This document shows positions 1 through 64,000 of a DNA stretch of 64,000 nucleotides, one piece after another. The stretch is from Cystobacter ferrugineus (GTDB lineage Bacteria; Myxococcota; Myxococcia; Myxococcales; Myxococcaceae): NCBI RefSeq assembly GCF_001887355.1, contig NZ_MPIN01000003.1, forward strand, positions 686,278 through 750,277, given 5' to 3'. The position numbers and the translations under genes were made by a program. The notes beneath the pieces were generated by a model, which saw nothing but the letters and a program-made list of their open reading frames with translations, did no database searches and was not told the DNA's origin. Every line of letters starts with the position of its first letter. Position 1 is the stretch's first letter.

Positions 1-1
1 C

Positions 2-3000
2 CCGAGCGTGGCGGCCTTCACGCTCAACGGCAAGCCCGCGGGTGAGGTCACCCTGGCGCCCAAGGGGCAGTCGGGCGCCTCGCTGGCACTCCGGGTGACG
101 TTCACCGCGCCCGCGCAGGAAGGCCTGGTGTCGGGCAACATCACCCTCACCAACAAAGACACCACGGACCCGGACTACAAAACCTACGTCATTGAGTTGA
201 AGGGCAACTCCACCAGGCCTGATCTGAAGACCGACCCCGTGGGGGGACTGGACTTCGGCACTCTGCGCGCCGGGACGACCTCGACGGAGCGAACGGTGAC
301 GGTACGCAACGAGGGCCAGCGCGCCGTCACGTTCTCCGCCGTCAGCGCCCCGAGCGTGGCGGCCTTCACGATCAGCGACAAACCCCAGGGCTCGGTGACC
401 CTGGCACCAAAGGATCAGCCGGGATCTTCGTTGTCGTTCAAGGTGCGGTTCACGGCGCCCGTGGACACGCTCTCGCTCATTCAGGGCTCCTTCGTGCTCA
501 GCGGTACGGACTCTGATTACCCCACTTATCAAGTCAACCTGAAAGGCGAGTCCGTCAAGCCTGACATCAAGCCCGTGAATCCTGTCGACTTCGGCGAAGG
601 GGTGGTCAATGCCGAGACATCCAGGGAGGTGACCATCACCAACCTGGGTTCTGGCGCCGTCATCTTCGACCAGGTTTTCATCCAGGGAGATCCCGCGTTT
701 TCGTTGTTCCCAGTTCGAGACCGCTATACCAAGTTGGAAATTCCCGGTGGAAACAGCCACACGTTGACGGTGCGTTTTCGCCCCATCGCCGATTCACAGG
801 GGGCGCGTCTTGAGGCGAAGCTCAAGCTCTATAGTGAAGACACAGGGGTTGGGGTGGGAGGGGTTTTCGAGGTGAGCCTGGGTGGTGTGGCGATAATGCC
901 TCTGCTCCAGATGAACACGACCCCAATCAGCTTTGGCGATCAGAACGTGGGAGCTCCGGCGATGAGCATTCCCATTGCCGTACGTAACGCGGGCACCGGC
1001 AACTTGATCCTCTCCAACATCTCCACGAGCAACGCGGCTTTCTCGGTCCCCTCTCCGTCCATCTCGGTACCGAGGGATGACAATACAAAGAAGATCGAGG
1101 TGACGTTCTCCCCGAGCGGGGAGGGGCCGTTCACGGGAAACCTCACGTTCTCGACCAACGATCCAAACAACAAGACGGTCTCCATCCTGCTGTCGGGAAA
1201 TGGAAGGCGCTTGCTCAAGGTGCAACCAGCGGCACCCCATCAGATCACCTTCAGTTCCGTCATCGTGGGAACCACCGCGCAACAGCCTGTCACGCTCACC
1301 AACGATGGCACCTTGCCCATCGTGGTGGATCGACCGGTCTTCCCCTCGGGCTCGCCGTTCAGCAGCAACTTCTCGGGCTCTTCCGTCACCCTCGGTCCCA
1401 GCCGGCCCTCCTATACGTTTCAGTTCACGTTCACGCCGACGGACACCACCACGAGGAGCGAGAACATCGATCTGAACAGCACGGCCTACAACAGCGTCAT
1501 CTCCTTCCCACTGACGGGGAGCGCGGCCCAGCCCAGGCTCACGCTCCAAGTGAAGGATAGAGTCAACCAGAGCGAACTCAATTTTGGCGATGTGAACGTG
1601 GGCCAGCTCGGTGAGGAGACCCTCATCATCACGAACACGGGTGACGCGGATCTGACGCTGGGCGCATTGACCTCCACACTCACCCAGTTCAAACCCCTGG
1701 CGTTGACGAAGACCCGCCTGCCGCCCAACGATCACGTCGAGGCCAGGGTGCAGTTCTCACCTGACGCCAACGGTCTGTTCTCGGCGAATCTCCAGATCAG
1801 CGCGAACGTTTCGGGAAGCCCCGTGACCTTTCCCATGAGAGGAAATGGCTTGTCGGCCATCATCGGACTGAACCAGGACTCGTTCCAATTCAGTCCGCAG
1901 AAGTTGGCGGTAGCCAGCGATCCCCAGACCCTCGCGATCAGCAATAGTGGCAGGTCCAATCTGGTGATCAGGCAACTGACGTTGTCCCCGGGGTTCTCGT
2001 TCGCGCCTCCCGTGACGCTCCCGTCGAACGACCATCCTCTGGAGATTCCCTATGGAGAGACCCGGGAGTTCAAGCTGGTCTTCACGCCGACGGCCTTGGG
2101 GCCCGTGGCCAATGGCTCATTGAGCATCTACAGCAATGCCATCAATGCCACCTCGAATCCCATGTCCTTGTCTTTGAGGGGAACGGGTATCGACGGGATT
2201 GGCGCGACGTCTCCTTCCCGGGAGTTGAGTTTCACGTCCACGCCTGTTGGCAACACCAGGCAGCAAACCCTCCGTATCACGAACTCGGGGAGCTACCCCC
2301 TGACGATCACGAGCGCCACGGCCACGAGCGACCTGGAGCCGAATCCATTCAAGATCGTGAATTTCGAGGCCGGCCGTGTCGTGCAACCGACTACGGGGGG
2401 GAGCGACGGGGGGACCGTGGGAGACGTCTACGATCTCCTTGTCGACTTCCTTCCGAAGTTCCATGGGCGTCAGACGGGGACCCTCGCCCTCGAGACCAAC
2501 TCCGCGACCCTGCCTCGCATCAATATCGCGCTGAGCGGCATGGCCGAGGGGGCCGAAGCGGCCTTCCTTTCGCCGGGCCAGATCAACTTCGGCAAGGTCA
2601 ACGTGCAATCCAGCGCCCCCGAGCAACTCCTGCGTGTGGAGAACAGGGGACAGGCCACTCTGACCATTCAGGAGATCAACTTCACGAACAAGTCCGCGGA
2701 TGCGGGAACGTCCACCTACGATGACACGCGCGAGATTTTCGGCGTTGCTCCCAGCGAGGATGGTGGGTTGCGTCTGCCCATGAACGTGGACGCGGGTGCC
2801 AATGTCGCCATCCCCTTGACCTTCAGGCCGATCACGGTGGGCACACGCGAGGCAGTGGTCACGGTGAAGTCCAATGCCAGGGACATCTGGAAGGATGCCA
2901 TCGGGGAAGGAACCACGCCCGTTCTCACGTTGGATCCCGACAGGCTGGAGTTCAAGGGCGTCCTGGTGGGGACTTCCCAGACGCTGCCCCTGCTGATCAA

Positions 3001-4351
3001 AAACACCGGGAGGGGTGATCTCGACATCGCGAACATCACCATGCCGCAGACCGGAGAGCAGGTCTTCTCCTTTCAACCCAACATCACTTCCTACAAGCTT
3101 CTCCCTCAGGGGGAGATCACTCTCTGGGTGACGTTCAGTCCCACGGTGGACAAGACTTCTTCCGAGGTCTTGTTGACGGTCAACCCCGTTCCTGGGTCTC
3201 TGGCGTTTCCCATGTCGGCGAAACTGATCGGCAAGGGAGTGACCGATCAGCTCTCGGTGGACTCCGAACTGGAGTTCGGCAAGCAACTCATCAACAACCA
3301 GGCGCGTCGGACTCTACACATCACCAACGCGACCAACAATGAAGTCACCATCCTTCGGATGGGCGTGGACTCTGGGTCTGGGTGCACATCTCAGTTCAGG
3401 ACAGATTCCGCGCACTCGACCAGCTTCCCCGTGGACGCCTTGGCGACAGAAGAGGTGGAAATCACTTTCACGCCGACGGTCGAAGGTCCACTGACTTGCA
3501 ATCTCAGGGTTGAGTACGCCGAAAAGAAGATTCAGGTGGCGTTGCGCGGGGAAGGAATCCGAAAGATTCTCTCCGTCGACAAGCCGGCATTGGACTTCGG
3601 CAGACTCCGCGCGGGGCTCGACCGGCGGGAGCAGCAGTTCACGCTCACGAACCTGAGCGATGATGAAGTCACCCTGGCCGTGCCGCAGGAGGAGCAGACC
3701 ACCGGTGAGCGCTTCACGCTCAAGGAGATGGACAGACTGAAGACCGGTGTGAAACTCGGGCCGGGTGAAGTCATTCCCCTCACCGTGGAGTACCAGCCCC
3801 TGGGAGAGACGCGCTCCGAAAGCACGTTGTGGTTTGGGACGGACAAGCCTTACTCCTCGCGCGCGGTGTCGGTCCATCTGACTGGTGAGGCGACGAGGCA
3901 ATTCCTGGGGGTCAAGGAGTCCGATCTGGATTTCGGCCGGGTGGATGTCGGTAAAGAGTCGGAGTCCAAGACCATCACCGTCTTGAACGGTTCGTCCCAG
4001 ATCCAACGGGTGTTCGTTACCTTGAAGAACGAAGAGGAAGCCCCTCAGGGGGAGTTGCCCTTCTTCACGAACGTGGGCGCGAGCGGTCTGGATATTCCCG
4101 CCCAGGGAAGCGCCACGTTCGAGGTGAAGTTCCATCCCCGCAGGACGGGAGACATCCGGGATGAGGTCCAGATCAAGTCGCAGGACTCCACCACGACCGA
4201 TGTGGTGCTCTCCGTGAAGGGCGTGGGCCGAACCCTGTCGGGGCAGGGCAATGGTCTGGGGTGCTCCGCGGGCGGTGCCTGGGGAAGCGCGAGCGTGCTG
4301 GCGCTGCTGGCGCTCGTGGGCCTGCGCTCGCGGCGACGGAGGCGGGAGTAG
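2..4351 (+). CDS. ASH/HYDIN-repeat (choice-of-anchor D) surface protein with MYXO-CTERM-like tail, 5' partial
   Basis: The reading frame is open from the left edge, and the first residues repeat the SVAAFT segment seen again near base 355, so the N-terminus lies outside the window. About 1,450 residues remain. They form some twelve tandem Ig-like ASH/choice-of-anchor D modules of roughly 110-130 residues, each opening with a motif like LDFGxVxVG followed by a strand ending in NxG (for example LNFGDVNVG, INFGKVNV, LDFGRVDVG). The C-terminus has a Gly-Cys, a hydrophobic segment (ASVLALLALVGL) and an RSRRRRR cluster, the arrangement of a MYXO-CTERM signal that is processed and anchored to the outer surface. 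It is probably an exported, surface-anchored structural or adhesive protein. Only 4 bp separate it from the next gene, but a functional link to the T6SS is not shown. Confidence 0.85.
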   Translation, partial: PSVAAFTLNGKPAGEVTLAPKGQSGASLALRVTFTAPAQEGLVSGNITLTNKDTTDPDYKTYVIELKGNSTRPDLKTDPVGGLDFGTLRAGTTSTERTVTVRNEGQRAVTFSAVSAPSVAAFTISDKPQGSVTLAPKDQPGSSLSFKVRFTAPVDTLSLIQGSFVLSGTDSDYPTYQVNLKGESVKPDIKPVNPVDFGEGVVNAETSREVTITNLGSGAVIFDQVFIQGDPAFSLFPVRDRYTKLEIPGGNSHTLTVRFRPIADSQGARLEAKLKLYSEDTGVGVGGVFEVSLGGVAIMPLLQMNTTPISFGDQNVGAPAMSIPIAVRNAGTGNLILSNISTSNAAFSVPSPSISVPRDDNTKKIEVTFSPSGEGPFTGNLTFSTNDPNNKTVSILLSGNGRRLLKVQPAAPHQITFSSVIVGTTAQQPVTLTNDGTLPIVVDRPVFPSGSPFSSNFSGSSVTLGPSRPSYTFQFTFTPTDTTTRSENIDLNSTAYNSVISFPLTGSAAQPRLTLQVKDRVNQSELNFGDVNVGQLGEETLIITNTGDADLTLGALTSTLTQFKPLALTKTRLPPNDHVEARVQFSPDANGLFSANLQISANVSGSPVTFPMRGNGLSAIIGLNQDSFQFSPQKLAVASDPQTLAISNSGRSNLVIRQLTLSPGFSFAPPVTLPSNDHPLEIPYGETREFKLVFTPTALGPVANGSLSIYSNAINATSNPMSLSLRGTGIDGIGATSPSRELSFTSTPVGNTRQQTLRITNSGSYPLTITSATATSDLEPNPFKIVNFEAGRVVQPTTGGSDGGTVGDVYDLLVDFLPKFHGRQTGTLALETNSATLPRINIALSGMAEGAEAAFLSPGQINFGKVNVQSSAPEQLLRVENRGQATLTIQEINFTNKSADAGTSTYDDTREIFGVAPSEDGGLRLPMNVDAGANVAIPLTFRPITVGTREAVVTVKSNARDIWKDAIGEGTTPVLTLDPDRLEFKGVLVGTSQTLPLLIKNTGRGDLDIANITMPQTGEQVFSFQPNITSYKLLPQGEITLWVTFSPTVDKTSSEVLLTVNPVPGSLAFPMSAKLIGKGVTDQLSVDSELEFGKQLINNQARRTLHITNATNNEVTILRMGVDSGSGCTSQFRTDSAHSTSFPVDALATEEVEITFTPTVEGPLTCNLRVEYAEKKIQVALRGEGIRKILSVDKPALDFGRLRAGLDRREQQFTLTNLSDDEVTLAVPQEEQTTGERFTLKEMDRLKTGVKLGPGEVIPLTVEYQPLGETRSESTLWFGTDKPYSSRAVSVHLTGEATRQFLGVKESDLDFGRVDVGKESESKTITVLNGSSQIQRVFVTLKNEEEAPQGELPFFTNVGASGLDIPAQGSATFEVKFHPRRTGDIRDEVQIKSQDSTTTDVVLSVKGVGRTLSGQGNGLGCSAGGAWGSASVLALLALVGLRSRRRRRE

Positions 4352-4355
4352 CCGG

Positions 4356-6035
4356 ATGGCCTTCGACGTCCGAAAGATCCTCGAGCAGCTCGAGGCGGGG
4401 TCCCCCGCGGAGCCGGGAGTTCCCACCTGGCAGCAGGAGAGCTGGGACCGGTCCGAGGAGTTCTTCGGCGCGCTCGTCGCGGCCCACGTGGGCCGCGGAG
4501 CTCCCCTCAAGAGCCGGGTGGGCCAGCACTACGACTTCTTCCACGACGCCGTGGTGCGCCACGCGAACACGGACCGCATCGCGCTGCGGCTCCATGATCG
4601 CCGCGGCGGCTGGCAGGTGCTGGGCTACCGGCAATTGCACGAGCAGGCGGCGCGGCGGGCCACCGAGTGGGCGCGGCAAGGCGTCAAGGCCGGCGCCAAG
4701 GTGTGCCTGCTCTACCCGGTGGGCAGCGAGCTGCTCATCTCCCTCGCGGCGGCCCTGGGCCTGGGCGCGTGCATCAGCCTGTTGCCGCCGCAAGGCCGGC
4801 AGTTCATCGCGCACCGGCTGGCCACGCTCGAGCCGGACCACATCGCCACCGAGCCGCACCAGACGCTCCTGGTGGCGGGCTTCGAGAAGAAGGTGCTGCA
4901 GAGCCGGGGACAGGCCGCTCCGGCCTTCACCTCGCACACGGCCAGGCCGGAAGAGCCCGTGGGCCTGTTGTTCTCCCCGCTGGTGGAGCCCGCGGGGACT
5001 CCCGTGGTGTTGACGGCGGAGGATGCCTGGCGCGGGGCGTTGGTGGACGGCCTGCTCACCTTCGGCCTGGGTCCGGGCGAGCACCTGTGCGCTCCGGGCT
5101 ACCACTTCCTGCAACACCTGCCCGCGTTCCTGCTCACCACCTTGCTGCGCGGGGCCACCTACCTCCACCTGGAGCTGGCGGACCTCGAGACGAATCCCGC
5201 GCTGCTCACCGAGCACCCGGTACGCGCGTTGGGGGTCACGCCGGCCTTGAGGGATCTGCTGCTGCGCGCGCGCACGCCCCTCAAGAACGTGGCCCACTGG
5301 TTCCGCAACCCCGAGGATCCCATCGACTGGCTGGCGTGGCGCGCCTGGGTCAAGCAGTGCGGGATGGCGGCGGTGCCCTCCGCGAACGTGCTCGTGGATC
5401 CCTCCGCGGGAGGCGCGGTGCTCGCCTCCCCACGGCAGGTGAGGGATCTGCACACCGAGGCGCCGCCCGCCGCGGGCCGGAGCTGGGCCCTGCGGGACGT
5501 GAACATGAGCGGCCAGCACGCGCCGGGGGACCTGGGTGTCTTCACCCTGCTGCCGGACAAGGAGCGGCCCCCGGGCTACGTGGTCCTCACGCGCGCCTAT
5601 GGGGTGTACCACTACGGCGGCCCCCGCACCGCCCGGCGCGACGGCCGGGTGTACCCGGGCGCCGAGGTCTCGCGGGCCGTCGAGCAGTTGCCCTTCGTCC
5701 GGGCCGCCACGGTGGTGCAAGCGCCCACGGGCGGCGTGGCCGGCCACTACCGACAGGTGCTGCTCGTCTTCACCGGGGCCCAGAAGCCCAACGAGGGCGC
5801 GTGGATGCAGGACATCCGCCGCTACCTCGAATTGCAGATGGGCGGCGAGCACCTGCCCGACCGGACGGAGTTCATCCCCCTGTACGCCCGCCGGGTGAAG
5901 GGGAGGGTGGATGAGGAGTGGTGCCGCTCGCAGTACCTGACGGGTGCGCTCCACCGGAAGAGCTCGGATCCGCTCTTCCGCTCGCTCACCGAGCTGCGCG
6001 GGCACCTGCTGGAAAAAGATGGCGCGGGTGTGTGA
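4356..6035 (+). CDS. Degenerate ANL-superfamily (AMP-binding-like) protein at head of T6SS operon
   Basis: I chose the ATG at 4356, 4 bp after the previous stop; an upstream extension would overlap that gene. The 559-residue product follows the acyl-CoA synthetase/adenylation fold: an N-terminal region (about residues 45-130, with IALRLHDR and VCLLYPVGSELL), a middle part, and a C-terminal small domain (ARRDGRVYPGAEVSRAVEQL) ending in RRVKGRVDEEW, which matches the A10 catalytic-lysine region. The phosphate-binding loop is not recognisable: the position of SGTTGxPK reads SPLVEPAGTPV. No YGxTE motif is visible. Adenylation activity is therefore doubtful. It stands directly before the PAAR-like gene of a T6SS operon, so a role as effector, adaptor or modifying enzyme of the spike tip is inferred from position only. 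Confidence 0.7.
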   Translation: MAFDVRKILEQLEAGSPAEPGVPTWQQESWDRSEEFFGALVAAHVGRGAPLKSRVGQHYDFFHDAVVRHANTDRIALRLHDRRGGWQVLGYRQLHEQAARRATEWARQGVKAGAKVCLLYPVGSELLISLAAALGLGACISLLPPQGRQFIAHRLATLEPDHIATEPHQTLLVAGFEKKVLQSRGQAAPAFTSHTARPEEPVGLLFSPLVEPAGTPVVLTAEDAWRGALVDGLLTFGLGPGEHLCAPGYHFLQHLPAFLLTTLLRGATYLHLELADLETNPALLTEHPVRALGVTPALRDLLLRARTPLKNVAHWFRNPEDPIDWLAWRAWVKQCGMAAVPSANVLVDPSAGGAVLASPRQVRDLHTEAPPAAGRSWALRDVNMSGQHAPGDLGVFTLLPDKERPPGYVVLTRAYGVYHYGGPRTARRDGRVYPGAEVSRAVEQLPFVRAATVVQAPTGGVAGHYRQVLLVFTGAQKPNEGAWMQDIRRYLELQMGGEHLPDRTEFIPLYARRVKGRVDEEWCRSQYLTGALHRKSSDPLFRSLTELRGHLLEKDGAGV

Positions 6036-6077
6036 GGATATGCCGTCCCTCCGTGAGGGGCGTCAAGGAGATGGGCC

Positions 6078-6464
6078 ATGGGAGTCCAGGTCGTCATGGG
6101 AGCCATGTTGCAGTGCAGCTTCGGGGTGGCGCCTTCGTCGTTGGTGGTGTTGCCCACCAACAAGACCCTGTCCACGACCCCCTCGGCCAACATCATGGAC
6201 AACAAGCCCCTGGTGAACATCCTGCCTTTCGGCATGTGCCAGTCTCCGGCCAACCCCACGGTGGCGGCGGCGACGGCGGCCGCGATGGGGGTCCTCACGC
6301 CCATGCCCTGCGTGCCCGCGACGGCGGCGCCCTGGATGCCCGGCTGTCCCAAGGTGCTCATCGGCAACATGCCGGCCGTGGACAGCAACTGCAAACTGAT
6401 GTGCAACTGGGGCGGGGTCATCCAGGTGGTCTCTCCGGGTCAGGTGACGGTGCAGAATGGCTGA
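6078..6464 (+). CDS. DUF4280 PAAR-like T6SS spike-tip protein
   Basis: This 128-residue protein has the DUF4280 pattern: an N-terminal GAMLQCSFG, then CQSPANP, PMPCVPATAAPW, and a C-terminal LMCNWGGVIQVVSPGQ. Its cysteines are regularly spaced. DUF4280 proteins are PAAR-like; Francisella IglG is the studied example and is thought to cap the VgrG spike of a non-canonical T6SS. AAGGAG lies 7 bp before the ATG. The next gene starts 8 bp inside its 3' end, showing translational coupling. No C-terminal toxin extension is present, so it is a plain tip protein rather than an evolved effector. Confidence 0.82.
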   Translation: MGVQVVMGAMLQCSFGVAPSSLVVLPTNKTLSTTPSANIMDNKPLVNILPFGMCQSPANPTVAAATAAAMGVLTPMPCVPATAAPWMPGCPKVLIGNMPAVDSNCKLMCNWGGVIQVVSPGQVTVQNG

Positions 6465-7476
6465 GCCCGCGCAGCAGCTCTCCCCCCTCGAGCCCCAGTT
6501 GCTCACCCAGGCGCTGTCGGCCGAGGCTCCGGATCTGGAGAGCACGGACGAGCGGCTGGAAAAGGTCAACGACCTGGTGTCGCGCAGTGCCTACGTCGAG
6601 GCGGCGCACGCGGCGCAGGCGCTGCTGGAGCAGGGTCTGTATGACGTGCGCCTGGTGGGGCCCTATCTGCTGGGGCTCTTCATGGAGCGAGGACTGGAGG
6701 CTCTGCCGACGCTCTTCCATTCGCTCTCCAGCACGCTGCTGATCAACTGGCAGTACTTCGGGCCGCGCGAGCGCAGGGATGTCTTCGCCGACGCGGGCCT
6801 GCGCTGGTTGCTCAAGGTGCTCAACAAGCACATCGAGCATCACGAGCGACTCAAGAACGAGACGTGGCAGCGCTGGTGCCAGGCGAGCAACCGCGAGCCA
6901 TTGGAGCAGGCGCTCGCGCTGAGCGAGGAGATCTTCGCCTCGTTCAACCGGGTGTTGCAGCGCAACGCCTGCGAGGCGCCCTTCCGCCGGCTCACCCAGT
7001 GGATGGAAGGGCATCTGCGCTCGCTGCCGGAGCCGGAACCCGAGCCTGAGTCCGAGCCCGAACCGGAAGCCGAGGCGGAGGTCGTTCCCGTGCGCGCGCG
7101 CACGGCGCCCACCGAGTCCGCGCGTGCCGCGTCCGCGTCGGCCGGGCCCACCCTGCCCGTGTCACCGGCGCTGGCGCAGCTCATGCGCAAGCTGGCCGCG
7201 TTCGACACGCTCATCGAGCGGCAGGACTACCGGCGCGCGACGGTGGTGGCGGCCGACGTGCTGCAGGTGGTGGAGCACTTCGATCCACGCGTGTACCTGC
7301 CCGCGTTGTTCTCCCGGTTCTTCGCCGGCTTGAGCACCAAGGCGGAGGAGGTGGAGCCCCTGCTGCAAAGCACTGACTCGCTGGGGTTCCGCGCGTTGGA
7401 TCAGCTCTACCGCGTGGACCTGGAGGCCTTCCTCGCCCAGGAAGATGGCATGAGCACGGGCGGGGATGAGGAGTAG
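6457..7476 (+). CDS. IglI-like T6SS protein
   Basis: A 339-residue helical protein with two similar halves joined by a Pro/Glu-rich linker (residues about 190-208). The N-terminal half contains VNDLVSRSAYVEAAHAAQALLEQG and the C-terminal half IERQDYRRATVVAADVLQVV, both suggesting paired repeats of the same helical module. This agrees with the T6SS IglI family, which is functionally linked to baseplate assembly in Francisella; a TssA/VasJ-like relationship is the alternative. It overlaps the DUF4280 gene by 8 bp and is followed after 4 bp by the TssG-like gene. No signal peptide or membrane segment is visible. The family name rests on recall of sequence pattern and on context, not on a profile search. 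Confidence 0.55.
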   Translation: MAEPAQQLSPLEPQLLTQALSAEAPDLESTDERLEKVNDLVSRSAYVEAAHAAQALLEQGLYDVRLVGPYLLGLFMERGLEALPTLFHSLSSTLLINWQYFGPRERRDVFADAGLRWLLKVLNKHIEHHERLKNETWQRWCQASNREPLEQALALSEEIFASFNRVLQRNACEAPFRRLTQWMEGHLRSLPEPEPEPESEPEPEAEAEVVPVRARTAPTESARAASASAGPTLPVSPALAQLMRKLAAFDTLIERQDYRRATVVAADVLQVVEHFDPRVYLPALFSRFFAGLSTKAEEVEPLLQSTDSLGFRALDQLYRVDLEAFLAQEDGMSTGGDEE

Positions 7477-7480
7477 GGCC

Positions 7481-8368
7481 ATGGACGGCCCGATCGAGCG
7501 GCGCATCCGCGAGCGCATTCGCGGCTTCGACATCCCCGCGCTGCTGGCGGTGCTCTCCGCGTCCGGTTACAGCGACGCGCAGATCGAGTACCGCAGCCAC
7601 CGCACCACCGTGCACCAGTCCCACCTGGTGCACGACATCCAGTTCATCCATCAGCCGAACAAGCGGGTGATCATCACGGTGAACATGGGGCTGCTCAGCG
7701 CGCAGTCTCCGCTGCCCTCGTTCCTGATGCAGACGATGGATCAGCTGGATCATGATCGGCTGGAGCGATTCATCGGCTATTTCGATCACCTGCTGCTGCA
7801 CGAATGCTTCACGGGTCTGTACCCGGAGCGGGACGAGGCGCTGCTGCCGGGCTGGAAGCAGACGCAGAGGGACCGGTTGCGCATGCTGCGCCCCACGAGT
7901 CCCAGCACCCTGCACTGGCTCTTCTCCAAGATCTACCCCGAGGTGGAGCTCTCCGTGCGCCGCGAGGTGCGCCAGCAGCGGGTGCCCGCGCGAGAGATGC
8001 GCCTGGGCGCCACCACGTTGGGGGAGGGGGACGCCATGGGAGGCTTCGCGTCCATTCCCACGGGAGGCATGGAGGTGAAGCTCTATTGTGACGAGCCCAT
8101 CTCCAGCAACGGCGTGCCCTGGGCCGTGGAGGCCCGCCGCCGCTTCGAGTCGGACCTGCTGCCGCTTTTGTCAGAGTCGGTGTTCATGCTGACCGTGTTC
8201 CTCGTGCTGAGGGATCAGGAGGCGGTGCTACGGATCGAGCAGGACAGCTACCTGGGCTACGAGCCGCTCCAGGATGCCTCCCTGTATACCCAACAGGTTC
8301 TTCTCTTCTCGGGAGACACGTCGAGTCCCTCCGAGCGCAACACCGACGTGTGGAGCAAGCGCCCTTGA
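7481..8368 (+). CDS. tssG: T6SS baseplate subunit TssG (divergent)
   Basis: I start at ATG 7481, which has AGGAG about 6 bp upstream, rather than at an ATG 15 bp earlier inside the previous gene. The 295-residue protein shows the TssG core: a strand-rich region (VIITVNMGLLSAQSPLPSF) equivalent to the VTVNFMGLxGPxGPLP motif, followed by a helical stretch FIGYFDHLLLHECFTGLYPE equivalent to FLDxFxHRLLSLFYRAW. TssG and TssF form the baseplate wedge with TssE and TssK, all of which are encoded downstream. It is the last gene before a 123-bp gap that precedes tssB, so tssB may have its own promoter. Confidence 0.65.
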   Translation: MDGPIERRIRERIRGFDIPALLAVLSASGYSDAQIEYRSHRTTVHQSHLVHDIQFIHQPNKRVIITVNMGLLSAQSPLPSFLMQTMDQLDHDRLERFIGYFDHLLLHECFTGLYPERDEALLPGWKQTQRDRLRMLRPTSPSTLHWLFSKIYPEVELSVRREVRQQRVPAREMRLGATTLGEGDAMGGFASIPTGGMEVKLYCDEPISSNGVPWAVEARRRFESDLLPLLSESVFMLTVFLVLRDQEAVLRIEQDSYLGYEPLQDASLYTQQVLLFSGDTSSPSERNTDVWSKRP

Positions 8369-8491
8369 CCCGTTTGTCCGCTTTTCTCTAGAGTGTTGAT
8401 CCACCACACAGTGGGTTGTTCTCCTGCGGTGCCGGGCGGCGGAGTCAGGGGTTCTGCGGGGGATGCAAACCGACTCGTGTAAGGAGATGCC

Positions 8492-9085
8492 GTGCCCATC
8501 CAGGATAACCTGCCCAAATCTCGCATCACGCTCACCTACCGCACCAACATCAACGGCCAGCCGGAAGAGGTGAAACTGCCTTTCCGCGTCGTGGTGACGG
8601 GAGACTTCTCGCTCGGCAGCTCCAAGGACCGGCAGCAGGATCTGGAAGAGCGGCAGTTGCGGTCGGTCAACGGCTCCAACCTCAACGATCTGATGAAGGA
8701 CATGGGAATGTCCCTCTCGTTCGAGGTGGACGACAAGATCAGCGCCGATGCGGGGGCGAAGATGTCGGTCACGCTGCCCATCGATCGGATGAAGTCCTTC
8801 CACCCGGACGAGATCGTCCACCACGTGCCCAAGCTCAAGGCGCTGCTCTTGATGCGCAAGCTGCTGCTGGAGATGCAGTCGGACATCGACAACCGCAAGG
8901 AGCTGCGGCGCACGCTGTACGAGCTGTTCTCCAACAAGGAGCAGCTCAAGCAGCTCCTGGAGAGCGATCAGCTCAAGGGGTTCGCGTCCATGCGCCTGCC
9001 CGTGGCGAAGGCCGCGGCGGCCGAGTCCACCCAGCCCGCCCTCGTGTCCGAGACCGTCCCCGCCACGGCGACCGTCAAGGCCTGA
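8492..9085 (+). CDS. tssB: T6SS contractile sheath small subunit TssB (VipA/IglA)
   Basis: The start is GTG, with AAGGAG 5 bp upstream. The 197-residue product has the canonical TssB order: RITLTYRTNINGQPEEVKLPF, then LPFRVVVTGDF, VNGSNLNDLM, and MKSFHPDEIVHHVPKLKALL. It polymerises with TssC into the contractile sheath in the cytoplasm. The C-terminal 25 residues are Ala/Thr-rich and variable. tssC follows after 45 bp. The 123 bp upstream contain a short dyad (CCAC-N6-GTGG near 8401-8415) but no promoter that I can identify with confidence. Confidence 0.95.
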   Translation: MPIQDNLPKSRITLTYRTNINGQPEEVKLPFRVVVTGDFSLGSSKDRQQDLEERQLRSVNGSNLNDLMKDMGMSLSFEVDDKISADAGAKMSVTLPIDRMKSFHPDEIVHHVPKLKALLLMRKLLLEMQSDIDNRKELRRTLYELFSNKEQLKQLLESDQLKGFASMRLPVAKAAAAESTQPALVSETVPATATVKA

Positions 9086-9130
9086 TCCTCCTCCTTTCCA
9101 TTCCTTTTCTTGCCGGGAAGCCCATCGCTC

Positions 9131-10621
9131 ATGGCCGAAAAAAATTATCTCAACGAGCTGTTCAAGGTCCGCGGGTTCGACGTCCCCCTGAATGCCAACC
9201 CGATGATCGGCACCGGTCTGGTGCCCATCACCGCGGACGAGTCGCAGGTGGGGGGCGAGGAGCGCTTCATGTCCGCCGTGGCGGCGCTGCTCCAGAACGT
9301 CGAGCCCATCCAGGACGACGTGGGGCAGGTGCGCTTCGACAAGGGCGAGGTGATGAAGGCCATCGCCCGCATCGATGATCTCATCGAGACGCAGGTCAAC
9401 GAGATCCTCCACCACGAGAAGTTCCAGAAGATGGAGTCCGCGTGGCGCGGGCTGGAGGATCTCATCGGCCACACCAACTTCCAGGCCGACATCACCATCG
9501 ACATCCTGGACGTGGACAAGGAGGAGCTGGCCGAGGACTTCGAGAAGAACTCGAGCAGCATCTTCTCCAGCGCCCTGTTCGACAAGATCTACATCAAGGA
9601 GTACGACCAGTTCGGTGGCAAGCCGTACGGGGTGATGCTGGGCCTGTACGAGTTCAGCGCCACGCGCGCGGACATCACCTGGCTGGAGCGCATGGCGAAG
9701 GTGGCCAACGCCGCGCACTGCCCGTTCATCGCCTCGGCGAGCTACAAGTTCTTCGACTGCGACAGCATCGAGCAGCTCGAGTCGCTCAAGAACCTGGACG
9801 GCGTGCTCAACCACCCGCGCTACGGCAAGTGGATGGAGCTGCGCGACAAGGAAGAGGCCGCGTACATCGGCCTGACGCTGCCGCGCTACGTGGTGCGCCA
9901 GCCGTGGGATCCGGACACCAACCCGTGCGACGTGCTCAACTTCAAGGAGGACGCCCAGGGTGACTCGAAGAAGTACCTGTGGGGCAGCGCCGCGCTGCTG
10001 ATGGGGCGCAACCTGGTGAAGGCCTTCGAGCAGTCCGGCTGGTGCCAGTCCATCCGCGGCCCCAAGGGCGGCGGGCTCGTCACGGGCCTGCCGGTGGACA
10101 CCTTCACCCTGCGCGGCCAGAAGATGATCCAGGCGCCGGTGGAGATCGCGATTCCGGACTACCGCGAGTACGAGTTCGCCCGCAACGGCTTCATCCCGCT
10201 CGTCTACCGCAAGGGCTCCAGCGAGGCGACGTTCTTCAGCACCCAGTCCATCAAGCGCGCCCAGAAGTTCAAGGACGCCAAGGACTCGGAGAACTCGCAG
10301 CTCGTCACCAACCTGGCCTACACCTTCTCCATCACCCGGCTCGCGCACTACGTGAAGAGCATCATGCGCGACAACATCGGCAGCACCGCCGACGCCGGCT
10401 ACGTGCAGCGGCAGATCGACTCGTGGCTGTCGGGGTACGTCACCACGGTGGTCAACCCGGATGATCTCACGCTTCGCCGCTTCCCTTTCAAGGCCACCAA
10501 TGTGATGGTGGAGTCCCGGCCTGGGGAGATCGGCTGGTATGACTGCAAGATCGCCGTCTTGCCGCACATCCAGTTCGAGGGCCTCAACGCGGAGCTGATG
10601 CTGGAGTCCCGCCTGGGATGA
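9131..10621 (+). CDS. tssC: T6SS contractile sheath large subunit TssC (VipB/IglB)
   Basis: I chose ATG 9131 (MAEKNYLNELF); a TTG 21 bp upstream is a weaker choice. The 496-residue protein matches TssC throughout. It has IARIDDLIETQVNEILHHE, the hallmark FQKMESAWRGLEDLI, DITIDILDV, YLWGSAALLMGRNLV, and a C-terminal domain ending LNAELMLESRLG. TssC forms the outer layers of the sheath with TssB and contracts to drive the Hcp tube. Compare the shorter, much diverged TssB-TssC-like chain at 26365-27777, which keeps the ESAWRGL motif. Confidence 0.96.
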   Translation: MAEKNYLNELFKVRGFDVPLNANPMIGTGLVPITADESQVGGEERFMSAVAALLQNVEPIQDDVGQVRFDKGEVMKAIARIDDLIETQVNEILHHEKFQKMESAWRGLEDLIGHTNFQADITIDILDVDKEELAEDFEKNSSSIFSSALFDKIYIKEYDQFGGKPYGVMLGLYEFSATRADITWLERMAKVANAAHCPFIASASYKFFDCDSIEQLESLKNLDGVLNHPRYGKWMELRDKEEAAYIGLTLPRYVVRQPWDPDTNPCDVLNFKEDAQGDSKKYLWGSAALLMGRNLVKAFEQSGWCQSIRGPKGGGLVTGLPVDTFTLRGQKMIQAPVEIAIPDYREYEFARNGFIPLVYRKGSSEATFFSTQSIKRAQKFKDAKDSENSQLVTNLAYTFSITRLAHYVKSIMRDNIGSTADAGYVQRQIDSWLSGYVTTVVNPDDLTLRRFPFKATNVMVESRPGEIGWYDCKIAVLPHIQFEGLNAELMLESRLG

Positions 10622-10668
10622 CCGGGCGTCCGTCGTAAATCCTACCCAACGCCACGCAGGAGGGGTTC

Positions 10669-11247
10669 ATGCCTCAATTCTCTCGTTCCCTGGACGTGTA
10701 CCAGGGCTTCAACTTCAAGAAGGACAAGCAGTCGGCCGTGGGCTACATCACCGCGCTGAAGGTGGGCGACATCGTCCTCGCCGCCGACCAGGAGACCATC
10801 AAGGATCCGGAGCAGCCGGACAAGGTGCTCGCCGGCAAGGTGGTGGGCGTGCTCAACCACTACATGTGGGAGACGGGCATCACGGACGCGATGTACCTGT
10901 CCGCGCAGATCTCCACCAACAACAAGCAGACCCTGGCCGCGGCGCTGCTCGGCTCGTGGTCCAACGTCGAGGTGGAGCTCACCTACGTGGTCTACGAGTA
11001 CGATCCGAAGGCGAAGAAGTACTACAAGTCCAACTCGGTGGACGCCGCGCTCAAGGGCCTGCTGGAGAAGAGCGGGGACGAGCTGAACCTGTCGGTGGCG
11101 GATGATCCGTCCACCGAGGTGCAGTCGCCCAAGAACTTCACCCTGCAGATCGGCGTGAAGCCGCAGACGCTCGAGCAGACGGTGAACCTGGCCACGGCGT
11201 CCGGCAAGAACCTCGTCAAGCAGTGGGGCGTCACCGAGACGGCCTGA
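10669..11247 (+). CDS. hcp: Hcp/IglC-like T6SS tube protein
   Basis: This 192-residue protein sits exactly between TssC and TssK, the place of IglC in the Francisella iglABCD operon. A strong AGGAGG ribosome site precedes the ATG. The sequence is beta-rich (VGYITALKVGDIVLAADQET, NVEVELTYVVYEYDP) with a helical middle, as expected for the Hcp ring subunit that stacks into the tube. It lacks a close match to the classical Hcp1 motif, so the identification depends largely on size, predicted fold and position. A strong ribosome site agrees with the high expression needed for a tube subunit. Confidence 0.75.
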   Translation: MPQFSRSLDVYQGFNFKKDKQSAVGYITALKVGDIVLAADQETIKDPEQPDKVLAGKVVGVLNHYMWETGITDAMYLSAQISTNNKQTLAAALLGSWSNVEVELTYVVYEYDPKAKKYYKSNSVDAALKGLLEKSGDELNLSVADDPSTEVQSPKNFTLQIGVKPQTLEQTVNLATASGKNLVKQWGVTETA

Positions 11248-11272
11248 CGTCCCGGGTCCAGGAGTCCACGAC

Positions 11273-12529
11273 ATGCAGCGTCACAAGCTCGCGCGGGTCC
11301 GCTGGCAGGTTGGCCAGACGCTCCTTCCCGAGCACTTCCGCGCCCAGGACGAAGCCCTTTCGGCCGAGGCGCGGCTGCATGGCGAGCTGTCCGGGCTGCC
11401 CCAGGTCGGTATCGCCTCGCTCGTCTGGAGCGAGGCCATGCTGGCCGAGGGCAGTTTGTCCCTGCCTTCGTTGACCGCCATCCTGCCGGGAGGCTTCCTG
11501 GTGGATGTGCCGGGAAACGCCGCCGAGCCCTCGTTCTCGCTCGAGGCCACGGGCAGGGCCGAAGTCACCGTCTACCTCCACCTCATGGATGAGACGCGGG
11601 GCACCGAGGGGGTGCCACTCTACGCGGACTCGCCGCCCACCGTGCAGCGCATGCTGCAGCGCTTGCAGCTCTCCAGCGAGCCGGCCGTGGACCGGGCGCG
11701 CTCGACGCTGGAGTTGATGACGTTCTCCAAGAGCCTGCAGGGCGCGTGGAGCCCGTCGCCCCGCAAGGTGCCGCCCCTGCTGCTGGTGGGGCCCAATCCC
11801 TTCCTCGACGTGTTCCTCCAGGAGCTGGACTCGTTGCTGGAGAAGGCCCACGGGCAGCTGCGCACGCTGCTGCTGGACAGCTACCAGCGCGCCGAGCGGC
11901 TCGCCAGTGCTCGCCGGACGCTGCTCGAGGTGCGCCGCCTGCAGGCGCTGCGCGCCGACATGCGCAACAACGTCTTTCCCCACCCGTACCGCTTCTTCGA
12001 GGCCCTGCGGCAGTTCTACTTCGAGGTGAGCTGCTTCCTCGAGCTGGTGCCGGACGACACCCTGCCCACCTACGTCCACAATGATCCGGGCGCGGGGCTC
12101 TGGGGGTGGATGGAGCTGTTCAACCGGGCCTTCCGTCCCGAGGACACGCGGCTCACCTACAAGCCCTTCGAGTCGCGCGAGGGCCAGTTCGTCCTCGCGC
12201 CCCTGCCCAAGCTGGAGGAGGGGGTGGCGAGCGAGCTCTACCTGCTGGTGCGCAACGAGGATCCCGGCCGGCCCGCGACCCTCGAGGGGGTGAAGCTGGC
12301 GAGCCCCTCGCGCCTGCCCGCGGTGCGCCGCCTGGCGCTCCGGGGAATTCCCCTGGAGCACGTGCCGCACCCCGCCTTCCCCCACGCCTTCGGTCCGGAG
12401 ATCTCCTGGTACAAGCTGTCGCTGGGCGAGGAGTGGCAGTACGCCGTGCGCGACAATGGCATGGCCTTCTACATCACCCCCGCGCTGCAGGGCACCCAGG
12501 TCTTCCTCTTCTGGCGCAAGGCGGGGTGA
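11273..12529 (+). CDS. tssK: T6SS baseplate subunit TssK (IglD-like)
   Basis: The 418-residue product opens with VRWQVGQTLLPEHFRAQDE, corresponding to the TssK signature WxEGMFLxPQHFQQQD. It continues with the shell domains (LPGGFLVDVP) and a C-terminal region (ISWYKLSLGEEWQYAVRD). TssK is the trimeric adaptor joining the baseplate wedges to the TssL/TssM membrane complex. It follows hcp by 25 bp and is followed after 1 bp by tssE, so all are one transcript. Confidence 0.9.
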   Translation: MQRHKLARVRWQVGQTLLPEHFRAQDEALSAEARLHGELSGLPQVGIASLVWSEAMLAEGSLSLPSLTAILPGGFLVDVPGNAAEPSFSLEATGRAEVTVYLHLMDETRGTEGVPLYADSPPTVQRMLQRLQLSSEPAVDRARSTLELMTFSKSLQGAWSPSPRKVPPLLLVGPNPFLDVFLQELDSLLEKAHGQLRTLLLDSYQRAERLASARRTLLEVRRLQALRADMRNNVFPHPYRFFEALRQFYFEVSCFLELVPDDTLPTYVHNDPGAGLWGWMELFNRAFRPEDTRLTYKPFESREGQFVLAPLPKLEEGVASELYLLVRNEDPGRPATLEGVKLASPSRLPAVRRLALRGIPLEHVPHPAFPHAFGPEISWYKLSLGEEWQYAVRDNGMAFYITPALQGTQVFLFWRKAG

Positions 12530-12530
12530 C

Positions 12531-12926
12531 ATGAGCCGTCCCTCCTTCCTCGACAAGTTCACCGGTGCCGGGCCGCGCGCGCCGGGCCGTCAGGGCGAGC
12601 TGGAGCGGGTGCGGCTCAACCTCGAGTCCGTGCTCAACACCAAGGAGGGCTACGGCTACTTCGTCGAGGGCTTCGGCCTGGGGCGCTATACGGAGAAGTT
12701 CGGCACCCAGGACTTGATGAAGACGCTCACGGGCGAGCTGTTGCACTCCATCCAGACGCACGAGCCGCGCCTGCAGGACGTGGAGCTGAAGCTGCGCGGC
12801 CGGGACTCGGGATTGTGGCTGCACTTCGTGCTGACCGCTACACTGCTCGGCGCCCCGTGCACGCTGCGGCTGCTCTTCCATACCGTGAGCGCCCAGGTGC
12901 GCGTGGATACGGATGAGGAGCGATGA
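12531..12926 (+). CDS. tssE: T6SS baseplate protein TssE (gp25-like)
   Basis: I take ATG 12531, 1 bp after the tssK stop. The 131-residue protein begins with the short FLDKF motif typical of TssE and carries the gp25/lysozyme-like fold: LNLESVLNTKEGYGYFVEGF, then a strand-helix region, and a C-terminal CTLRLLFHTVSAQVRVDTD. The EPRL segment seen in phage gp25 is present as HEPRLQDVELK. TssE belongs to the baseplate wedge and nucleates the sheath. Its stop codon overlaps the ATGA start of the downstream spike gene. Confidence 0.88.
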   Translation: MSRPSFLDKFTGAGPRAPGRQGELERVRLNLESVLNTKEGYGYFVEGFGLGRYTEKFGTQDLMKTLTGELLHSIQTHEPRLQDVELKLRGRDSGLWLHFVLTATLLGAPCTLRLLFHTVSAQVRVDTDEER

Positions 12927-14572
12927 TGGAGCGCACGTTCGAGGATCGGCTGTCGGTGGCGCTGACCCTCACGGTGGGGGGGGTGGCGCACGAGGTCATC
13001 GCCGGCAGCATCAAGCGCGTGGCGCTGGAGTTGTGGAGCTGGGGGTTGCAGGGCGAGGTGGAGTTCCTGCTCACGGACAACTCGGCCCAGGGCGGCCAGC
13101 AGAAGGACGCCCTGCTCGCCGACTTCCTCAAGCCGGATTTGATCGAGGTCGCGCTCGTCATCAAGGCCGTGCTGCCGGAGGTGGCGGCGCGGGTGACGCC
13201 GACGGAGCTGAAGGTGAAGGGCTTCGTCACCGACAAGTCGCTCGTCGAGGACGTCATCACCACCGGTGACAGCAACCTCATCCTCCACCGCCGCTATGGC
13301 ATCCGCTTCCAGGACGCCGCCCAGTTGTTGTGGCGCCAGCACCATCCCACGGCCCTCTACACGGGGAAGACCGTCAAGGACGTGCTGGAGGCGCACAAGG
13401 GCGAGAAGATCTCCCTGAGCTATGACTGGGACGCGGGGCTCGGCACGTCGCACCCGGTGCTCTTCCTGGGGTTGGCGCCCCAGGACGGGGCCAGCTTCTA
13501 CGACTGGGTGATGTGGTACGTGCACGGCCACTCGGGCGTGTTCACCCACGACTACACGACGCACGGCTACAAGTTCGCGGGCGCCAAGGACACCTCGGGC
13601 ACGCCGCTCACGTTGCACGCGCTCAACCTGTCGGGCATGGAGGTGCTGCTGCCCGAGGTCATCCGCCACGACGTGACGGTGCTCAACGCCACGGCCGTGA
13701 GCCCCCAGACCGAGGCCATCACCCAGACGCACGCCGTCACCGGCATCCGCCAGGACGTGCTGCTGTGCACGCCCATCTCCGACGAGGTGCAGGCGCGCGT
13801 GGCGCTGGAGACGGCCCGGCTCAAGCCGCGCGAGTCGGAGCTGGAGCTCATCTGGCGCTCCTTCCCCGAGAAGGCCGTGACCCCGGGCACTCGGGTGAAG
13901 CTGCCCGCCAACGAGGCCTGGAGCGCCGCGGGCGTGGCCAAGGACGAGATCTTCCGCGTGCGCAGCCTGTACCTGTTCGCCGAGGTGGCGGACGAGGATC
14001 AGGAAGAGGTGTACGGCGAGGACTACGCGCTGATGTCGCTGAGCCTGAGCACCCGGCTGGAGCGCGACGCGGAGACCCATGTGGAGCTGCCCGCCTGGCA
14101 GCCCCCGGTCTACCCGCGCTACGTCGAGGGCCTCATCGTCAGCGAGCAGGGCGGGGAGAAGGACGAGACGTGGCAGGCCTACACCGATCCGGACACCTCG
14201 GTGGAGGGCTACAAGGTGAAGCTGCCGCTCTTCGCCAATCAGATCGTCCCCGCGCCCTTCAACCCCAACCTGCTGCCCGGCCACTTCTACTTCCCGGCCT
14301 ACAAGGGGGAGCGGGTGCTCGTGGGGCTCGACTTCCAGCGCGCGTGGATCAAGCGCTTCCTCGACTGGCGCACCGGCGCGCGCATGCCCCAGGCGGGGCA
14401 GGGCGTCCAACTGCTCGTGGGCAAGACGCCCGAGAATGGCACCGCGCTCAAGCACTACTACACGGAGGACAAACCCGTGTTCCTGATGCAGCGCACCCAC
14501 GACAAGGACACCCAGAAGATCCAGCTGAACGAAGGTACGCTGCTCATCCAGGTGAAAGAAGAGCCGTCGTGA
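12923..14572 (+). CDS. vgrG: VgrG-like T6SS spike protein (TssI), first copy
   Basis: This 549-residue protein begins RTFEDRLSVALTLTVGG and has a gp27-like part with GIRFQDAAQLLWRQHHP and SFYDWVMWYVHGHSGVF. The later part (PRYVEGLIVSEQG and PGHFYFPAYKGERVLVGLDF) resembles the OB-fold of gp5, which ends the trimeric head. The sequence stops just after LIQVKEEPS and has no long beta-helix. That element seems to be supplied by the next gene. A second protein with the same motifs is encoded at 24346-26277 on the other strand. It overlaps tssE by 4 bp. Confidence 0.8.
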   Translation: MMERTFEDRLSVALTLTVGGVAHEVIAGSIKRVALELWSWGLQGEVEFLLTDNSAQGGQQKDALLADFLKPDLIEVALVIKAVLPEVAARVTPTELKVKGFVTDKSLVEDVITTGDSNLILHRRYGIRFQDAAQLLWRQHHPTALYTGKTVKDVLEAHKGEKISLSYDWDAGLGTSHPVLFLGLAPQDGASFYDWVMWYVHGHSGVFTHDYTTHGYKFAGAKDTSGTPLTLHALNLSGMEVLLPEVIRHDVTVLNATAVSPQTEAITQTHAVTGIRQDVLLCTPISDEVQARVALETARLKPRESELELIWRSFPEKAVTPGTRVKLPANEAWSAAGVAKDEIFRVRSLYLFAEVADEDQEEVYGEDYALMSLSLSTRLERDAETHVELPAWQPPVYPRYVEGLIVSEQGGEKDETWQAYTDPDTSVEGYKVKLPLFANQIVPAPFNPNLLPGHFYFPAYKGERVLVGLDFQRAWIKRFLDWRTGARMPQAGQGVQLLVGKTPENGTALKHYYTEDKPVFLMQRTHDKDTQKIQLNEGTLLIQVKEEPS

Positions 14573-14616
14573 AGAGGGAGGGGGGCCCTCGCGCCTCCCA
14601 TTGGTGAGGGTCGACC

Positions 14617-15219
14617 ATGGGCAAGCTTGTCTGCACCGTCGAGTTGGACAAGGAAAAAGGCGTCACCGTGAAGGTGGAGAACGCCGACGGGAAGATCACC
14701 CAGACGGTGGTGATGGACGGCACGAGCATCACCCTCAAGGTCCAGGGTGACGCGGAGACGAGCACCATCGTGCAGAAGCAGGACAGCGTCACCGTCACCT
14801 GCAAGGACTTCACCGTCGATGCCACCGGCACGCTCACGCTCAAGTCCGCCAAGGCCTCGAGCTGGGCCAGCCAGGACATCCTCAAGGTGGAGAGCACCAA
14901 GGACATGACGCTGGCCACCCAGGCCAAGCTCACCCAGAGCGCGGCCCAGGATGCCAAGTTCTCCTCCAACACCAACGTGACCGTGGAGGCGACGTCCAAG
15001 CTCGATCTCAAGGGCATGCAGACGAGCCTCACGGCCTCGGCGGGAGACAACAAGGTGGAGGGCGTCAACCTGAAGATGTCCGGCAAGGCGCAGGCGGAGC
15101 TGTCCGCGCCCATGACGAAGGTGGAGGGTCAGGCCAAGCTCGGCCTGGAGTCCACGGGCGTCGCGGAGCTCAAGGGTACGATGACCACCGTGGGTGGTTC
15201 GCTCGTGAAGGTGGGGTGA
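14617..15219 (+). CDS. Stand-alone beta-helix-like spike extension
   Basis: The 200-residue protein is made almost entirely of short alternating strands rich in Val, Thr, Ser, Lys and Asp (VTVKVENADGKITQTVVMD, SVTVTCKDFTVDATGTLTLK, VTVEATSKLDLKGM, KLGLESTGVAELKGTMTTV). This is the pattern of the gp5/VgrG C-terminal beta-prism or beta-helix needle. It lies 44 bp after a VgrG-like gene lacking such a tail and 1 bp before tssF. I infer that it trimerises and completes the spike. It could instead be an independent cap or cargo carrier. No catalytic motif is seen. Confidence 0.55.
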   Translation: MGKLVCTVELDKEKGVTVKVENADGKITQTVVMDGTSITLKVQGDAETSTIVQKQDSVTVTCKDFTVDATGTLTLKSAKASSWASQDILKVESTKDMTLATQAKLTQSAAQDAKFSSNTNVTVEATSKLDLKGMQTSLTASAGDNKVEGVNLKMSGKAQAELSAPMTKVEGQAKLGLESTGVAELKGTMTTVGGSLVKVG

Positions 15220-15220
15220 G

Positions 15221-16876
15221 GTGGCGGTGAGTGACTCGTCGGACCGGATCTACCTGGAGTACCTCAATGAGCTGGATGCGCTCGAGCGCTTCCGGCAGCG
15301 CTTCCTGACGGCCTACCCCACGGTGCCCCTGGACCGGGAGGATCCGCACGTGCGGCGCCTCGTGGAGTCCATGGCCTTCTTCTCCGTGCAGACGCGCGCG
15401 GCCACGCAGCACAACGTGCGCTCCACCTGGCTGCGGCTCTTCTCCGCCTTCTTCGACTTCCTGCTCCAGCCCCTGCCCGCGGTGGCCATGGTGCAGGCGT
15501 TGCCGGGGGACAAGATGACGGAGACGGTGGTGCTGTCGCGGGGCACCGAGCTGCGGCTGTCGCCCGCCCATGGCTCGCCCGGCAGCTTCCGCACCCGGCG
15601 CCACCTGCGCATCCTTCCCATCGCCCCGGCGGGCACGGACGTGGTGCGGCTGGTGGATGGGCGCTACCGGCTCATCCTGCGCTTCGAGTCCAGCTTCGCC
15701 CGGAGAGATCCCGTGGGCATGTTCAGTCTGCACGTGCGCCACCTGGACGAGTACCGCCCCTCGCTCGCCGTCTTCCACGCGCTGCGCCAGCACCTCAAGC
15801 AGGTGTCGGTGGTCTACGACACCCCCGCCAGCGAGACGACCCAGGGCACCCCGTGCGAGTTCTTCCTCGGCGACTCTCCGGCCGAGCTGGACGACGCGGG
15901 CGCCTACGAGCACCCGTTGCACCGCGTGCGCGCCTTCTTCCAGATGCCCGAGCAGGGGCTCTTCCTCCACGTTTCCGTGCCCTCGCACCGCAAGGAGTGG
16001 AGCCGCTTCAGCCTGTGCCTGGACCTGGACAAGTCCTGGTCCGTGGGCCGCTCGACCCACCCGGACTTCCTCGTGCCCTTCGTCGTGCCGGTGGAGAACC
16101 TCAAGGCCGAGCCCGCCCAGCCCCTCATCGCCGATGGCACCCGCTCCGAGTACCCCATCCGCGGCATGACGGCCGGCAAGGACTTGCGGCTGCACTCGGT
16201 CACCGGCGTGTACACCCTGGGCCGCTCGGGGCGCGTGCCCATGCGTCCCGCCTTCCTCCCGGGCGAGGGGCCAAGCTACGAGCTGGATGAGTCCCTGGAC
16301 GCGGAAATGCGTCCACGTCACAGTCTGCTCGTGTCCCTGCCCGAGGCCTTCGCCGAACCCCAGAAATTGTTGGTGGAAGCCCTCTGGCACCAACCTGGCT
16401 TCATCACCGAGGCCGTCGGCCGTGTCGGCATCTCCATCCCGGGCCGGCATGTGGAGGGGTTGGATTGGCGGCTGGTGGGCCGGCTCGAGGCCCACCGCGA
16501 TAGCACGCTGCGCCATGACGTGGCGGGGCTGACCCGCCTGCTCGCGTGGAAGGTCAAGTCGACCCTGGATCGCAACGAGCTGGCCGCGTTGCTCAACTAC
16601 CTGGGCACTCCCGTCGACGAGCCCTTCAACCGCGTGTTGCCCTGGGTGCGCGAGCTCAAGGCCACGGTGGCTCCGGACGGAGCCTTGCGCGGCTCGGGCC
16701 TGCTCCACGTCTACGACATGCTCCTGGAGCCCTTCGACTCCAGCGCCGAGCCGCTCGTGGCCTGCTTCCTCGAGCAGATCCAACGCCTGCTGGAGGCCTG
16801 GAACGGTGAGGCCTCCGTGGTGCTGCGCTCGTCGATCGCGGGCGCGGGCGCCTTCCCGGTGAAGACTTCGTCATGA
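15221..16876 (+). CDS. tssF: T6SS baseplate subunit TssF
   Basis: It starts at GTG 15221, 1 bp after the previous stop. The 551-residue protein has the TssF N-terminus: IYLEYLNELDALERFRQRFL, then EDPHVRRLVESMAFFSVQTR, and a proline-containing LQPLPAVAMVQ, equivalent to YPHYLAPIPSMAIVQF. It forms the baseplate wedge with TssG and TssE. Here tssF and tssG lie more than 6 kb apart in the operon, whereas in many classical clusters they are neighbours. The 3' end overlaps tssL by 4 bp. Confidence 0.92.
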   Translation: MAVSDSSDRIYLEYLNELDALERFRQRFLTAYPTVPLDREDPHVRRLVESMAFFSVQTRAATQHNVRSTWLRLFSAFFDFLLQPLPAVAMVQALPGDKMTETVVLSRGTELRLSPAHGSPGSFRTRRHLRILPIAPAGTDVVRLVDGRYRLILRFESSFARRDPVGMFSLHVRHLDEYRPSLAVFHALRQHLKQVSVVYDTPASETTQGTPCEFFLGDSPAELDDAGAYEHPLHRVRAFFQMPEQGLFLHVSVPSHRKEWSRFSLCLDLDKSWSVGRSTHPDFLVPFVVPVENLKAEPAQPLIADGTRSEYPIRGMTAGKDLRLHSVTGVYTLGRSGRVPMRPAFLPGEGPSYELDESLDAEMRPRHSLLVSLPEAFAEPQKLLVEALWHQPGFITEAVGRVGISIPGRHVEGLDWRLVGRLEAHRDSTLRHDVAGLTRLLAWKVKSTLDRNELAALLNYLGTPVDEPFNRVLPWVRELKATVAPDGALRGSGLLHVYDMLLEPFDSSAEPLVACFLEQIQRLLEAWNGEASVVLRSSIAGAGAFPVKTSS

Positions 16877-17511
16877 AACTCGAGCATTGGCAGATCGTCC
16901 TCCAGTCCTACCGGCAGGTGCGTCTGGTGTTGGATCGGTCCCTGCCGCCGGAGCCCGCCGACGGTGAGCCCAATCCCCAGGTCCGCGTGGGGGCCCAGGG
17001 GCTGGAGCTCGTCCACCAGCAACTGATGGCGGAGGTGAAGGGCCTCGAGCAGGCGCTGGGCAGCGCGTACCGGGAGGAGGAAATCAAGGAGGCGCTGCGG
17101 CCCTTCGTCTACTTGATAGACGAGCGGGTGCTGCGCCGGCTCTCGGACGCCGAGGACGCCCAATGGAGCCTGCTCCAAGCCAAGGAGTACAAGACCGATG
17201 CGGGTGGTGATCACTTCTACGAGCTGGCCGACGAGAAGCTCGCCCAGCGGGTGGCCTCGCCGCTGGTCTTCGAGATGCTGCACTTCTGCCTCACCGCCGG
17301 CTTCGAGGGCCGCTACACGGGCAACAAGGCACGGCTGCGCGAGTACAAGGAGCGGCTGGCGGCGCGGATCGCCAAACCCGAGGCCCAGCCTGTTCCCCCT
17401 CCTGCCGTCGGACAGGCCCCTCTCGTCCACGCCTTCCCGGTGCGCTACTACCTCGTGTCCGCGGCCGTGGTGGTGACACTCCCGGTCTTGCTCTGGTGGT
17501 TGTCGAGATGA
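16873..17511 (+). CDS. tssL: T6SS inner-membrane protein TssL (DotU)
   Basis: The 212-residue product has a cytoplasmic helical DotU domain (ALRPFVYLIDERVLRRL, FYELADEKLAQRVASPLVFE, MLHFCLTAGFEGRYTG) and a single C-terminal transmembrane helix (YYLVSAAVVVTLPVLLWWL). It has no periplasmic OmpA-like peptidoglycan-binding domain, so anchoring to the wall must come from another protein. TssL partners with TssM and TssJ, both encoded just downstream. It overlaps tssF and the next gene by 4 bp each. Confidence 0.92.
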   Translation: MKLEHWQIVLQSYRQVRLVLDRSLPPEPADGEPNPQVRVGAQGLELVHQQLMAEVKGLEQALGSAYREEEIKEALRPFVYLIDERVLRRLSDAEDAQWSLLQAKEYKTDAGGDHFYELADEKLAQRVASPLVFEMLHFCLTAGFEGRYTGNKARLREYKERLAARIAKPEAQPVPPPAVGQAPLVHAFPVRYYLVSAAVVVTLPVLLWWLSR

Positions 17512-17819
17512 AGGACGAGGCGCAGAAGAAGACGCAGCCGGTGGGGGCCCGGTCCCAGTTGGGGCACCTCGAGCAGGCCATTCGCACCGAGCTGGGGGCG
17601 CTCCACACCGCGGTGGAGCCCTTGCTGGTCGAGGTCCGCGCGGACGTGAACGCGCTCCATCCGGAGTCGGGGGGCACGCGCCTCGCGCCCAAGGAGCAGG
17701 AGAGCCGGCAGGACAAGCTCCTGGGCGTGTTGAATGAATTGGAAGATGTGCTGGAGGCGCTCCAGCTGGCTGTACGCTCGGGCCGTCCTGGTCCCGCCGC
17801 GGCCAGTGGGGAGGAGTGA
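17508..17819 (+). CDS. Small T6SS-operon protein, unknown
   Basis: A 103-residue hydrophilic protein placed between tssL and tssM, starting in an ATGA overlap and ending 3 bp before tssM. It contains two predicted amphipathic helices (LGHLEQAIRTELGALHTAVE and QDKLLGVLNELEDVLEALQL), so a small coiled-coil partner of the membrane complex is possible. I recognise no family. The tight spacing on both sides argues that it is a real translated gene. Confidence 0.6.
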   Translation: MKDEAQKKTQPVGARSQLGHLEQAIRTELGALHTAVEPLLVEVRADVNALHPESGGTRLAPKEQESRQDKLLGVLNELEDVLEALQLAVRSGRPGPAAASGEE

Positions 17820-17822
17820 GCC

Positions 17823-20800
17823 GTGGGGTGGCTGCTGAACGTGGTCGTGTCGGAGTCATTGAGCGCGGCGGATCCAGCCAAGGCGATGGAGACGGGAGCG
17901 CAGTCGATCGCCGCCAGTGAGTCCGCGTTCCAGAAGTTCTGGAACGCGGTGAGTCCCTACGTGCCCTGGGTGCTGTTGCTGCTGGGCCTGGCGCTCGCCG
18001 TGTTCGTCGGCTGGAGGCTCGTGAAGTGGTGGCGTGCCCGGCGCGCGGCCTCTCCGGCCGCCAGTGGCCCTCCGCCCATGGCCCCGCAGCGCCTGGTGCA
18101 GGTGCGGCGCACCTTCCTCAACGGCCTGCCGCTCGCCCATCGCGCCGCCGTGGTGGATCTGCCCACCGTGGTGGCGTTCGGCCCCGCGGGCAGCGGCAAG
18201 ACGAAGCTCATCGGCCTGGACGTGGACTGGCAGCGCCAGGCGCGCCAGTACCTGCCCAGCTACACGTCGGATCCGCTGCTGCAGATATACCTGGGCCCCG
18301 ACTGCGTGGTGCACGAGGTGTCGGCCCCGCTGCTCGAGGACGAGACGCTGCAAGCCCGCACCGCCCTGCGGCGCATGTGGGGCAAGTGCTTCAGCCACCG
18401 CCAGCAGGGGCTGGCCGTCATCGTCCTGGACGTGCGTTGGCTGTCGGATACCCCCCCCGACGAGCAGCGGCGCTTCGCCCAACTGCTGCGCGGCAAGCTC
18501 AACCTCATGTCCGAGGCCTGCCGCGGTCCGGTGGAGACGCGCCTGTGCCTGACGAACATGGACGGCCTGGAGGGCTTCGAGGACTTCGCCCGGCTGCTCA
18601 AGGCGCACGGCGTGGCGCTCGCCTTCGACATCCCCAAGCAGGGTGAGGAGGACGGGCTGTCCTCACTGCTGCGCAGCCAGGAGCAGTACCTGGCCCTGGG
18701 CCTCACGTCGCTGCCCGTGGACGCCTTCGAGCGGCTCGAGCGCTTCTACTCGCAAGGCGGGCGCTCGTTCTCGGGGCTCGGCCGCTTCGTCACCGCGCTG
18801 CTCGAGGGCGATACCCTCTCGTACAAGCCGCTGCTCTCGCGCGTCTATCTGTCCTCCCTGACGCCCGAGGCGCGCGCCAGTGGCACGCTGTCCGTGGTGG
18901 CCGAGGAGGGCGCCAACGACTCGATGCGCAAGCTGTACCTGCGCACCCACCTGCGCCGCGCCGCCGGCATCGCCGCGCTGTTCTGTCTGCCCGTGCTGGC
19001 CGCCTACGCGAACTTCTTCCTGTTGCTGGACGAGGCCCAGGACGAAGTGGCGGTGCTCGAGGAGACGGTGACGCAACTGCGCGAGCAGGGGCTGGAGGGC
19101 AGGGGAGAGGTCGTCGAGGTTCAGGTCAACAAAGCCGCCGAGGCGCTCCTGGAGCTCAAGCGCGCCGAGCGCTGGTGGCCTCCCCTGGAGACCAGCTTCC
19201 CCGACGAGACGCTGGAGCTGCGCCAGCGCCTGGCCAGTGGCATCCGCGAAATCCATCTGCGGCCCGCGCTCGAGCGCTGCCGCAAGCAGCCCCAGGCCTG
19301 CCGGCCCGAGCAGGTCGTCTACCTGCTGGCCACCCTCCACGCCTCGAATGAGGACGGTCTGGGCACGTTCGTGAAGTCCAATCTCTCGAAGGGCTCGCGC
19401 CGGTTCGGCTCCAAGTCCGCCGCGCCGGATACCCTGTCCGGTGAGTCCCACCGCACGTGGATCTCCGCGCTCGACCTGAGCGAGCCGCTGATCGCCACCT
19501 ACATCATCTCCAGTGACGAGCCCTGGGAGCGCACGCCGCCGTGCCCCCGTGACTCCAGGGTGCTGCTGTCCAACACCGAGGAGGTCTGGTCCTGCTGGCC
19601 CTTCGCGGAGCGCATCACCTTCGAGAGCCAGCTCAAGCCCTGGTTGGATCACCTCCGCTTCCTGCGCCGCTCCCTGGAGGCGGGCCCCCGGGGCATCGCC
19701 GAGTTCGATCTGCACCGCGAGGAGCGCGAGCGGCTGCTCGCGCAACTGGCCGACCTGGACGTCTACGCGTCCCTGCCCACGCTGCTCAACCTGTTCGATG
19801 CCTCCAAGGTGCAGGTCAACACGCGCTACTTCCAGGGCATCGAGACCACCGTCGACGTGCTCGAGTGGTTGCGCAACAACCGCGAGGCGCTCACGGCGGT
19901 GCTGCGCATGGAGGACGATGCGTACTCGGGGCTGCTCGCGGTGCGCAAGATGGGCGCCTCGGAGCTGCTCACCCGGGACGGGCTCTGGTTGCCGGGCAAC
20001 AACAAGGGCCCCTACCGCATCGAGCTGCTCCAGGAGTCCTTCGAGTTCGTTCCCGCCAAGCTCTCGCGGGATCTGCTCCAGAAGGAGCTCGACACCCAGG
20101 AGGCCAATGGTCAGCTCACCGTGAACGCCCAGGCCGCCGTGCGCCCGGGGGCGATGGTGCTCAGCCGCACCGCCTTCGAGACCGACTTGAAGCCCCTGGT
20201 GGATGACTTCACCCAGCGCATCAAGAACGCCCAGCTTCCCACGGACGAGGCCGCCCGGCGCTCCCAGTACGTGCAGAAGCGCGTGAATTCCTTCTCCCAG
20301 GGCTACCGCGACGGCCTGTTCCACACCGTGGACCAGTACCGCTTCAACGTCCCGCGCAAACAGCTCATCGACGAGCTGGGGCGGCTGTCCCAGCCCTCCT
20401 CCGGCCAGGTGGACATGCTGCGCGAGGTGGCCGAACGGGCCAACCTGGATCCCCTGGAGGGGCCCTACTACGAGCCGCTGCGCAACGCCGTGGCTCCCTT
20501 CCGCCCCGTCGTCCAGCTCATGGTGGCCGACAAGAGCGGCTTCTACGCCGCGCTCTCCCCCTATCAGGCGCTCGTGGCGCAGATGCGCGACGAGCTGGAT
20601 GCCGGAGCCAAGGCCAAGAGCGCCAAGGACGCGGCCGCCAAGGACGCACCGGCCTCCGACAAGGAGGAGGCGCCCGAGGAGGGCCCCCCGGCCGACGCCC
20701 AGTTGTCGGAGATGATCAGCCCGCTGGAGAAGGTCGCCCTCGCCATGCTGCTCGAGGAGGAGAGCTCCTACCTGCGCAAGGCCCAGGCGTGGCTGGACTC

Positions 20801-21596
20801 CCAGGGCATCACCGGCGAGTTGCGCCAGCCCTTCCTGGAGCCCTTCCTGAGGGTGCAGAAGCTGGGCAAGGAGGAGCTGGAGGGCACCCTGGCGCGGGAG
20901 TGGGAAGAAGCCTCGTCGCGCATGCTGCGGCCCCTGCTCTCGCGCTATCCCTTCAACCCCGACGCCAAGGAGGACGTGGATCCGAGCGAGCTCGAGGTGC
21001 TGCGCCGCAAGGATGGTGCTTTCTGGCACTTCGTGGAGCAGGTGTACTCGCGCGTGTGCGTGGAGCGGGGCACCCAATGGGCGCTGCGCGGCACCCTGCG
21101 TGACAAGCTGCAGCTACCCGAGTCGCTCCTGCCCACCCTCAGCCAGGTGGCGCGGCTGTCCAAGTTGCTCTGGGACGACGAGGGCCGTCCCCGGCCGCTC
21201 ATGCTCAAGGTTCAGCCCCAGCCCCTGCCACCCCCGCCGCTGCCCGGGGTGTTCGTCACCATGTCGTCCCTCAAGTGCGGCAAGACGACCGCCTACGGCT
21301 TCAACCAGAGCCCCTCCTGGCAGGACTTCCCGCTCAACTGGTGGGATCAGCAGGTGTCCTCCATCGTGTTGGAGCTGCGCTCGCCCTCGCGCGACGATCC
21401 CAAGTTCTTGTCCCTGCCCTGGAATCGCTCTATCTGGAGCTGCTTCCGTCTCTTCGAGGAAGCCCTGGTGACGACCGACCAGCGCCGCCAGTGGAGCCTG
21501 GTCCTGCAGGGGAACAACGTGAACAAGCGGGGAGTGGACATCAGCTTCGGCCTCAAGGGAGACCCCTGGGTGCCGTTCCGGGAAGTGCCGCGATGA
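17823..21596 (+). CDS. tssM: T6SS membrane complex protein TssM (IcmF/PdpB-like)
   Basis: It starts at GTG, 3 bp after the preceding stop. The 1,257-residue protein has the TssM plan: an N-terminal transmembrane helix (residues about 47-67), a cytoplasmic NTPase-like domain with an intact Walker A (FGPAGSGKTKL, near residue 120), another hydrophobic segment near 379-402, and a long periplasmic part with a beta-rich C-terminal domain that contacts TssJ. An Ala/Lys/Asp/Glu-rich spacer (near residues 925-960) interrupts the periplasmic region. It overlaps tssJ by 4 bp. Confidence 0.93.
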   Translation: MGWLLNVVVSESLSAADPAKAMETGAQSIAASESAFQKFWNAVSPYVPWVLLLLGLALAVFVGWRLVKWWRARRAASPAASGPPPMAPQRLVQVRRTFLNGLPLAHRAAVVDLPTVVAFGPAGSGKTKLIGLDVDWQRQARQYLPSYTSDPLLQIYLGPDCVVHEVSAPLLEDETLQARTALRRMWGKCFSHRQQGLAVIVLDVRWLSDTPPDEQRRFAQLLRGKLNLMSEACRGPVETRLCLTNMDGLEGFEDFARLLKAHGVALAFDIPKQGEEDGLSSLLRSQEQYLALGLTSLPVDAFERLERFYSQGGRSFSGLGRFVTALLEGDTLSYKPLLSRVYLSSLTPEARASGTLSVVAEEGANDSMRKLYLRTHLRRAAGIAALFCLPVLAAYANFFLLLDEAQDEVAVLEETVTQLREQGLEGRGEVVEVQVNKAAEALLELKRAERWWPPLETSFPDETLELRQRLASGIREIHLRPALERCRKQPQACRPEQVVYLLATLHASNEDGLGTFVKSNLSKGSRRFGSKSAAPDTLSGESHRTWISALDLSEPLIATYIISSDEPWERTPPCPRDSRVLLSNTEEVWSCWPFAERITFESQLKPWLDHLRFLRRSLEAGPRGIAEFDLHREERERLLAQLADLDVYASLPTLLNLFDASKVQVNTRYFQGIETTVDVLEWLRNNREALTAVLRMEDDAYSGLLAVRKMGASELLTRDGLWLPGNNKGPYRIELLQESFEFVPAKLSRDLLQKELDTQEANGQLTVNAQAAVRPGAMVLSRTAFETDLKPLVDDFTQRIKNAQLPTDEAARRSQYVQKRVNSFSQGYRDGLFHTVDQYRFNVPRKQLIDELGRLSQPSSGQVDMLREVAERANLDPLEGPYYEPLRNAVAPFRPVVQLMVADKSGFYAALSPYQALVAQMRDELDAGAKAKSAKDAAAKDAPASDKEEAPEEGPPADAQLSEMISPLEKVALAMLLEEESSYLRKAQAWLDSQGITGELRQPFLEPFLRVQKLGKEELEGTLAREWEEASSRMLRPLLSRYPFNPDAKEDVDPSELEVLRRKDGAFWHFVEQVYSRVCVERGTQWALRGTLRDKLQLPESLLPTLSQVARLSKLLWDDEGRPRPLMLKVQPQPLPPPPLPGVFVTMSSLKCGKTTAYGFNQSPSWQDFPLNWWDQQVSSIVLELRSPSRDDPKFLSLPWNRSIWSCFRLFEEALVTTDQRRQWSLVLQGNNVNKRGVDISFGLKGDPWVPFREVPR

Positions 21597-22123
21597 GCGC
21601 GTGTGGACGCGCCTGCCTGGGCCTGCTGGCGCTCGTGCTGGGGGCTTGTGGGCCGAGTCAGATCAACATCGCCGTGAAGTCGCCCGTGGGCACCAACATG
21701 GGCCGGCCCCTGTACATGCTCGTGCGGCAGGTGGACCCCAAGCAGTACGCCAACGAGGCGTACTCGGAAGTCGCCGCCCGCGTGGGTGTTCCGGACACCA
21801 CCGTGTTGCAGACGGCCGTCATCTACCCGGGCACCATCCAGCGCTTCCAGGTGAAGGCGCCCAAGGAGGGCTCGGTGGCGCTCTCCTTCCTCTTCACCGC
21901 GCCGGACGGCAACTGGCAGGTGCTGCTCAGCCCGCCGCTGGCGAGCGCGGTGGACGTGGAGCTGGCCACGAGCCGCATCCTGCGCGACACCATTCCCCAG
22001 GGTCCCTCCCTGGACGAGCCCCCCGCGGCCCCCGAGGGCGCTCCGGAATTCAAACCGCCGGAAGCCCCCAAGGCGCCGGAAGCCCCCAAGCTGCCCGAAG
22101 CGCCCAAGCTCGGCGGCAAGTAG
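21593..22123 (+). CDS. tssJ: T6SS outer-membrane lipoprotein TssJ
   Basis: Starting at ATG 21593, the 176-residue protein has a short lipoprotein signal with the lipobox LGAC, then a TssJ-like beta-sandwich (GRPLYMLVRQVD, FQVKAPKEGSVALSFLFTAP, GNWQVLLSP). The last 40 residues are a Pro/Glu/Ala/Lys-rich repetitive tail (KAPEAPKLPEAPK) not usual for TssJ, which could span the periplasm or contact peptidoglycan. TssJ anchors TssM to the outer membrane. It is the last gene of the (+) operon, and the convergent gene ends 2 bp beyond. Confidence 0.88.
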   Translation: MSACGRACLGLLALVLGACGPSQINIAVKSPVGTNMGRPLYMLVRQVDPKQYANEAYSEVAARVGVPDTTVLQTAVIYPGTIQRFQVKAPKEGSVALSFLFTAPDGNWQVLLSPPLASAVDVELATSRILRDTIPQGPSLDEPPAAPEGAPEFKPPEAPKAPEAPKLPEAPKLGGK

Positions 22124-22124
22124 C

Positions 22125-24092
22125 TCAGCCCGTCAGCTCGAGCACCCGGGCCTCGGTCCTCCCCATCACCGAGTCCACCTGGGTGCGGGCCCGCTCCACC
22201 ACTGGCGCAAAGGGGTTGTTGTCGCGCAGCGAGGCTTCCAGCGTGTCCAGCGGCACGAGCAGCCGCTCCTTCGTCGAGTCCACCTGGCCCAGCATTCCGT
22301 CGAGCTGTGCGGCCGCGGGATCTCCCACGCTTCCGGCCCGCTGGGTGAAGGCGCCGAGCACCTGATCCACCTGCTGGGTCACCTCGGCCTCGAGGCGCTC
22401 GAGCCCCTCGCGAGCCCGGGCGAGCGCCGAGTCCACCGCGCCGCCGATCGCATCCAGGCCGGAGCGCACCCGCTCCTGGGCGGCGGCGAGCTGCTGCTCG
22501 AGCTGGGCCTCCACCGCCGCCACCTGATCGGCCGCCGCCTGGACTCCGTCCGCGAGCGCCTGCTGGAGCGTCGCGAGCTGCTCGCCCACCAACTGCTGGA
22601 GGGACTCCACGCGCGCGGCCACCTGGGCCAGCAGCGTCTCCACCTGGCTCACCACCTGATCGCGCGCGGTGGCGATCCGCTGCGTCATCTGCTCCACCAA
22701 CTGCTCGGCCTGGGCAACGGCCTGATCAATGCCGCTCTGGACCGACTCGGTCAGGGATTGGATCTGCTGCAGGAGCTGCTCCTGCATCGTCTGCACCTGC
22801 TGCACCGCCTGCGCCTGGATCTGCTCCACCTGGGAGATGACCTGATCCTGCACCGTGGTCATCTGCTGGCCCACTTGAGCGGTGAGGGTGCCGAGCTGCG
22901 TGGAGATCTGCGTCACCACCTGTTTGATGGCCTGGACGGCCGGGTCCACCAGCGGCTTGGGGAGATCCGCCGCGGGGATGGCCTCCAACATCTGCACCGC
23001 CCGGGACAGCAGGGACTCCAGCGTGCCCACCAGCGTCTTGAACAGCGTCTGGAGCTGCTCGAGCTTCTCGGGCAGGGCGGTGAAGATGGCCTGGATCTGC
23101 GTCTCCAACTGCTCGAGCGTGTCCGTCAGCCCGTCGAACACCTTGAAGGCGGAGTCGATCGCCAGGCGCGCCGGGGCCTGGATGGACTCGAAGGTGGTGC
23201 GCGCCGTGTTCATCAGCGCGTCGATGGCGCCGACGCCCTGGGTGATGAGCGCGTCGATCTGCTCGCCCATCTGCTGGAGGAACTGCTCCGCCCCCTCGAG
23301 CTGCTGGCTCAGCGAGCGCACCGGCGCGCCCAGTGTCTGATCCAACGTGTCGAGCATCTGCCCGAGTTGTTGGCTCCCCGCCTGGAGGGCGGCACCGACG
23401 GTGGTTTCCAGCGTCTGGAGCACCTGATCCGCCGCCTGGGTGGCGCCTTGCACCTGGGTGCGCAGCGGCTGGAGTCCGGAGCGCAGTTGCTCCACCTGGC
23501 GCCGCACGCTGTCCTTCGAGGACTCGCTCGTGGATTGGATCTCCCCGTGAAGTTGCTCCAGGGCCGGGAGGACCGGGGCGAGCACCGCGTCGAGCGCGGC
23601 GAGCAACCGCTGGACCTCCGCGTCCACGGAGTCGCGCGTGCGCGTCACCTGACCGGACACCGAGTCCGCCGTGGTCGCGATTTGGGAGTGGGCCCCTTGG
23701 AGGTGCGACTCCGTCTCGCCGCCCGTCGTGCGCAGCAACTCCTGGAGTTGTTGCTCCCGGGCCTCGAGTCCCTCCAGTTCCTGCTGGCGCTCCGCCTCGC
23801 TCCGGGCGGTGTCGGCGCGCACCGCCGCCTTGCGTTGCTGGAGGCGGGCCGTGCCCTCGCTCAAGAGCGTCTCGCGGCGTCTGGCGGTGTCTTCACCGAG
23901 CGACTCGAGCTGCTGGGCGAAGGAGTCCCGCGAGCCCTTCACCTGCTCCTCCAGGGCGTCACACCGCGAGGAGACCGAGGGCGTGAGCTCCTTCACCGAG
24001 TCGCGCACGCGCTCCCCGGAGCCATCGAGCCGCGCGCGCAGGCCCTGTACCTCGTCCGCCGTCTGGTCGAACCGCGTCCACAGCGCCTTCAC
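22125..24092 (-). CDS. Very long coiled-coil protein linked to second VgrG
   Basis: A 655-residue, almost wholly helical protein with heptad-like Gln/Leu/Val repeats (for example QVISQVEQIQAQAVQQVQTM and QVVSQVETLLAQVAARVESL). There is no signal peptide, membrane helix or enzymatic motif. The GTG start follows directly on the TGA of the preceding small ORF in the same frame, with GGAG 6 bp before the GTG. So either it is a coupled second cistron, or the two are one gene interrupted by a nonsense codon. It is the last gene of the (-) strand T6SS-like module. I infer a structural or cargo protein for the second spike. Confidence 0.6.
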   Translation of the reverse strand: MKALWTRFDQTADEVQGLRARLDGSGERVRDSVKELTPSVSSRCDALEEQVKGSRDSFAQQLESLGEDTARRRETLLSEGTARLQQRKAAVRADTARSEAERQQELEGLEAREQQLQELLRTTGGETESHLQGAHSQIATTADSVSGQVTRTRDSVDAEVQRLLAALDAVLAPVLPALEQLHGEIQSTSESSKDSVRRQVEQLRSGLQPLRTQVQGATQAADQVLQTLETTVGAALQAGSQQLGQMLDTLDQTLGAPVRSLSQQLEGAEQFLQQMGEQIDALITQGVGAIDALMNTARTTFESIQAPARLAIDSAFKVFDGLTDTLEQLETQIQAIFTALPEKLEQLQTLFKTLVGTLESLLSRAVQMLEAIPAADLPKPLVDPAVQAIKQVVTQISTQLGTLTAQVGQQMTTVQDQVISQVEQIQAQAVQQVQTMQEQLLQQIQSLTESVQSGIDQAVAQAEQLVEQMTQRIATARDQVVSQVETLLAQVAARVESLQQLVGEQLATLQQALADGVQAAADQVAAVEAQLEQQLAAAQERVRSGLDAIGGAVDSALARAREGLERLEAEVTQQVDQVLGAFTQRAGSVGDPAAAQLDGMLGQVDSTKERLLVPLDTLEASLRDNNPFAPVVERARTQVDSVMGRTEARVLELTG

Positions 24093-24317
24093 TCAGGGCT
24101 CCAGGTCCGCCAGCTCGGCGTCCAACGATTCGATCTTCCCCGTCAGCCCGCCGTCCACCGAGGACACCTCGGGCCGCAGGGAGGCCAGGGTCTGCTCGAG
24201 CTTGCCCGACAGGGAGTCCACGCCGCCGCGCAAGGGCGTCAGGCGGGTCACCACGCCCGTGCTGAAGGACTCCAGTTGTCCGCGAAGCTCCGCGATTTTC
24301 GCGCTCAGTTCCCGCAT
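24093..24317 (-). CDS. Small helical protein upstream of and in frame with the coiled-coil gene
   Basis: A 74-residue ORF beginning MRELSAKIAELRGQLES and ending in LADLEP. Its heptad-like helical character resembles the following 655-residue ORF, with which it is perfectly in frame; only a single TGA separates them. It lies 28 bp downstream of the second vgrG-like gene. It may be a real small cistron, or the N-terminal part of one 730-residue protein broken by a point mutation. Confidence 0.5.
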   Translation of the reverse strand: MRELSAKIAELRGQLESFSTGVVTRLTPLRGGVDSLSGKLEQTLASLRPEVSSVDGGLTGKIESLDAELADLEP

Positions 24318-24345
24318 GGGTGTCCCCCATCCATCCGTTCGTTGC

Positions 24346-26277
24346 TCACCGCAGTTTCTTCAGCGACGCCTTGGCCGACTCGCTCGCCGCCGAGAGCTGA
24401 CCGGAGCTCTGGGACAGCTTCGAGGAGGCGCCCTGCATGCCACTCCTGGCCGCCGCCACCTTGGCACCCACCTCCGCGCGGGCCGCCTTCATCGTCGCCT
24501 TCATCGCCGTCTGGGCGCTCTGCATCTTCGCACGCGAGGCAGCCATGGCGCCCTGGAAGGCGGCCGACGTCTGTCCGAGCGAATCGCCCACCGCCGCCGA
24601 GAGGTCTCCCTTGGCGGCCTCCACCTGGGGGGTGACGTCGTAGGTGGGCGTGGGCGTCTTCGAGGCCTCGGTCTCCTTCACCTGGATGAAGAGGTTGCCC
24701 TCTCCCATGCGGATGACCTGGGTGTCGCCCCCCGAGGTGCGAAACATGCGCCACACGGGCTTGTCCTCCTGGAAGTCATGGGTGAGCGCCGTCTGGCTCG
24801 ACTTGCTCTCGCCCAGGAGGATCTGATCCCCCTGGCCGGACTGGGGCGTGCGCACGCCTTCCTTCCACGCCAGGAAGCGCAGCAACTCGGCGCGCTCGTG
24901 GTGCAGCGCCACCAGCACCCGGGTGCGCTTGTAGGGCGGGAAGAAGAACTGACCCGGCATGTGCGTGGGCTCGGCGGGCACGCTCACGGTCTTGTTCCAC
25001 AGGGGGACGGTCATCCGGTAGTCGGTGATCGAGGTCTTCTCGTCCTCGACGATGAGGTAGCGCCGATCCTCGGGCTCGCCGCCCGGACTGTGCACCAGGC
25101 CCTCGACGTGGATGGGATAGCGGGGGACGCGATAGGCGGGCAGGGCGACGGCCGCCTCGGAAGAGGACTCCAGCCGGAGCGACATCCTCACCGCGTACGG
25201 GGCCCGGAAGTCCTGCTGCTGCTCGTAGGGGCCCGCGCCCTCGGCATGGGCCTCGAAGTCCAGCTCCGCCACCCGCATGTCCTCGTCGAGCCCCGTCAGG
25301 GACGCGGGCCAGAGCGAGCCCTCCAACCGCAGCAGCGCGCCAGGGAAGACATCCACCGTGGGATAGCGCTTGAAGGCCACCTGGAGCTGGCGCTGGTGGA
25401 GCTTCAGGCGGGTCTTCTCCAGCTTCTCGCGATCATCGGCCCGGTTGGCGAGCGGGGTGCGCACCAGCACGTCGTGGAACGTGCCCTGGACGGCCTGGGG
25501 TTGATCGATCGGCGTGGTGGTGGGGCCCTGGGCCACGGCGTTGAGCACCCGCGCTCCGTGGCGGATGGGCGGCGGCAGGAGCACCCGCGTGCGGTGGACC
25601 CGGAGCGGACCGAGCGGCGCCGCCTGTCCCGAGGACGGCTTGCTGTCGGCGAAGAGGTACTCGTTCTTCTGGCTGTCGTAGCTGAAGACGCCCTGGTGCG
25701 CGTCCACGTACCAGCAGACGTAGTCGTAGAAGCTGACCCCCGGCTCATCCGCGCCCAGGGCCAGGCAGATCATCGGCAGCTTGCGCTTGAGCTCCGTCCA
25801 GTCGAGCGCGAGCTGGAGGCTGGCCTTGTGCGCCTCGAGCAGCTCCTTCATGGAGGTGTTGGTGTGCAGCTCGATGGGGCGGTGCTGCCGCCAGAGCACC
25901 TGGGCGGCGTCGGCGAACTCGAGCGTGTAGCGGCGGAAGACGCGCTCGGCGCCCTGGACGGTGCCGTGCTCCTCCGCCACCAGGCGGCGGCTGCGCACCA
26001 GTCCCTTCAGGACGAGCGGCGCGGGAGGCGAGGTGAGTTCGGGATCCTCGGCGGCGATGGAGACGCGCACCTGGATGAGCTCCGGCTTCTGGAAGGCGAT
26101 GAAGAGGGGCGCGTCCTGCTTCTCCAGCGAGGTCCAGAACGTCACCGCCGCGGTGAAGCCATGCGAGGCAAGCTGCACCGACAGGTGTTTGATCTGCCCG
26201 CCGGGAATGGAGAAGGAGGTGCCGCCCGCCGTGAGTGACAACTCCAGCCGGAGATCGTCGTGAAATGTCTTACCCAC
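24346..26277 (-). CDS. VgrG-like T6SS spike protein, second copy, with helical C-terminal extension
   Basis: I chose GTG 26277 because GGGAGG lies 6 bp upstream and the N-terminus (VGKTFHDDLRLELSLTAGG) then lines up with the start of the first VgrG-like protein. The 643 residues share its motifs: FADAAQVLWRQHRP, SFYDYVCWYVDAHQGVF, PGQFFFPPYKRTRVLVAL. After the shared end (NLFIQVKE) there is an extra tail of about 100 residues, rich in Ala, Ser, Lys and Met and predicted to be helical (SRAKMQSAQTAMKATMKAA). This replaces the beta-helix that follows copy 1. The two helical ORFs downstream may bind this tail. Confidence 0.75.
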   Translation of the reverse strand: MGKTFHDDLRLELSLTAGGTSFSIPGGQIKHLSVQLASHGFTAAVTFWTSLEKQDAPLFIAFQKPELIQVRVSIAAEDPELTSPPAPLVLKGLVRSRRLVAEEHGTVQGAERVFRRYTLEFADAAQVLWRQHRPIELHTNTSMKELLEAHKASLQLALDWTELKRKLPMICLALGADEPGVSFYDYVCWYVDAHQGVFSYDSQKNEYLFADSKPSSGQAAPLGPLRVHRTRVLLPPPIRHGARVLNAVAQGPTTTPIDQPQAVQGTFHDVLVRTPLANRADDREKLEKTRLKLHQRQLQVAFKRYPTVDVFPGALLRLEGSLWPASLTGLDEDMRVAELDFEAHAEGAGPYEQQQDFRAPYAVRMSLRLESSSEAAVALPAYRVPRYPIHVEGLVHSPGGEPEDRRYLIVEDEKTSITDYRMTVPLWNKTVSVPAEPTHMPGQFFFPPYKRTRVLVALHHERAELLRFLAWKEGVRTPQSGQGDQILLGESKSSQTALTHDFQEDKPVWRMFRTSGGDTQVIRMGEGNLFIQVKETEASKTPTPTYDVTPQVEAAKGDLSAAVGDSLGQTSAAFQGAMAASRAKMQSAQTAMKATMKAARAEVGAKVAAARSGMQGASSKLSQSSGQLSAASESAKASLKKLR

Positions 26278-26364
26278 CGGCGGTCCTCCCTGTCGCGTCC
26301 GGACGCGCCGTTCATCATCGCACATCCCCTCGGTCCGTGCGCCAGTCCCACGCGCGGAGCGAGC

Positions 26365-27777
26365 TCAACCGCGCAAGGGCAGGGTGAGCTCGAGCTCGAC
26401 GCGGGTGCCGGCCAGCTCCGGGGGAAGCGCGGCGCGCACGTGCAGACCCCGCTCGCCCCGGCCCAGGGAGACCACCTGCCCGTGCAACTCGCAGCGGCGG
26501 CCCGGGCCCGCGGGAAGGAACGCGCTCGCCGCGCGGGCACACACCTCCGAGATGGCCTGGGGACTGGCCTGGGGGGGCAGCCGCTCGGTCAGCTCCTGCG
26601 CGAGGCGGACGATGCGGCCGGTGAGCAGTTGCGCGGGGAGGGGCGCCGCGTCCCGGCCTCCGTACACGGTGGGCGCCGCCGCCAGGTTCACGTCCCGCGA
26701 GTCCCACCACCCACTCACCCCCGCGACGCCCCGCGAGGCCAGCCGCTGCTGCTCCCGGAGGGAGAGGCACGCCTCGGTCGCCACCGGGCCCCGTCCCTCC
26801 TGGGGCCGCCACACCGCGGGCGCACGCACCGAGCTGCCCGGACCCACGAGCCGCGCGAAGGTATGGGTGTCTCGGAAGCTCGCCGCCAGCAGCGCCGCCA
26901 CGCCCAGTACGGGACTGGCGAGACACTCGCCATGCACCTCTCCGTGCCGCTCGGCGCGCATCACCACCGGGTTGAGCGCGGCGCACAGCCAGCGCGAGGA
27001 CTCATCGGCACGCAGCCGGCTCCACGCGTCCGGGGGACGGAAGTCCTGGGCGCCCGCGAGCCCGGCACCACCCAGGGACACGGGGGCCGCCATGACGAGG
27101 GGGAGCCAGGCCTGCTCTCCCAGGGCGGCGAGCTTACCCGGGGTGGCCGGGTCCTCGCCCACGTCCAGCAGGAAGCAGGCATCGGGACGCTGGAGCGCGG
27201 GCCCTTCGAGGCTCGCGGCGAGGGTGTCCACGAGCGCCTCGGGCCCGACGTCGAGCACCTCGAGGTCCATGCCCGCGGAGGCGGGGCACTGCGTCCACAG
27301 CCAGTGCAGCCCACGCCAGGCGGACTCCAGCCGGGCCACGAGCGGATGTTGGAGCAGCTCCCGGGCGGTGGTGAACAGGGCCTCCTCGACGAGGGCGAGC
27401 GAGGCGGAGCGGGAGGAGCGGGCGCGCGCCAATGCCTCGGTCAGGCGGCCCTCGCCCAGCGAGGCCCGGAGCTGGGCGGCCTCCTCGGACGCGAGGGGAC
27501 GCGTGCCCGAGATCGCCTCGCGCAGGGCACCCAGGGCACGCAGCTCCGGCAGGGAGGCGATGAGCGCGGACATCCCGAAGGCGTCCAGCGAGCCGAAGGA
27601 CAGCGTGTGGGTGCTCGTGTCGCCCGAGCCGATGCGGTCCGGCACGGTGACGCGCAGGCCCGTGGTGGCGCGCCGGAGCTCCTCGGCGAAGGACTGCTCG
27701 GTGAGCGGGAAGCGCCGCCCCGTGGGCGAGGGATGGAAGGCGCCGGCGACGAGCCAGCGCACGCGGTTGCCGGACAT
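26365..27777 (-). CDS. TssB-TssC-like single-chain sheath-related protein
   Basis: This 470-residue protein has an N-terminal part like TssB: VRWLVAGAF corresponds to FRVVVTGDF, and LSFGSLDAFGMSALIASLPE to the KSFHPDEIVHHVPKLKAL region. It then continues as TssC: VARLESAWRGLHWL corresponds to FQKMESAWRGLEDL, MDLEVLDV to ITIDILDV, and SPVLGVAALLAASF to YLWGSAALLMGRNLV, with a closing strand pattern VELELTLPL. It is shorter and much diverged from the operon's own TssB plus TssC. Its start (ATG 27777; GTG 27780 also possible) overlaps the aroF stop. It precedes the second vgrG-like gene by 87 bp. Function is unknown; it may be a cap or adaptor rather than a contractile sheath. Confidence 0.65.
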   Translation of the reverse strand: MSGNRVRWLVAGAFHPSPTGRRFPLTEQSFAEELRRATTGLRVTVPDRIGSGDTSTHTLSFGSLDAFGMSALIASLPELRALGALREAISGTRPLASEEAAQLRASLGEGRLTEALARARSSRSASLALVEEALFTTARELLQHPLVARLESAWRGLHWLWTQCPASAGMDLEVLDVGPEALVDTLAASLEGPALQRPDACFLLDVGEDPATPGKLAALGEQAWLPLVMAAPVSLGGAGLAGAQDFRPPDAWSRLRADESSRWLCAALNPVVMRAERHGEVHGECLASPVLGVAALLAASFRDTHTFARLVGPGSSVRAPAVWRPQEGRGPVATEACLSLREQQRLASRGVAGVSGWWDSRDVNLAAAPTVYGGRDAAPLPAQLLTGRIVRLAQELTERLPPQASPQAISEVCARAASAFLPAGPGRRCELHGQVVSLGRGERGLHVRAALPPELAGTRVELELTLPLRG

Positions 27778-28850
27778 CACGCCGCGCGGCGCGTGGGGAG
27801 CACGCCGCGCAGGATTTCATGGGCCTGGCGCAGCATGGTCTCGGTGGTTTTCCAGTCCACGCACGCGTCCGTCACCGAGCAGCCATAGCGCAGCTTGGAC
27901 AGATCGGCGGGGATGGGCTGGTTGCCCGCCTCGATGAAGCTCTCGATCATCAGGCCCATGATCGAGCGGTTGCCCTCGCGCACCTGGTGCACCACGTCGC
28001 GCATGACGAGCGGCTGCAGCTCGGGCTTCTTGCTGGAGTTGGCGTGCGAGCAGTCCACGACGAGGTTGCACGGCAGCTTCGCCTTGGTGAGCGCCTGCTC
28101 GGCGAGGGTGATGGACACCGTGTCGTAGTTGGGCCGTCCGCCACCGCCGCGCAGCACCAGGTGTCCGTGGGCATTGCCCCGGGTGCGGATGATGGCCGAC
28201 ACCCCGTTCTCGTTCAGCCCCAGGAAGCTGTGCGGGTGCGAGGCGGAGAGGATGCCGTTGACGGCCGATTCCAGCGAGCCGTCCGTGCCGTTCTTGAAGC
28301 CCACCGGCGTCGACAGGCCCGAGGCCATCTCCCGGTGGGTCTGCGACTCCACGGTGCGCGCGCCGATGGCCGTCCAGGACACCAGGTCGCCGTAGTACTG
28401 CGGCGCGATGGGATCGAGCGCCTCGGTGGCGGCGGGCAACCCCAGCTCGGCCACGTCCCTCAGGAAGCGGCGGCCGCGCTCCATGCCTTCCTCGATGTGG
28501 AAGGAGTCGTCCATGCGCGGATCATTGATGAAGCCCTTCCAGCCCGTCGTGGTGCGCGGCTTCTCGAAGTACACCCGCATCACCACGCACAACGTCTCGC
28601 GCACCTCCGCGGAGAGGGCGAGCAGGCGGCGCGCGTAGTCCATTCCCGCCACGGGATCGTGGATGGAGCAGGGGCCCACGATGACGAACAGGCGCGGATC
28701 CCTGCGCTCCAGGATGTCCACCAAGGCGCGGCGGCCGGCGAGGACGGACTCGGCCGCTCGCTCCGTCATGGGGACCCGCTCCTTCATCTCGGCGGGAGTG
28801 GCCATGCGGTCGATGCCGACGACATTGAGGTTTTCGGTGCGGGAGGTCAT
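27777..28850 (-). CDS. aroF: 3-deoxy-7-phosphoheptulonate synthase (type I, AroF/G/H family)
   Basis: The 357-residue enzyme condenses phosphoenolpyruvate with erythrose 4-phosphate, the first step of the shikimate pathway. The start is ATG 28850 (MTSRTENLNVVGIDRM), matching the family length of about 350. Visible motifs are VIVGPCSIHDP, RVYFEKPRTTTGWKG, GARTVESQTHREMASG, the metal/substrate region VVDCSHANSSKKP, and SIMGLMIESFIEAGNQ near the C-terminus. Which aromatic amino acid inhibits it cannot be read safely, so the letter of the symbol is tentative. It lies 58 bp after mltG and its stop overlaps the TssB-TssC-like gene. Confidence 0.93.
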   Translation of the reverse strand: MTSRTENLNVVGIDRMATPAEMKERVPMTERAAESVLAGRRALVDILERRDPRLFVIVGPCSIHDPVAGMDYARRLLALSAEVRETLCVVMRVYFEKPRTTTGWKGFINDPRMDDSFHIEEGMERGRRFLRDVAELGLPAATEALDPIAPQYYGDLVSWTAIGARTVESQTHREMASGLSTPVGFKNGTDGSLESAVNGILSASHPHSFLGLNENGVSAIIRTRGNAHGHLVLRGGGGRPNYDTVSITLAEQALTKAKLPCNLVVDCSHANSSKKPELQPLVMRDVVHQVREGNRSIMGLMIESFIEAGNQPIPADLSKLRYGCSVTDACVDWKTTETMLRQAHEILRGVLPTRRAA

Positions 28851-28908
28851 GGGCTTTTCGAGGAATTCGAGGAAGGTGAGGACCTCGAATGTAACGGCCC
28901 GGGCGGCA

Positions 28909-29925
28909 CTAATACACGTTGTATTTGCGGCGCAGCGCTTCGTGCTCCTCGGCGTTGCGCGAGGGGTGCAGGCGCCGCTCGGAGTCGTGCAGGTAGTACC
29001 AGTACTCGTTGCTCTGGGGGGCGAGCGCCGCCTGGAGCGACTCCACGGTGGGCGAGCCGATGGCGCCTGGTGGCAGGCCCTTGCGGTGGCGCGTGTTCCA
29101 GGGGTCCGTCGTGTCGCGCAGCCGCTGGAGGAAGGCCTTGCGATCATTCCACTCGCTCAGGCTGTAGCGCGAGGTGGCATCCACACCCAGGGGAAAGCCC
29201 TTGTCGATCCGCTTCCAGAGGATGCCCGCCACGATGGCGCGCTGGGCGGGTACGGGCTCCTCACGCTCGAGCATGGAGGCCATGACCACCACCTCGTGAA
29301 GGGTGCGCTTGCCCCGTGCCAGCGCCTCGCGATGGGGGAGATAGAAGCGCTCGGCGAAGGTGTCGAGCTGGCGCTGGATGAGCTCCTCCACGTTGAACGC
29401 CCCGGGCACGACGCCATACGTCTCCGGGTAGAGGTAGCCCTCCAGGGTGCCCTGGGGGAGCTGGAAGGGGGCCTTGTAGCGCTCGGGGTGGCTGGCGGCC
29501 TCCACGTAGGCCCCCGGGGTGATGAGCTTCGCGGCGGCGAGCGCGGCGTCGGTGTCGCGCAGACGCCAGCCCTCGACGATGACGAAGGGCTTGTCCTCGG
29601 GCAGCGGGGGAGACTCGAGCGCGGTGGCGATCTCCGCCATCGTCATGGACGGGCTCACCAGGTGCCTTCCCGCCTTGGGGGCGAACGCGCCGCGGCGGAA
29701 GATGAACCAGCGCCACATCCGGCCATCATTGATGAGCTTCGCGGAGACGAGCTGCCGCCCCAGGCCACGCCCCGTGGTGCCCTTGGAGACGACGAATTCC
29801 ACCGTCGGCGCCCCTGGAGGCGCCGCGGCCCGCTGCACTTCCCGTTGTACCCAGACCCAGGCGCCACCCGCCGCAACCACGCCGAGGATGACCACCCCGA
29901 ACAGGACCCATAGAAGACGCTTCAT
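28909..29925 (-). CDS. mltG: Endolytic murein transglycosylase MltG
   Basis: The 338-residue protein has one N-terminal transmembrane helix (LLWVLFGVVILGVVAAGGAW), a LysM-like region, and the YceG/MltG catalytic domain. MASMLEREEPVPAQRAIVAG corresponds to the family's ASIVEKE catalytic-glutamate motif, followed by WKRIDKGFPLGVDATSRYSL and WNTRHRKGLPPGAIGSP. It cleaves nascent glycan strands at the inner membrane and acts as a terminator of glycan synthesis. Length and architecture are normal. It is probably cotranscribed with aroF. Confidence 0.94.
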   Translation of the reverse strand: MKRLLWVLFGVVILGVVAAGGAWVWVQREVQRAAAPPGAPTVEFVVSKGTTGRGLGRQLVSAKLINDGRMWRWFIFRRGAFAPKAGRHLVSPSMTMAEIATALESPPLPEDKPFVIVEGWRLRDTDAALAAAKLITPGAYVEAASHPERYKAPFQLPQGTLEGYLYPETYGVVPGAFNVEELIQRQLDTFAERFYLPHREALARGKRTLHEVVVMASMLEREEPVPAQRAIVAGILWKRIDKGFPLGVDATSRYSLSEWNDRKAFLQRLRDTTDPWNTRHRKGLPPGAIGSPTVESLQAALAPQSNEYWYYLHDSERRLHPSRNAEEHEALRRKYNVY

Positions 29926-30010
29926 GTGCCCCCCAGGTTAGCACCGCCCCGGCGCCTGCATGAGGGCGAAGCGGGCCTGGCGTGCCGCCGTCCGAGGGGC
30001 GGACAGGCGC

Positions 30011-31102
30011 TCAGGGCCGGGGCAGGCCCCTGCCGGTCACCAGGTACACCGCGAAGCTGCCCAGCCAGTGCCCCCCCTCATAGTGAGCCCCCGTCACCGA
30101 TCGGAGTCCCGCCTCCCGGTGGCGCCTCGCCGTCTCCTCCAGGGAGCGGCGCCGTTTGTCCTGGGGGGGCAGGCCCGAGAGGATGCCTTCCAGCATCCAC
30201 GCCCGGCTCAGGTTCAGACCATCCAGGTGCGCGAGCTTCGGATCGCCCGGGTCCGTCACCACGGCGGGCTCCAGCCAGGACGTGCCTCCCTTGGAGGGAA
30301 TCTCGGGCAGGAAGCCGCTCAGCCAGGTGGCGAAGCGCGCCGGGGACAGCACGCGCCGCATCAGGTCCGCCTCGGCCAGACAGGGGGAGAGGAAGTCATG
30401 CCCCGAGGGCTCATAGGTGAGCGGGCCCCGGACATCCTTGCCGTAGAACGTCTCCACGCGCTCGGTGAGCAGCTTCACCATCGCCTCATCCCCGGCGCGC
30501 CGGGCCCAATCCAGCACGAGCCCGAAGGCGAAGGCCGTCTGATCATGCTCACCCACGCGGATGGGCCGCGACAGCTTGGGCAACCACTCGCGCAAGCGCC
30601 CGGCCGCATGTGCCTCCAGGGGCTCGAGCGCGGTGGACCACGCGCGGGCCTGGGGATCCTCCCACTCGCGCAGCTCCGCCGCCAACTGGAGCAGCCAGGC
30701 GAGCCCATAAGGCCGCTCGAAGGACACCCGGCCCGGGGCGCTCAGGTAGCGCACCTCGGCCGCGATGTTCTCGGGCGTCAGGCTCCGGGCCACCGCCTCC
30801 CGGGCCCGCGCGGCGAAGGGCGCCTTGGGATGGAGCCGGGCCAGGCGCACGAGCAGCCAGTGCCCATGCACCGAGGAGTGCCAGTCGTAGCACCCGTAGA
30901 AGGCGGGGGTGAGCTCGCGAGGCGGGCGCGCGTCCGCGTCGCCGCTCATCACGTGGGCGATCTTGTTCGGGTACTCGCGATGGACACAGGCGAGCGCGAG
31001 CTCCGCGAAACGCGCCGCGGCCTCGTCGCCGAAGTCCGGGGGAGCGGGAGCCTGGGTGCTGAGCGTGGTCACGAGGAGGGCCAGGAGGAAGGAGGACTGC
31101 AT
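30011..31102 (-). CDS. DUF2891 family exported protein
   Basis: The 363-residue product has an N-terminal signal peptide (SFLLALLVTTLSTQA) and the DUF2891 hallmark FYGCYDWHSSVHGHWLLVRL near residue 70. It continues as an alpha/alpha-barrel-like sequence with conserved ERPYGLAWLLQLA, HDQTAFAFGL, LSPCLAEADLM and a C-terminal YEGGHWLGSFAVYLVTG. The family has no established reaction that I can name; the fold suggests carbohydrate processing. It lies 9 bp after the histidine kinase gene and so probably shares its transcript. Confidence 0.82.
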   Translation of the reverse strand: MQSSFLLALLVTTLSTQAPAPPDFGDEAAARFAELALACVHREYPNKIAHVMSGDADARPPRELTPAFYGCYDWHSSVHGHWLLVRLARLHPKAPFAARAREAVARSLTPENIAAEVRYLSAPGRVSFERPYGLAWLLQLAAELREWEDPQARAWSTALEPLEAHAAGRLREWLPKLSRPIRVGEHDQTAFAFGLVLDWARRAGDEAMVKLLTERVETFYGKDVRGPLTYEPSGHDFLSPCLAEADLMRRVLSPARFATWLSGFLPEIPSKGGTSWLEPAVVTDPGDPKLAHLDGLNLSRAWMLEGILSGLPPQDKRRRSLEETARRHREAGLRSVTGAHYEGGHWLGSFAVYLVTGRGLPRP

Positions 31103-31111
31103 TCTTTGATT

Positions 31112-33010
31112 CTACCCCGGGCGCTCGCCCTGCATGGGCAGATCGATGGTGAAGGTGGCGCCCAGGCCCGGTCCCTCGCTCTCGCAGGAGAGGGTGCCCG
31201 CCATCTCGATGGCGGCCAGGGCGCTGATGTGCAGGCCGAAGCCATGCCCGTCCTTCTTGGTGGTGAAGCCCTGGGTGAACATGCGCGTCAGGTGCTCCGG
31301 CGAGATGCCCTGGCCGTTGTCGATCACCTGGATCCTCACCCGATCATCGGGCAGGGCCGTCAGGCGGATGATGATGCGCTTGTCGTCCCGCTCACTGTCG
31401 AGCAGCGCATGGCGGGCGTTGCTGAGCAGGTTGAGCAGGATCTGCAGCAGCTTGTGCCGGTCGAGCAGGATGGGCGGAATCGGCTCGTACTCGCGGCGGA
31501 TGTCGATGCCCGAGCGCTGGAAGGACACGGCGTGCAGCCGCAAGGCATCGTCGATGAGCTGGGACACCTTCACCAGCTCCACCGGCGCGGACACGCGCGC
31601 GTGCTCCTGCTGCATGCCGATGATGGATTTGACGTGATCCAGCGCGTCGGTGAGGGTGCGCTGCTCGGCCAGCAGTGCCTGCTGCTCCTCGACGAGCTGC
31701 CGGGAGAGGGCGAGCATGTAGGAAGGAAGCTGCTGACCCCGGGGATCCTGCTCGAGGAACCTGCCCAGCGCCTCGCGGTGCGTGTGGATGAGCTCCGCGG
31801 CGCGCACCATGCTGCCCACACGCGAGGCGCGGATGCGCTCGGTGACGAGGTGCACCGAGACATTGATGCTGTTGAGGGTGTTGCCCACGTTGTGCAACAG
31901 CCCGGTGACCACCTCGGCCATGCCCGCCTGGCGGGAGACATCCACCAGGGAGCGGTGCATCTCGGTGAGCTTGTGCTCGGCCTCGCGGCGCTCGGTGACG
32001 TCCCGGCCGAAGAGGGTCACTCCGATCGTCTGTCCCTCCTCGCCGAGGACGGGCTTGAAGGATAGATCCAGCACCTTCGGCGGGTTGCTGTCGAGCGAGC
32101 CGTCCTCGATCCTCACGGACTGTCCCTGCAGCACCTGCTGGAGGATGTGCTCCACCTGCCGCCGGTTCTGGGCGTCGGGGGAGAGCAGGGGCTCGCCGGG
32201 AAGCGCCTGCCATCCATGGCGGTCGCGGCAGTAGTCGCGCATCGCCGAGTTGGCGACGATGATCCGGCCCTTCGCGTCCAGCGAGCACACCAGGTCGTCG
32301 GTGTTCTCGACGAGCGTGCGCAGCTTGTGCTCGCTCTCATGTTGCATGCGCAGCATCTGCTCCCGGGCGATGCGTGCCTGGTTCAGCGCGGAGGCATGCA
32401 TCCAGCTCACCGCCCAGATGCACAGCATGAAGAGGGCGGCGGACACGTCCAATATCCATAAATGGACGAGCTCCTGCCGAGGCATGCTCCCGAGCAGCGT
32501 GTAGCGCACCGGGTGGAGCACGCCCAGGACCAGACAGACGGGGAGCGTGAGGAAGAAGCCCAGGCGCGCGCCCACCAGATAGACGGACACCGCGGGCAGC
32601 AGCATGGTCATCGCATGCGAGGCCGAGTAGGGCAGGTCCGGGACGGAGCTGATGAACACGAGGGCCAAGGCCAGGGTCGCGCAGACCAGGAGCGCCGTCT
32701 TCTCGGGCGAGTACGGGCGGCGCAAGCGCACCAGCGCCAACACGTTCACGCCAAAGGTGACGAATGAAACCGGACCCTGCACCCAGGGATGGGGGCTCCA
32801 GGGCAGCAAGAGCAGGCTCAAGCCATTGAGCAGGACCAGGCAGAGCGCGATGAGGATGAGCAGCCGGTAGCGGCCGAGATCCTCCAGGGACGCCTGCCGC
32901 AGGGGCTCGGAAAGAAAGACGTCCAACCGGCGGAGCAACCGTCCCCCCGGCGTCAGCCAGGAGTTCTCTACCCCGGGCATTTTCGCACCACTCTCGGTCT
33001 CCGGTTTCAT
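31112..33010 (-). CDS. Membrane-bound PAS sensor histidine kinase
   Basis: I take ATG 33010 (MKPETESGAK); an extension upstream would run into the divergent gene. The 632-residue protein has about six membrane helices in the first 200 residues and a PAS domain (LRTLVENTDDLVCSLDAKGR through GVTLFGRDVTERREAE). A histidine region follows (LLHNVGNTLNSINV), then a HATPase_c domain with NLLSNARHAL, DNGQGIS and GFGLHISA. The HNVGNTLNS form of the H-box is typical of a group of proteobacterial PAS kinases without a standard HisKA. No response regulator is adjacent, so its partner lies elsewhere. Confidence 0.9.
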   Translation of the reverse strand: MKPETESGAKMPGVENSWLTPGGRLLRRLDVFLSEPLRQASLEDLGRYRLLILIALCLVLLNGLSLLLLPWSPHPWVQGPVSFVTFGVNVLALVRLRRPYSPEKTALLVCATLALALVFISSVPDLPYSASHAMTMLLPAVSVYLVGARLGFFLTLPVCLVLGVLHPVRYTLLGSMPRQELVHLWILDVSAALFMLCIWAVSWMHASALNQARIAREQMLRMQHESEHKLRTLVENTDDLVCSLDAKGRIIVANSAMRDYCRDRHGWQALPGEPLLSPDAQNRRQVEHILQQVLQGQSVRIEDGSLDSNPPKVLDLSFKPVLGEEGQTIGVTLFGRDVTERREAEHKLTEMHRSLVDVSRQAGMAEVVTGLLHNVGNTLNSINVSVHLVTERIRASRVGSMVRAAELIHTHREALGRFLEQDPRGQQLPSYMLALSRQLVEEQQALLAEQRTLTDALDHVKSIIGMQQEHARVSAPVELVKVSQLIDDALRLHAVSFQRSGIDIRREYEPIPPILLDRHKLLQILLNLLSNARHALLDSERDDKRIIIRLTALPDDRVRIQVIDNGQGISPEHLTRMFTQGFTTKKDGHGFGLHISALAAIEMAGTLSCESEGPGLGATFTIDLPMQGERPG

Positions 33011-33044
33011 GTCGGTAAGGGAAGCTCTGTATAGGATGCGGGCC

Positions 33045-33809
33045 ATGCAACTCGCCATTCCTCAAGCACCCCGGCGCGTCTCGCTCATCCGGGTCCCTGG
33101 TGCCCTCGCCCGACTTGGCCGGGTGTTGCTCGGGGGTCTCTCGCTGATGGCGGCCCTCGGGGCGGGAGCGGCGCTGCTCGGCCGCTTCGTCGTGGAAGAG
33201 CAGGGCTTTGTCGCGCGCGCCGAGCCGTTGGATGGTCAACTGGTCACCATGACCTTGCCCCCGCTGGACGAGCGCGACGGCACCGAGGCACGCCTGGAGG
33301 TGCTCTATAATGTAGGGCCCATGAGCTACTCGGCCAGTGGCGTGCGCGCGCGCGTCGAGGATGTCGAGGGCCTGGGCCGAGGTGCCCGTATTCCCCTGCT
33401 GGTGGATCCCCAGGTGCCAGACAAGCCCCGGGAGGAGCGCCACGTGCGCGCCCGGGCGCGGGCGCTCGGGCTCGTCCCCTGGGGTGTGGCGCTCGGAGCG
33501 CTCGGGGCCCTGGGCCTCTTCGCCTGGGAACTCAAACGGACGCTGCGCGCGGAGCTGGAACCGCTGCGCAAGGGCATGCTGGTGTGGCTGACGCCGGACA
33601 CGGCCCTGCCCGAGTCCCGCCGGGAAGCCGTCTTCCCCGCCACCTACTGGAAGCAGGACAAGAAGCACGCGGTGCGCGCGCGCCTGCGGGGCGGCCGCGC
33701 CCCGGTGCGCAACGGAGACAAGGTGCTGGCGGCGGTGCTGTCCTCCCTGCCCGGAGAGGCCCGGGTCATCGACGAGGAGCTGGCCCGGACCCTGGAGTGG
33801 GTGCGCTGA
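33045..33809 (+). CDS. DUF3592-like membrane protein
   Basis: The start is probably ATG 33045 (MQLAIPQAPRR), with in-frame ATGs at 33036 and 33009 as alternatives; the latter would overlap the divergent kinase start. The 254-residue protein has two transmembrane segments (GRVLLGGLSLMAALGAGAAL and WGVALGALGALGLFAWEL). Between them is a beta-rich loop (LEVLYNVGPMSYSASGV, ARIPLLVDPQVPDKPR) that resembles DUF3592, where YxVxGxxY precedes a VxYdPxxP motif. The C-terminal domain after the second helix is soluble. Function unknown. Confidence 0.6.
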   Translation: MQLAIPQAPRRVSLIRVPGALARLGRVLLGGLSLMAALGAGAALLGRFVVEEQGFVARAEPLDGQLVTMTLPPLDERDGTEARLEVLYNVGPMSYSASGVRARVEDVEGLGRGARIPLLVDPQVPDKPREERHVRARARALGLVPWGVALGALGALGLFAWELKRTLRAELEPLRKGMLVWLTPDTALPESRREAVFPATYWKQDKKHAVRARLRGGRAPVRNGDKVLAAVLSSLPGEARVIDEELARTLEWVR

Positions 33810-33880
33810 GGGGCGAAAAATTGCCGGGGGGGGAGGGCCATGACACACGTCTGTAGCCCTCGCCCTACCTGGAGGCCTCT

Positions 33881-35623
33881 ATGCGCTCTCACCTCGCTCC
33901 GCTCCTGGCCCTGCTGCTGCCGCTCTCCGCCCAGGCGAAGCGGGACCCGGCCGAGGTCGCCTATGAGGAGGCGCGCCGCTCCTATTACGTCCTCAAGGAC
34001 GACGCCGCGCGGCGCAAGCTGCGCCACAACTGGCTCAACGTGGCCAGCAAGTTCGAGGCCGTCGCCAGCCACTACCCCAAGAGCGCTCGCGCTCCGGACG
34101 CCCTCTACACCGCGGCCGAGCTGCTCAATTCGCTCAGCCGCCTCTCGTTCGTCGAGGAGGATCAGCAGGCGGCCATCGCCGATTACACCCGCGTGGTGGA
34201 GGCCCACCCGAACCACCGGCTCGCGGATGACTCGGCGGCGACGCTCGCGCGCATCTACTTCGAGCGGATGGATCAGCCCGAGACCGCGCGCCGCATCATC
34301 ACCCGCTTCCTGGCGAAGCACTCCAAGGGCGATCGGATCGCGGAGCTCAAGTCGCTCCTGGCCTCGCTGCCCCCGCCGCCCAAGGCGGCCCCCGCGCCCG
34401 TGCGGAGCAAGCCCGCGGAGCCGGCGCCCGCGCCCGCCGTGGCGTCCGCTCCCGAGCCCGTCAAGCCGGCTCCCACGCCGCAGCCGCCGGTGATCCGCGT
34501 CGATCTCAGCAAGCCCGCGGAGCCCGCCGCCGCGCAGGCCTCGGCCACGACGGGAGGCGAGCGTGCCGGCTCGTCGCCGTTGCTCGACGCCATCAGCCAG
34601 CATGCGCGGGAGGCGCCGGCCACGCCGTCGTCCCCGGCTCCGGTGGAGACGAAGACCGCCGAGACGAAGCCGGTGGAGCCCAAGGCCGCCGAGGTGAAGG
34701 TCGCCGAGACGAAGCCGGTGGAGCCCAAGCCGGTGGAGACGAAGAGCGTGGAGGTGAAGTTCGCCGACTCGAAGGCGGTGCCCGCGCCCACGTCGGCCGC
34801 GCTGATCGAGGCGAACAAGCCTGTCACCGCGGCGGTGGACGAGCACATGGCGCAGGCGCGGCTCAAGGCCGCGGCGAAGGTGTCCAACGGCGCGGAGCTG
34901 ACGCTGGCGGAGCAACTCGGGTTGAAGGTGCGCCGGGTGGTCATCGACGCGGGGCACGGTGGGCATGACACGGGCGCCATCGGCCGCAAGGGGCTGAAGG
35001 AGAAGGACGTGACGCTGGCCATCTCGCGCAAGCTCGCGCGGGAGTTGCGCGAGCGCGGCCTGGAGGTGTTGCTCACGCGTGACGAGGATCGCTACCTGAA
35101 GCTCGAGGAGCGCGCGCGCATGGCCAACGACACCCGGGGCGATCTCTTCATCTCCATCCACTGCAACTCGGCGACCACGTCCAAGCTGCGCGGCATCGAG
35201 ACCTATACGCTCAACACCTCGGCGGATCGCTACTCCATCCGGCTGGCGGCGCGGGAGAACGCCTCGTCGGAGAAGGGCATCAGCGACCTGCAGTTCATCC
35301 TCGCGGACCTGGCCACCAAGGCCAACACCGAGGAGTCCACGCGGCTGGCCAACCAGGTGCAGAAGAGCCTGGTGAGCCACCTGTCGGCGCACTACTCGGG
35401 CGTGAAGAACCTGGGCACGAAGGAGGCGCTGTTCTACGTGCTGCTGGGCGCGAAGATGCCGGCCATCCTCGTGGAGACGTCCTTCCTGTCCCATCCCGAG
35501 GAGGAGAAGCGGCTGGGCTCGGAGGCGTACCAGGACGAGGTGGCCCAGGCCATCGCCCAGGGCGTGGAGGACTTCGTCGGGGGCCGCCGCCAGGTGGCCA
35601 AGGCGCCGTCGGCGGTGCCGTAG
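33881..35623 (+). CDS. N-acetylmuramoyl-L-alanine amidase with N-terminal TPR-like domain
   Basis: The 580-residue protein has a signal peptide (LAPLLALLLPLSAQA) and a TPR-like region (residues about 25-160, with YPKSARAPDALYTAAELLN and HPNHRLADDSAATLARIYFE). A long low-complexity Pro/Ala/Lys/Glu/Thr linker (about 165-325) precedes the Amidase_3 domain. The zinc and catalytic residues are present in VVIDAGHGGHDTGA, LKEKDVTL, FISIHCNSA and AILVETSFLSHPEEE. It cleaves the amide bond between MurNAc and the stem peptide in the periplasm, acting in cell separation or wall remodelling. An AMIN domain is absent and the TPR part may take its place in localisation. Confidence 0.93.
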   Translation: MRSHLAPLLALLLPLSAQAKRDPAEVAYEEARRSYYVLKDDAARRKLRHNWLNVASKFEAVASHYPKSARAPDALYTAAELLNSLSRLSFVEEDQQAAIADYTRVVEAHPNHRLADDSAATLARIYFERMDQPETARRIITRFLAKHSKGDRIAELKSLLASLPPPPKAAPAPVRSKPAEPAPAPAVASAPEPVKPAPTPQPPVIRVDLSKPAEPAAAQASATTGGERAGSSPLLDAISQHAREAPATPSSPAPVETKTAETKPVEPKAAEVKVAETKPVEPKPVETKSVEVKFADSKAVPAPTSAALIEANKPVTAAVDEHMAQARLKAAAKVSNGAELTLAEQLGLKVRRVVIDAGHGGHDTGAIGRKGLKEKDVTLAISRKLARELRERGLEVLLTRDEDRYLKLEERARMANDTRGDLFISIHCNSATTSKLRGIETYTLNTSADRYSIRLAARENASSEKGISDLQFILADLATKANTEESTRLANQVQKSLVSHLSAHYSGVKNLGTKEALFYVLLGAKMPAILVETSFLSHPEEEKRLGSEAYQDEVAQAIAQGVEDFVGGRRQVAKAPSAVP

Positions 35624-35644
35624 CGGCCGGCCCCCGTGGGCCGC
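35623..35644. terminator. Possible bidirectional terminator between convergent genes
   Basis: In the short gap between two convergent genes, GCGGCC at 35623-35628 can pair with GGCCGC at 35639-35644 around a 10-nt loop. No T-tract follows. The location suits a shared terminator, but in GC-rich DNA such stems also occur by chance. Confidence 0.3.
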
Positions 35645-35646
35645 GT

Positions 35647-36786
35647 CTACTTCTTCGGCGCGGGCGACTCGACGAGCTTCAAATCCAGCTCATTGAGCTT
35701 GGAAAGGACCCGATCGAAGCGGAAGGGCAGCGGCTTCTGGGGGTAGACATACCCGTCGTACTTGTCGCCCAGGGTGCGGAAGAACGACTCGAAGAGCCCC
35801 GGGGTGAGGAACCCGACGAAGCGCGTGTAGGGGCTGTTGAGCTGGTAGGCGTGGATCGTGCGGGCGGGCACGTGGACGAAGTCGCCCGGATACACCTTCA
35901 GCGTCTCGCTGTTGGCCCGCATCGTCATGGAGCCATCCAGGCAGAAGAAGTTCTCCGTGTGCTTCTCGTGATAGTGCGCGGGGATCATCGGACCCGGAGG
36001 GCCCTCGGTCATGACGGCGATGAACTTGCCATCACTGTTCTTCTGATCGCCGAGGAAGGTGAAGAGCTGATCTCCCGCGACCATTCTCTGGCCCTCGCCG
36101 GCGGCGAGCACGTAGGGCACGTTCTTGTCGGGGATGGTGGCGTTCTGGACGCGCTGGGGCGTGCCCTTGGCGAGGGGCCTGGCGTCGAACCGGACATCCG
36201 CGGTGGCCTCCGCCTTCTTCTTCAGGTCCGCCGCGATCGTGGGGTCCACCTTCTCCGGCTGGACATAGCCGGCGTAGGCCTGGCCGAGCGCCTTGTAGAG
36301 CGGCCCCACCTCTTTTCCGGTGGTCCAGGACATGAGCTGCGTCCGGTGGCTCCGCATCTTGATGGCGTGCGGCGTCCCCGGGGGGATGCTGGCGTAGTCG
36401 CCCCGGTGCATGAGGTAGTGCCCATTGCCCAGCCGGAGTTCGACCTCACCGTCGAGCACCAGGAGGGCCTCGTGTGAACGGGCGTGGGTGTGCAGGGGAA
36501 GGTTCGCGTCGCGCCCGCCCGTCAGGATGGCGAGCTCGAACATCTCTCCGGTGTCCTCTCCTCGGGCGATCATCGTCGCGACCAGCCCACCCACCAGCCA
36601 CCGCTCGCCCTCACCATTCCTGATGAAATAGGGCGCGAGCTGCCCGGGCAGCTTGCCTTGCGGCACGACCTTCTGGATGTCGGTGGCGCCGTTGTCCTGC
36701 GCATGGGCGCTCTGCATGGGAACGGCGGTCATCATCAAGGCGCAGGTCAGCGTCCACGCGCCTGGCTTCAGCCAAACGGAGTTCAT
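35647..36786 (-). CDS. Exported quercetin 2,3-dioxygenase-like bicupin
   Basis: A 379-residue protein with a signal peptide (ALMMTAVPMQSAHA) followed by two cupin domains. The first has LPLHTHARSHEALLVLDGEV near residue 98 and the second PAHYHEKHTENFFCLDGSM near 270, giving the His/His/Glu metal ligands in both, followed by the second cupin motifs (PPGTPHAIKM and PGDFVHVPARTIHAYQL). Quercetinases open flavonols with loss of CO. An exported form is less common than the cytoplasmic one. A LysR regulator is transcribed divergently 175 bp away and is its probable controller. The substrate is inferred from family resemblance. Confidence 0.8.
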   Translation of the reverse strand: MNSVWLKPGAWTLTCALMMTAVPMQSAHAQDNGATDIQKVVPQGKLPGQLAPYFIRNGEGERWLVGGLVATMIARGEDTGEMFELAILTGGRDANLPLHTHARSHEALLVLDGEVELRLGNGHYLMHRGDYASIPPGTPHAIKMRSHRTQLMSWTTGKEVGPLYKALGQAYAGYVQPEKVDPTIAADLKKKAEATADVRFDARPLAKGTPQRVQNATIPDKNVPYVLAAGEGQRMVAGDQLFTFLGDQKNSDGKFIAVMTEGPPGPMIPAHYHEKHTENFFCLDGSMTMRANSETLKVYPGDFVHVPARTIHAYQLNSPYTRFVGFLTPGLFESFFRTLGDKYDGYVYPQKPLPFRFDRVLSKLNELDLKLVESPAPKK

Positions 36787-36917
36787 TCACGTCTCTCTTT
36801 CTTTGGGGCGGGCGCTCACGGGAGCACGTGCCGCGCGGCGGCATGCTCCGGCGCTCGACCCCGGGCCAGACCCGCGAGGCGGGTTCGACTCACAACATGC
36901 CGAGACTGGATAAAGAG

Positions 36918-36932
36918 TTCCAATATATAGAA
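36918..36932. promoter_or_regulatory. Candidate LysR-type operator
   Basis: TTC-N9-GAA (TTCCAATATATAGAA) lies 30 bp upstream of the LysR gene in the shared intergenic region with the quercetinase gene. It is an AT-rich imperfect dyad in a GC-rich genome, as LysR T-N11-A boxes often are. The assignment is positional. Confidence 0.35.
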
Positions 36933-36961
36933 AGGGCTTCACTCATCACAGGGACTGATGA

Positions 36962-37849
36962 ATGGAGCTGCGCCATCTTCGCTATTTCGTCACCGTGGCC
37001 GAGGAGCTTCACTTCGGCCGGGCCGCCCGGCGGCTGGGCATCGTGCAGCCCGCGCTGAGCATGCAGATCAAGTCGCTGGAGGAGGAGCTGGGCGTGCGGT
37101 TGTTGAACCGGACCCGGCGCACGGTCGAGCTCACCGAGGCGGGCAGGCTCTTCCTGGAGGAAGCACGCCGGACCCAGGAACAGGCCGAGCGGGCGGCCCG
37201 GGTGGCGATCCGGGCGGGCCGGGGGGAGCTCGGGCGCCTCGACATCGGGTTCTCGTTCAACGCCGCGCTCTCGGGCGTCCTGGCCCGGGTGCTCAAGGCC
37301 TTCCGGCAGCGCGCGCCGGACATCGAGCTCGTGTTCCACGAGATGCACCCGAATGATCAAGTCGCGGCGCTCTTGGAACGGCGCCTCCACGTCGGCTTCA
37401 TCACGGCACCCTCGCACTCCATGCCCGCCGAGCTGCTCACGGCGAGGGTGGGGACCTGGCGGTTGATGGTGGCCCTTCCCGCCGATCACCCGCTGTCCAG
37501 ACGGGACAGTGTTCCGGTGGAGCTGCTGATGAAGGAGTCCTTGATCGACTATTCCAGTGCGAGGGCCGAGCTGGGCATTCCCACCATCGAGGGCATCGCG
37601 GGCTTCGTCTCCCGCACCGCCTACCGCGGCACCAACATCATGGCGGGCCTCAATCTGGTGGCCGCGGGGTTCGGTGTCACCCTGGTGCCCGAGTCCATCG
37701 TGCGGATGAACATCGACATCGACGTCGCCTACCGTCCGCTCACCGGCGTGCGCGCGAGGATGGAGACATCCATTGCCTACCGGCGAGACGATCAATCTCC
37801 GGCCGTGCAACGTTTCGCCGAGGTCGTCCAGGCACTGCCCAAGACCTGA
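36962..37849 (+). CDS. LysR family transcriptional regulator
   Basis: The 295-residue protein starts MELRHLRYFVTVAEELHFGR and has the full winged HTH (AARRLGIVQPALSMQIKSLE, VRLLNRTRRTVELTEAG), then the periplasmic-binding-like effector domain (LDIGFSFNAALSGVLARVL, LVAAGFGVTLVPESIV). It probably senses an aromatic or flavonoid compound and controls the divergent quercetinase gene. Length and domain order are normal. Confidence 0.93.
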   Translation: MELRHLRYFVTVAEELHFGRAARRLGIVQPALSMQIKSLEEELGVRLLNRTRRTVELTEAGRLFLEEARRTQEQAERAARVAIRAGRGELGRLDIGFSFNAALSGVLARVLKAFRQRAPDIELVFHEMHPNDQVAALLERRLHVGFITAPSHSMPAELLTARVGTWRLMVALPADHPLSRRDSVPVELLMKESLIDYSSARAELGIPTIEGIAGFVSRTAYRGTNIMAGLNLVAAGFGVTLVPESIVRMNIDIDVAYRPLTGVRARMETSIAYRRDDQSPAVQRFAEVVQALPKT

Positions 37850-37980
37850 GCCCGTCGAGGCCCGCTGGGACGACATGTACAACGCGCATGATGGAAGTGC
37901 TCCATATGCATTGGAGTCCTGAAGACTCCGGCCTCATTGTTCGAGGCATGCAGGGGCCCGGCGGCATCCGTCGGAGCCCG

Positions 37981-38552
37981 ATGGAGGAAGTCATGCACGT
38001 CGTCGCCGAAGTGAAGCAGATCACCCCGTTCATCCCCCAGCAGCCGCGTGCCGTCGTCGAGAACATGTTCACGGTCTTCGCCCGCAAGGACATGGTTGCC
38101 CTGCGCGATGGGCCCCACGTCGTCGCCATCGGCCATGAGTGTGCATCGAGACCGCCACGGGAGCGGCCTTTCGCATCCACTTCGTCCAGCACTTCGAGGT
38201 CGCCAACGGACGCATCGCGCGGATGACGGAGTACCGGGTGTGGATCACCCAGGAGTCGCCTCGGGCGAACGAGGCTTCTGGCTTCCCCCTGCCGGCCGCG
38301 CCAAAGGAGGTCCAGCCATACTTCCGCGACACCTTCAACGCGGGCGATCTCGATGCTGTCATGAGGATGTACGCGGACAAAGCCGTGTTCGTGCCGACGC
38401 CGGGCATGGCGTTCGATCAGCCCGAGGCGATCCGCAAGGCGACGGCCGACTTCATGGGCTTGAAGCTGCCGTTCGTCATGACGCCACGCCACCTCTATGT
38501 CTCGGGAGACACGGCGCTGATGATCTCCGACTGGGTGCTTGCCGGCACATGA
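37981..38552 (+). pseudogene. Broken SnoaL-like (NTF2-fold) gene
   Basis: One frame from 37981 (or ATG 37993) encodes PRAVVENMFTVFARKDMVAL then DGPHVVAIGHE, which looks like a SnoaL domain missing about 40 internal residues. Near 38138 the homology passes to another frame (ATGAAFRIHFVQHFEVANGR). It then continues into the first part of a second SnoaL-like domain (FRDTFNAGDLDAVMRMYADK). The second domain stops abruptly at ISDWVLAGT, where the following lipoprotein ATG overlaps the TGA. Internal loss, frameshift and 3' truncation together indicate a decayed gene cut by the arrival of the toxin cassette. Confidence 0.65.
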
Positions 38553-39549
38553 AGAAAGCACTCTTGCTGCTGCGTTGGAGCATGGTCCTGTGCCTGTCGC
38601 TGTCCACGTCGTGCATCACGCCCCAACGAGCGGCTGTTGACGATGTGCGTCCACGGCTGGAACCGAAGACGGTGAGGGTGGATGAGCTGCCACGAGGGCG
38701 GTTGCGGCTCACCTTCGATCCGGTGGAGTCGGACCTGCTCCTCGCTCGGGTGAGTGTGGAGGAAGCGCGCGTCGTCCTCGCCTCTTTCCATGAATCCATC
38801 CCACGAGGGGATGCATACCGGTTCCGGCTCGTCCGGACAGCGACGGAACCGCGGCCCGAGGAGTGGGAGCGGCGGCTGCGGGAGGAGTTCGTGGTCCGCT
38901 ACGGACCTCCCACGGTGCCCCTTCCCGGGTTGCTGGAAACGAGCCCCGTCTTCCTGGCCCTGAAACTGTCTCCCCGCTACATGGGCAAGGGCGACTCAAC
39001 CAGTTCGCGCGGGCATGCGCGAGGCTGTTCCAGGAGGCGCAGGCGGCGAGGACAGTGAGCGACCTGGAGGCCGTGGCTGAACGCTTCGGCAAGGCGGTGG
39101 GAGGCACGGGGCTCCGTATATTGATGATGGTGGCCACCATGGGCGTGTCTAAGGGGTTGCCTCAGGTGCCGCAAGGAGGACTCGGAGCACTGCTGCGTGC
39201 GCGTCGGTTCGCGTTGCCTGAGGGCCTGACGATGGGGAGTGGAGGCGTGACGGCGGTGCAGATGGCCGCTGACGGCTCGGTCATCGTGACAGGAGTGGTG
39301 GCGGGCACGGTCGCTTCCGCCGTGGGGAGCGCCTGCTCCGATGGCTCCGAGAGCAAGGAGGGTTATCGGTGGCACCATCTGGCGACGAACAAGAACGACA
39401 TCTCAGAGCGCTCTGGTGGCCCCTGGACGCCCTTGTTCGAGAGAATGTTCGCCAGGGCGGGGATGCGCCTGGACTCAGTGGAGAATCTCGTCTACCTCGA
39501 GGGTCACAAAGGCCCCCATCCTGCGGAGTACCATTCGGAAGAGAAGCGC
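38549..39549 (+). pseudogene. SitA-like lipoprotein toxin with AHH nuclease domain, disrupted
   Basis: The N-terminus (from ATG 38549) is a lipoprotein signal with lipobox STSC, followed by about 140 residues up to LKLSPRYMGKG near 38990. The frame then fails (stop at 39058), and homology continues in another frame from LNQFARACARLFQEAQAART. That frame runs through a hydrophobic stretch (GLRILMMVATMGV) into an AHH nuclease domain (RWHHLATNKN, GGPWTP, GHKGPHPAEYHSE). The usual region after HPxEYH is absent and the frame runs directly into the immunity gene. SitA toxins pass between myxobacteria by outer-membrane exchange and kill kin lacking immunity. Here the toxin has probably lost a middle segment and its 3' end. 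Confidence 0.65.
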
Positions 39550-40113
39550 ATGGCACGGTACTTCGAGCTGATGGACGACAGGCAGTCGACCTCGCGCTGG
39601 CATCTGGGAGTCCCTGTTGACGAGCAGGGGCAAGAAATCGATCCCTGGCAGTTCAAGCATGGGCGCTGGATCGATTTGGAGGGAGTCCCCCGATTCCCAC
39701 TCGACGTTCGCGGAGACCCACTGGACTACTGTTGGGCCGCTTTCTCCATTCCCGTAGTCCATGAGCGAGTCGTCCAACTCTTCGAGCGGATGGATGTCCG
39801 GGACGTGCAGTTCATCCCCGTTCGGATCGAGGGGAATGAAGAGCCCTGTTTCATCCTCAATGCGCTGCGCATCATCCAGTGTATCGACGATGCCAGATGC
39901 CGACGGGTGGAGTACTGGAAGCCCGAGGATGACCGTCCCGACAAACTGGGACAGTACCGGGTCGTGTCGGGCCTGCGCATCGACCTCGCCAAGGTGGGCG
40001 ATGCCCGCGTCTTCCGTCCATGGGGATGGCGAGTGGCCCTCATCGTCTCCGAGGACCTCAAGCAGGCCATGGATGCGGAGGGCATCACCGGCACTCGATT
40101 CGTTGAGGTGTGA
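39550..40113 (+). CDS. Imm11/DUF1629 immunity protein (SitI-like)
   Basis: The 187-residue protein from ATG 39550 begins MARYFELMDD and carries the DUF1629 pattern: STSRWHLGVPVDEQGQEI, IPVVHERVVQLFERM, DVQFIPVRIEG, then VEYWKPEDDRPDKLGQYRVV and LRIDLAKVGDARVFRPWGW. A GGAAGAG precedes the ATG. The same frame is open upstream into the toxin remnant, so a toxin-immunity fusion could also be made. The paralogue at 47859-48431 keeps the same motifs. The intact state beside a broken toxin suggests selection to retain immunity. Confidence 0.78.
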   Translation: MARYFELMDDRQSTSRWHLGVPVDEQGQEIDPWQFKHGRWIDLEGVPRFPLDVRGDPLDYCWAAFSIPVVHERVVQLFERMDVRDVQFIPVRIEGNEEPCFILNALRIIQCIDDARCRRVEYWKPEDDRPDKLGQYRVVSGLRIDLAKVGDARVFRPWGWRVALIVSEDLKQAMDAEGITGTRFVEV

Positions 40114-40203
40114 CGCGAGACATTCCTCCAAGGCGCAGCCTGGGAATATGCGTGCCGCGCATGAGGGATGCGCCTATCTTGACCTCCAACAAGGGAGGAC
40201 GGG

Positions 40204-41208
40204 ATGCGCGCGATCAGGCTGAGGAAACCTGGTGGGCTCGAGCGGCTGGTGCTCGGAGAGGCGGAGCTGCCGCCAGTTGGCAAAGGTGAAATCAGGGTGC
40301 GGCTGCACGCCAGCTCACTCAACTACCACGACTACTTCGTCGTGACTGGCAAGGCCCCGACGCCCGACGGCCGCATTCCGATGTCGGACGGTGCCGGCGA
40401 GGTGGTCGAGGTGGGGCAGGGCGTCACCGAGTTCGCACCCGGCGACCGGGTCGTCAGCACCTTCTTCCCGCGCTGGCTGGGCGGTGAGCCGACAATCGAG
40501 AGCCTGTCCTCGGTGCCTGGCGACGCGGACGACGGCTATGCGCGCGAGGAGGTGGTGGCGCCCGCGACCTCCTTCACCCGCGCGCCGGCCGGCTACAGCC
40601 ACGCCGAGGCCGCGACGCTCACCTGCGCCGGGCTCACCGCCTGGCGCTCCCTGTTCGTGGAAGCAACGCTCCTGCCCGGTGAGACCGTGCTCGTCCAGGG
40701 CACGGGTGGCGTGTCGATCTTCGCGCTGCAGTTCGCCAAGGCCGCCGGCGCGCGCGTCATCGCCACCTCGTCCTCCGACGAGAAGCTCGAGCGGCTGACC
40801 TCGATGGGCGCGGACCATGTCATCAACTACAAACGAGACGAAGCCTGGGGCGCCACCGCGAGGCGGCTGACCGGCGGGCGCGGAGTCGATCATGTCGTCG
40901 AGATCGGCGGCGCCGGTACTCTCGTGCAGTCGATCACGGCCTGCCGTCTGCGGGGCCACATCGGGCTCATCGGTGTGTTGGCGGGCTTCGCCGGCCAGGT
41001 GCCGACGGCCGCCATCATGTCGGGCAACGTGCGGATCAGCGGATTGACCGTTGGCTCGCGCGAGCATCAGCTCGCGATGATCCGCGCCATCGAGGCGAAC
41101 GGCATCAAGCCGGTGATCGACTCCAGCTTCCCGCTCGAAGGCATCGCCGACGCCTTCCGCCGCCAGGAGTCGGGTCGCCACTTCGGCAAGATTTGCCTCG
41201 AGTGGTGA
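40204..41208 (+). CDS. Zinc-independent-type MDR NAD(P)-dependent alcohol dehydrogenase/quinone reductase
   Basis: The 334-residue medium-chain dehydrogenase starts after AGGGAGGACGGG. It has a GroES-like N-terminal domain (LHASSLNYHDYFVVTGK, MSDGAGEVVEVG) without the Cys cluster of a structural zinc. The Rossmann domain follows (ETVLVQGTGGVSIFALQFAK, GADHVINYKRDEAWG, GVDHVVEIGGAGTL). The TGGVS form of the dinucleotide motif and the FAPGDRVVSTFFP segment fit NAD(P)H:quinone oxidoreductase-like members. Its substrate is unknown. No regulator is adjacent. Confidence 0.88.
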   Translation: MRAIRLRKPGGLERLVLGEAELPPVGKGEIRVRLHASSLNYHDYFVVTGKAPTPDGRIPMSDGAGEVVEVGQGVTEFAPGDRVVSTFFPRWLGGEPTIESLSSVPGDADDGYAREEVVAPATSFTRAPAGYSHAEAATLTCAGLTAWRSLFVEATLLPGETVLVQGTGGVSIFALQFAKAAGARVIATSSSDEKLERLTSMGADHVINYKRDEAWGATARRLTGGRGVDHVVEIGGAGTLVQSITACRLRGHIGLIGVLAGFAGQVPTAAIMSGNVRISGLTVGSREHQLAMIRAIEANGIKPVIDSSFPLEGIADAFRRQESGRHFGKICLEW

Positions 41209-41239
41209 GCGGCGCCTGGAAGCGTGCCCTGGGCTCGCG

Positions 41240-41572
41240 CTATTCCTCGGGAGGCGGGTTCACCAGCCCCCGGCGCGAGACCTCCGAGTCGGGCTCCTCG
41301 TCACCACGTGCCTCGCGCTCGGGCACCTGCTCCACGGTCCACTCCTCGCCGCGCTCCACGCGCGCTTCCCAGGGCGTCTGCTCCTGGGGTCCGGGGTTGA
41401 TGGCTCCCTCCTCCCTGGCGAGCTGGCGGCTCACCCGCGCGGCCCCTTCGTCCTGGGCGTCCTCCAGCTCGCCCCGGTTGCGCGGCTGGAAGTTCTCTCC
41501 CGGTTGCATGAAGCCCGCCTGCTGATCATCCCCGATGTCTCGGGGCGCATCCTTCCTGTTCTTGCCGGCCAT
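41240..41572 (-). CDS. Small acidic hydrophilic protein, unknown
   Basis: A 110-residue ORF from ATG 41572 (MAGKNRKDAPRDIGDDQQ), rich in Glu, Arg, Gln and Pro and with no hydrophobic segment, so probably disordered. It lies alone between the dehydrogenase and a lipoprotein gene and ends 32 bp past the convergent dehydrogenase stop. The codon pattern is GC-rich in the third position, in keeping with a real gene. I recognise no family. Confidence 0.5.
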   Translation of the reverse strand: MAGKNRKDAPRDIGDDQQAGFMQPGENFQPRNRGELEDAQDEGAARVSRQLAREEGAINPGPQEQTPWEARVERGEEWTVEQVPEREARGDEEPDSEVSRRGLVNPPPEE

Positions 41573-41715
41573 GGCGTTGTCTCCATCTTGGGCCCTCGTG
41601 GGGCTACCCGTCTCAAGGTCGGCATGCGGGTGCACCGCATCAGCCCCCCAGGAGAGGGCGGATGGCTCGCCGGCTCGGCGCGGGCCCAGGGGAGCGGGGG
41701 GCGAGGGAGCCCGGG

Positions 41716-42630
41716 CTACATCTTCGGGAGGAGTTCCGCGAGCGGCGGCATGCCCCAGCGCGAACGCTCGGCGTCGGTCACCGCCGGGTCCACCGGGTAG
41801 AGGTTCATCTTCCGCGAGGTCTTGTCGAGCATGTACTGGGTGCCGAATCGCTGGGGCTGGCCGGCCCTCATCAGCCAGCGGTCCCACGTGGCGGCGGTGA
41901 GCCAGAGGCCGTAGGGGTGGCCTCGGCGGGCGGCCTCGGCGGCCAGCTCGCGCGCCCGGGCGTAGTCCTCGAGCTTGTCCCCGTGCTGGAAGACGAGCGC
42001 GGCGGCGAAGAAGTCCGCGCCCGTCTTCGCGGCGCCCGCGTCGAGCAGCTCGCTCACGCGCTGGCGGCGTTGCCGATCGCGCTCGGTGATCTGCTTCCAG
42101 TGGTCGGGGCTGATGGAGCCCATCGGGGGGCGGCGATCCGCCTGGTCCTCGTCCATGAGCCGCTTCAGCTCGGGGTTGCCCCCCTCTTCCTCGCGTGGCG
42201 GGAGCGTGGGGATCCGGGCGAGCAGCGCGGTGAAGGCCGGCAGCTCGCGCAGGGACGCGAGGTCCTCGTCCTGCTTCATCCACTCCGCATCGCGAAAGCC
42301 ATTCTCCACGGAGCGCTCCAGCCACGTCATCGCCTCGTCCTTTCGTCCTTCGCGCGCTGCGGCGCACGCGGCGGAGTAGGCGGTGTTCTCCCCGCGGTTT
42401 CCCGCGGCCCAGGCCTGCTGGTAGAGCGGGAGCGCCTCGGCGGATTTCCCCTGTTTCATCAGGGACTTGGCGCGGTAGACCATGAGCCAGCCTGGCGGCG
42501 GCGAGGCGGGCGGCTCCATGGAGGGGAGTGTGGCGGAGACCGGGGCGGTCGTGGCGGGGGCAGGGGCGGGCGCTGGAGAGTGAGCACAGGCCACGGTCAA
42601 TAGGAGGACACACGGGGCAAGCAAGCGCAT
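41716..42630 (-). CDS. Lipoprotein with TPR-like repeats and DUF6624-like C-terminus
   Basis: The start is ATG 42630, with AGGA 8 bp upstream (ATG 42639 is possible). The 304-residue product has a lipoprotein signal (LLAPCVLLLTVAC) and a Pro/Ala-rich spacer. A TPR-like part follows (MKQGKSAEALPLYQQAWAAG, TAYSAACAAAREGRKDEAMT). The C-terminal region (YARARELAAEAARRGHPYGL, GQPQRFGTQY, NLYPVDPAVTDAERSRWGM) resembles DUF6624. It is an outer-membrane or periplasmic lipoprotein of unknown role. Confidence 0.72.
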   Translation of the reverse strand: MRLLAPCVLLLTVACAHSPAPAPAPATTAPVSATLPSMEPPASPPPGWLMVYRAKSLMKQGKSAEALPLYQQAWAAGNRGENTAYSAACAAAREGRKDEAMTWLERSVENGFRDAEWMKQDEDLASLRELPAFTALLARIPTLPPREEEGGNPELKRLMDEDQADRRPPMGSISPDHWKQITERDRQRRQRVSELLDAGAAKTGADFFAAALVFQHGDKLEDYARARELAAEAARRGHPYGLWLTAATWDRWLMRAGQPQRFGTQYMLDKTSRKMNLYPVDPAVTDAERSRWGMPPLAELLPKM

Positions 42631-42777
42631 GGCGCGCATCCTAGAGGAGCCCCAAGCCCCGAGCGGAAGGGAAACCCTCGTGGCGGCCCTCGCGCAGGTT
42701 GGTGAACACTCCGGCGCTCGCTCCGGCCGCTCGTCGCCGCTGAAGCGGACCCGTGATGGCGGACGCTGAGCCGCGGC

Positions 42778-44193
42778 TCAGAAGAGCTGCTGGTAGCGCG
42801 CCTTGGAGTTGGGCATGCGGGTGTTCGGGTAGAGGATCCACCGGCTGTTGTCCCTCTCCACGTTGAAGAGGACCTCGTAGAGGACCTTGCCGGCGCCGGT
42901 GCCACCGTTGGTCTTGAAGAAGTTGTACATCTGCTCGATGAACACGGGGGAGTCACCGTTGTCCGCGTTGCCGGACCACTCGGAGATGGACAGGGGCAGA
43001 CCCACGCTCCTGGCGAACTCGAGGTGCTTGGCCAGACCCTTGGGAGCGCCGTAGCCGTCGGTCTGCTGGATGGCGCTGTTCCAGTCGGTGACCGTCGCGA
43101 CATAGGGGTACTGGTTGTAGTAGTCCACGCCCATCACATCGACGTAGGCGGCGCCGGGGAACGTCTTGCGCCAGTCGATGCCCGAACTCACGGACTCACG
43201 GTTGACGTTGAACACCAATTTGGCGGCCGGGAAGATCTCCTTCTGCAGCGCGCGGTAGCGCTTCCAGGCGGTGATGAACGACGTCGCATCGCTCGCGGTG
43301 ACCTTCCAGGGGTACCAGTTGCCGTTCATCTCGTGGGCGAAGCGGATGTAGACCGTGCCCGGACGGCTTCCCCACTTGTTCTTCAGCGTGGTGAGCGACT
43401 GGCGCCAACGCGTGTCGTAGGCACCGGTGGCCGCCTTGGCCCAGGTCTCGCCCGAGTCGAGGGCACCCACCGCGATGTCCAGGTTCTGCTGCCAGCTACC
43501 GAACTCCGCGCCGGGATCGAGCTGCCAGAAGTTCGCGGCGGCCGTGTTGTTGTCGGACCACGTGGAGGCGATCTTCACCGGGGTGCCGCGCCAGGTGCCG
43601 AACGCGCCCGAGGCCACGCCGGAGCCCGCGGCGCCGGAGAGCCAGGGGCCCGAGGTGCCCGTGTCCGTGCCACCGCCAGCCGCCGCGACCGAGAAGGCGA
43701 CACCCGCGCCATCCAGCCAGGTGCTCGAGCTGTCCTCCCACGTCGGATAGAGCTCCCAGGTGCCCAGCGGATCACTCGAGGTGAGAACGCGCGTGGCCGT
43801 GAGGGTCACGCTCTCACCCGGCTGGAGGGTGCGGTTGGTGATGCGCGGCGTCAGATCGTAGAAGGGGCCATTCGCGTGCGTACCGCCGGGAGCTCGCGAG
43901 GTGAGCACGATGTTCTTCGCGGTGATCGCGGTGGTGCCGTTGTTCTTGTAGGTCACGCTCGCGCTCACGGTCTGACCGCGCTCCAGCGTGGCATCCACGA
44001 TGGAGACCGACCTGGTGATGGTCAGGGCTCCGGCGAGCGTGCCTTCGACGGTGCCGAGGGAGTCGTCGTAGGACGCGGTCTCGTCGAGGGGTCCACCGCA
44101 GGCCGCCGAGAGGGCGAGTACCGCGGCGGCGGTCATGAGCCGGGGAAAGCGCTTGCGAGAGAAGAGGGGGGACAGGGTCGCCGACAGGTGCAT
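42778..44193 (-). CDS. GH26-like glycoside hydrolase lipoprotein
   Basis: I take ATG 44193 (MHLSATLSPLFSRKRFPRL). The 471-residue protein has a lipobox (LALSAACGG) and an Ig-like domain (SVSIVDATLERGQTVSASVT, residues about 65-170). The (beta/alpha)8 catalytic domain follows. The acid/base region is YIRFAHEMNGNWYPWKV, and the nucleophile is probably in LPLSISEWSGN; GVDYYNQYPY lies between. These are the marks of GH26-type beta-mannanases and relatives. It would act on the cell surface on a plant or microbial beta-glycan. A 14-bp palindrome (42767-42780) covers its stop codon. Confidence 0.75.
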   Translation of the reverse strand: MHLSATLSPLFSRKRFPRLMTAAAVLALSAACGGPLDETASYDDSLGTVEGTLAGALTITRSVSIVDATLERGQTVSASVTYKNNGTTAITAKNIVLTSRAPGGTHANGPFYDLTPRITNRTLQPGESVTLTATRVLTSSDPLGTWELYPTWEDSSSTWLDGAGVAFSVAAAGGGTDTGTSGPWLSGAAGSGVASGAFGTWRGTPVKIASTWSDNNTAAANFWQLDPGAEFGSWQQNLDIAVGALDSGETWAKAATGAYDTRWRQSLTTLKNKWGSRPGTVYIRFAHEMNGNWYPWKVTASDATSFITAWKRYRALQKEIFPAAKLVFNVNRESVSSGIDWRKTFPGAAYVDVMGVDYYNQYPYVATVTDWNSAIQQTDGYGAPKGLAKHLEFARSVGLPLSISEWSGNADNGDSPVFIEQMYNFFKTNGGTGAGKVLYEVLFNVERDNSRWILYPNTRMPNSKARYQQLF

Positions 44194-44334
44194 GGAGAAT
44201 TGCTCTGATGAGGTGGGGTTGATGTCTGCGGCGAACCCCAGGAGCAAACTCCGGACCAGGCCCAAAAACCCGGGAAACGCGAGGGCGTTTCCTCTGGGCG
44301 GGCCTGTTTCCACACGGCAACTGTCTTGAGCGGA

Positions 44335-44349
44335 GAACAGGACCTGTTC
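44335..44349. promoter_or_regulatory. 15-bp perfect dyad, candidate operator
   Basis: GAACAGGACCTGTTC is a perfect inverted repeat (7-bp arms, 1-bp centre) in the gap between the TetR gene and the GH26-like gene, about 140 bp upstream of the latter's start. Its symmetry and intergenic position suggest a repressor or activator site for the GH26-like gene. The protein that binds is not known. Confidence 0.45.
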
Positions 44350-44397
44350 ATTCGAGAGGACAGGGACCTGGTTCACACGCGCTTCCAGAACCCCTGG

Positions 44398-44970
44398 TCA
44401 GCGGAGGATGGAGCGGAACGTGACTTCGAGGAAGTCGTCCAGGGGCTCCCGGTTCTTGACGACCTTCATCCGCAGGACCGCTCCCTGCCAGGCATTCACG
44501 AGGAAGCGCGCGGTCCTGGCGGGATCCAGTCCGCTCGCGAGCCGCCCATCGCGCTGCGCCTCGCGCAGGGCCTTCTCCACGAGCTCGGTCCACTGATCCA
44601 GGGCGCGTTCGACCGCCTCGCGAACGAGGGGCGCGCTGTGGGAAAGCTCGTTGCCCAGACTGCCGATCAAACAGCCGCGCTCGAAATCATGGTGGACGAG
44701 GCGAGTCACCAGGAAGTCGACGTGGTCGCGCAGGCGCTGCACGGGATCGCGCGTTTCGTCCATCAGGATGTCGAGGCCGACACTCTGGCCGTACCGCTCA
44801 ATGGCCTCGACCGCCATCGCTTCCTTGGACTTGAAGTGATTGTAGAAGGAGCCCTTGAGCGCGCCCGCCGACTCGACGATCTCCTGAACGCCGCAGGCGT
44901 TGTAACCAAGCAGGTGGAAGCGATCCAAAGCCGCCTCCACGATCTTCTCCCGGATGCTGGGTCTTCCCAC
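44398..44970 (-). CDS. TetR/AcrR family transcriptional regulator
   Basis: I chose GTG 44970, giving VGRPSIREKIVEAALDRF, the usual start of the family, with GGGAG about 7 bp upstream. The 190-residue protein has the HTH (YNACGVQEIVESAGALKGSF, YNHFKSKEAM) and a C-terminal ligand domain (LIGSLGNELS, LDPARTARFLVNAWQGAVLR) of the TetR_C type found in NemR/YafC-like regulators. It is divergent from an alcohol dehydrogenase gene whose promoter carries a GACCGGTC dyad, the type of site such regulators use. It probably represses the dehydrogenase in response to an electrophile. Confidence 0.9.
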   Translation of the reverse strand: MGRPSIREKIVEAALDRFHLLGYNACGVQEIVESAGALKGSFYNHFKSKEAMAVEAIERYGQSVGLDILMDETRDPVQRLRDHVDFLVTRLVHHDFERGCLIGSLGNELSHSAPLVREAVERALDQWTELVEKALREAQRDGRLASGLDPARTARFLVNAWQGAVLRMKVVKNREPLDDFLEVTFRSILR

Positions 44971-45088
44971 GTGTTCGCTCCCGCTGTACTCGTTTCGCTC
45001 TAGATAATGGGTGCCGGTCCGCATGGGCAACGCCATTGCCTCCTGGCGGCCTCCCGGCCACCTCCCCGACGAAAGGACGCTAATTCGG

Positions 45089-45117
45089 TTGACCCCTGGC
45101 CTCATGCCTCATATTTG
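45089..45117 (+). promoter_or_regulatory. Sigma-70-type promoter of the dehydrogenase gene
   Basis: TTGACC (45089-45094) and TATTTG (45112-45117) are separated by exactly 17 bp, upstream of the dehydrogenase ATG at 45163. This is the best -35/-10 pair I see in the window. Confidence 0.55.
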
Positions 45118-45131
45118 TACGACCGGTCATA
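45118..45131. promoter_or_regulatory. Probable TetR-family operator
   Basis: TACGACCGGTCATA contains the perfect palindrome GACCGGTC (45121-45128). It lies immediately after the -10 box, where bound repressor would block transcription. It resembles the GACC/GGTC operators of NemR-like TetR regulators, and such a gene is divergent here. Confidence 0.55.
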
Positions 45132-45162
45132 TTGAAATGATTCAGAGAGAGGAACGACGAAC

Positions 45163-46191
45163 ATGTCCGCAGCGACGTATCGAGCGGTTCAGGCCCTGGG
45201 CGGAGGCAAGTTGGAAGTGGTGGAGCGCCCGCTGCCCAAGCCCGGTTCCGGGCAGGTCCTCGTCACGATCGAGGCCTGCGGCATCTGTCACACCGACGCG
45301 CTGACGGTTGAGGGTGGCTTTCCAGGACTCGAATACCCCCGGGTGCCAGGTCACGAGGTGGTGGGCCGTATCGCCGTGGTAGGCGGGCAGGTCTCCGCGC
45401 GTTGGAAGGTCGGCCAGCGCGTGGGTGTGGGCTTTCTGTCCGGGCGCTGTGGAGAGTGCGAGTCCTGCCGCCGGGGCGACTTCGTCAATTGCGCCAGCCA
45501 GCCGCTCACCGGCATCCATTTCGACGGCGGTTATGCCGAGGCGATGATCGCCGATCAGCATGGCCTCGTCGCGATTCCCGAGGAGTTCAGCGCCGTCGAC
45601 GCGGCGCCGCTGCTGTGCGCCGGCGTCACGACCTTCAATGCGTTGCGCAAGTCGCCGGCGCGGCAGGGCGAACTGGTCGCCATCCAGGGCATCGGCGGGC
45701 TCGGGCATCTCGGAATCCAGTTCGCCCGGCACATGGGCTATCGCACCGTGGCGATCGCGCGTGGCGCGGGCAAGAAGGCGATGGCGCTGGAACTGGGCGC
45801 CCACCACTACATCGACAGCGCGGCGCAGGATCCGGCGAAGGCCCTCCAGGCGCTCGGAGGCGCGAGCGTCATCGTCGCCACCGCCTCCAGTCCGGCGAGC
45901 ATGGGGCCCCTGCTGGAGGGGTTGAAGAGCCAGGGGCGGCTGGTGATCGTCGGCGCTGGAGCGGAGCCGCTGCAGGTCCCCGTCACCAGCCTGCTGTTCG
46001 GCGAGCGTTCCATCTCGGGCAGCAACACCGGTTCTCCGGTCGAGGCCGAGGACATGTTGAACTTCAGCCTGCTGCGGGACATCCGCGCCCGGATCGAGAC
46101 CCTGCCGTTGGAGCGGGCGGCGGAAGGCTACGCCAAGATGATGAGCAACGAAGCGCGCTTCCGCATGGTGCTGACCATCGGAGCGAAGTGA
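45163..46191 (+). CDS. Zinc-dependent alcohol dehydrogenase
   Basis: The 342-residue protein is a typical zinc MDR enzyme. It has EACGICHTDALTVEGGFPG (catalytic zinc Cys/His), VPGHEVVGRIAVVG, the structural-zinc cysteines in GRCGECESCRRGDFVNC, and the NAD-binding GIGGLGHLGIQFARHMGYR. It interconverts alcohols and aldehydes and, with NemR-like control, may detoxify reactive aldehydes. The promoter and TetR-type operator upstream indicate inducible expression. The hydrolase remnant begins 21 bp downstream. Confidence 0.93.
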   Translation: MSAATYRAVQALGGGKLEVVERPLPKPGSGQVLVTIEACGICHTDALTVEGGFPGLEYPRVPGHEVVGRIAVVGGQVSARWKVGQRVGVGFLSGRCGECESCRRGDFVNCASQPLTGIHFDGGYAEAMIADQHGLVAIPEEFSAVDAAPLLCAGVTTFNALRKSPARQGELVAIQGIGGLGHLGIQFARHMGYRTVAIARGAGKKAMALELGAHHYIDSAAQDPAKALQALGGASVIVATASSPASMGPLLEGLKSQGRLVIVGAGAEPLQVPVTSLLFGERSISGSNTGSPVEAEDMLNFSLLRDIRARIETLPLERAAEGYAKMMSNEARFRMVLTIGAK

Positions 46192-46212
46192 AGACAAACA
46201 GGGTCCGCGACG

Positions 46213-46680
46213 GTGAATCGCCGGCTCGTGATCGCGGGCTCCAGTCCGGGCGGGGCTGCGGACGGTCCGCAGGCGCACCCCCGGGTGCCTGAGGTCATGA
46301 CCCGGCCCGTCAACAGCGAGGAGGATTTCCTGTTCCTGTTCTTCACCGGGACGGACACGGGCCGCGCGGCGGGGAAAGCCTCCCTGGCCCGGCTGGATGC
46401 CATCCAGGACAAGGTGCCGGCCGTCACGAAGGAGTCCTTCCTGCGTCAGGTCAAGGCCCTGACGCAATGGAAGGGCACGCGCGCGCGCCTCGGGGAACTC
46501 GAGCTGCCGATCCTGGTGGCCAATGGCACCTCGGATGTCATGCTCCCCGCCTATCGCTCCTACGTCATCTCGCAGGAAGCGCCCAACGCGAAGCTGATTC
46601 TCTACCCCGACGCCGGCCATGGGTTCCTCTTCCAGGAGATCGAGGACTTCGTCGGCCAGGTCACCCGGTTCCTGGCCTGA
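46213..46680 (+). pseudogene. Alpha/beta-hydrolase, N-terminally truncated
   Basis: The 155 residues match the C-terminal part of alpha/beta hydrolases: RRLVIAGSSPGGA just after the nucleophile elbow, VPEVMTRPVNSEEDFLFLFF, the Asp loop LPILVANGTSDVMLP, and the catalytic His in PDAGHGFLFQEIEDF. The first 100 or more residues, including the nucleophile Ser motif GxSxGG, are missing. The upstream sequence is the end of the dehydrogenase gene. It is a 5'-deleted remnant that can hardly be active. Confidence 0.7.
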
Positions 46681-46726
46681 GAGTCCGAGCTTGGGGACGG
46701 GCCCGGTCCTGAGGGATGGTGAAGGG

Positions 46727-46859
46727 GACGACCGGTTTTGAGCCCTCCATGAGCGTCCCGTCCATCCCGTCTCCCCCTGCGGCCACCCACCACGAGACCT
46801 TCGGCTCGCTCCCGGCGTTTCCTTCCGGAGGCCCCACGGAGTGTCTGCTAACGTGGTGA
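46727..46859 (+). repeat. Partial duplicate of the glnD 5' end (leader plus first ~30 codons)
   Basis: The leader (GACGACCGGTTTTGAGCC) and the ATG at 46749 match the sequence around the real glnD start at 48705. The reading continues as MSVPSIPSPPAATHHETFGS against MSVPPIPFPPTATHHETLGS in glnD, diverging after about 30 codons and ending at a TGA at 46857. The copy has the same direction as glnD and lies 1,956 bp upstream of it, on the far side of the toxin-immunity cassette. Confidence 0.85.
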
Positions 46860-46899
46860 TGCCCACTGATGCTCGAGGGAACCTATCTTGAGGACTGCC

Positions 46900-47854
46900 A
46901 TGAGAATTTGCGAAGCCGTTGTGCTGCTACTTCTCGTGTCAGGATGCGTGACAACGCGGACCGTGAACCTGGATACTGGGCAGGGAACGCCGATCATCTA
47001 CAAGTCTGTCGGCACAGAACCGGTCAAGAATGGTCGTTTCGATGGTCGGGACCGCACTCGTTATGCTCGTTGCGCCCGAGCCCATCACGAAGCTTCTCGC
47101 GATTGGGCTGACGGCATCCTTGATCGCGTATCTAGGCACCGGCCCTGTCTGGAATCTCGGGCAGGGATTCCTGTGGCTCATGGAGGAAGCGAAGAACGCC
47201 CGAAGCATTTGGCGGCTGGAGGACGCTGGGCACCGTTTTGGGAGGGTGCTCGGGGACAATGGGGCTCGTGTGCTGGTCATTGTCGCTTTGACCGCGCTCG
47301 GCGGCAAGAACGCCATGGCCGCGCAGGGGCCGAAAATGCCGGGATTCGCTCGAGCGGCGTTGAGGGCACAAACTGAAGGTGGTTTCCTGCTATCGGGAGC
47401 GCTGGCGGGCGAGGTGCGGTCGATTGCCCTCTCCTCGGAGGCGGTGCTGAACGTCGCCCTTGCGCCAACGGCCGTCGCGGCGATTGCCATGGGGTCCGGA
47501 AGCTTCATTCAAGGCGATCCCGAGGGAGACATCCACCACATCTGCACAGACAAGAATGAGGTTTCCGATTCGACTGGTGGTCCTTGGACGCCGATTTACG
47601 AACCGTATTTCGAGCAGGCGGCAATGAGCCTCAATGACACCGCGAACCTGGTGCGGATCAAGGGGCACAAGGGACCGCATCCACGCGAGTACCATCAAGA
47701 GGTGCTCAGGCGTATCGATGAATCCATGGCGGGATGTCGAGGTGTCGTAGAATGTCGCTCCGCATTGGTTGACGCACTGACGGGTATTGCCCGAGACCTC
47801 ACAACCACAGGCACCAAACTGCGGAAGCTCATTACGAAGAATCCCGAGGGATGA
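46900..47854 (+). pseudogene. SitA-like lipoprotein toxin with AHH nuclease domain, disrupted
   Basis: ATG 46900, preceded by GAGG, encodes a lipoprotein signal (VVLLLLVSGCVTTRTV) and the family-typical VNLDTGQGTPIIYKSVGTEP. Near 47020-47035 the homology jumps to another frame: VVSMVGTALVMLVAPEPITK, then ASLIAYLGTGPVWNLGQGF, and LVIVALTALGGKNAMAAQGP. The nuclease region follows (DIHHICTDKN, TGGPWTP, GHKGPHPREYHQEVLRR). Relatives have about 100 residues between the two parts, so an out-of-frame internal deletion is likely. The toxin C-terminus is intact, unlike the copy at 38549. The immunity gene starts 4 bp after its stop. Confidence 0.65.
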
Positions 47855-47858
47855 GGTC

Positions 47859-48431
47859 ATGAAACAACGTTTTTTTGATCTGAGTATCGACGTTGATGTG
47901 CGGGAGCGCTGGTATTTGACCACGCCGATCACTGCGGAGGGGCAGCAAGTGGATGATGTCTGGGCGTTCACCAGCGGGGAGCGGATCGCCCCTCCCGGAA
48001 GATTGCGCGTTCCAGTCTCCCGCCCGGGCAGGCCGCTGGACTTCACTTCGGCGGGGGTGGGGCTCACGCCCATCATCAGCTCGCGAGTCGCATCGGTGTT
48101 CCGCGAGATGGCGCCCAACGACGTCCAACTCTTCCCTGTGGATGTCGACGGACAGGCCGAGCCCTATTTCCTCCTGGTCGTGGCGCGCACCGTCCGCTGC
48201 ATCAATGATGCGGCGTGTGAAGAGGTGCGACTCTGGAAACCGGAAGATGGCCGTCCCGAGAAGGTAGGGCGATACCGTGTCGTTTCCGGGCTGCGCATCG
48301 ACAAATCGCGAGTGGGTGACGCGAGTGTGTTCCGGCTGTGGGGGTGGCACCCCGCGCTCATCGTTGATGGGGAAATCAAGGAGGCGTTGGAGCGAGCTGG
48401 CATCTCAGGGGGACGGTTCGACGAGGTCTGA
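47859..48431 (+). CDS. Imm11/DUF1629 immunity protein (SitI-like)
   Basis: A 190-residue protein from ATG 47859 (MKQRFFDLSIDVDVRERWYL), with GAGG just upstream. The DUF1629 pattern is complete: GRLRVPVSRPGRPLDFTSAG, PIISSRVASVFREM, DVQLFPVDVDGQAEPY, VRLWKPEDGRPEKVGRYRVV, and a C-terminus LRIDKSRVGDASVFRLWGW. It is homologous to the protein at 39550-40113 but clearly diverged from it, as expected for specificity towards different toxin variants. It would protect against the nuclease encoded upstream. Confidence 0.8.
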   Translation: MKQRFFDLSIDVDVRERWYLTTPITAEGQQVDDVWAFTSGERIAPPGRLRVPVSRPGRPLDFTSAGVGLTPIISSRVASVFREMAPNDVQLFPVDVDGQAEPYFLLVVARTVRCINDAACEEVRLWKPEDGRPEKVGRYRVVSGLRIDKSRVGDASVFRLWGWHPALIVDGEIKEALERAGISGGRFDEV

Positions 48432-48454
48432 GTCGTCCGCCCTTGCGTGACCGG

Positions 48455-48680
48455 GATGTTCGACCAATTTTGAACTCTCCATGGGGGGCGTCCCTCTGGC
48501 TCTGCTCTCCCTACAGCCTCGCACCACGCTACCTCAGGCATGCTTCAGGAGCCCCAGTTCGGACCTGGACCTGCTCCTACGCGCCTTCCGCGCGTTCCCA
48601 ATGGTCGTCGCGGCGCCACGCTCGGGCATTCCCCACTCTCCTGCGACTTCAAGTGTGCCGCTGGCAGGTTGAACTCCTGA
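48455..48680 (+). pseudogene. Decayed second copy of the glnD 5' region
   Basis: TTCGACCAATTTTGAACTC plus the ATG at 48481 resemble the glnD leader. Soon after, the sequence follows glnD codons about 87-145: CTGGCTCTGCTCTCCCT matches the LALVSL coding stretch, TTCGGACCTGGACCTGCTC matches SDLDLLL, and ATTCCCCACTCTCCTG matches FPTLLW. There are indels and no open frame. The remnant lies directly between the immunity gene and intact glnD, so the glnD start region occurs three times within 2 kb. Confidence 0.7.
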
Positions 48681-48704
48681 CGACCGATCGGTTTCGAGCC
48701 CCCC

Positions 48705-51392
48705 ATGAGCGTCCCGCCCATCCCGTTCCCCCCCACGGCCACCCACCACGAGACTCTCGGCTCGCTCCCGCTGTTTCCCTCCGCAGGCCCCGCGGATCGT
48801 CTGGCCCGGGCCCGGGAATACCTGCGCGAGGCCTCTGCTCGCGTCGAGGCCTTCCACCGTGGCGGTGCCGCGGGCCTGTCCACCAGCCGCATGCTCGCCG
48901 CCGCCACCGACACGCTCGTCCAGGGCCTCTTCTCCGAACTGTCCGCCGAGCTCAATGCCCCTCCGGGCCTCGCCCTCGTCTCCCTCGGCTCCTACGGCCG
49001 CCGCGAGCTGTCCCCCCATTCGGACCTGGATCTGCTCTTGTTGCGCCCCCCGGGCGTTCCCGAGGCCGCCGCCGCGCCGCTCGCCCGGGCCTTCCCCACG
49101 CTCCTGTGGGACTTGAAGCGCGCCGTCGGCTGGAGCGCCCGCTCGCCCGAGGAGTGCACCCGCGCCGCCGATGGCGACCAGACCATCCGCACCGCGATGC
49201 TCGACGCGCGCTTCCTCACCGGCGATGCCGCCACCTTCGCGCTCTTCACCCAGAACGTCCTGCCCCGGCTGCTCACCCACCGCGCCGACGCCTACATCCA
49301 GGAGAAGGCCCAGGAGCTGCGCGCCCGCCGCGAGAAGTTCGGCGACTCCGTCTTCCTGCTCGAGCCCAACATCAAGCAAGGGGAGGGGGGCTTGCGCGAT
49401 CTCGAGACGGCCCTGTGGATCGCCCGGGTGCGCTTCCACACGCGCGGCCTCACGGGCCTGCTCCAGCAGTCCATCCTCCCGGGCTCGGAGGTGGCGCGCC
49501 TCAAGGCCGCGCGTGACTTCCTCTTGCGCATCCGCCACCACCTGCACTTCCTGCGCGGACGCAAGGAGGACCGGCTCACCTTCGACTTGCAGGAGGAGGT
49601 GGCGCGCTTCCTCGGCTACCAGCAGGGGCCCGTGCTGCCCGTGGAGGCCTTCATGCGCGACGACTACCTCGCCGCCAGCGCCATCCGCCAGGCCGCCGAC
49701 GCGCTCATCGCCCGGTGCGAGGAGCTGAGCGCCGCGCGCCGCGTCTCCTTCCTCCCGGGCCGTCGGCTGGGCCCCTTCCGCGTCTTCCACGGCAAGCTCA
49801 CCGTGTCCGACCCCGCGCTGTTCACCCGCGAGCCCGCCTCGATGCTCGACTTCGTGCGCGCCGCCGAGGAACAGGGCCTGCCGCTCTACTCGTGGGCCCG
49901 GGGACAGGCGGTGCAGGCGCTGCCCGCGCTGGAGGCCGCCCGCGCCACGCCCGCCGTCACCACCGCCTTCAAGGCCCTCTTCGCCCGGTCCGGCACCCGG
50001 GGCGAGCTCCTCTTCGAGCTGCATGACATGGGGCTGCTCGGCGCGGTGGTGCCCGAGTTCGGCCGCGTCACCGCCCACCACCAGCACGACCTGTACCATG
50101 TGTACACCGTCGACGTGCACACGCTCTTCGCCGTGCGCCGCCTCTACACCCTGCGCGCCGGAGACCTGGTGGCGCAGGAGCCCGAGCTGTCGCGCGAGAT
50201 GCGCGAGCTGACGGACCCCCTCCCGCTCTACCTGGGCATGCTCCTGCATGACGCGGGCAAGGGCATGGGGGGAGACCACTCGGAGAAGGGCCGCCTGTTG
50301 ATGGTGGCGCTCGGCGAGCGGCTGGGCCTCACCGCGCGCCAGCGCGAGGTGGCCGAGTTCCTCGTGAAGGAGCACCTGGCGATGAGCCACACCGCGCAGC
50401 GCCGGGACTTGAGCGATCCGGCGCTCATCGCCGACTTCGCCCAGCGGGTGGGGGACGTGGAGAAGCTCACCTGCCTCTACCTGCTCACCTGGGCGGACAT
50501 CAGCTCGGTGGGGCCGCGCATGTGGACGGCGTGGAAGGGGCAACTGCTGCGCGAGCTGTATGACAAGACGCGCGCGCACCTGGTGGGCCGGAGCGCGCCC
50601 ACGGGTGGACCGCTCGTGCGCGAGCGCTTCCACGCGCGCTGGGCCCGCGTGCTCGGCGAGGCGAGGGCGCGCGAGCTGGAGGGCAGCCTCCCGGAGCGCT
50701 ACTTCCTCGGGACGGATCCCACGCGCGCCACGCTCCATGGCCGGCTGCTCGCCCGGGCCGCGCGCCAGCCCCTGGCGGCGGCCTTGCGCCATCACCCGGA
50801 CGCGGGCTCCAGCGAGCTCACCCTCGCGGCCCGGGATCGTCCCGGTCTGCTCGCGCTGCTCGCCGGCGTGTTGTCCGCCCACCGCATCGACATCCTCTCC
50901 GCGCGCATCGTCTCCACCTCGGACGGGCTGGCCCTGGACGTGTTCGACGTGCGGCCTCCCCAGGGACAGCGCCTGGAGCGCTCGCGTTGGCGTCAGGCCC
51001 GGGCGGACCTCCTGCGGGTCCTCACGGGCGCGGCCCCCATCGAGGAGGTGCTGCGCCGGCGCCGCGCGGGCTCGCTGCCGCAGCGGCACCTGCCGCCCGT
51101 GGCGCCCCGGGTGACGGTGGACAACCGCGCCTCGCGCGACTTCACCGTGGTGGACGTCATGGCGCGCGATCGCGTGGGTCTGCTGCACGCCATCGCCTCG
51201 GCCCTCACGCGCTCGGGGGCGAGCATCGCCCTGGCCAAGGTGTCCACCGAGGCCCACCGCGCCATGGACTCGTTCTACGTCACCCGCGAGGGCTCCCGGG
51301 TGGAAGGAGCGGGCGAGGAAGCGGCCCTCGTGGACGCCATCACCGCCGCCCTCGAGGCCCTGGAGCACGAGGGCTCCGCCTCGCGGAACTGA
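48705..51392 (+). CDS. glnD: [Protein-PII] uridylyltransferase/uridylyl-removing enzyme GlnD
   Basis: The 895-residue bifunctional sensor of glutamine adds UMP to PII proteins and removes it. The nucleotidyltransferase motif GSYGRRELSPHSDLDLLLL is near residue 95, and the family segment LEPNIKQGEGGLRDLETALW follows. The HD domain (YHVYTVDVHTLFAVRRL, LLHDAGKGMGGDHSEKG near 513) is next. Two C-terminal ACT domains (ELTLAARDRPGLLALLAGVL and FTVVDVMARDRVGLLHAIAS) bind glutamine. Length and order are normal. Its native 5' flank is now occupied by a toxin-immunity cassette and partial glnD copies, which may have altered its promoter. Confidence 0.95.
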   Translation: MSVPPIPFPPTATHHETLGSLPLFPSAGPADRLARAREYLREASARVEAFHRGGAAGLSTSRMLAAATDTLVQGLFSELSAELNAPPGLALVSLGSYGRRELSPHSDLDLLLLRPPGVPEAAAAPLARAFPTLLWDLKRAVGWSARSPEECTRAADGDQTIRTAMLDARFLTGDAATFALFTQNVLPRLLTHRADAYIQEKAQELRARREKFGDSVFLLEPNIKQGEGGLRDLETALWIARVRFHTRGLTGLLQQSILPGSEVARLKAARDFLLRIRHHLHFLRGRKEDRLTFDLQEEVARFLGYQQGPVLPVEAFMRDDYLAASAIRQAADALIARCEELSAARRVSFLPGRRLGPFRVFHGKLTVSDPALFTREPASMLDFVRAAEEQGLPLYSWARGQAVQALPALEAARATPAVTTAFKALFARSGTRGELLFELHDMGLLGAVVPEFGRVTAHHQHDLYHVYTVDVHTLFAVRRLYTLRAGDLVAQEPELSREMRELTDPLPLYLGMLLHDAGKGMGGDHSEKGRLLMVALGERLGLTARQREVAEFLVKEHLAMSHTAQRRDLSDPALIADFAQRVGDVEKLTCLYLLTWADISSVGPRMWTAWKGQLLRELYDKTRAHLVGRSAPTGGPLVRERFHARWARVLGEARARELEGSLPERYFLGTDPTRATLHGRLLARAARQPLAAALRHHPDAGSSELTLAARDRPGLLALLAGVLSAHRIDILSARIVSTSDGLALDVFDVRPPQGQRLERSRWRQARADLLRVLTGAAPIEEVLRRRRAGSLPQRHLPPVAPRVTVDNRASRDFTVVDVMARDRVGLLHAIASALTRSGASIALAKVSTEAHRAMDSFYVTREGSRVEGAGEEAALVDAITAALEALEHEGSASRN

Positions 51393-51794
51393 ACATTTCC
51401 AGACATCTCCGGGCCACCTCTGGCGAACGAGGAGGCGTGCCCCTCCCAGGTCGCCTGTCCGAGCGTCCGGATTCCAAGCCAGGGCTCGCCGGGGCCGTTA
51501 CCTCTCACGTTGTCACCCACCTGGTGAGGGTGCCGGGGGGGTGATCTATCGGGAATCCGCAATGCGGGCTGGTGTGTTCTTGACATTGAAGCATCCAGGC
51601 GGACAGGCCGTAGTCTGCCATGCATGGAGGGCTTTGGCTTTCAAGTTCCTGAAATCATTGGGGTTTCAGGCACATCCAACCGGTTGTGAACGGCTGGCGG
51701 AGTACAGAGCTTGCTTGCATCGGGGCGCCTCCGTCCCAAGTTTTCAAGCAAGGGGCACCCTCGTGGGGACGGGGCAAAGCAGGAGGAGACGGAC
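51393..51794. other. 402-bp intergenic region
   Basis: No convincing gene is present. It contains a TTGACA at 51580-51585 without a well-spaced -10 box. Closer to the next gene there is an 8-bp inverted repeat, CTTGCTTG at 51710-51717 and CAAGCAAG at 51745-51752, flanking a 27-bp loop. Short ORFs here lack ribosome sites or similarity. It probably carries the promoter and regulatory leader of the KGG stress protein gene. Confidence 0.5.
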
Positions 51795-52250
51795 ATGCAA
51801 CAGGACAAGGACAACAAGGGCAGCATGACGGTGGCTGAGGCGGGGCGTAAGGGCGGAGAAACCGTGCGCAACGAGCGAGGTCGCGAGTTCTACGAGACCA
51901 TCGGCCGCAAGGGCGGCGCGACGGTGAAGGCGGAGCGAGGCCGCTCGTTCTACGAGGAGATCGGCCGCAAGGGCGGCGAGACGGTGAAGGCCGAGCGTGG
52001 CGCCAAGTTCTACGAGGAGATCGGCAAGAAGGGCGGAGACCGGGTGAAGGCCACGCGGGGTCCGAACTTCTACGAGGAGATTGGCCGCAAGGGTGGGCAG
52101 AAGGTGAAGAAGCTCATCGAGGAGGGCAAGCGCGCGGCGCGAGCGCTGCAAGAGGCCCAGGCGGCACCGGCGGCACCGGCGGCTCCGGCGGCCGAGGAGG
52201 AGCGGGCGCCCGTGGCGCCCGAGGAGACCACCCCGGAGCGCACGGAGTAG
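51795..52250 (+). CDS. KGG-repeat stress-induced hydrophilic protein
   Basis: ATG 51795 is preceded by AGGAGGAGA. The 151-residue protein has five copies of a 21-residue unit containing KGG (GRKGGETVRNERGREFYETI and following; EIGRKGG spacing constant), the general stress protein/con-10 motif. An Ala/Pro/Glu-rich tail follows (QAAPAAPAAPAAEEE). Such proteins are intrinsically disordered and linked to desiccation, stationary phase or sporulation, which suits a fruiting myxobacterium. The DNA repeats with a 63-bp period. Confidence 0.87.
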   Translation: MQQDKDNKGSMTVAEAGRKGGETVRNERGREFYETIGRKGGATVKAERGRSFYEEIGRKGGETVKAERGAKFYEEIGKKGGDRVKATRGPNFYEEIGRKGGQKVKKLIEEGKRAARALQEAQAAPAAPAAPAAEEERAPVAPEETTPERTE

Positions 52251-52288
52251 CGTGACGGGAGGGGCACGGACCGGATAGACACCGAGCC

Positions 52289-52627
52289 GTGTACCTCTTG
52301 CTCGCTTTTCTCGAACATGTGGACCAGCCTGAACGAGCCATCCGGCGGTTCCGGGACTTTGGGATCCCAGAGCCGTTGGTCGTCCGGGCCCGGAGTGCCG
52401 CGGCCACGCTGTCGGCCGAGGTTCCCGTCTTCGCTGGCTTGCGCGGACTGGCGCTCGGGGCGGACGAGGACAAGCTCATCCTGGTGAGCGTGCTGCAGTC
52501 CCTGCCCACCGAGGAGGTGGAGCGGCTGGTGCAGCGCGTGCAGTTGGAAATGGACGCGGATGATCCACCCATGGGCCGCCTGGTGGCCCTGCCGGTGATC
52601 GGAGCGTCCTTGCATCGACGGGAGTGA
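52289..52627 (+). CDS. PII-like small regulatory protein
   Basis: The 112-residue product starts at GTG 52289 (MYLLLAFLEHVDQPERAIRR). It follows the PII-like ferredoxin-fold pattern MxLLxxxLxxxxxxxxxxxxFxxxGI, VPVFAGLRGL, LILVSVL, and a C-terminal MGRLVALPVIG. This is the type of small PII-like protein (not GlnB) that accompanies membrane transporters. It is followed after 16 bp by two antiporter genes, so I infer that it senses a nucleotide or ion signal and gates transport. No T-loop tyrosine as in GlnB is seen. The family call is from pattern alone. Confidence 0.55.
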   Translation: MYLLLAFLEHVDQPERAIRRFRDFGIPEPLVVRARSAAATLSAEVPVFAGLRGLALGADEDKLILVSVLQSLPTEEVERLVQRVQLEMDADDPPMGRLVALPVIGASLHRRE

Positions 52628-52643
52628 CGGCGCGCATCCGGCG

Positions 52644-53867
52644 GTGTTAAGCACCGGGGCCGTGCAGGCCCTGCTCGTTCTTCTCGCCATCTCGGCGCTG
52701 TCGCTGCTGGCCTCCCACCGCCGGGTGCTGGATCCGAACCATTCACCGGTCCTGGTCCAGCTCGCCGCCAGTGGTCTGCTCTTCCTCGCCCTGGGCGCGG
52801 TGTTGGGGCCGGATCTGGTGGGGTTGCTGTCCTGGCAGGACTTGAACTCGCTGCAGCCGCTGCTGGCCCTGGGACTGGGCGTGGCGGGGATGAGCGTGGG
52901 GTTGGATCTGGAGCCGCGGCTGTTGAGGCTCTTGCCGCGCGAGGTGTACGTGGCCGCGCTGGCGCACTCCGGCACGGCCTTCCTGTGGGTGGCGCTGCCC
53001 CTGGCCGGACCCCTGCTGTTCACGCTGGGACTGCCGCCGGGCAAGGCGGTGGGGGCGGCGGCGCTGCTGGGCGCGGCGGCGAGCCTGTCCTCGGGACACT
53101 TCGCGGTGCTGGGCTACCGCAGTGGGCGCATGGAGCGGCGCACGGGGCTGTCCGTGGCGCTGCTCACCATGTTGGACGACCTGGTGGGCCTGGGGGTGCT
53201 CATGGTGGCGCTGACCTTCGGCGCGGCGGCGCATCCCGGAGAGGGGTTGGGGCTGGTGGCGCTCGCGCTGCTCTTGGGGGTGGCCTGTGGCGGGCTGATC
53301 GCCATCCTCATGCAGGGGCTGAACGATCAGGGCGAGCTGATGGCGGTGCTGCTCGGCGGGGTGGCGCTCGTGTCCGGAGCGTCGGCCTACCTGCGCGTCT
53401 CCACGCTGCTGACGGGGGTGGCGTGTGGGGCCACGCTCGCACTGGTGGGCGGCCGCGCGGTGCGGGGGGCGGCGCGCGTGCTCGGCCGCTTCGAGCGGCC
53501 CGCGTACCTGCTGCTCATCTTCCTGGTGGGGGCGCACGTGCAGCCGCGAGACGTGCTCGCGTGGGCGCTGGTGCCGGCGTACCTGGGACTGCGCTTCCTC
53601 GGCAAGGTGATGGGAGGGGCGCTCGCGCTGCGCATCGCCGGCCAGACCCTGGCGCTGCCGCCGCGGCTGGGCTACGCGCTCATCGCCCAGGGAGGGCTCG
53701 CGTTGTGCCTGGTGGTGGAGTACCTGGTGCTGGTGCCCGGGCCCCTGTCGCAGCGGGTCTTCGACGTGGTGGTGGCGGGGGCGCTCATCAACGAGGTGCT
53801 CGGCCACTGGGCCTTCAGCCAGGTGCTCTCGCCCATCACCTCGCGGATGAGGGGAGGGGTGCGATGA
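52644..53867 (+). CDS. Cation:proton antiporter (CPA2/Kef-like), first of pair
   Basis: A 407-residue, highly hydrophobic protein with about 11-12 membrane helices, starting at GTG 52644. Typical features are an early helix break (LVGLLSWQDLNSLQPLLALG), the glycine-rich GMSVGLDL, GAAASLSSGHFAVLG, LLTMLDDLVGLGVLMVAL (the DD pair is at the place of the ion-binding Asp), and the closing helix ALINEVLGHWAF. No TrkA-N/RCK domain is attached. It overlaps the second antiporter gene by 4 bp. Together with the PII-like gene they may form a heteromeric regulated antiporter. Confidence 0.82.
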   Translation: MLSTGAVQALLVLLAISALSLLASHRRVLDPNHSPVLVQLAASGLLFLALGAVLGPDLVGLLSWQDLNSLQPLLALGLGVAGMSVGLDLEPRLLRLLPREVYVAALAHSGTAFLWVALPLAGPLLFTLGLPPGKAVGAAALLGAAASLSSGHFAVLGYRSGRMERRTGLSVALLTMLDDLVGLGVLMVALTFGAAAHPGEGLGLVALALLLGVACGGLIAILMQGLNDQGELMAVLLGGVALVSGASAYLRVSTLLTGVACGATLALVGGRAVRGAARVLGRFERPAYLLLIFLVGAHVQPRDVLAWALVPAYLGLRFLGKVMGGALALRIAGQTLALPPRLGYALIAQGGLALCLVVEYLVLVPGPLSQRVFDVVVAGALINEVLGHWAFSQVLSPITSRMRGGVR

Positions 53868-55162
53868 AGCCCGCGCTGATGCGCCTGCTGCTGTTGCTGG
53901 TGCTGCTGGCGGCGATCTCCCGGGCCCAGTTGTGGCGGGTGGACACGGGCACGTCGGTGGCGCTGGCCGCCGGGGCGCTGCTGTTGTGTGGCCTGTTCGC
54001 GGGCAAGGTGGCCAAGGGCGTGGGGCTGCCCCGGCTCACGGGCTACCTGCTGGTGGGCGTGGTGGTGGGGCCGTACGCGCTGGGCTTCATTCCCGGCGCG
54101 GGGGTGAAGGGGTTGGAGCTGGTCAAGGGGCTCGCGGTGAGCCTCATCGCGCTGGTGGCGGGCACGGAGCTGGAGTGGGGGCTCATCCGCCGGGTGGGAG
54201 CCAAGGTGGTGGCCCTGTGCTGCCTGGTGTGTGGCGTCACCTTCCTGGTCATCTTCGGCGCGCTCCTCGCGCTCCGGCCGTGGCTGCCCTTCCTCGCGTC
54301 CATGACGCTGACGCAGGCGCTGGCCGTCAGCTCGCTCATCTCCATGGTGGTGGTGTCCTTCTCGCCCACCGTCACCATCGCCATCGTGCAGGAGACGGCC
54401 GCGCGGGGCTCCTTCACCGAGTTCCTCATGGCGCTCGTCATCATCGGCGACCTGGTCGTCATGGTGGGCTTCGCCGTGGCGGCGGGCCTGGCGCGGGCGA
54501 GCTTCGGCGGTGGGCTGGACGTGGGCGGGCTGTTGACGGGGGTGGGGTGGGAGTTGTTCGGCTCCATGGCGGTGGGCGCCGTGCTGGCGCTGTGCATGCT
54601 GCTGTACATGCGGCAGGTCAAGCGCGAGCTGCCCCTGTTCCTGGTGGGGCTGTGCTTCGCCTCGGCGGAGGCCGGCGCGCGCATGCATCTGTCGCCCCTC
54701 ATGGTGTCGCTGTCGGCCGGGGCGCTCATCGTCAACCTGGATCCCCGCGAGGGCGAGCGCATCCACCACGCCATCCAACGCGCGGGCCTGCCCATCTTCG
54801 CGCTCTTCTTCGCCGCGGCCGGGGCGGGGCTCAAGCTGGACACGCTCCTCATGGTGGGGCCGGCGGCGATGCTGCTCGTGGTGCTGCGCGCCGCGGCCAT
54901 CTATGGCTCGTGCCGGCACTTCGCCCCGGCGGAGGATCCCCGGCTGCGGCAGAACCTGTGGATGGGACTCATCTCCCAGGCGGGCGTCACCTTCGGTCTC
55001 GCGGCGCTCGTCTCGCGCACCTTCCCCACCTTCGGCCCCCAGGTGGAGGTGCTCATCGTGGCGATGATCACCGCGCACGAACTCATCGGCCCCGTCCTCA
55101 CCCGGCGGGCCATCCAGCGCAGCGGCGAGTCCCACGCGGACGAGTCACCCGGCGCGGCCTAG
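53864..55162 (+). CDS. Cation:proton antiporter (CPA2/Kef-like), second of pair
   Basis: The 432-residue protein starts at ATG 53864 within the stop of the previous gene. It has about 12 membrane helices, including GLPRLTGYLLVGVVVGPYAL (the family's first conserved motif), LVAGTELEW, LVIIGDLVVMVGFAVAAG (with the putative ion-binding Asp) and AMITAHELIGPVL. No soluble RCK domain is present. It exchanges Na+ or K+ for protons across the inner membrane. The close coupling to a paralogue suggests that both are needed in equal amounts. Confidence 0.85.
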   Translation: MKPALMRLLLLLVLLAAISRAQLWRVDTGTSVALAAGALLLCGLFAGKVAKGVGLPRLTGYLLVGVVVGPYALGFIPGAGVKGLELVKGLAVSLIALVAGTELEWGLIRRVGAKVVALCCLVCGVTFLVIFGALLALRPWLPFLASMTLTQALAVSSLISMVVVSFSPTVTIAIVQETAARGSFTEFLMALVIIGDLVVMVGFAVAAGLARASFGGGLDVGGLLTGVGWELFGSMAVGAVLALCMLLYMRQVKRELPLFLVGLCFASAEAGARMHLSPLMVSLSAGALIVNLDPREGERIHHAIQRAGLPIFALFFAAAGAGLKLDTLLMVGPAAMLLVVLRAAAIYGSCRHFAPAEDPRLRQNLWMGLISQAGVTFGLAALVSRTFPTFGPQVEVLIVAMITAHELIGPVLTRRAIQRSGESHADESPGAA

Positions 55163-55176
55163 CGGAGACACACCCC

Positions 55177-55791
55177 ATGGCGCCAGTCGCACCCATCCTC
55201 GAGGTCAACGCGGAGCACCCCCAGCCCCGGCACGTGCAGCGCGCCGTGGACATCCTCTCCGGCGGCGGCGTCATCGCCTACCCCACGGACACCTACTACG
55301 GCCTCGGGTGCGATCTCGGCTCGAAGAAGGGGATTGAGCGGCTGTACAAGCTCAAGGGGCTCGACCGGAAGAAGCCCCTGTCCATCCTGTGTCCGGATCT
55401 CTCGGACGTGGCGAAGTACGCGCACGTGAGCAACTTCGCCTACCGGACGATGAAGGGGCTGACGCCCGGCGCCTTCACCTTCATCCTCGACGCCACGCGG
55501 CTGGTCCCCGAGGTGATGATGTCCAAGCAGAAGCAGGTGGGCATCCGGGTGCCGGACTCGGCGCTGGCGCGTGCGCTGGCCGCCGGGCTGGGCCGGCCCC
55601 TCGTCACCACCTCGGCCACGGACGCGGAGGGCGAGCCGCTCACCGACGCGCGCGGCATCAAGGACGCGCTCGGGCACGGGTTGGATCTCATCCTCGACGC
55701 GGGGGTGACGCTGCTGGAGGCCAGCACGGTGGTGTCGCTCATCGGCGATCAGCTCGAGGTGCTGCGCCAGGGCAAGGGCCAGCTGGACTGA
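55177..55791 (+). CDS. Sua5/YciO/YrdC family (L-threonylcarbamoyladenylate synthase-like) protein
   Basis: The start is ATG 55177, giving 204 residues, the length of YciO/YrdC stand-alone proteins. Motifs include GGGVIAYPTDTYYGLGCDLG, RLYKLKGLDRKKPLSILCPD, TPGAFTFILDAT, VGIRVPDS and PLVTTSATDAEGEP. KxR/SxN positions typical of threonylcarbamoyl-AMP synthesis are mostly kept, though the SAN motif reads SAT. It may therefore be YciO-like rather than the t6A enzyme itself. It follows the antiporter by 14 bp and precedes xerD by 10 bp. Confidence 0.85.
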   Translation: MAPVAPILEVNAEHPQPRHVQRAVDILSGGGVIAYPTDTYYGLGCDLGSKKGIERLYKLKGLDRKKPLSILCPDLSDVAKYAHVSNFAYRTMKGLTPGAFTFILDATRLVPEVMMSKQKQVGIRVPDSALARALAAGLGRPLVTTSATDAEGEPLTDARGIKDALGHGLDLILDAGVTLLEASTVVSLIGDQLEVLRQGKGQLD

Positions 55792-55801
55792 GGGGCGCGG
55801 C

Positions 55802-56758
<957 letters not shown>

Positions 56759-57011
56759 CCCCTCGGGCATGGACAAACACTTGCATCGCCCCGGGAGGCC
56801 AGGGGTGGAAGTGGGCGGTGTGCTCCTCGCCCCCGGGGCCGAGGCGGATGTGAATGATTGCACCGTTCCGCCCGCTCGTCTGTTCGGGTTTTGAATATCA
56901 GTCTTTCCTCTTTTTTCCTGGCTACGCCCATTCAAAGACAACCGGTACTGTCTTCTTCGTTGTCACGGCTGGCGTAAAGGACGTCACGCCTGGAAAGCGA
57001 AGGAGCTCGAG

Positions 57012-60000
57012 ATGAAGCGCGGACACGACTGTCCATTCCCCGGGGGGGCTGGGGAGCGGAGGGGTGGGCGGGGGCGGCTCTTCATGGCGTGGGTGGCACT
57101 GGCCTCGGGGGCGGCCTGCACCAGCAACGGCGACAAGGACGCGCGGGAGGGGACGAGCACCCGGAGCGGGCTCGTGGAGAGCTGCACGGTGCGGCCGCCC
57201 TCCACGGGCAACTTCGAGCCGGAGCTGAAGTGGAGCTGGACGGGGGGCACCACCCTGCCCGAGTACAAGCAGGTGATGATGACGCCCGTGGTCGTGGACG
57301 TGAACGGCGATCACATCGCCGACATCATCTTCGGCTCCTTCGCGGGGACCAACTACGCCACCGACGGTGTGCTCCGGGCCATCAGTGGCGATGACGGCCA
57401 CGAGGTGTGGACGGTGACGGATCCGGCGCTCCGGGTGAAGGCCTCCGCCAGCCTCGCCGCGGGCGACATCGACGGGGACGGCAAGGTGGAGATCTGCGCC
57501 ATCCCCGAGAATGGCCGGGGCGTCCTCTGCTTCGAGCACGATGGCGGCTTCAAGTTCCGCACGCCCCAGGGCGCCAATGACTACAACGAGTGGGGTGGCC
57601 CCTCGTTCGCGGACCTCGAGGGCGATGGCAAGGTGGAGATCATCGACGGCAACCGCGTCTACACCGCGACGGGCCAGCTCAAGTGGTCGGGCGTGGATGG
57701 CATGGGGGGCGCGCAGGGCACCGGCCCCGTCTCCTTCGCGGTGGACCTCGACGGCGACGGCAAGCAGGAGGTCATCAATGATCGCGCCGTCTACCGGCAT
57801 GACGGCACCCTCAAGTGCTCCAATACCCTCGTGCCCCACGGCTTCGCCGGCGTGGCCAACTTCGACGCCGATCCGGCGGGAGAAATCGTCGTGACGGGCC
57901 ACGGCAAGGTGAGCCTGCTCGATGACAACTGCGGCCTGTTGTGGAGCCGGGACGTCCATGTGACGGGCCACGCCCCGTCCGAGGCGGGCCATGGCGGGGC
58001 GCCCAACATCGCGGACTTCGACGGCGACGGCAAAGTGGAGATCGGCCTCGCGGGAGACTGGAACTACACCGTCTACAAGGCGGATGGCGGCGTGCTGTGG
58101 ACGAAGTCCACCCGCGACTTCAGCTCCGGGCGCACCACCTCCACCACCTTCGACTTCGAGGACGATGGCAAGCTGGAGGTCATCTACGGCGACGAGCTCC
58201 ACTTGCGCATCCTCGACGGCGCCACCGGTGCGGTGCGCTTCGAGGTCCCCAACTCCTCGGGCACCACGTACGAGTACCCCATCGTCGCGGACCTGGACGG
58301 CAATCAGGTGGCGGAACTGCTGGTGGTGACGAACAACCACGCCGCCTCCGGCACCAACGGCCTGCGCGTGTACCACGACAAGAAGGAGGGCTGGGCCCAT
58401 GCCCGGCCTCTCTGGAACCAGCACGCCTACTCGGTGACGAACGTCAACGATGACGGCTCCATCCCCGCGCGCCCCGTCGCCCACTGGCTCCAGCCCCGGC
58501 TCAACCTCTTCCGCTCCAACCTCGCCAACGCCACGGGGGAGGGCCCGAGCCCCTACGCCGCCTCGGATCTGCTCGCCTCGGATGTCTCCGCCTTGTGTGT
58601 TGGCTCCGGCTGGCTCGCGCTCACCGCGATGGTGCACAACCAGGGCGAGCGCCCGGTGGGCTCCGGCGTGAAGGTGGCCTTCTATCGGGGCAACCCCGCC
58701 TCGGGCGGGCAGTTGCTGGGCGTGGCCACCGTCGCGGCCATGCTTCCCGTGGGAGGCAGCGAGGTCGCCACCGTCTCGGTGACCTCGTCCTTCACCGGCA
58801 TCTCGGAGGTGTGGGCTGTCGTGGATGACGACGGCGCGGGCCATGGCCGCGAGACCGAGTGCCGCGAGGGCAACAACTCCGCCTCCGGCCTGGGCGATCT
58901 CACGTGCTCGGTGACGCCGGCCAACAAACCGCCCGTGGCGCTCTGCCGCGATGTCACCGTCGACGCGAACGCGGCCTGTCTGGGCACGGCCAGCGTGAAC
59001 CACGGCAGCCATGATCCGGACAACGGCCCCTCACCGCTCACGCTCACCGAGGAGCCCGCCATGTCCTTCGGGCCCGGCACCCACCCCGTGAAGCTGACGG
59101 TGTCCGATGGCGACGCGAGCGCCTCGTGCGTGGGCACCGTCACCGTGGTGGACACCTCGAAGCCGTCCCTGACCTGCCCCGCCGCACGGGTGCTCGACAC
59201 GTGCTCGCCCTCGGGGACCTCCGTCTCCTACTCGCCCACGGCCGCCGACAACTGCGGCGCGGCCACCGTCACCTGCTCCCACGCCTCCGGCTCCACCTTC
59301 CCCGTGGGCAGCACGGACGTCTCCTGCACCGCGAAGGACCCCGCCGGCAACACGAACTCCTGCCAGTTCAACGTGCGGGTGCGGGGAGACGCAACGCCGC
59401 CCGTGTTGAGCTGCCCCACCGCGCCCGTGGTCGCCAACACCTGCTCGGCGTCGGGGAGTCAGGTCCACTTCAACACCAGCGCCTCGGACACCTGCGGCGC
59501 GGCCACCGTCACCTGCTCCCACGCCTCCGGCTCCTCCTTTCCCGTGGGCAACACGGACGTCTCCTGCACCGCGAAGGACCCCGCCGGCAACACCGCCTCC
59601 TGCGCCTTCTCCGTCCAGGTGAAGAACGGCGCGGATCCCTCCGTCCCCCCCGTGGCGGGCGAGAGCAAGGAATTGAAGTTCTGGGCACCCACCACCTTCT
59701 ATGAAACCGTCTCGCTCTCCGATTGCGCCGCCCCCGCCAAGGACTCGTGTGGCAACCCGCTGCCCCTGGAGACCCACGGCCGCCTCCTCCGGGTGACCTC
59801 GGACGAGGAGGAACTCGACGAGGACGGCGACGAGGTGCGCACCTGCCATGACATCGTCGACGTGTGGCCCTCGTCCGTGAAGCTGCGGGCCGAACGTCGG
59901 CACAATGGGAATGGCCGCGTCTACACCCTCCACTACGCCGTCAAGACGTCCGCCGGAGCAACCACCGAGAGCACCTGCCGCGTCCTCGTGCCGTACCATC

Positions 60001-60095
60001 CGCTCTTCCCCGCCGTGGACAATGGACCGAAGTTCTGCGTCGGCACCGGATGCCCCTCGGGCACCACGGAGGGCAATCCCCGGTGCTGGCGCTGA
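57012..60095 (+). CDS. Large FG-GAP/VCBS-repeat, CARDB and HYR-domain lipoprotein
   Basis: The 1,027-residue product starts after GAAGGAG and has a lipoprotein-type N-terminus (LASGAACTS). Residues about 90-460 contain FG-GAP/VCBS calcium-loop repeats (DVNGDHIADIIFGS, DIDGDGKVEICA, DLEGDGKVEIIDG, DFDGDGKVEIGL), suggesting a beta-propeller. A CARDB-like domain follows (VHNQGERPVGSGVKVAFYRG). Next are two near-identical HYR domains (CGAATVTCSHASGS, VSCTAKDPAGNT) and a C-terminal Cys-rich region. It is a probable surface adhesin or matrix protein and stands alone in transcription. Confidence 0.82.
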   Translation: MKRGHDCPFPGGAGERRGGRGRLFMAWVALASGAACTSNGDKDAREGTSTRSGLVESCTVRPPSTGNFEPELKWSWTGGTTLPEYKQVMMTPVVVDVNGDHIADIIFGSFAGTNYATDGVLRAISGDDGHEVWTVTDPALRVKASASLAAGDIDGDGKVEICAIPENGRGVLCFEHDGGFKFRTPQGANDYNEWGGPSFADLEGDGKVEIIDGNRVYTATGQLKWSGVDGMGGAQGTGPVSFAVDLDGDGKQEVINDRAVYRHDGTLKCSNTLVPHGFAGVANFDADPAGEIVVTGHGKVSLLDDNCGLLWSRDVHVTGHAPSEAGHGGAPNIADFDGDGKVEIGLAGDWNYTVYKADGGVLWTKSTRDFSSGRTTSTTFDFEDDGKLEVIYGDELHLRILDGATGAVRFEVPNSSGTTYEYPIVADLDGNQVAELLVVTNNHAASGTNGLRVYHDKKEGWAHARPLWNQHAYSVTNVNDDGSIPARPVAHWLQPRLNLFRSNLANATGEGPSPYAASDLLASDVSALCVGSGWLALTAMVHNQGERPVGSGVKVAFYRGNPASGGQLLGVATVAAMLPVGGSEVATVSVTSSFTGISEVWAVVDDDGAGHGRETECREGNNSASGLGDLTCSVTPANKPPVALCRDVTVDANAACLGTASVNHGSHDPDNGPSPLTLTEEPAMSFGPGTHPVKLTVSDGDASASCVGTVTVVDTSKPSLTCPAARVLDTCSPSGTSVSYSPTAADNCGAATVTCSHASGSTFPVGSTDVSCTAKDPAGNTNSCQFNVRVRGDATPPVLSCPTAPVVANTCSASGSQVHFNTSASDTCGAATVTCSHASGSSFPVGNTDVSCTAKDPAGNTASCAFSVQVKNGADPSVPPVAGESKELKFWAPTTFYETVSLSDCAAPAKDSCGNPLPLETHGRLLRVTSDEEELDEDGDEVRTCHDIVDVWPSSVKLRAERRHNGNGRVYTLHYAVKTSAGATTESTCRVLVPYHPLFPAVDNGPKFCVGTGCPSGTTEGNPRCWR
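59252..59593 (+). repeat. Tandem HYR-domain DNA repeat
   Basis: The segments 59252-59353 and 59492-59593 are nearly identical over about 100 bp and lie exactly 240 bp (80 codons) apart inside the HYR part of the surface lipoprotein gene. The few differences include CACCTTC/CTCCTTT and GCAGC/GCAAC. The similarity at silent positions points to recent duplication or gene conversion. Confidence 0.85.
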
Positions 60096-60118
60096 CGGGA
60101 GGGCGCTGAGTCGAGCGG

Positions 60119-60149
60119 GGGGCCGGGCGCCGCGTTGGCTCCCGGCCCC
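60119..60149. terminator. Bidirectional transcription terminator hairpin
   Basis: GGGGCCGGG (60119-60127) and CCCGGCCCC (60141-60149) form a perfect 9-bp stem with a 13-nt loop between two convergent genes that end at 60095 and 60172. No T-tract is evident, as is common in very GC-rich genomes. Confidence 0.6.
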
Positions 60150-60171
60150 TCGGCGTGTCCGCCCCCTCGTG

Positions 60172-61260
60172 TCAGGGAACGGGCACGCGGTCGCCGAGCT
60201 TCTCGCGGCGGATGAGCAGCAGCTCTCGCAGGATGATCTGCGCGGTCGCCATCAGTGGCACCGCCATCACCGCGCCGATGATGCCAGCGAGCTCGCCGAA
60301 GAAGACCACCGCGAACAGGGTGAGCAAGGGGTTGACGTGCACCGTGCGCCGGAAGACGAGCGGCGCGAGCACGTTGCCCTCCGTCACCCCGTAGAGGACG
60401 AAGTAGACGAAGACCAGCAATGCCTTCCAGACGCCCGCCGTGGCGAGCGTCAGCAGGGTGACGAAGCCGCCCGCGACGATGGGCCCCGCGTAGGGCACGA
60501 GACTGGAGAATCCGCTCGCGATGCCCAGGGGCAGGAAGAAGGGCATGCCGAGCAGGGCCAGGCACGTGGAGGTCAGCAGGGCGTTGATGCTGCAGATGAG
60601 GGTGAGGCCGCTCAGGTAGCCGCCCGTCGCGCTGTACATCTTGTCCAGGACGCGCTCGTAGCGGGGCCGGCGCTCGGGCAGCGCCTGCGCGAGGACACGT
60701 TGGACGAGCCCCGGGCCGAAGATGAGCATGAACACCATCAGGAAGACGACGGTGATGATTGCGCCCACCAGGCTGAAGGCCCCGGTGACGGCATCGAGCA
60801 GGGGAGGCAGCGCGCCCGAGGCCAGCTCGGCCGGATTCTGATCCTTGCGCTGGAGCTGCTCCAGGACGTTGAAGCGCTGATCCACCAGTTGGAAGAACCG
60901 TGAGGTGCGGACCTTTTCGATCAGCTCCGGCGCCTCCCTGGCGAGCGCCTCGCCCTGGGTGATGGCGGCCGGAACGACGATCAGCGCGAGCGCCGTCAGG
61001 ACGATCAGCACCGCGGCGAGCACCACGGAGATGGCGGAGCTCCGTCTGAACCTCGCGCGCTGGACGAGCAGGCTCACCAGATGATCCAACGCCATGGCGA
61101 ACAGGGCGGCGAGTCCCGTGAGGATGAGCGCCGCCTCCGTCTTGACGATGAGCACGGCGAACACGGCCACCGCGAGCACTGCGAAGCAGACGGTGAAGGC
61201 GGTCTTGAGGGTGACTTGCGACGGTTGTCCAACCGACGAATCAATGTCCGCGTCCGCCAC
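60172..61260 (-). CDS. AI-2E family transporter (PerM-like)
   Basis: I chose GTG 61260 because a G-rich ribosome site lies 9 bp upstream; a TTG at 61269 would be too close to it. The 362-residue protein has about eight membrane helices and the family signatures GFSSLVPYAGPIVAGGFVTL and FGELAGIIGAVMAVPLMAT, with a characteristic periplasmic/cytoplasmic helical insert (LIEKVRTSRFFQLVDQRFNV). Members export diverse small molecules or ions; AI-2 export is shown for only a few, so the substrate is open. Confidence 0.9.
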   Translation of the reverse strand: MADADIDSSVGQPSQVTLKTAFTVCFAVLAVAVFAVLIVKTEAALILTGLAALFAMALDHLVSLLVQRARFRRSSAISVVLAAVLIVLTALALIVVPAAITQGEALAREAPELIEKVRTSRFFQLVDQRFNVLEQLQRKDQNPAELASGALPPLLDAVTGAFSLVGAIITVVFLMVFMLIFGPGLVQRVLAQALPERRPRYERVLDKMYSATGGYLSGLTLICSINALLTSTCLALLGMPFFLPLGIASGFSSLVPYAGPIVAGGFVTLLTLATAGVWKALLVFVYFVLYGVTEGNVLAPLVFRRTVHVNPLLTLFAVVFFGELAGIIGAVMAVPLMATAQIILRELLLIRREKLGDRVPVP

Positions 61261-61429
61261 GTGTGCCAACCCCCTCGCCCCAACGCATCCCCAGTGCCCA
61301 GGGTGTGTCCGGACTCGGGCGGCGGCAACAACCGTTCGACCGCCTGACTGCTCCTCGAGCAGGAATCACCGGACGGGGACGCCCGTGCTCCGGGTTGATC
61401 ACCGATCGGGTCGGGTCCAGCTTCCATCC

Positions 61430-61629
61430 ATGAAACTGCCCGTCATGCCTCCGGTGGCGCCCATGCTCGCCAGGCTGGTGCGAGAAATCCCGGAGGAGGG
61501 CGAGGTGCTCTTCGAGCCGAAATGGGACGGATTCCGCGCCATCGTCCATCGCGACGGGGACGAGGTCATTCTCGGTAGCCGCAACGAGCGGCCGATGACG
61601 CGCTACTTTCCCGAGGTGCGCGCCCCACA
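61430..61629 (+). pseudogene. ATP-dependent DNA ligase, 3'-truncated remnant
   Basis: From ATG 61430 the frame encodes the ligase N-terminus: PPVAPMLARLVREIPEEGEV, the catalytic-lysine motif FEPKWDGFRAIV, and SRNERPMTRYFPEV. Similarity ends at about 61620, where the sequence passes into the 3' end of the convergent ankyrin gene. More than 200 residues of the ligase are missing. It is a remnant cut by insertion of the ankyrin/lipoprotein cassette. Confidence 0.75.
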
Positions 61630-61631
61630 TT

Positions 61632-62261
61632 TTACGGGTTGCGGCCCCGCGCTCCCCGGAGCAGTTCGAACGCGGCGTCCCATATTTGGGAATCGGATGC
61701 ACCGCGCGGCGGCAGGCGGTCGCGGGCGGGCCGGTCGTCCTCGTCCGGGGCTTCTGGATCGGCACCCGCGTCGAGAAGCAGCCTCATCATCGGGATGTCC
61801 AGCCGCGATGCCGCAAGCCCGAGCGCAGTGTATCCGGCCTGCCCGCCCCATTCGTTGATCGTCCTAGCGGCCCCCGCGCCCAGGAGGAGAGAGGCGATGC
61901 CCAGAGCGCCCACGCCCGCGCACGCCCGCAGTGGCGTGTCCCCTTCGCTGCTACGCACGTTGGGATCAGCCCCCGCCTTCAGGAGCGCTTTGACTGCCGC
62001 CTGCTGGCCTTCGAACACCGCCACCAGCAAAGGGGTCACGTCCCGCCCGACGTTCCATGTGTTGACGTCCGCGCCGTGCTCGAGGAGCGCCATGATCACG
62101 TCGAGCCCGCCTCTCTCTGCGAGCTCGTTGATGGCCACATGCAGCGGACGCAAACCCGGCCACTGTGCCTGCGGCTCGTTCGGATCGGCACCACCGGCCA
62201 GCAGCGCCTTGACCCGGGACGAATCGTGCTGTTCGATCGCTGCGAAGAGTTCTTTCGACAT
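61632..62261 (-). CDS. Ankyrin-repeat protein, probable immunity protein
   Basis: The 209-residue cytoplasmic protein has about five ankyrin repeats (DSSRVKALLAGGADPNEPQA, LDVIMALLEHGADVNTWN, QAAVKALLKAGADPNVRSSE, LGIASLLLGAGAA, DIPMMRLLLDAGADPEAPDE). Ankyrin proteins are known as immunity proteins in polymorphic toxin systems. This one follows after 3 bp the gene of a lipoprotein with a toxin-like C-terminus, in the same toxin-then-immunity order as the two AHH/Imm11 pairs in this window. A role other than immunity cannot be excluded. Confidence 0.72.
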   Translation of the reverse strand: MSKELFAAIEQHDSSRVKALLAGGADPNEPQAQWPGLRPLHVAINELAERGGLDVIMALLEHGADVNTWNVGRDVTPLLVAVFEGQQAAVKALLKAGADPNVRSSEGDTPLRACAGVGALGIASLLLGAGAARTINEWGGQAGYTALGLAASRLDIPMMRLLLDAGADPEAPDEDDRPARDRLPPRGASDSQIWDAAFELLRGARGRNP

Positions 62262-62264
62262 GGC

Positions 62265-63299
62265 TCACAGCTCCGCCATCGGATGACCAGGGGCGCAATT
62301 CTGGTCTTCAAGCTTCCTGGTATTCGCGAAGGCCTTCTCTACTTCGGAAATTGCGTTCTCATGGTTCGGGTCGGGCTTGCCTCCAAAGCATTCTTTCTGA
62401 ATCTGCCACCGCTTATCCAGGAGCTTTTTCTGAGCTTCAAGACGCTGCTGGATCCTAGAGCACGGCACCTTGGCCATCTTCTTTTCGTTCCATGATCCGG
62501 GCGACTTCGGATCGAGGGGTGGGACTAACCGGTTGAGCAGATCCTTCTCCTCCTGAAGCTCGTCGAGCCGGCTGTTCTTGCAGGTCTGATCCGCGTGGCG
62601 GGAGACCCGGTCGTACTCCTCCACGCTGGTGTAGTTCCTGCGCGTCGCCGGATTGGTCTTTTTCCGCCAATGGGTGGGAGCCGTGACCGCCACAACCGAG
62701 TCCGGATCAACGTCCGGCACGACCTCCTCTGCTTCCTGACGCTCAAATTCCTCCATGAGCCGCCGCGACTCCTCCGCCACGTCCAGCAGCCGCGCCTCGT
62801 ACTCCCGCTGAGCGTCGACCCACTCCGGGCGGCGGTCGATCTCCGCTGGGGCGGTGCTGAAGGGATAGAGCAGGACGAGGACCGCGAGCAACGGGCCCAC
62901 ACGGGGACGTGTTTCAGCGACCATCCTGGCGCGTCCAGCCCGCGCGACCCCCTCCGTCCCCCTCGACACCTCGGCAGCTTGCCCGATCGTCTTCGCGGCT
63001 CTGGAGAAGCGCTCAAAAGCTCGTTCCGCCGCGGTGAGCTTTTCGTCCAACGCTTCCCATTGACGCGGCTCCAGGTCCGTGCGCGCTCGAAAGAGCAGTG
63101 CCCTGGCCTGGTCCAGGTCCGCCTTTCTAATCCGCGACTGTTGCTGCACCGGGTCCATTGGCGCGGACACGAGCCGGATGCTCGGGCCCGAGGGACGAGT
63201 CGGGACGAAGGTGTGATGCCGTGGCATCGACAGCGGGGCGGGCGCGCTCGCGCAGGCTGAGACAAAGAGCAGAAGTGCGATGCACGCTCGGAAACGCAT
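62265..63299 (-). CDS. Lipoprotein with Ntox16-like C-terminal domain, probable SitA-like toxin
   Basis: I take ATG 63299 (MRFRACIALLLFVSACASAP), which gives a classical lipobox SAC. The 344-residue protein has a helical N-terminal part (LDQARALLFRARTDLEPRQW, LTAAERAFERFSRAAKTIGQ), a hydrophobic segment (VGPLLAVLVLLYPFST), and a charged helical region. The C-terminal 130 residues carry conserved cysteines and the pattern ECFGGKPDPNHENAISEVEK. This CF-GG-x-x-H arrangement resembles the novel toxin 16 (Ntox16) domain. With the ankyrin gene 3 bp downstream it forms a toxin/immunity pair. It appears intact, unlike the AHH copies. Confidence 0.62.
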   Translation of the reverse strand: MRFRACIALLLFVSACASAPAPLSMPRHHTFVPTRPSGPSIRLVSAPMDPVQQQSRIRKADLDQARALLFRARTDLEPRQWEALDEKLTAAERAFERFSRAAKTIGQAAEVSRGTEGVARAGRARMVAETRPRVGPLLAVLVLLYPFSTAPAEIDRRPEWVDAQREYEARLLDVAEESRRLMEEFERQEAEEVVPDVDPDSVVAVTAPTHWRKKTNPATRRNYTSVEEYDRVSRHADQTCKNSRLDELQEEKDLLNRLVPPLDPKSPGSWNEKKMAKVPCSRIQQRLEAQKKLLDKRWQIQKECFGGKPDPNHENAISEVEKAFANTRKLEDQNCAPGHPMAEL

Positions 63300-63910
63300 G
63301 CTACATCCTCCAACCCATTCAGGATCTAAAGGGTCCTGGTGGGGCTGTTCGGAGTATGCTTGCGCAATCTGACAGTGAGGGATCCCAGGGTGTGCCGGAG
63401 CGCGGAGCTTGGCGCGGGAGGGCACCAGCGGCGCGGGGCTTGGGCTCGGTCGGGTACTCCAAGGGACAACGCAGCGTCATGGGAACCAGGGCAGTGGGCG
63501 CGGCGCGGTCCAGCAAGGGCGCGGAGCAAGTCGCGGAAGCAGCGGCACCTCGTGGTGGGCTGAGCCATTCGGACGCGCAGCCCGACATGGACACGCGGGC
63601 TGCCGTCAGCCGAGGCTGAAGCGCAGGCGAGAGCGCCTCAACGAGCCACTCGCGCGGCGTCTTCTCCTTCATCAGCTCCTGTCTGGGGCGCCTCGCTCGC
63701 CTCCTCCGCACCTGCTTGGGGGAACGGTGCCCAATCGGAGGGTGAACGTGACGGCGGTTTTCTACGAATAGTCTACACCCCATTTGATGATCCTCAGTCA
63801 CTCCTCTGCGGCAGAGGTGCCTTCGGGATGGGAGCTGCCTCAATCGGTGGATAGAGTGACGAACCGAGCTACTGCCAGGAAGGGGGCCGAGGATGTCCTG
63901 GAGAGTCGAC
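63300..63910. other. 611-bp region without a convincing gene
   Basis: Several overlapping ORFs occur on both strands, but none has a family I recognise, a good ribosome site or a consistent codon pattern. On the (-) strand around 63709-63762 a short stretch (NRRHVHPPIGHRSPKQV) recalls the C-terminus of IS3-type transposases. The evidence is too thin for a call. The region separates the Ntox16-like cassette from the next lipoprotein gene and probably holds the promoters of both. Confidence 0.4.
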
Positions 63911-64000
63911 ATGAGAAAGCAATTCATCTGTCTTCTTTTGGCTGGCGCAATTCCCACGCTCGTCAGCTGCGCCAACAGAGGTGCCGAGGACACCACGCGA
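63911..64000 (+). CDS. Lipoprotein, N-terminal part only (cut by right edge)
   Basis: ATG 63911, with GGAGAG about 6 bp upstream, opens a frame MRKQFICLLLAGAIPTLVSC that is a classical lipoprotein signal with lipobox LVSC, followed by ANRGAEDTTR up to the edge. The frame remains open. What the mature protein is cannot be said. Its position next to a toxin/immunity cassette makes another SitA-like or accessory lipoprotein possible. Confidence 0.6.
   Translation, partial: MRKQFICLLLAGAIPTLVSCANRGAEDTTR

Follow-up and report, generated by a model that had tools for sequence, protein, structure and literature searches.

The window analysed here, a stretch of 64,000 nucleotides from Cystobacter ferrugineus, contains on its minus strand a gene that encodes a TssB-like part followed by a TssC-like part in one chain. 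The open reading frame spans positions 26365-27780 when read from a GTG and 26365-27777 when read from an ATG, giving a protein of 471 or 470 residues, respectively, which belongs to what we call the short form of the fusion. The ATG at 27777 overlaps by its first base with the stop codon that ends the DAHP synthase gene lying upstream (TGATG; 27777-28850, minus strand); that gene is outside the system, and upstream of this ATG the open frame leaves room for only about 12 more codons.

In Pfam searches, VipB (PF05943) matched residues 128-190 of the window protein with an E-value of 8.8e-8, above the curated cut-off and over 63 of the 301 profile positions, and VipA (PF05591) matched residues 26-90 below the curated cut-off (E 0.0021). 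Nine homologues share 42-95% identity with the window protein, with many invariant positions common to all. Within an alignment of ten members (alignment A1) and at E ≤ 0.1, VipB was found in all ten sequences (best 6.7e-17) and VipA in nine (best 2.5e-6). A profile of 15 family members matched 18 distinct chains of the PDB at E ≤ 1, 17 of which are chains of sheath entries or TssB/TssC-type by name; the name of the last one, 4ps2_A, is just "putative type VI secretion protein". E-values were 1.2e-47 for VipB and 5.8e-14 for TssB chains, and in the TssC chains the match extends nearly to the C-terminal end. The resemblance to sheath proteins is therefore far beyond chance, an explanation ruled out by the matches of alignment A1 together with those of the family profile in the PDB. 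All these observations confirm the single-chain TssB-TssC fusion that the first-pass annotation had read from the letters of the sequence, with profile matches present for both halves. VipB_2 (PF18945; the C-terminal gpW/gp25-like domain) had no Pfam match in the window protein or in the members of alignment A1.

Three further minus-strand genes form one group with the fusion gene and encode a 643-aa protein (24346-26277), a 74-aa helical protein (24093-24317) and a 655-aa coiled-coil, apolipoprotein-like protein (22125-24092). This group (22125-26277), which could be a cargo or tape-measure-like module, is convergent with a type VI secretion system (T6SS) cluster on the plus strand (6078-22123). 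The cluster comprises genes for DUF4280, a TssG-like protein (below cut-off), TssB, TssC, an unmatched 192-aa protein in the place of Hcp, TssK, TssE, a 549-aa hub-like protein, a 200-aa protein, TssF, TssL/DotU, a TssM-like protein and an IglE_N lipoprotein; no ClpV-type match was found among its called genes. Its tssB (8492-9085, plus strand; VipA E 1e-43) and tssC (9131-10621, plus strand; VipB E 1.4e-115) are indeed separate and canonical and lie about 16 kb from the fusion, as had been stated before. The 549-aa protein and the repetitive 200-aa protein next to it (12923-15219, plus strand), neither of which has a Pfam match, are perhaps a VgrG split across two genes. With the 549-aa protein of the main cluster the 643-aa protein shares 40% identity, and it is spike- or hub-like by resemblance only. 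Its earlier description as a spike received no confirmation: its sole Pfam match was a coil below cut-off (E 0.038), PHROG and PDB searches gave none, the comparison with a three-row VgrG profile was not significant (E 0.46), and a structure model based on a two-row alignment reached a pLDDT of 36.

Fold and anatomy of the fusion protein

An AlphaFold2 model of the fusion, computed from a 15-row alignment, had a pLDDT of 80.6 and a pTM of 0.85. Each of the best 17 Foldseek matches was a chain from a T6SS sheath, a contractile injection system or a phage tail. TssC/IglB chains of T6SSs aligned with the model from its residue 91-148 to its residue 453-458 (Z 20.3-22.6), and the whole VipB sheath domain aligned by fold (Z about 22, 17% identity), which, together with the Pfam match, upholds the earlier assignment of the remainder of the chain to TssC. 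Among the matches listed, 41 other rows (phage tails, pyocin and eCIS, with chain names not always given) had Z-scores of 15.1-21.1, and in all 41 rows model residue 1-7 pairs with chain residue 20-36, so that the missing piece is the N-terminal arm. For the R2 pyocin chain 3j9q_A, for example, 300 residues were aligned (Z 19.4, rmsd 4.0), with model residues 5-459 lying on chain residues 24-366. The predicted fold is shown by computation to be one nearly complete sheath protomer with domains 1 and 2. The fusion thus shares with the sheaths of contractile phages, R-pyocins and eCIS the single polypeptide over domains 1 and 2 and a near end-to-end alignment of the model (Z 15-21), whereas it differs from them by the absence of the N-terminal arm, by a sequence of the TssB/TssC lineage and by the lack of any PHROG match to the window protein at E ≤ 1.

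The TssB-like part comprises about residues 1-95 (27493-27777) and, according to the VipA match and the PDB profile, starts at strand beta2. Only five residues precede this strand, and the N-terminal handshake arm (beta1) is absent; hence, the proposal that the N-terminal part follows TssB holds from the second strand on and fails for the arm. Among 115 TssB-type frames the beta2 motif was located in 109, each with at least 30 preceding residues. Ten TssB-type PDB chains were found with the family profile, six matched from chain position 25-31 and three from 57-60, the tenth being a chain of 79 residues. A TssB profile matched 19 of 22 fusions of the Myxococcaceae lineage, never ahead of profile position 63. 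On Polyangia-type fusions the match begins at position 30-37, except for L276 (60), and on the alphaproteobacterial fusion L300 at position 2. A short strand-like N-terminal stretch, as read by eye, is mostly kept in Polyangia-type fusions.

The TssC-like part, delimited by the VipB match and by structural and sequence alignments, comprises about residues 120-470 (26368-27420). The N-terminal region of TssC (about 70-90 residues), which contains the helix targeted by ClpV (PMC5807055, PMC10433429), is absent from the short form. In T6SS sheaths, the N-terminal strand of TssB and the C-terminal strand of TssC are described as donated to neighbours, with two TssC strands as acceptors (PMC5807055); the linkers run toward the ring nearer to the baseplate, and TssE has been proposed as acceptor for those of the first ring (PMC5813253). 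The C-terminal handshake region of the window protein, placed at residues 430-467 (26377-26490) by the secondary structure of the model and the VipB alignment, contains the predicted strands 430-439 and 442-451, which by position would form the acceptor pair, and 460-467, which would be the C-terminal donor. These C-terminal strands of the model align with VipB as far as residue 474-476.

At the column of VipB Asp333, taken as index 273 of 3j9g_B plus 60, an offset inferred from chain length and alignment range, the window protein has Leu340 (26758-26760), and all 27 canonical TssC proteins compared have D or E. Leucine occupies this column in all nine short forms. The Myxococcaceae lineage has no acid there in any of its 22 fusions, but 4 of the 15 Polyangia-type fusions do have one. 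VipB K223 was considered as a second marker and discarded as not discriminating, K/R being missing there in 7 of the 27 canonical TssC proteins too. Across 69 positions near-invariant in canonical TssC, the 22 Myxococcaceae-lineage fusions keep 20-30%, which bears out the description of the window protein as a divergent sheath protein. Together with the loss of the acid at D333, this suggests that the constraint of a sheath protein may be relaxed in these 22 fusions. The column counts, like the tree described below, are based on a hand-picked set of 44 fusions and 28 TssC proteins, from which the copies of G002, G006, G090, G095 and G107 were left out and L275 was dropped because the script found no WRG motif in it.

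Occurrence and relatives of the fusion

The homologue search across myxobacteria revealed a conserved family that is not unique to the window. Counting strong matches to alignment A1, among them the frameshifted copy in G002 and fragments at contig edges (G006, G090, G095, G107), the fusion is present in 44 of 96 genomes of the bacterial family, distributed over 7 genera. Canonical TssC, scored by VipB_2, the listed matches of which are canonical frames only, was found in 65 of the 96 genomes, including all 44 with a fusion; none of the 31 genomes without canonical TssC has a fusion. The fusion is absent from 21 of the 65 TssC-positive genomes, 16 of which belong to genus g26. Canonical TssC is likewise present in all eight genomes behind the named or MAG fusion loci. 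In the genome G000, full canonical TssC is encoded at four loci (C1:493141, C3:649048, C3:695633 and C6:231027).

Two forms of the fusion can be distinguished, a short one of about 460-475 aa and a long one of about 540-560 aa with some 80-90 extra residues between the TssB-like and the TssC-like part. By eye, and partly by profile (5urw TssC from chain position 20), these extra residues resemble the N-terminal region of TssC. The short form occurs in 15 genomes, 14 of which have TssC within about 30 kb on the same contig, the remaining one, G006, being represented by contig fragments. Both forms occur together in four genomes (G059, G061, G084 and G086). The long form is present in Myxococcus xanthus AM003, M. 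eversor and Archangium lansinium, and no T6SS genes were seen in the surrounding 20 kb in Myxococcus and Archangium. The fusion gene of G002 (L032, 9923-11337) shows either a frameshift near residue 400 or a sequencing error. Locus L130 (BNCN01000009.1), titled Comamonas sp., is Myxococcus-like, agrees in fusion length and score with that of G099 (L094) and looks mislabelled.

A first contig search with the single window protein as query yielded no matches; a second one with alignment A1 as query led to 80 kept loci, mostly of canonical TssC. The deep-branching MAG fusions L135 and L136 are located directly after clpV, fha and one further gene. L141 encodes a 629-aa fusion beside tssA-tssB-tssC, with VipA (4e-14) and VipB (4e-41) both above the Pfam cut-offs, and a search with this protein in 193 genomes near L141 yielded at least 36 relatives matched over at least 500 residues without a stop. 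For the gene context, 25 loci were read, 20 of them hand-picked from the matches of L141 and complemented by L134-L136, L140 and L141; genes were called by script within stretches of up to 22 kb and named by BLASTP at E ≤ 1e-6. In 22 of these 25 chosen distant loci, T6SS core genes were found in the fetched stretch. There, at most one called gene separates the fusion from tssC in eight cases and at most three separate it from fha in 13, and in the last one (L278) it lies elsewhere in the cluster. The other three, L261 (with a VgrG-like gene only), L262 and L280, showed no other T6SS core gene in the fetched stretch.

Fusions were also found in alpha- and betaproteobacteria and others, namely in Leisingera (1205 aa, on a plasmid), Siccirubricoccus (607 aa), Eleftheria terrae (592 aa) and a MAG labelled Marinifilum (621 aa), all four with VipA and VipB above cut-off. 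The alpha- and betaproteobacterial fusions have no match to the C-terminal acceptor (handshake) region, and among the five proteobacterial fusions read, one, L300, keeps the N-terminal arm. The fusions of Leisingera and E. terrae lie in T6SS clusters and resemble the window protein in carrying VipA and VipB in one chain, but they differ in the missing C-terminal handshake match, in low-complexity acidic stretches or tails and in their position on a separate long branch. The frames of the alphaproteobacterial fusions L300, L307, L308 and L311 measure about 620-1720 aa and lie among or close to T6SS genes, one of them with long acidic repeats. In L306 (160-1824) and L310 (1474-3021), a TssB-like domain stands at the C-terminal end of frames of 554 and 515 aa, respectively, apparently fused to an upstream protein.

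In a tree of the TssC part with 71 rows, built by a quick method and with long branches that leave the deep order unsure, a branch with SH-aLRT 95 separates all 37 myxobacterial fusions from the other rows, the short forms group in a single clade (100), and the fusions of alpha- and betaproteobacteria sit on a long branch of their own. The public plasmid annotation names fusions "type VI secretion system contractile sheath large subunit". Automatic annotation thus files a separate family under the name of a contractile sheath large subunit, and counts of T6SSs or trees of sheath proteins can go wrong as a result.

With the TssB/TssC (VipA/VipB) sheath, the fusion shares homology to both subunits, the protomer fold, the genomes and, in distant relatives, the gene clusters. 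In contrast to this sheath, it is one chain and comes on top of canonical TssC in all genomes checked, the window lineage is without the N-terminal arm of TssB and the short form without the N-terminal region of TssC. A second TssC-type protein alongside canonical TssC is known as TssC40/ImpD from the imp operons of rhizobia and, in Agrobacterium, is required for the secretion of Hcp (PMC3702570, Table 1). TssC40 likewise is without the canonical N-terminal region and has no acid at the D333 column (Ser). However, the example compared, that of R. johnstonii, has no TssB part (no VipA), keeps VipB and VipB_2, adjoins tagJ and groups among canonical TssC in the tree, whereas the window fusion has a TssB part and is flanked by the genes for DAHP synthase and the 643-aa protein. 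With its missing VipA part, TssC40/ImpD was rejected as the same protein; it is a precedent for an essential second TssC. No description of a natural TssB-TssC fusion was found in open-access full text, the scope of the search, in agreement with the earlier statement that no such fusion was known.

Possible place of the fusion in the T6SS

The fusion might be a conserved accessory part of the T6SSs of myxobacteria, in the form of a sheath-protomer paralogue that is used in few copies, most likely in the ring adjacent to the baseplate; we assign this reading a probability of about 0.45. The fusion would then not form the bulk sheath but take a place in that machine at low copy number, and a ring of it adjoining the baseplate could start or anchor the sheath without itself being expected to contract. 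The window lineage is without the TssB arm and the acid at D333, two features tied to contraction by work on Vibrio (PMC5797969). A placement on the baseplate side is suggested because the acceptor strands for the arms of the next ring are kept and one of the two downward arms is lost. Where the protein would sit in the machine is inferred from these features, and for Myxococcus and Archangium co-occurrence is what suggests a co-operation with the T6SS. In favor of such a role, every fusion genome checked also has canonical TssC, and most far relatives have their genes inside T6SS clusters. For a single sheath protein of an eCIS, it was described that the termini differ in conformation between the first, the central and the last layers (PMC8894135). 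On the other hand, the co-occurrence of fusion and TssC could come from shared ancestry alone, and, since 21 of the 65 TssC-positive genomes have no fusion, a T6SS can exist without it. In a protein missing 70-80% of the conserved positions, the loss of the acid at D333 is nothing special. Moreover, a non-contracting ring is not valid for all members, since Polyangia-type fusions mostly keep the N-terminal stretch and 4 of 15 the acid. Of the functions named by the first-pass annotation, a sheath end-cap or an adaptor between baseplate and sheath is still the most natural reading, whereas a minimal separate injector is not supported.

Distinctly less probable than the baseplate-adjacent ring is that the fusion acts as regulator or assembly factor, either by binding free TssB/TssC or Hcp as a mimic of the protomer or, admixed to the sheath at low level, by delaying or blocking contraction in the manner of a natural dominant-negative. 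In Vibrio, the exchange D333A, or lengthening of the VipA linker by at least two residues, led to stable, non-contracting sheaths with a dominant effect (PMC5797969), and the changed arm and the lost acid of the fusion recall these laboratory changes, the arm mutants described there being lengthened, not deleted. The position of the gene, never within the tssB-tssC pair in the distant loci read, would also permit separate control. However, searches of the window protein for a regulatory domain found none, a mixing with canonical sheath is without support, and the fusion, rather than being patchy, persists in T6SS clusters across many distant relatives.

Slightly less plausible again appears a cap at the growing end of the sheath. 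The protomer fold and the accessory status would fit such a function, and the alpha- and betaproteobacterial fusions, with no match to the acceptor region, would be unable to take a further ring. The model of the window protein, however, retains both acceptor strands and the C-terminal donor strand, so that this fusion alone would not stop growth.

It is very unlikely that the fusion is the sheath of a separate minimal injector formed with the spike-like 643-aa, the 74-aa and the 655-aa coiled-coil protein. The four genes are co-directional in the window and have the same order in three genus mates (L031, L032 and L035), but the gene group contains no second tube, baseplate or membrane gene, and the distant fusions lie within ordinary T6SS clusters. 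The short fusion mostly adjoins the gene of the 643-aa protein and lies up to about 9 kb away in g8 and g15. The 643-aa protein is present at full length in 49 of the 96 family genomes, with a short fusion nearby in 15 of these; all 16 genomes of g26 have the full-length gene without any fusion, and 12 genomes (G025, G096, G098-G100 and G106-G112) have a fusion without any match to the 643-aa protein. The unit of fusion and second spike that had been proposed is contradicted by this distribution across genomes, which mostly refutes one new injector made of the two. It is hardly credible that the gene has decayed into a non-functional remnant of a sheath fusion, as the G002 copy and the strong divergence might suggest, since many positions are invariant between distant genera, the family is present in 7 genera and, among the matches listed, there are no internal stops, one split by a frameshift and few frames that run off contig ends.

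Going beyond the baseplate-adjacent ring of the window lineage, it is conceivable, if rather unlikely as a whole, that myxobacterial and, separately, some alpha- and betaproteobacterial T6SSs use an undescribed single-chain sheath paralogue as a dedicated end ring. The window line, with the arm lost and the acceptor kept, would be a static ring on the baseplate side and the proteobacterial line, with the acceptor lost and an arm that can stay, a distal terminator, so that gene fusion would have made the subunit of a two-chain polymer position-specific more than once. The composition of the distal end of T6SS sheaths has been called unclear (PMC5813253). The fusion bears on how these sheaths start on the baseplate and on how they close at the far end. 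As a conserved sheath paralogue with altered arms occurs in Myxococcus xanthus (AM003), its role is directly testable.
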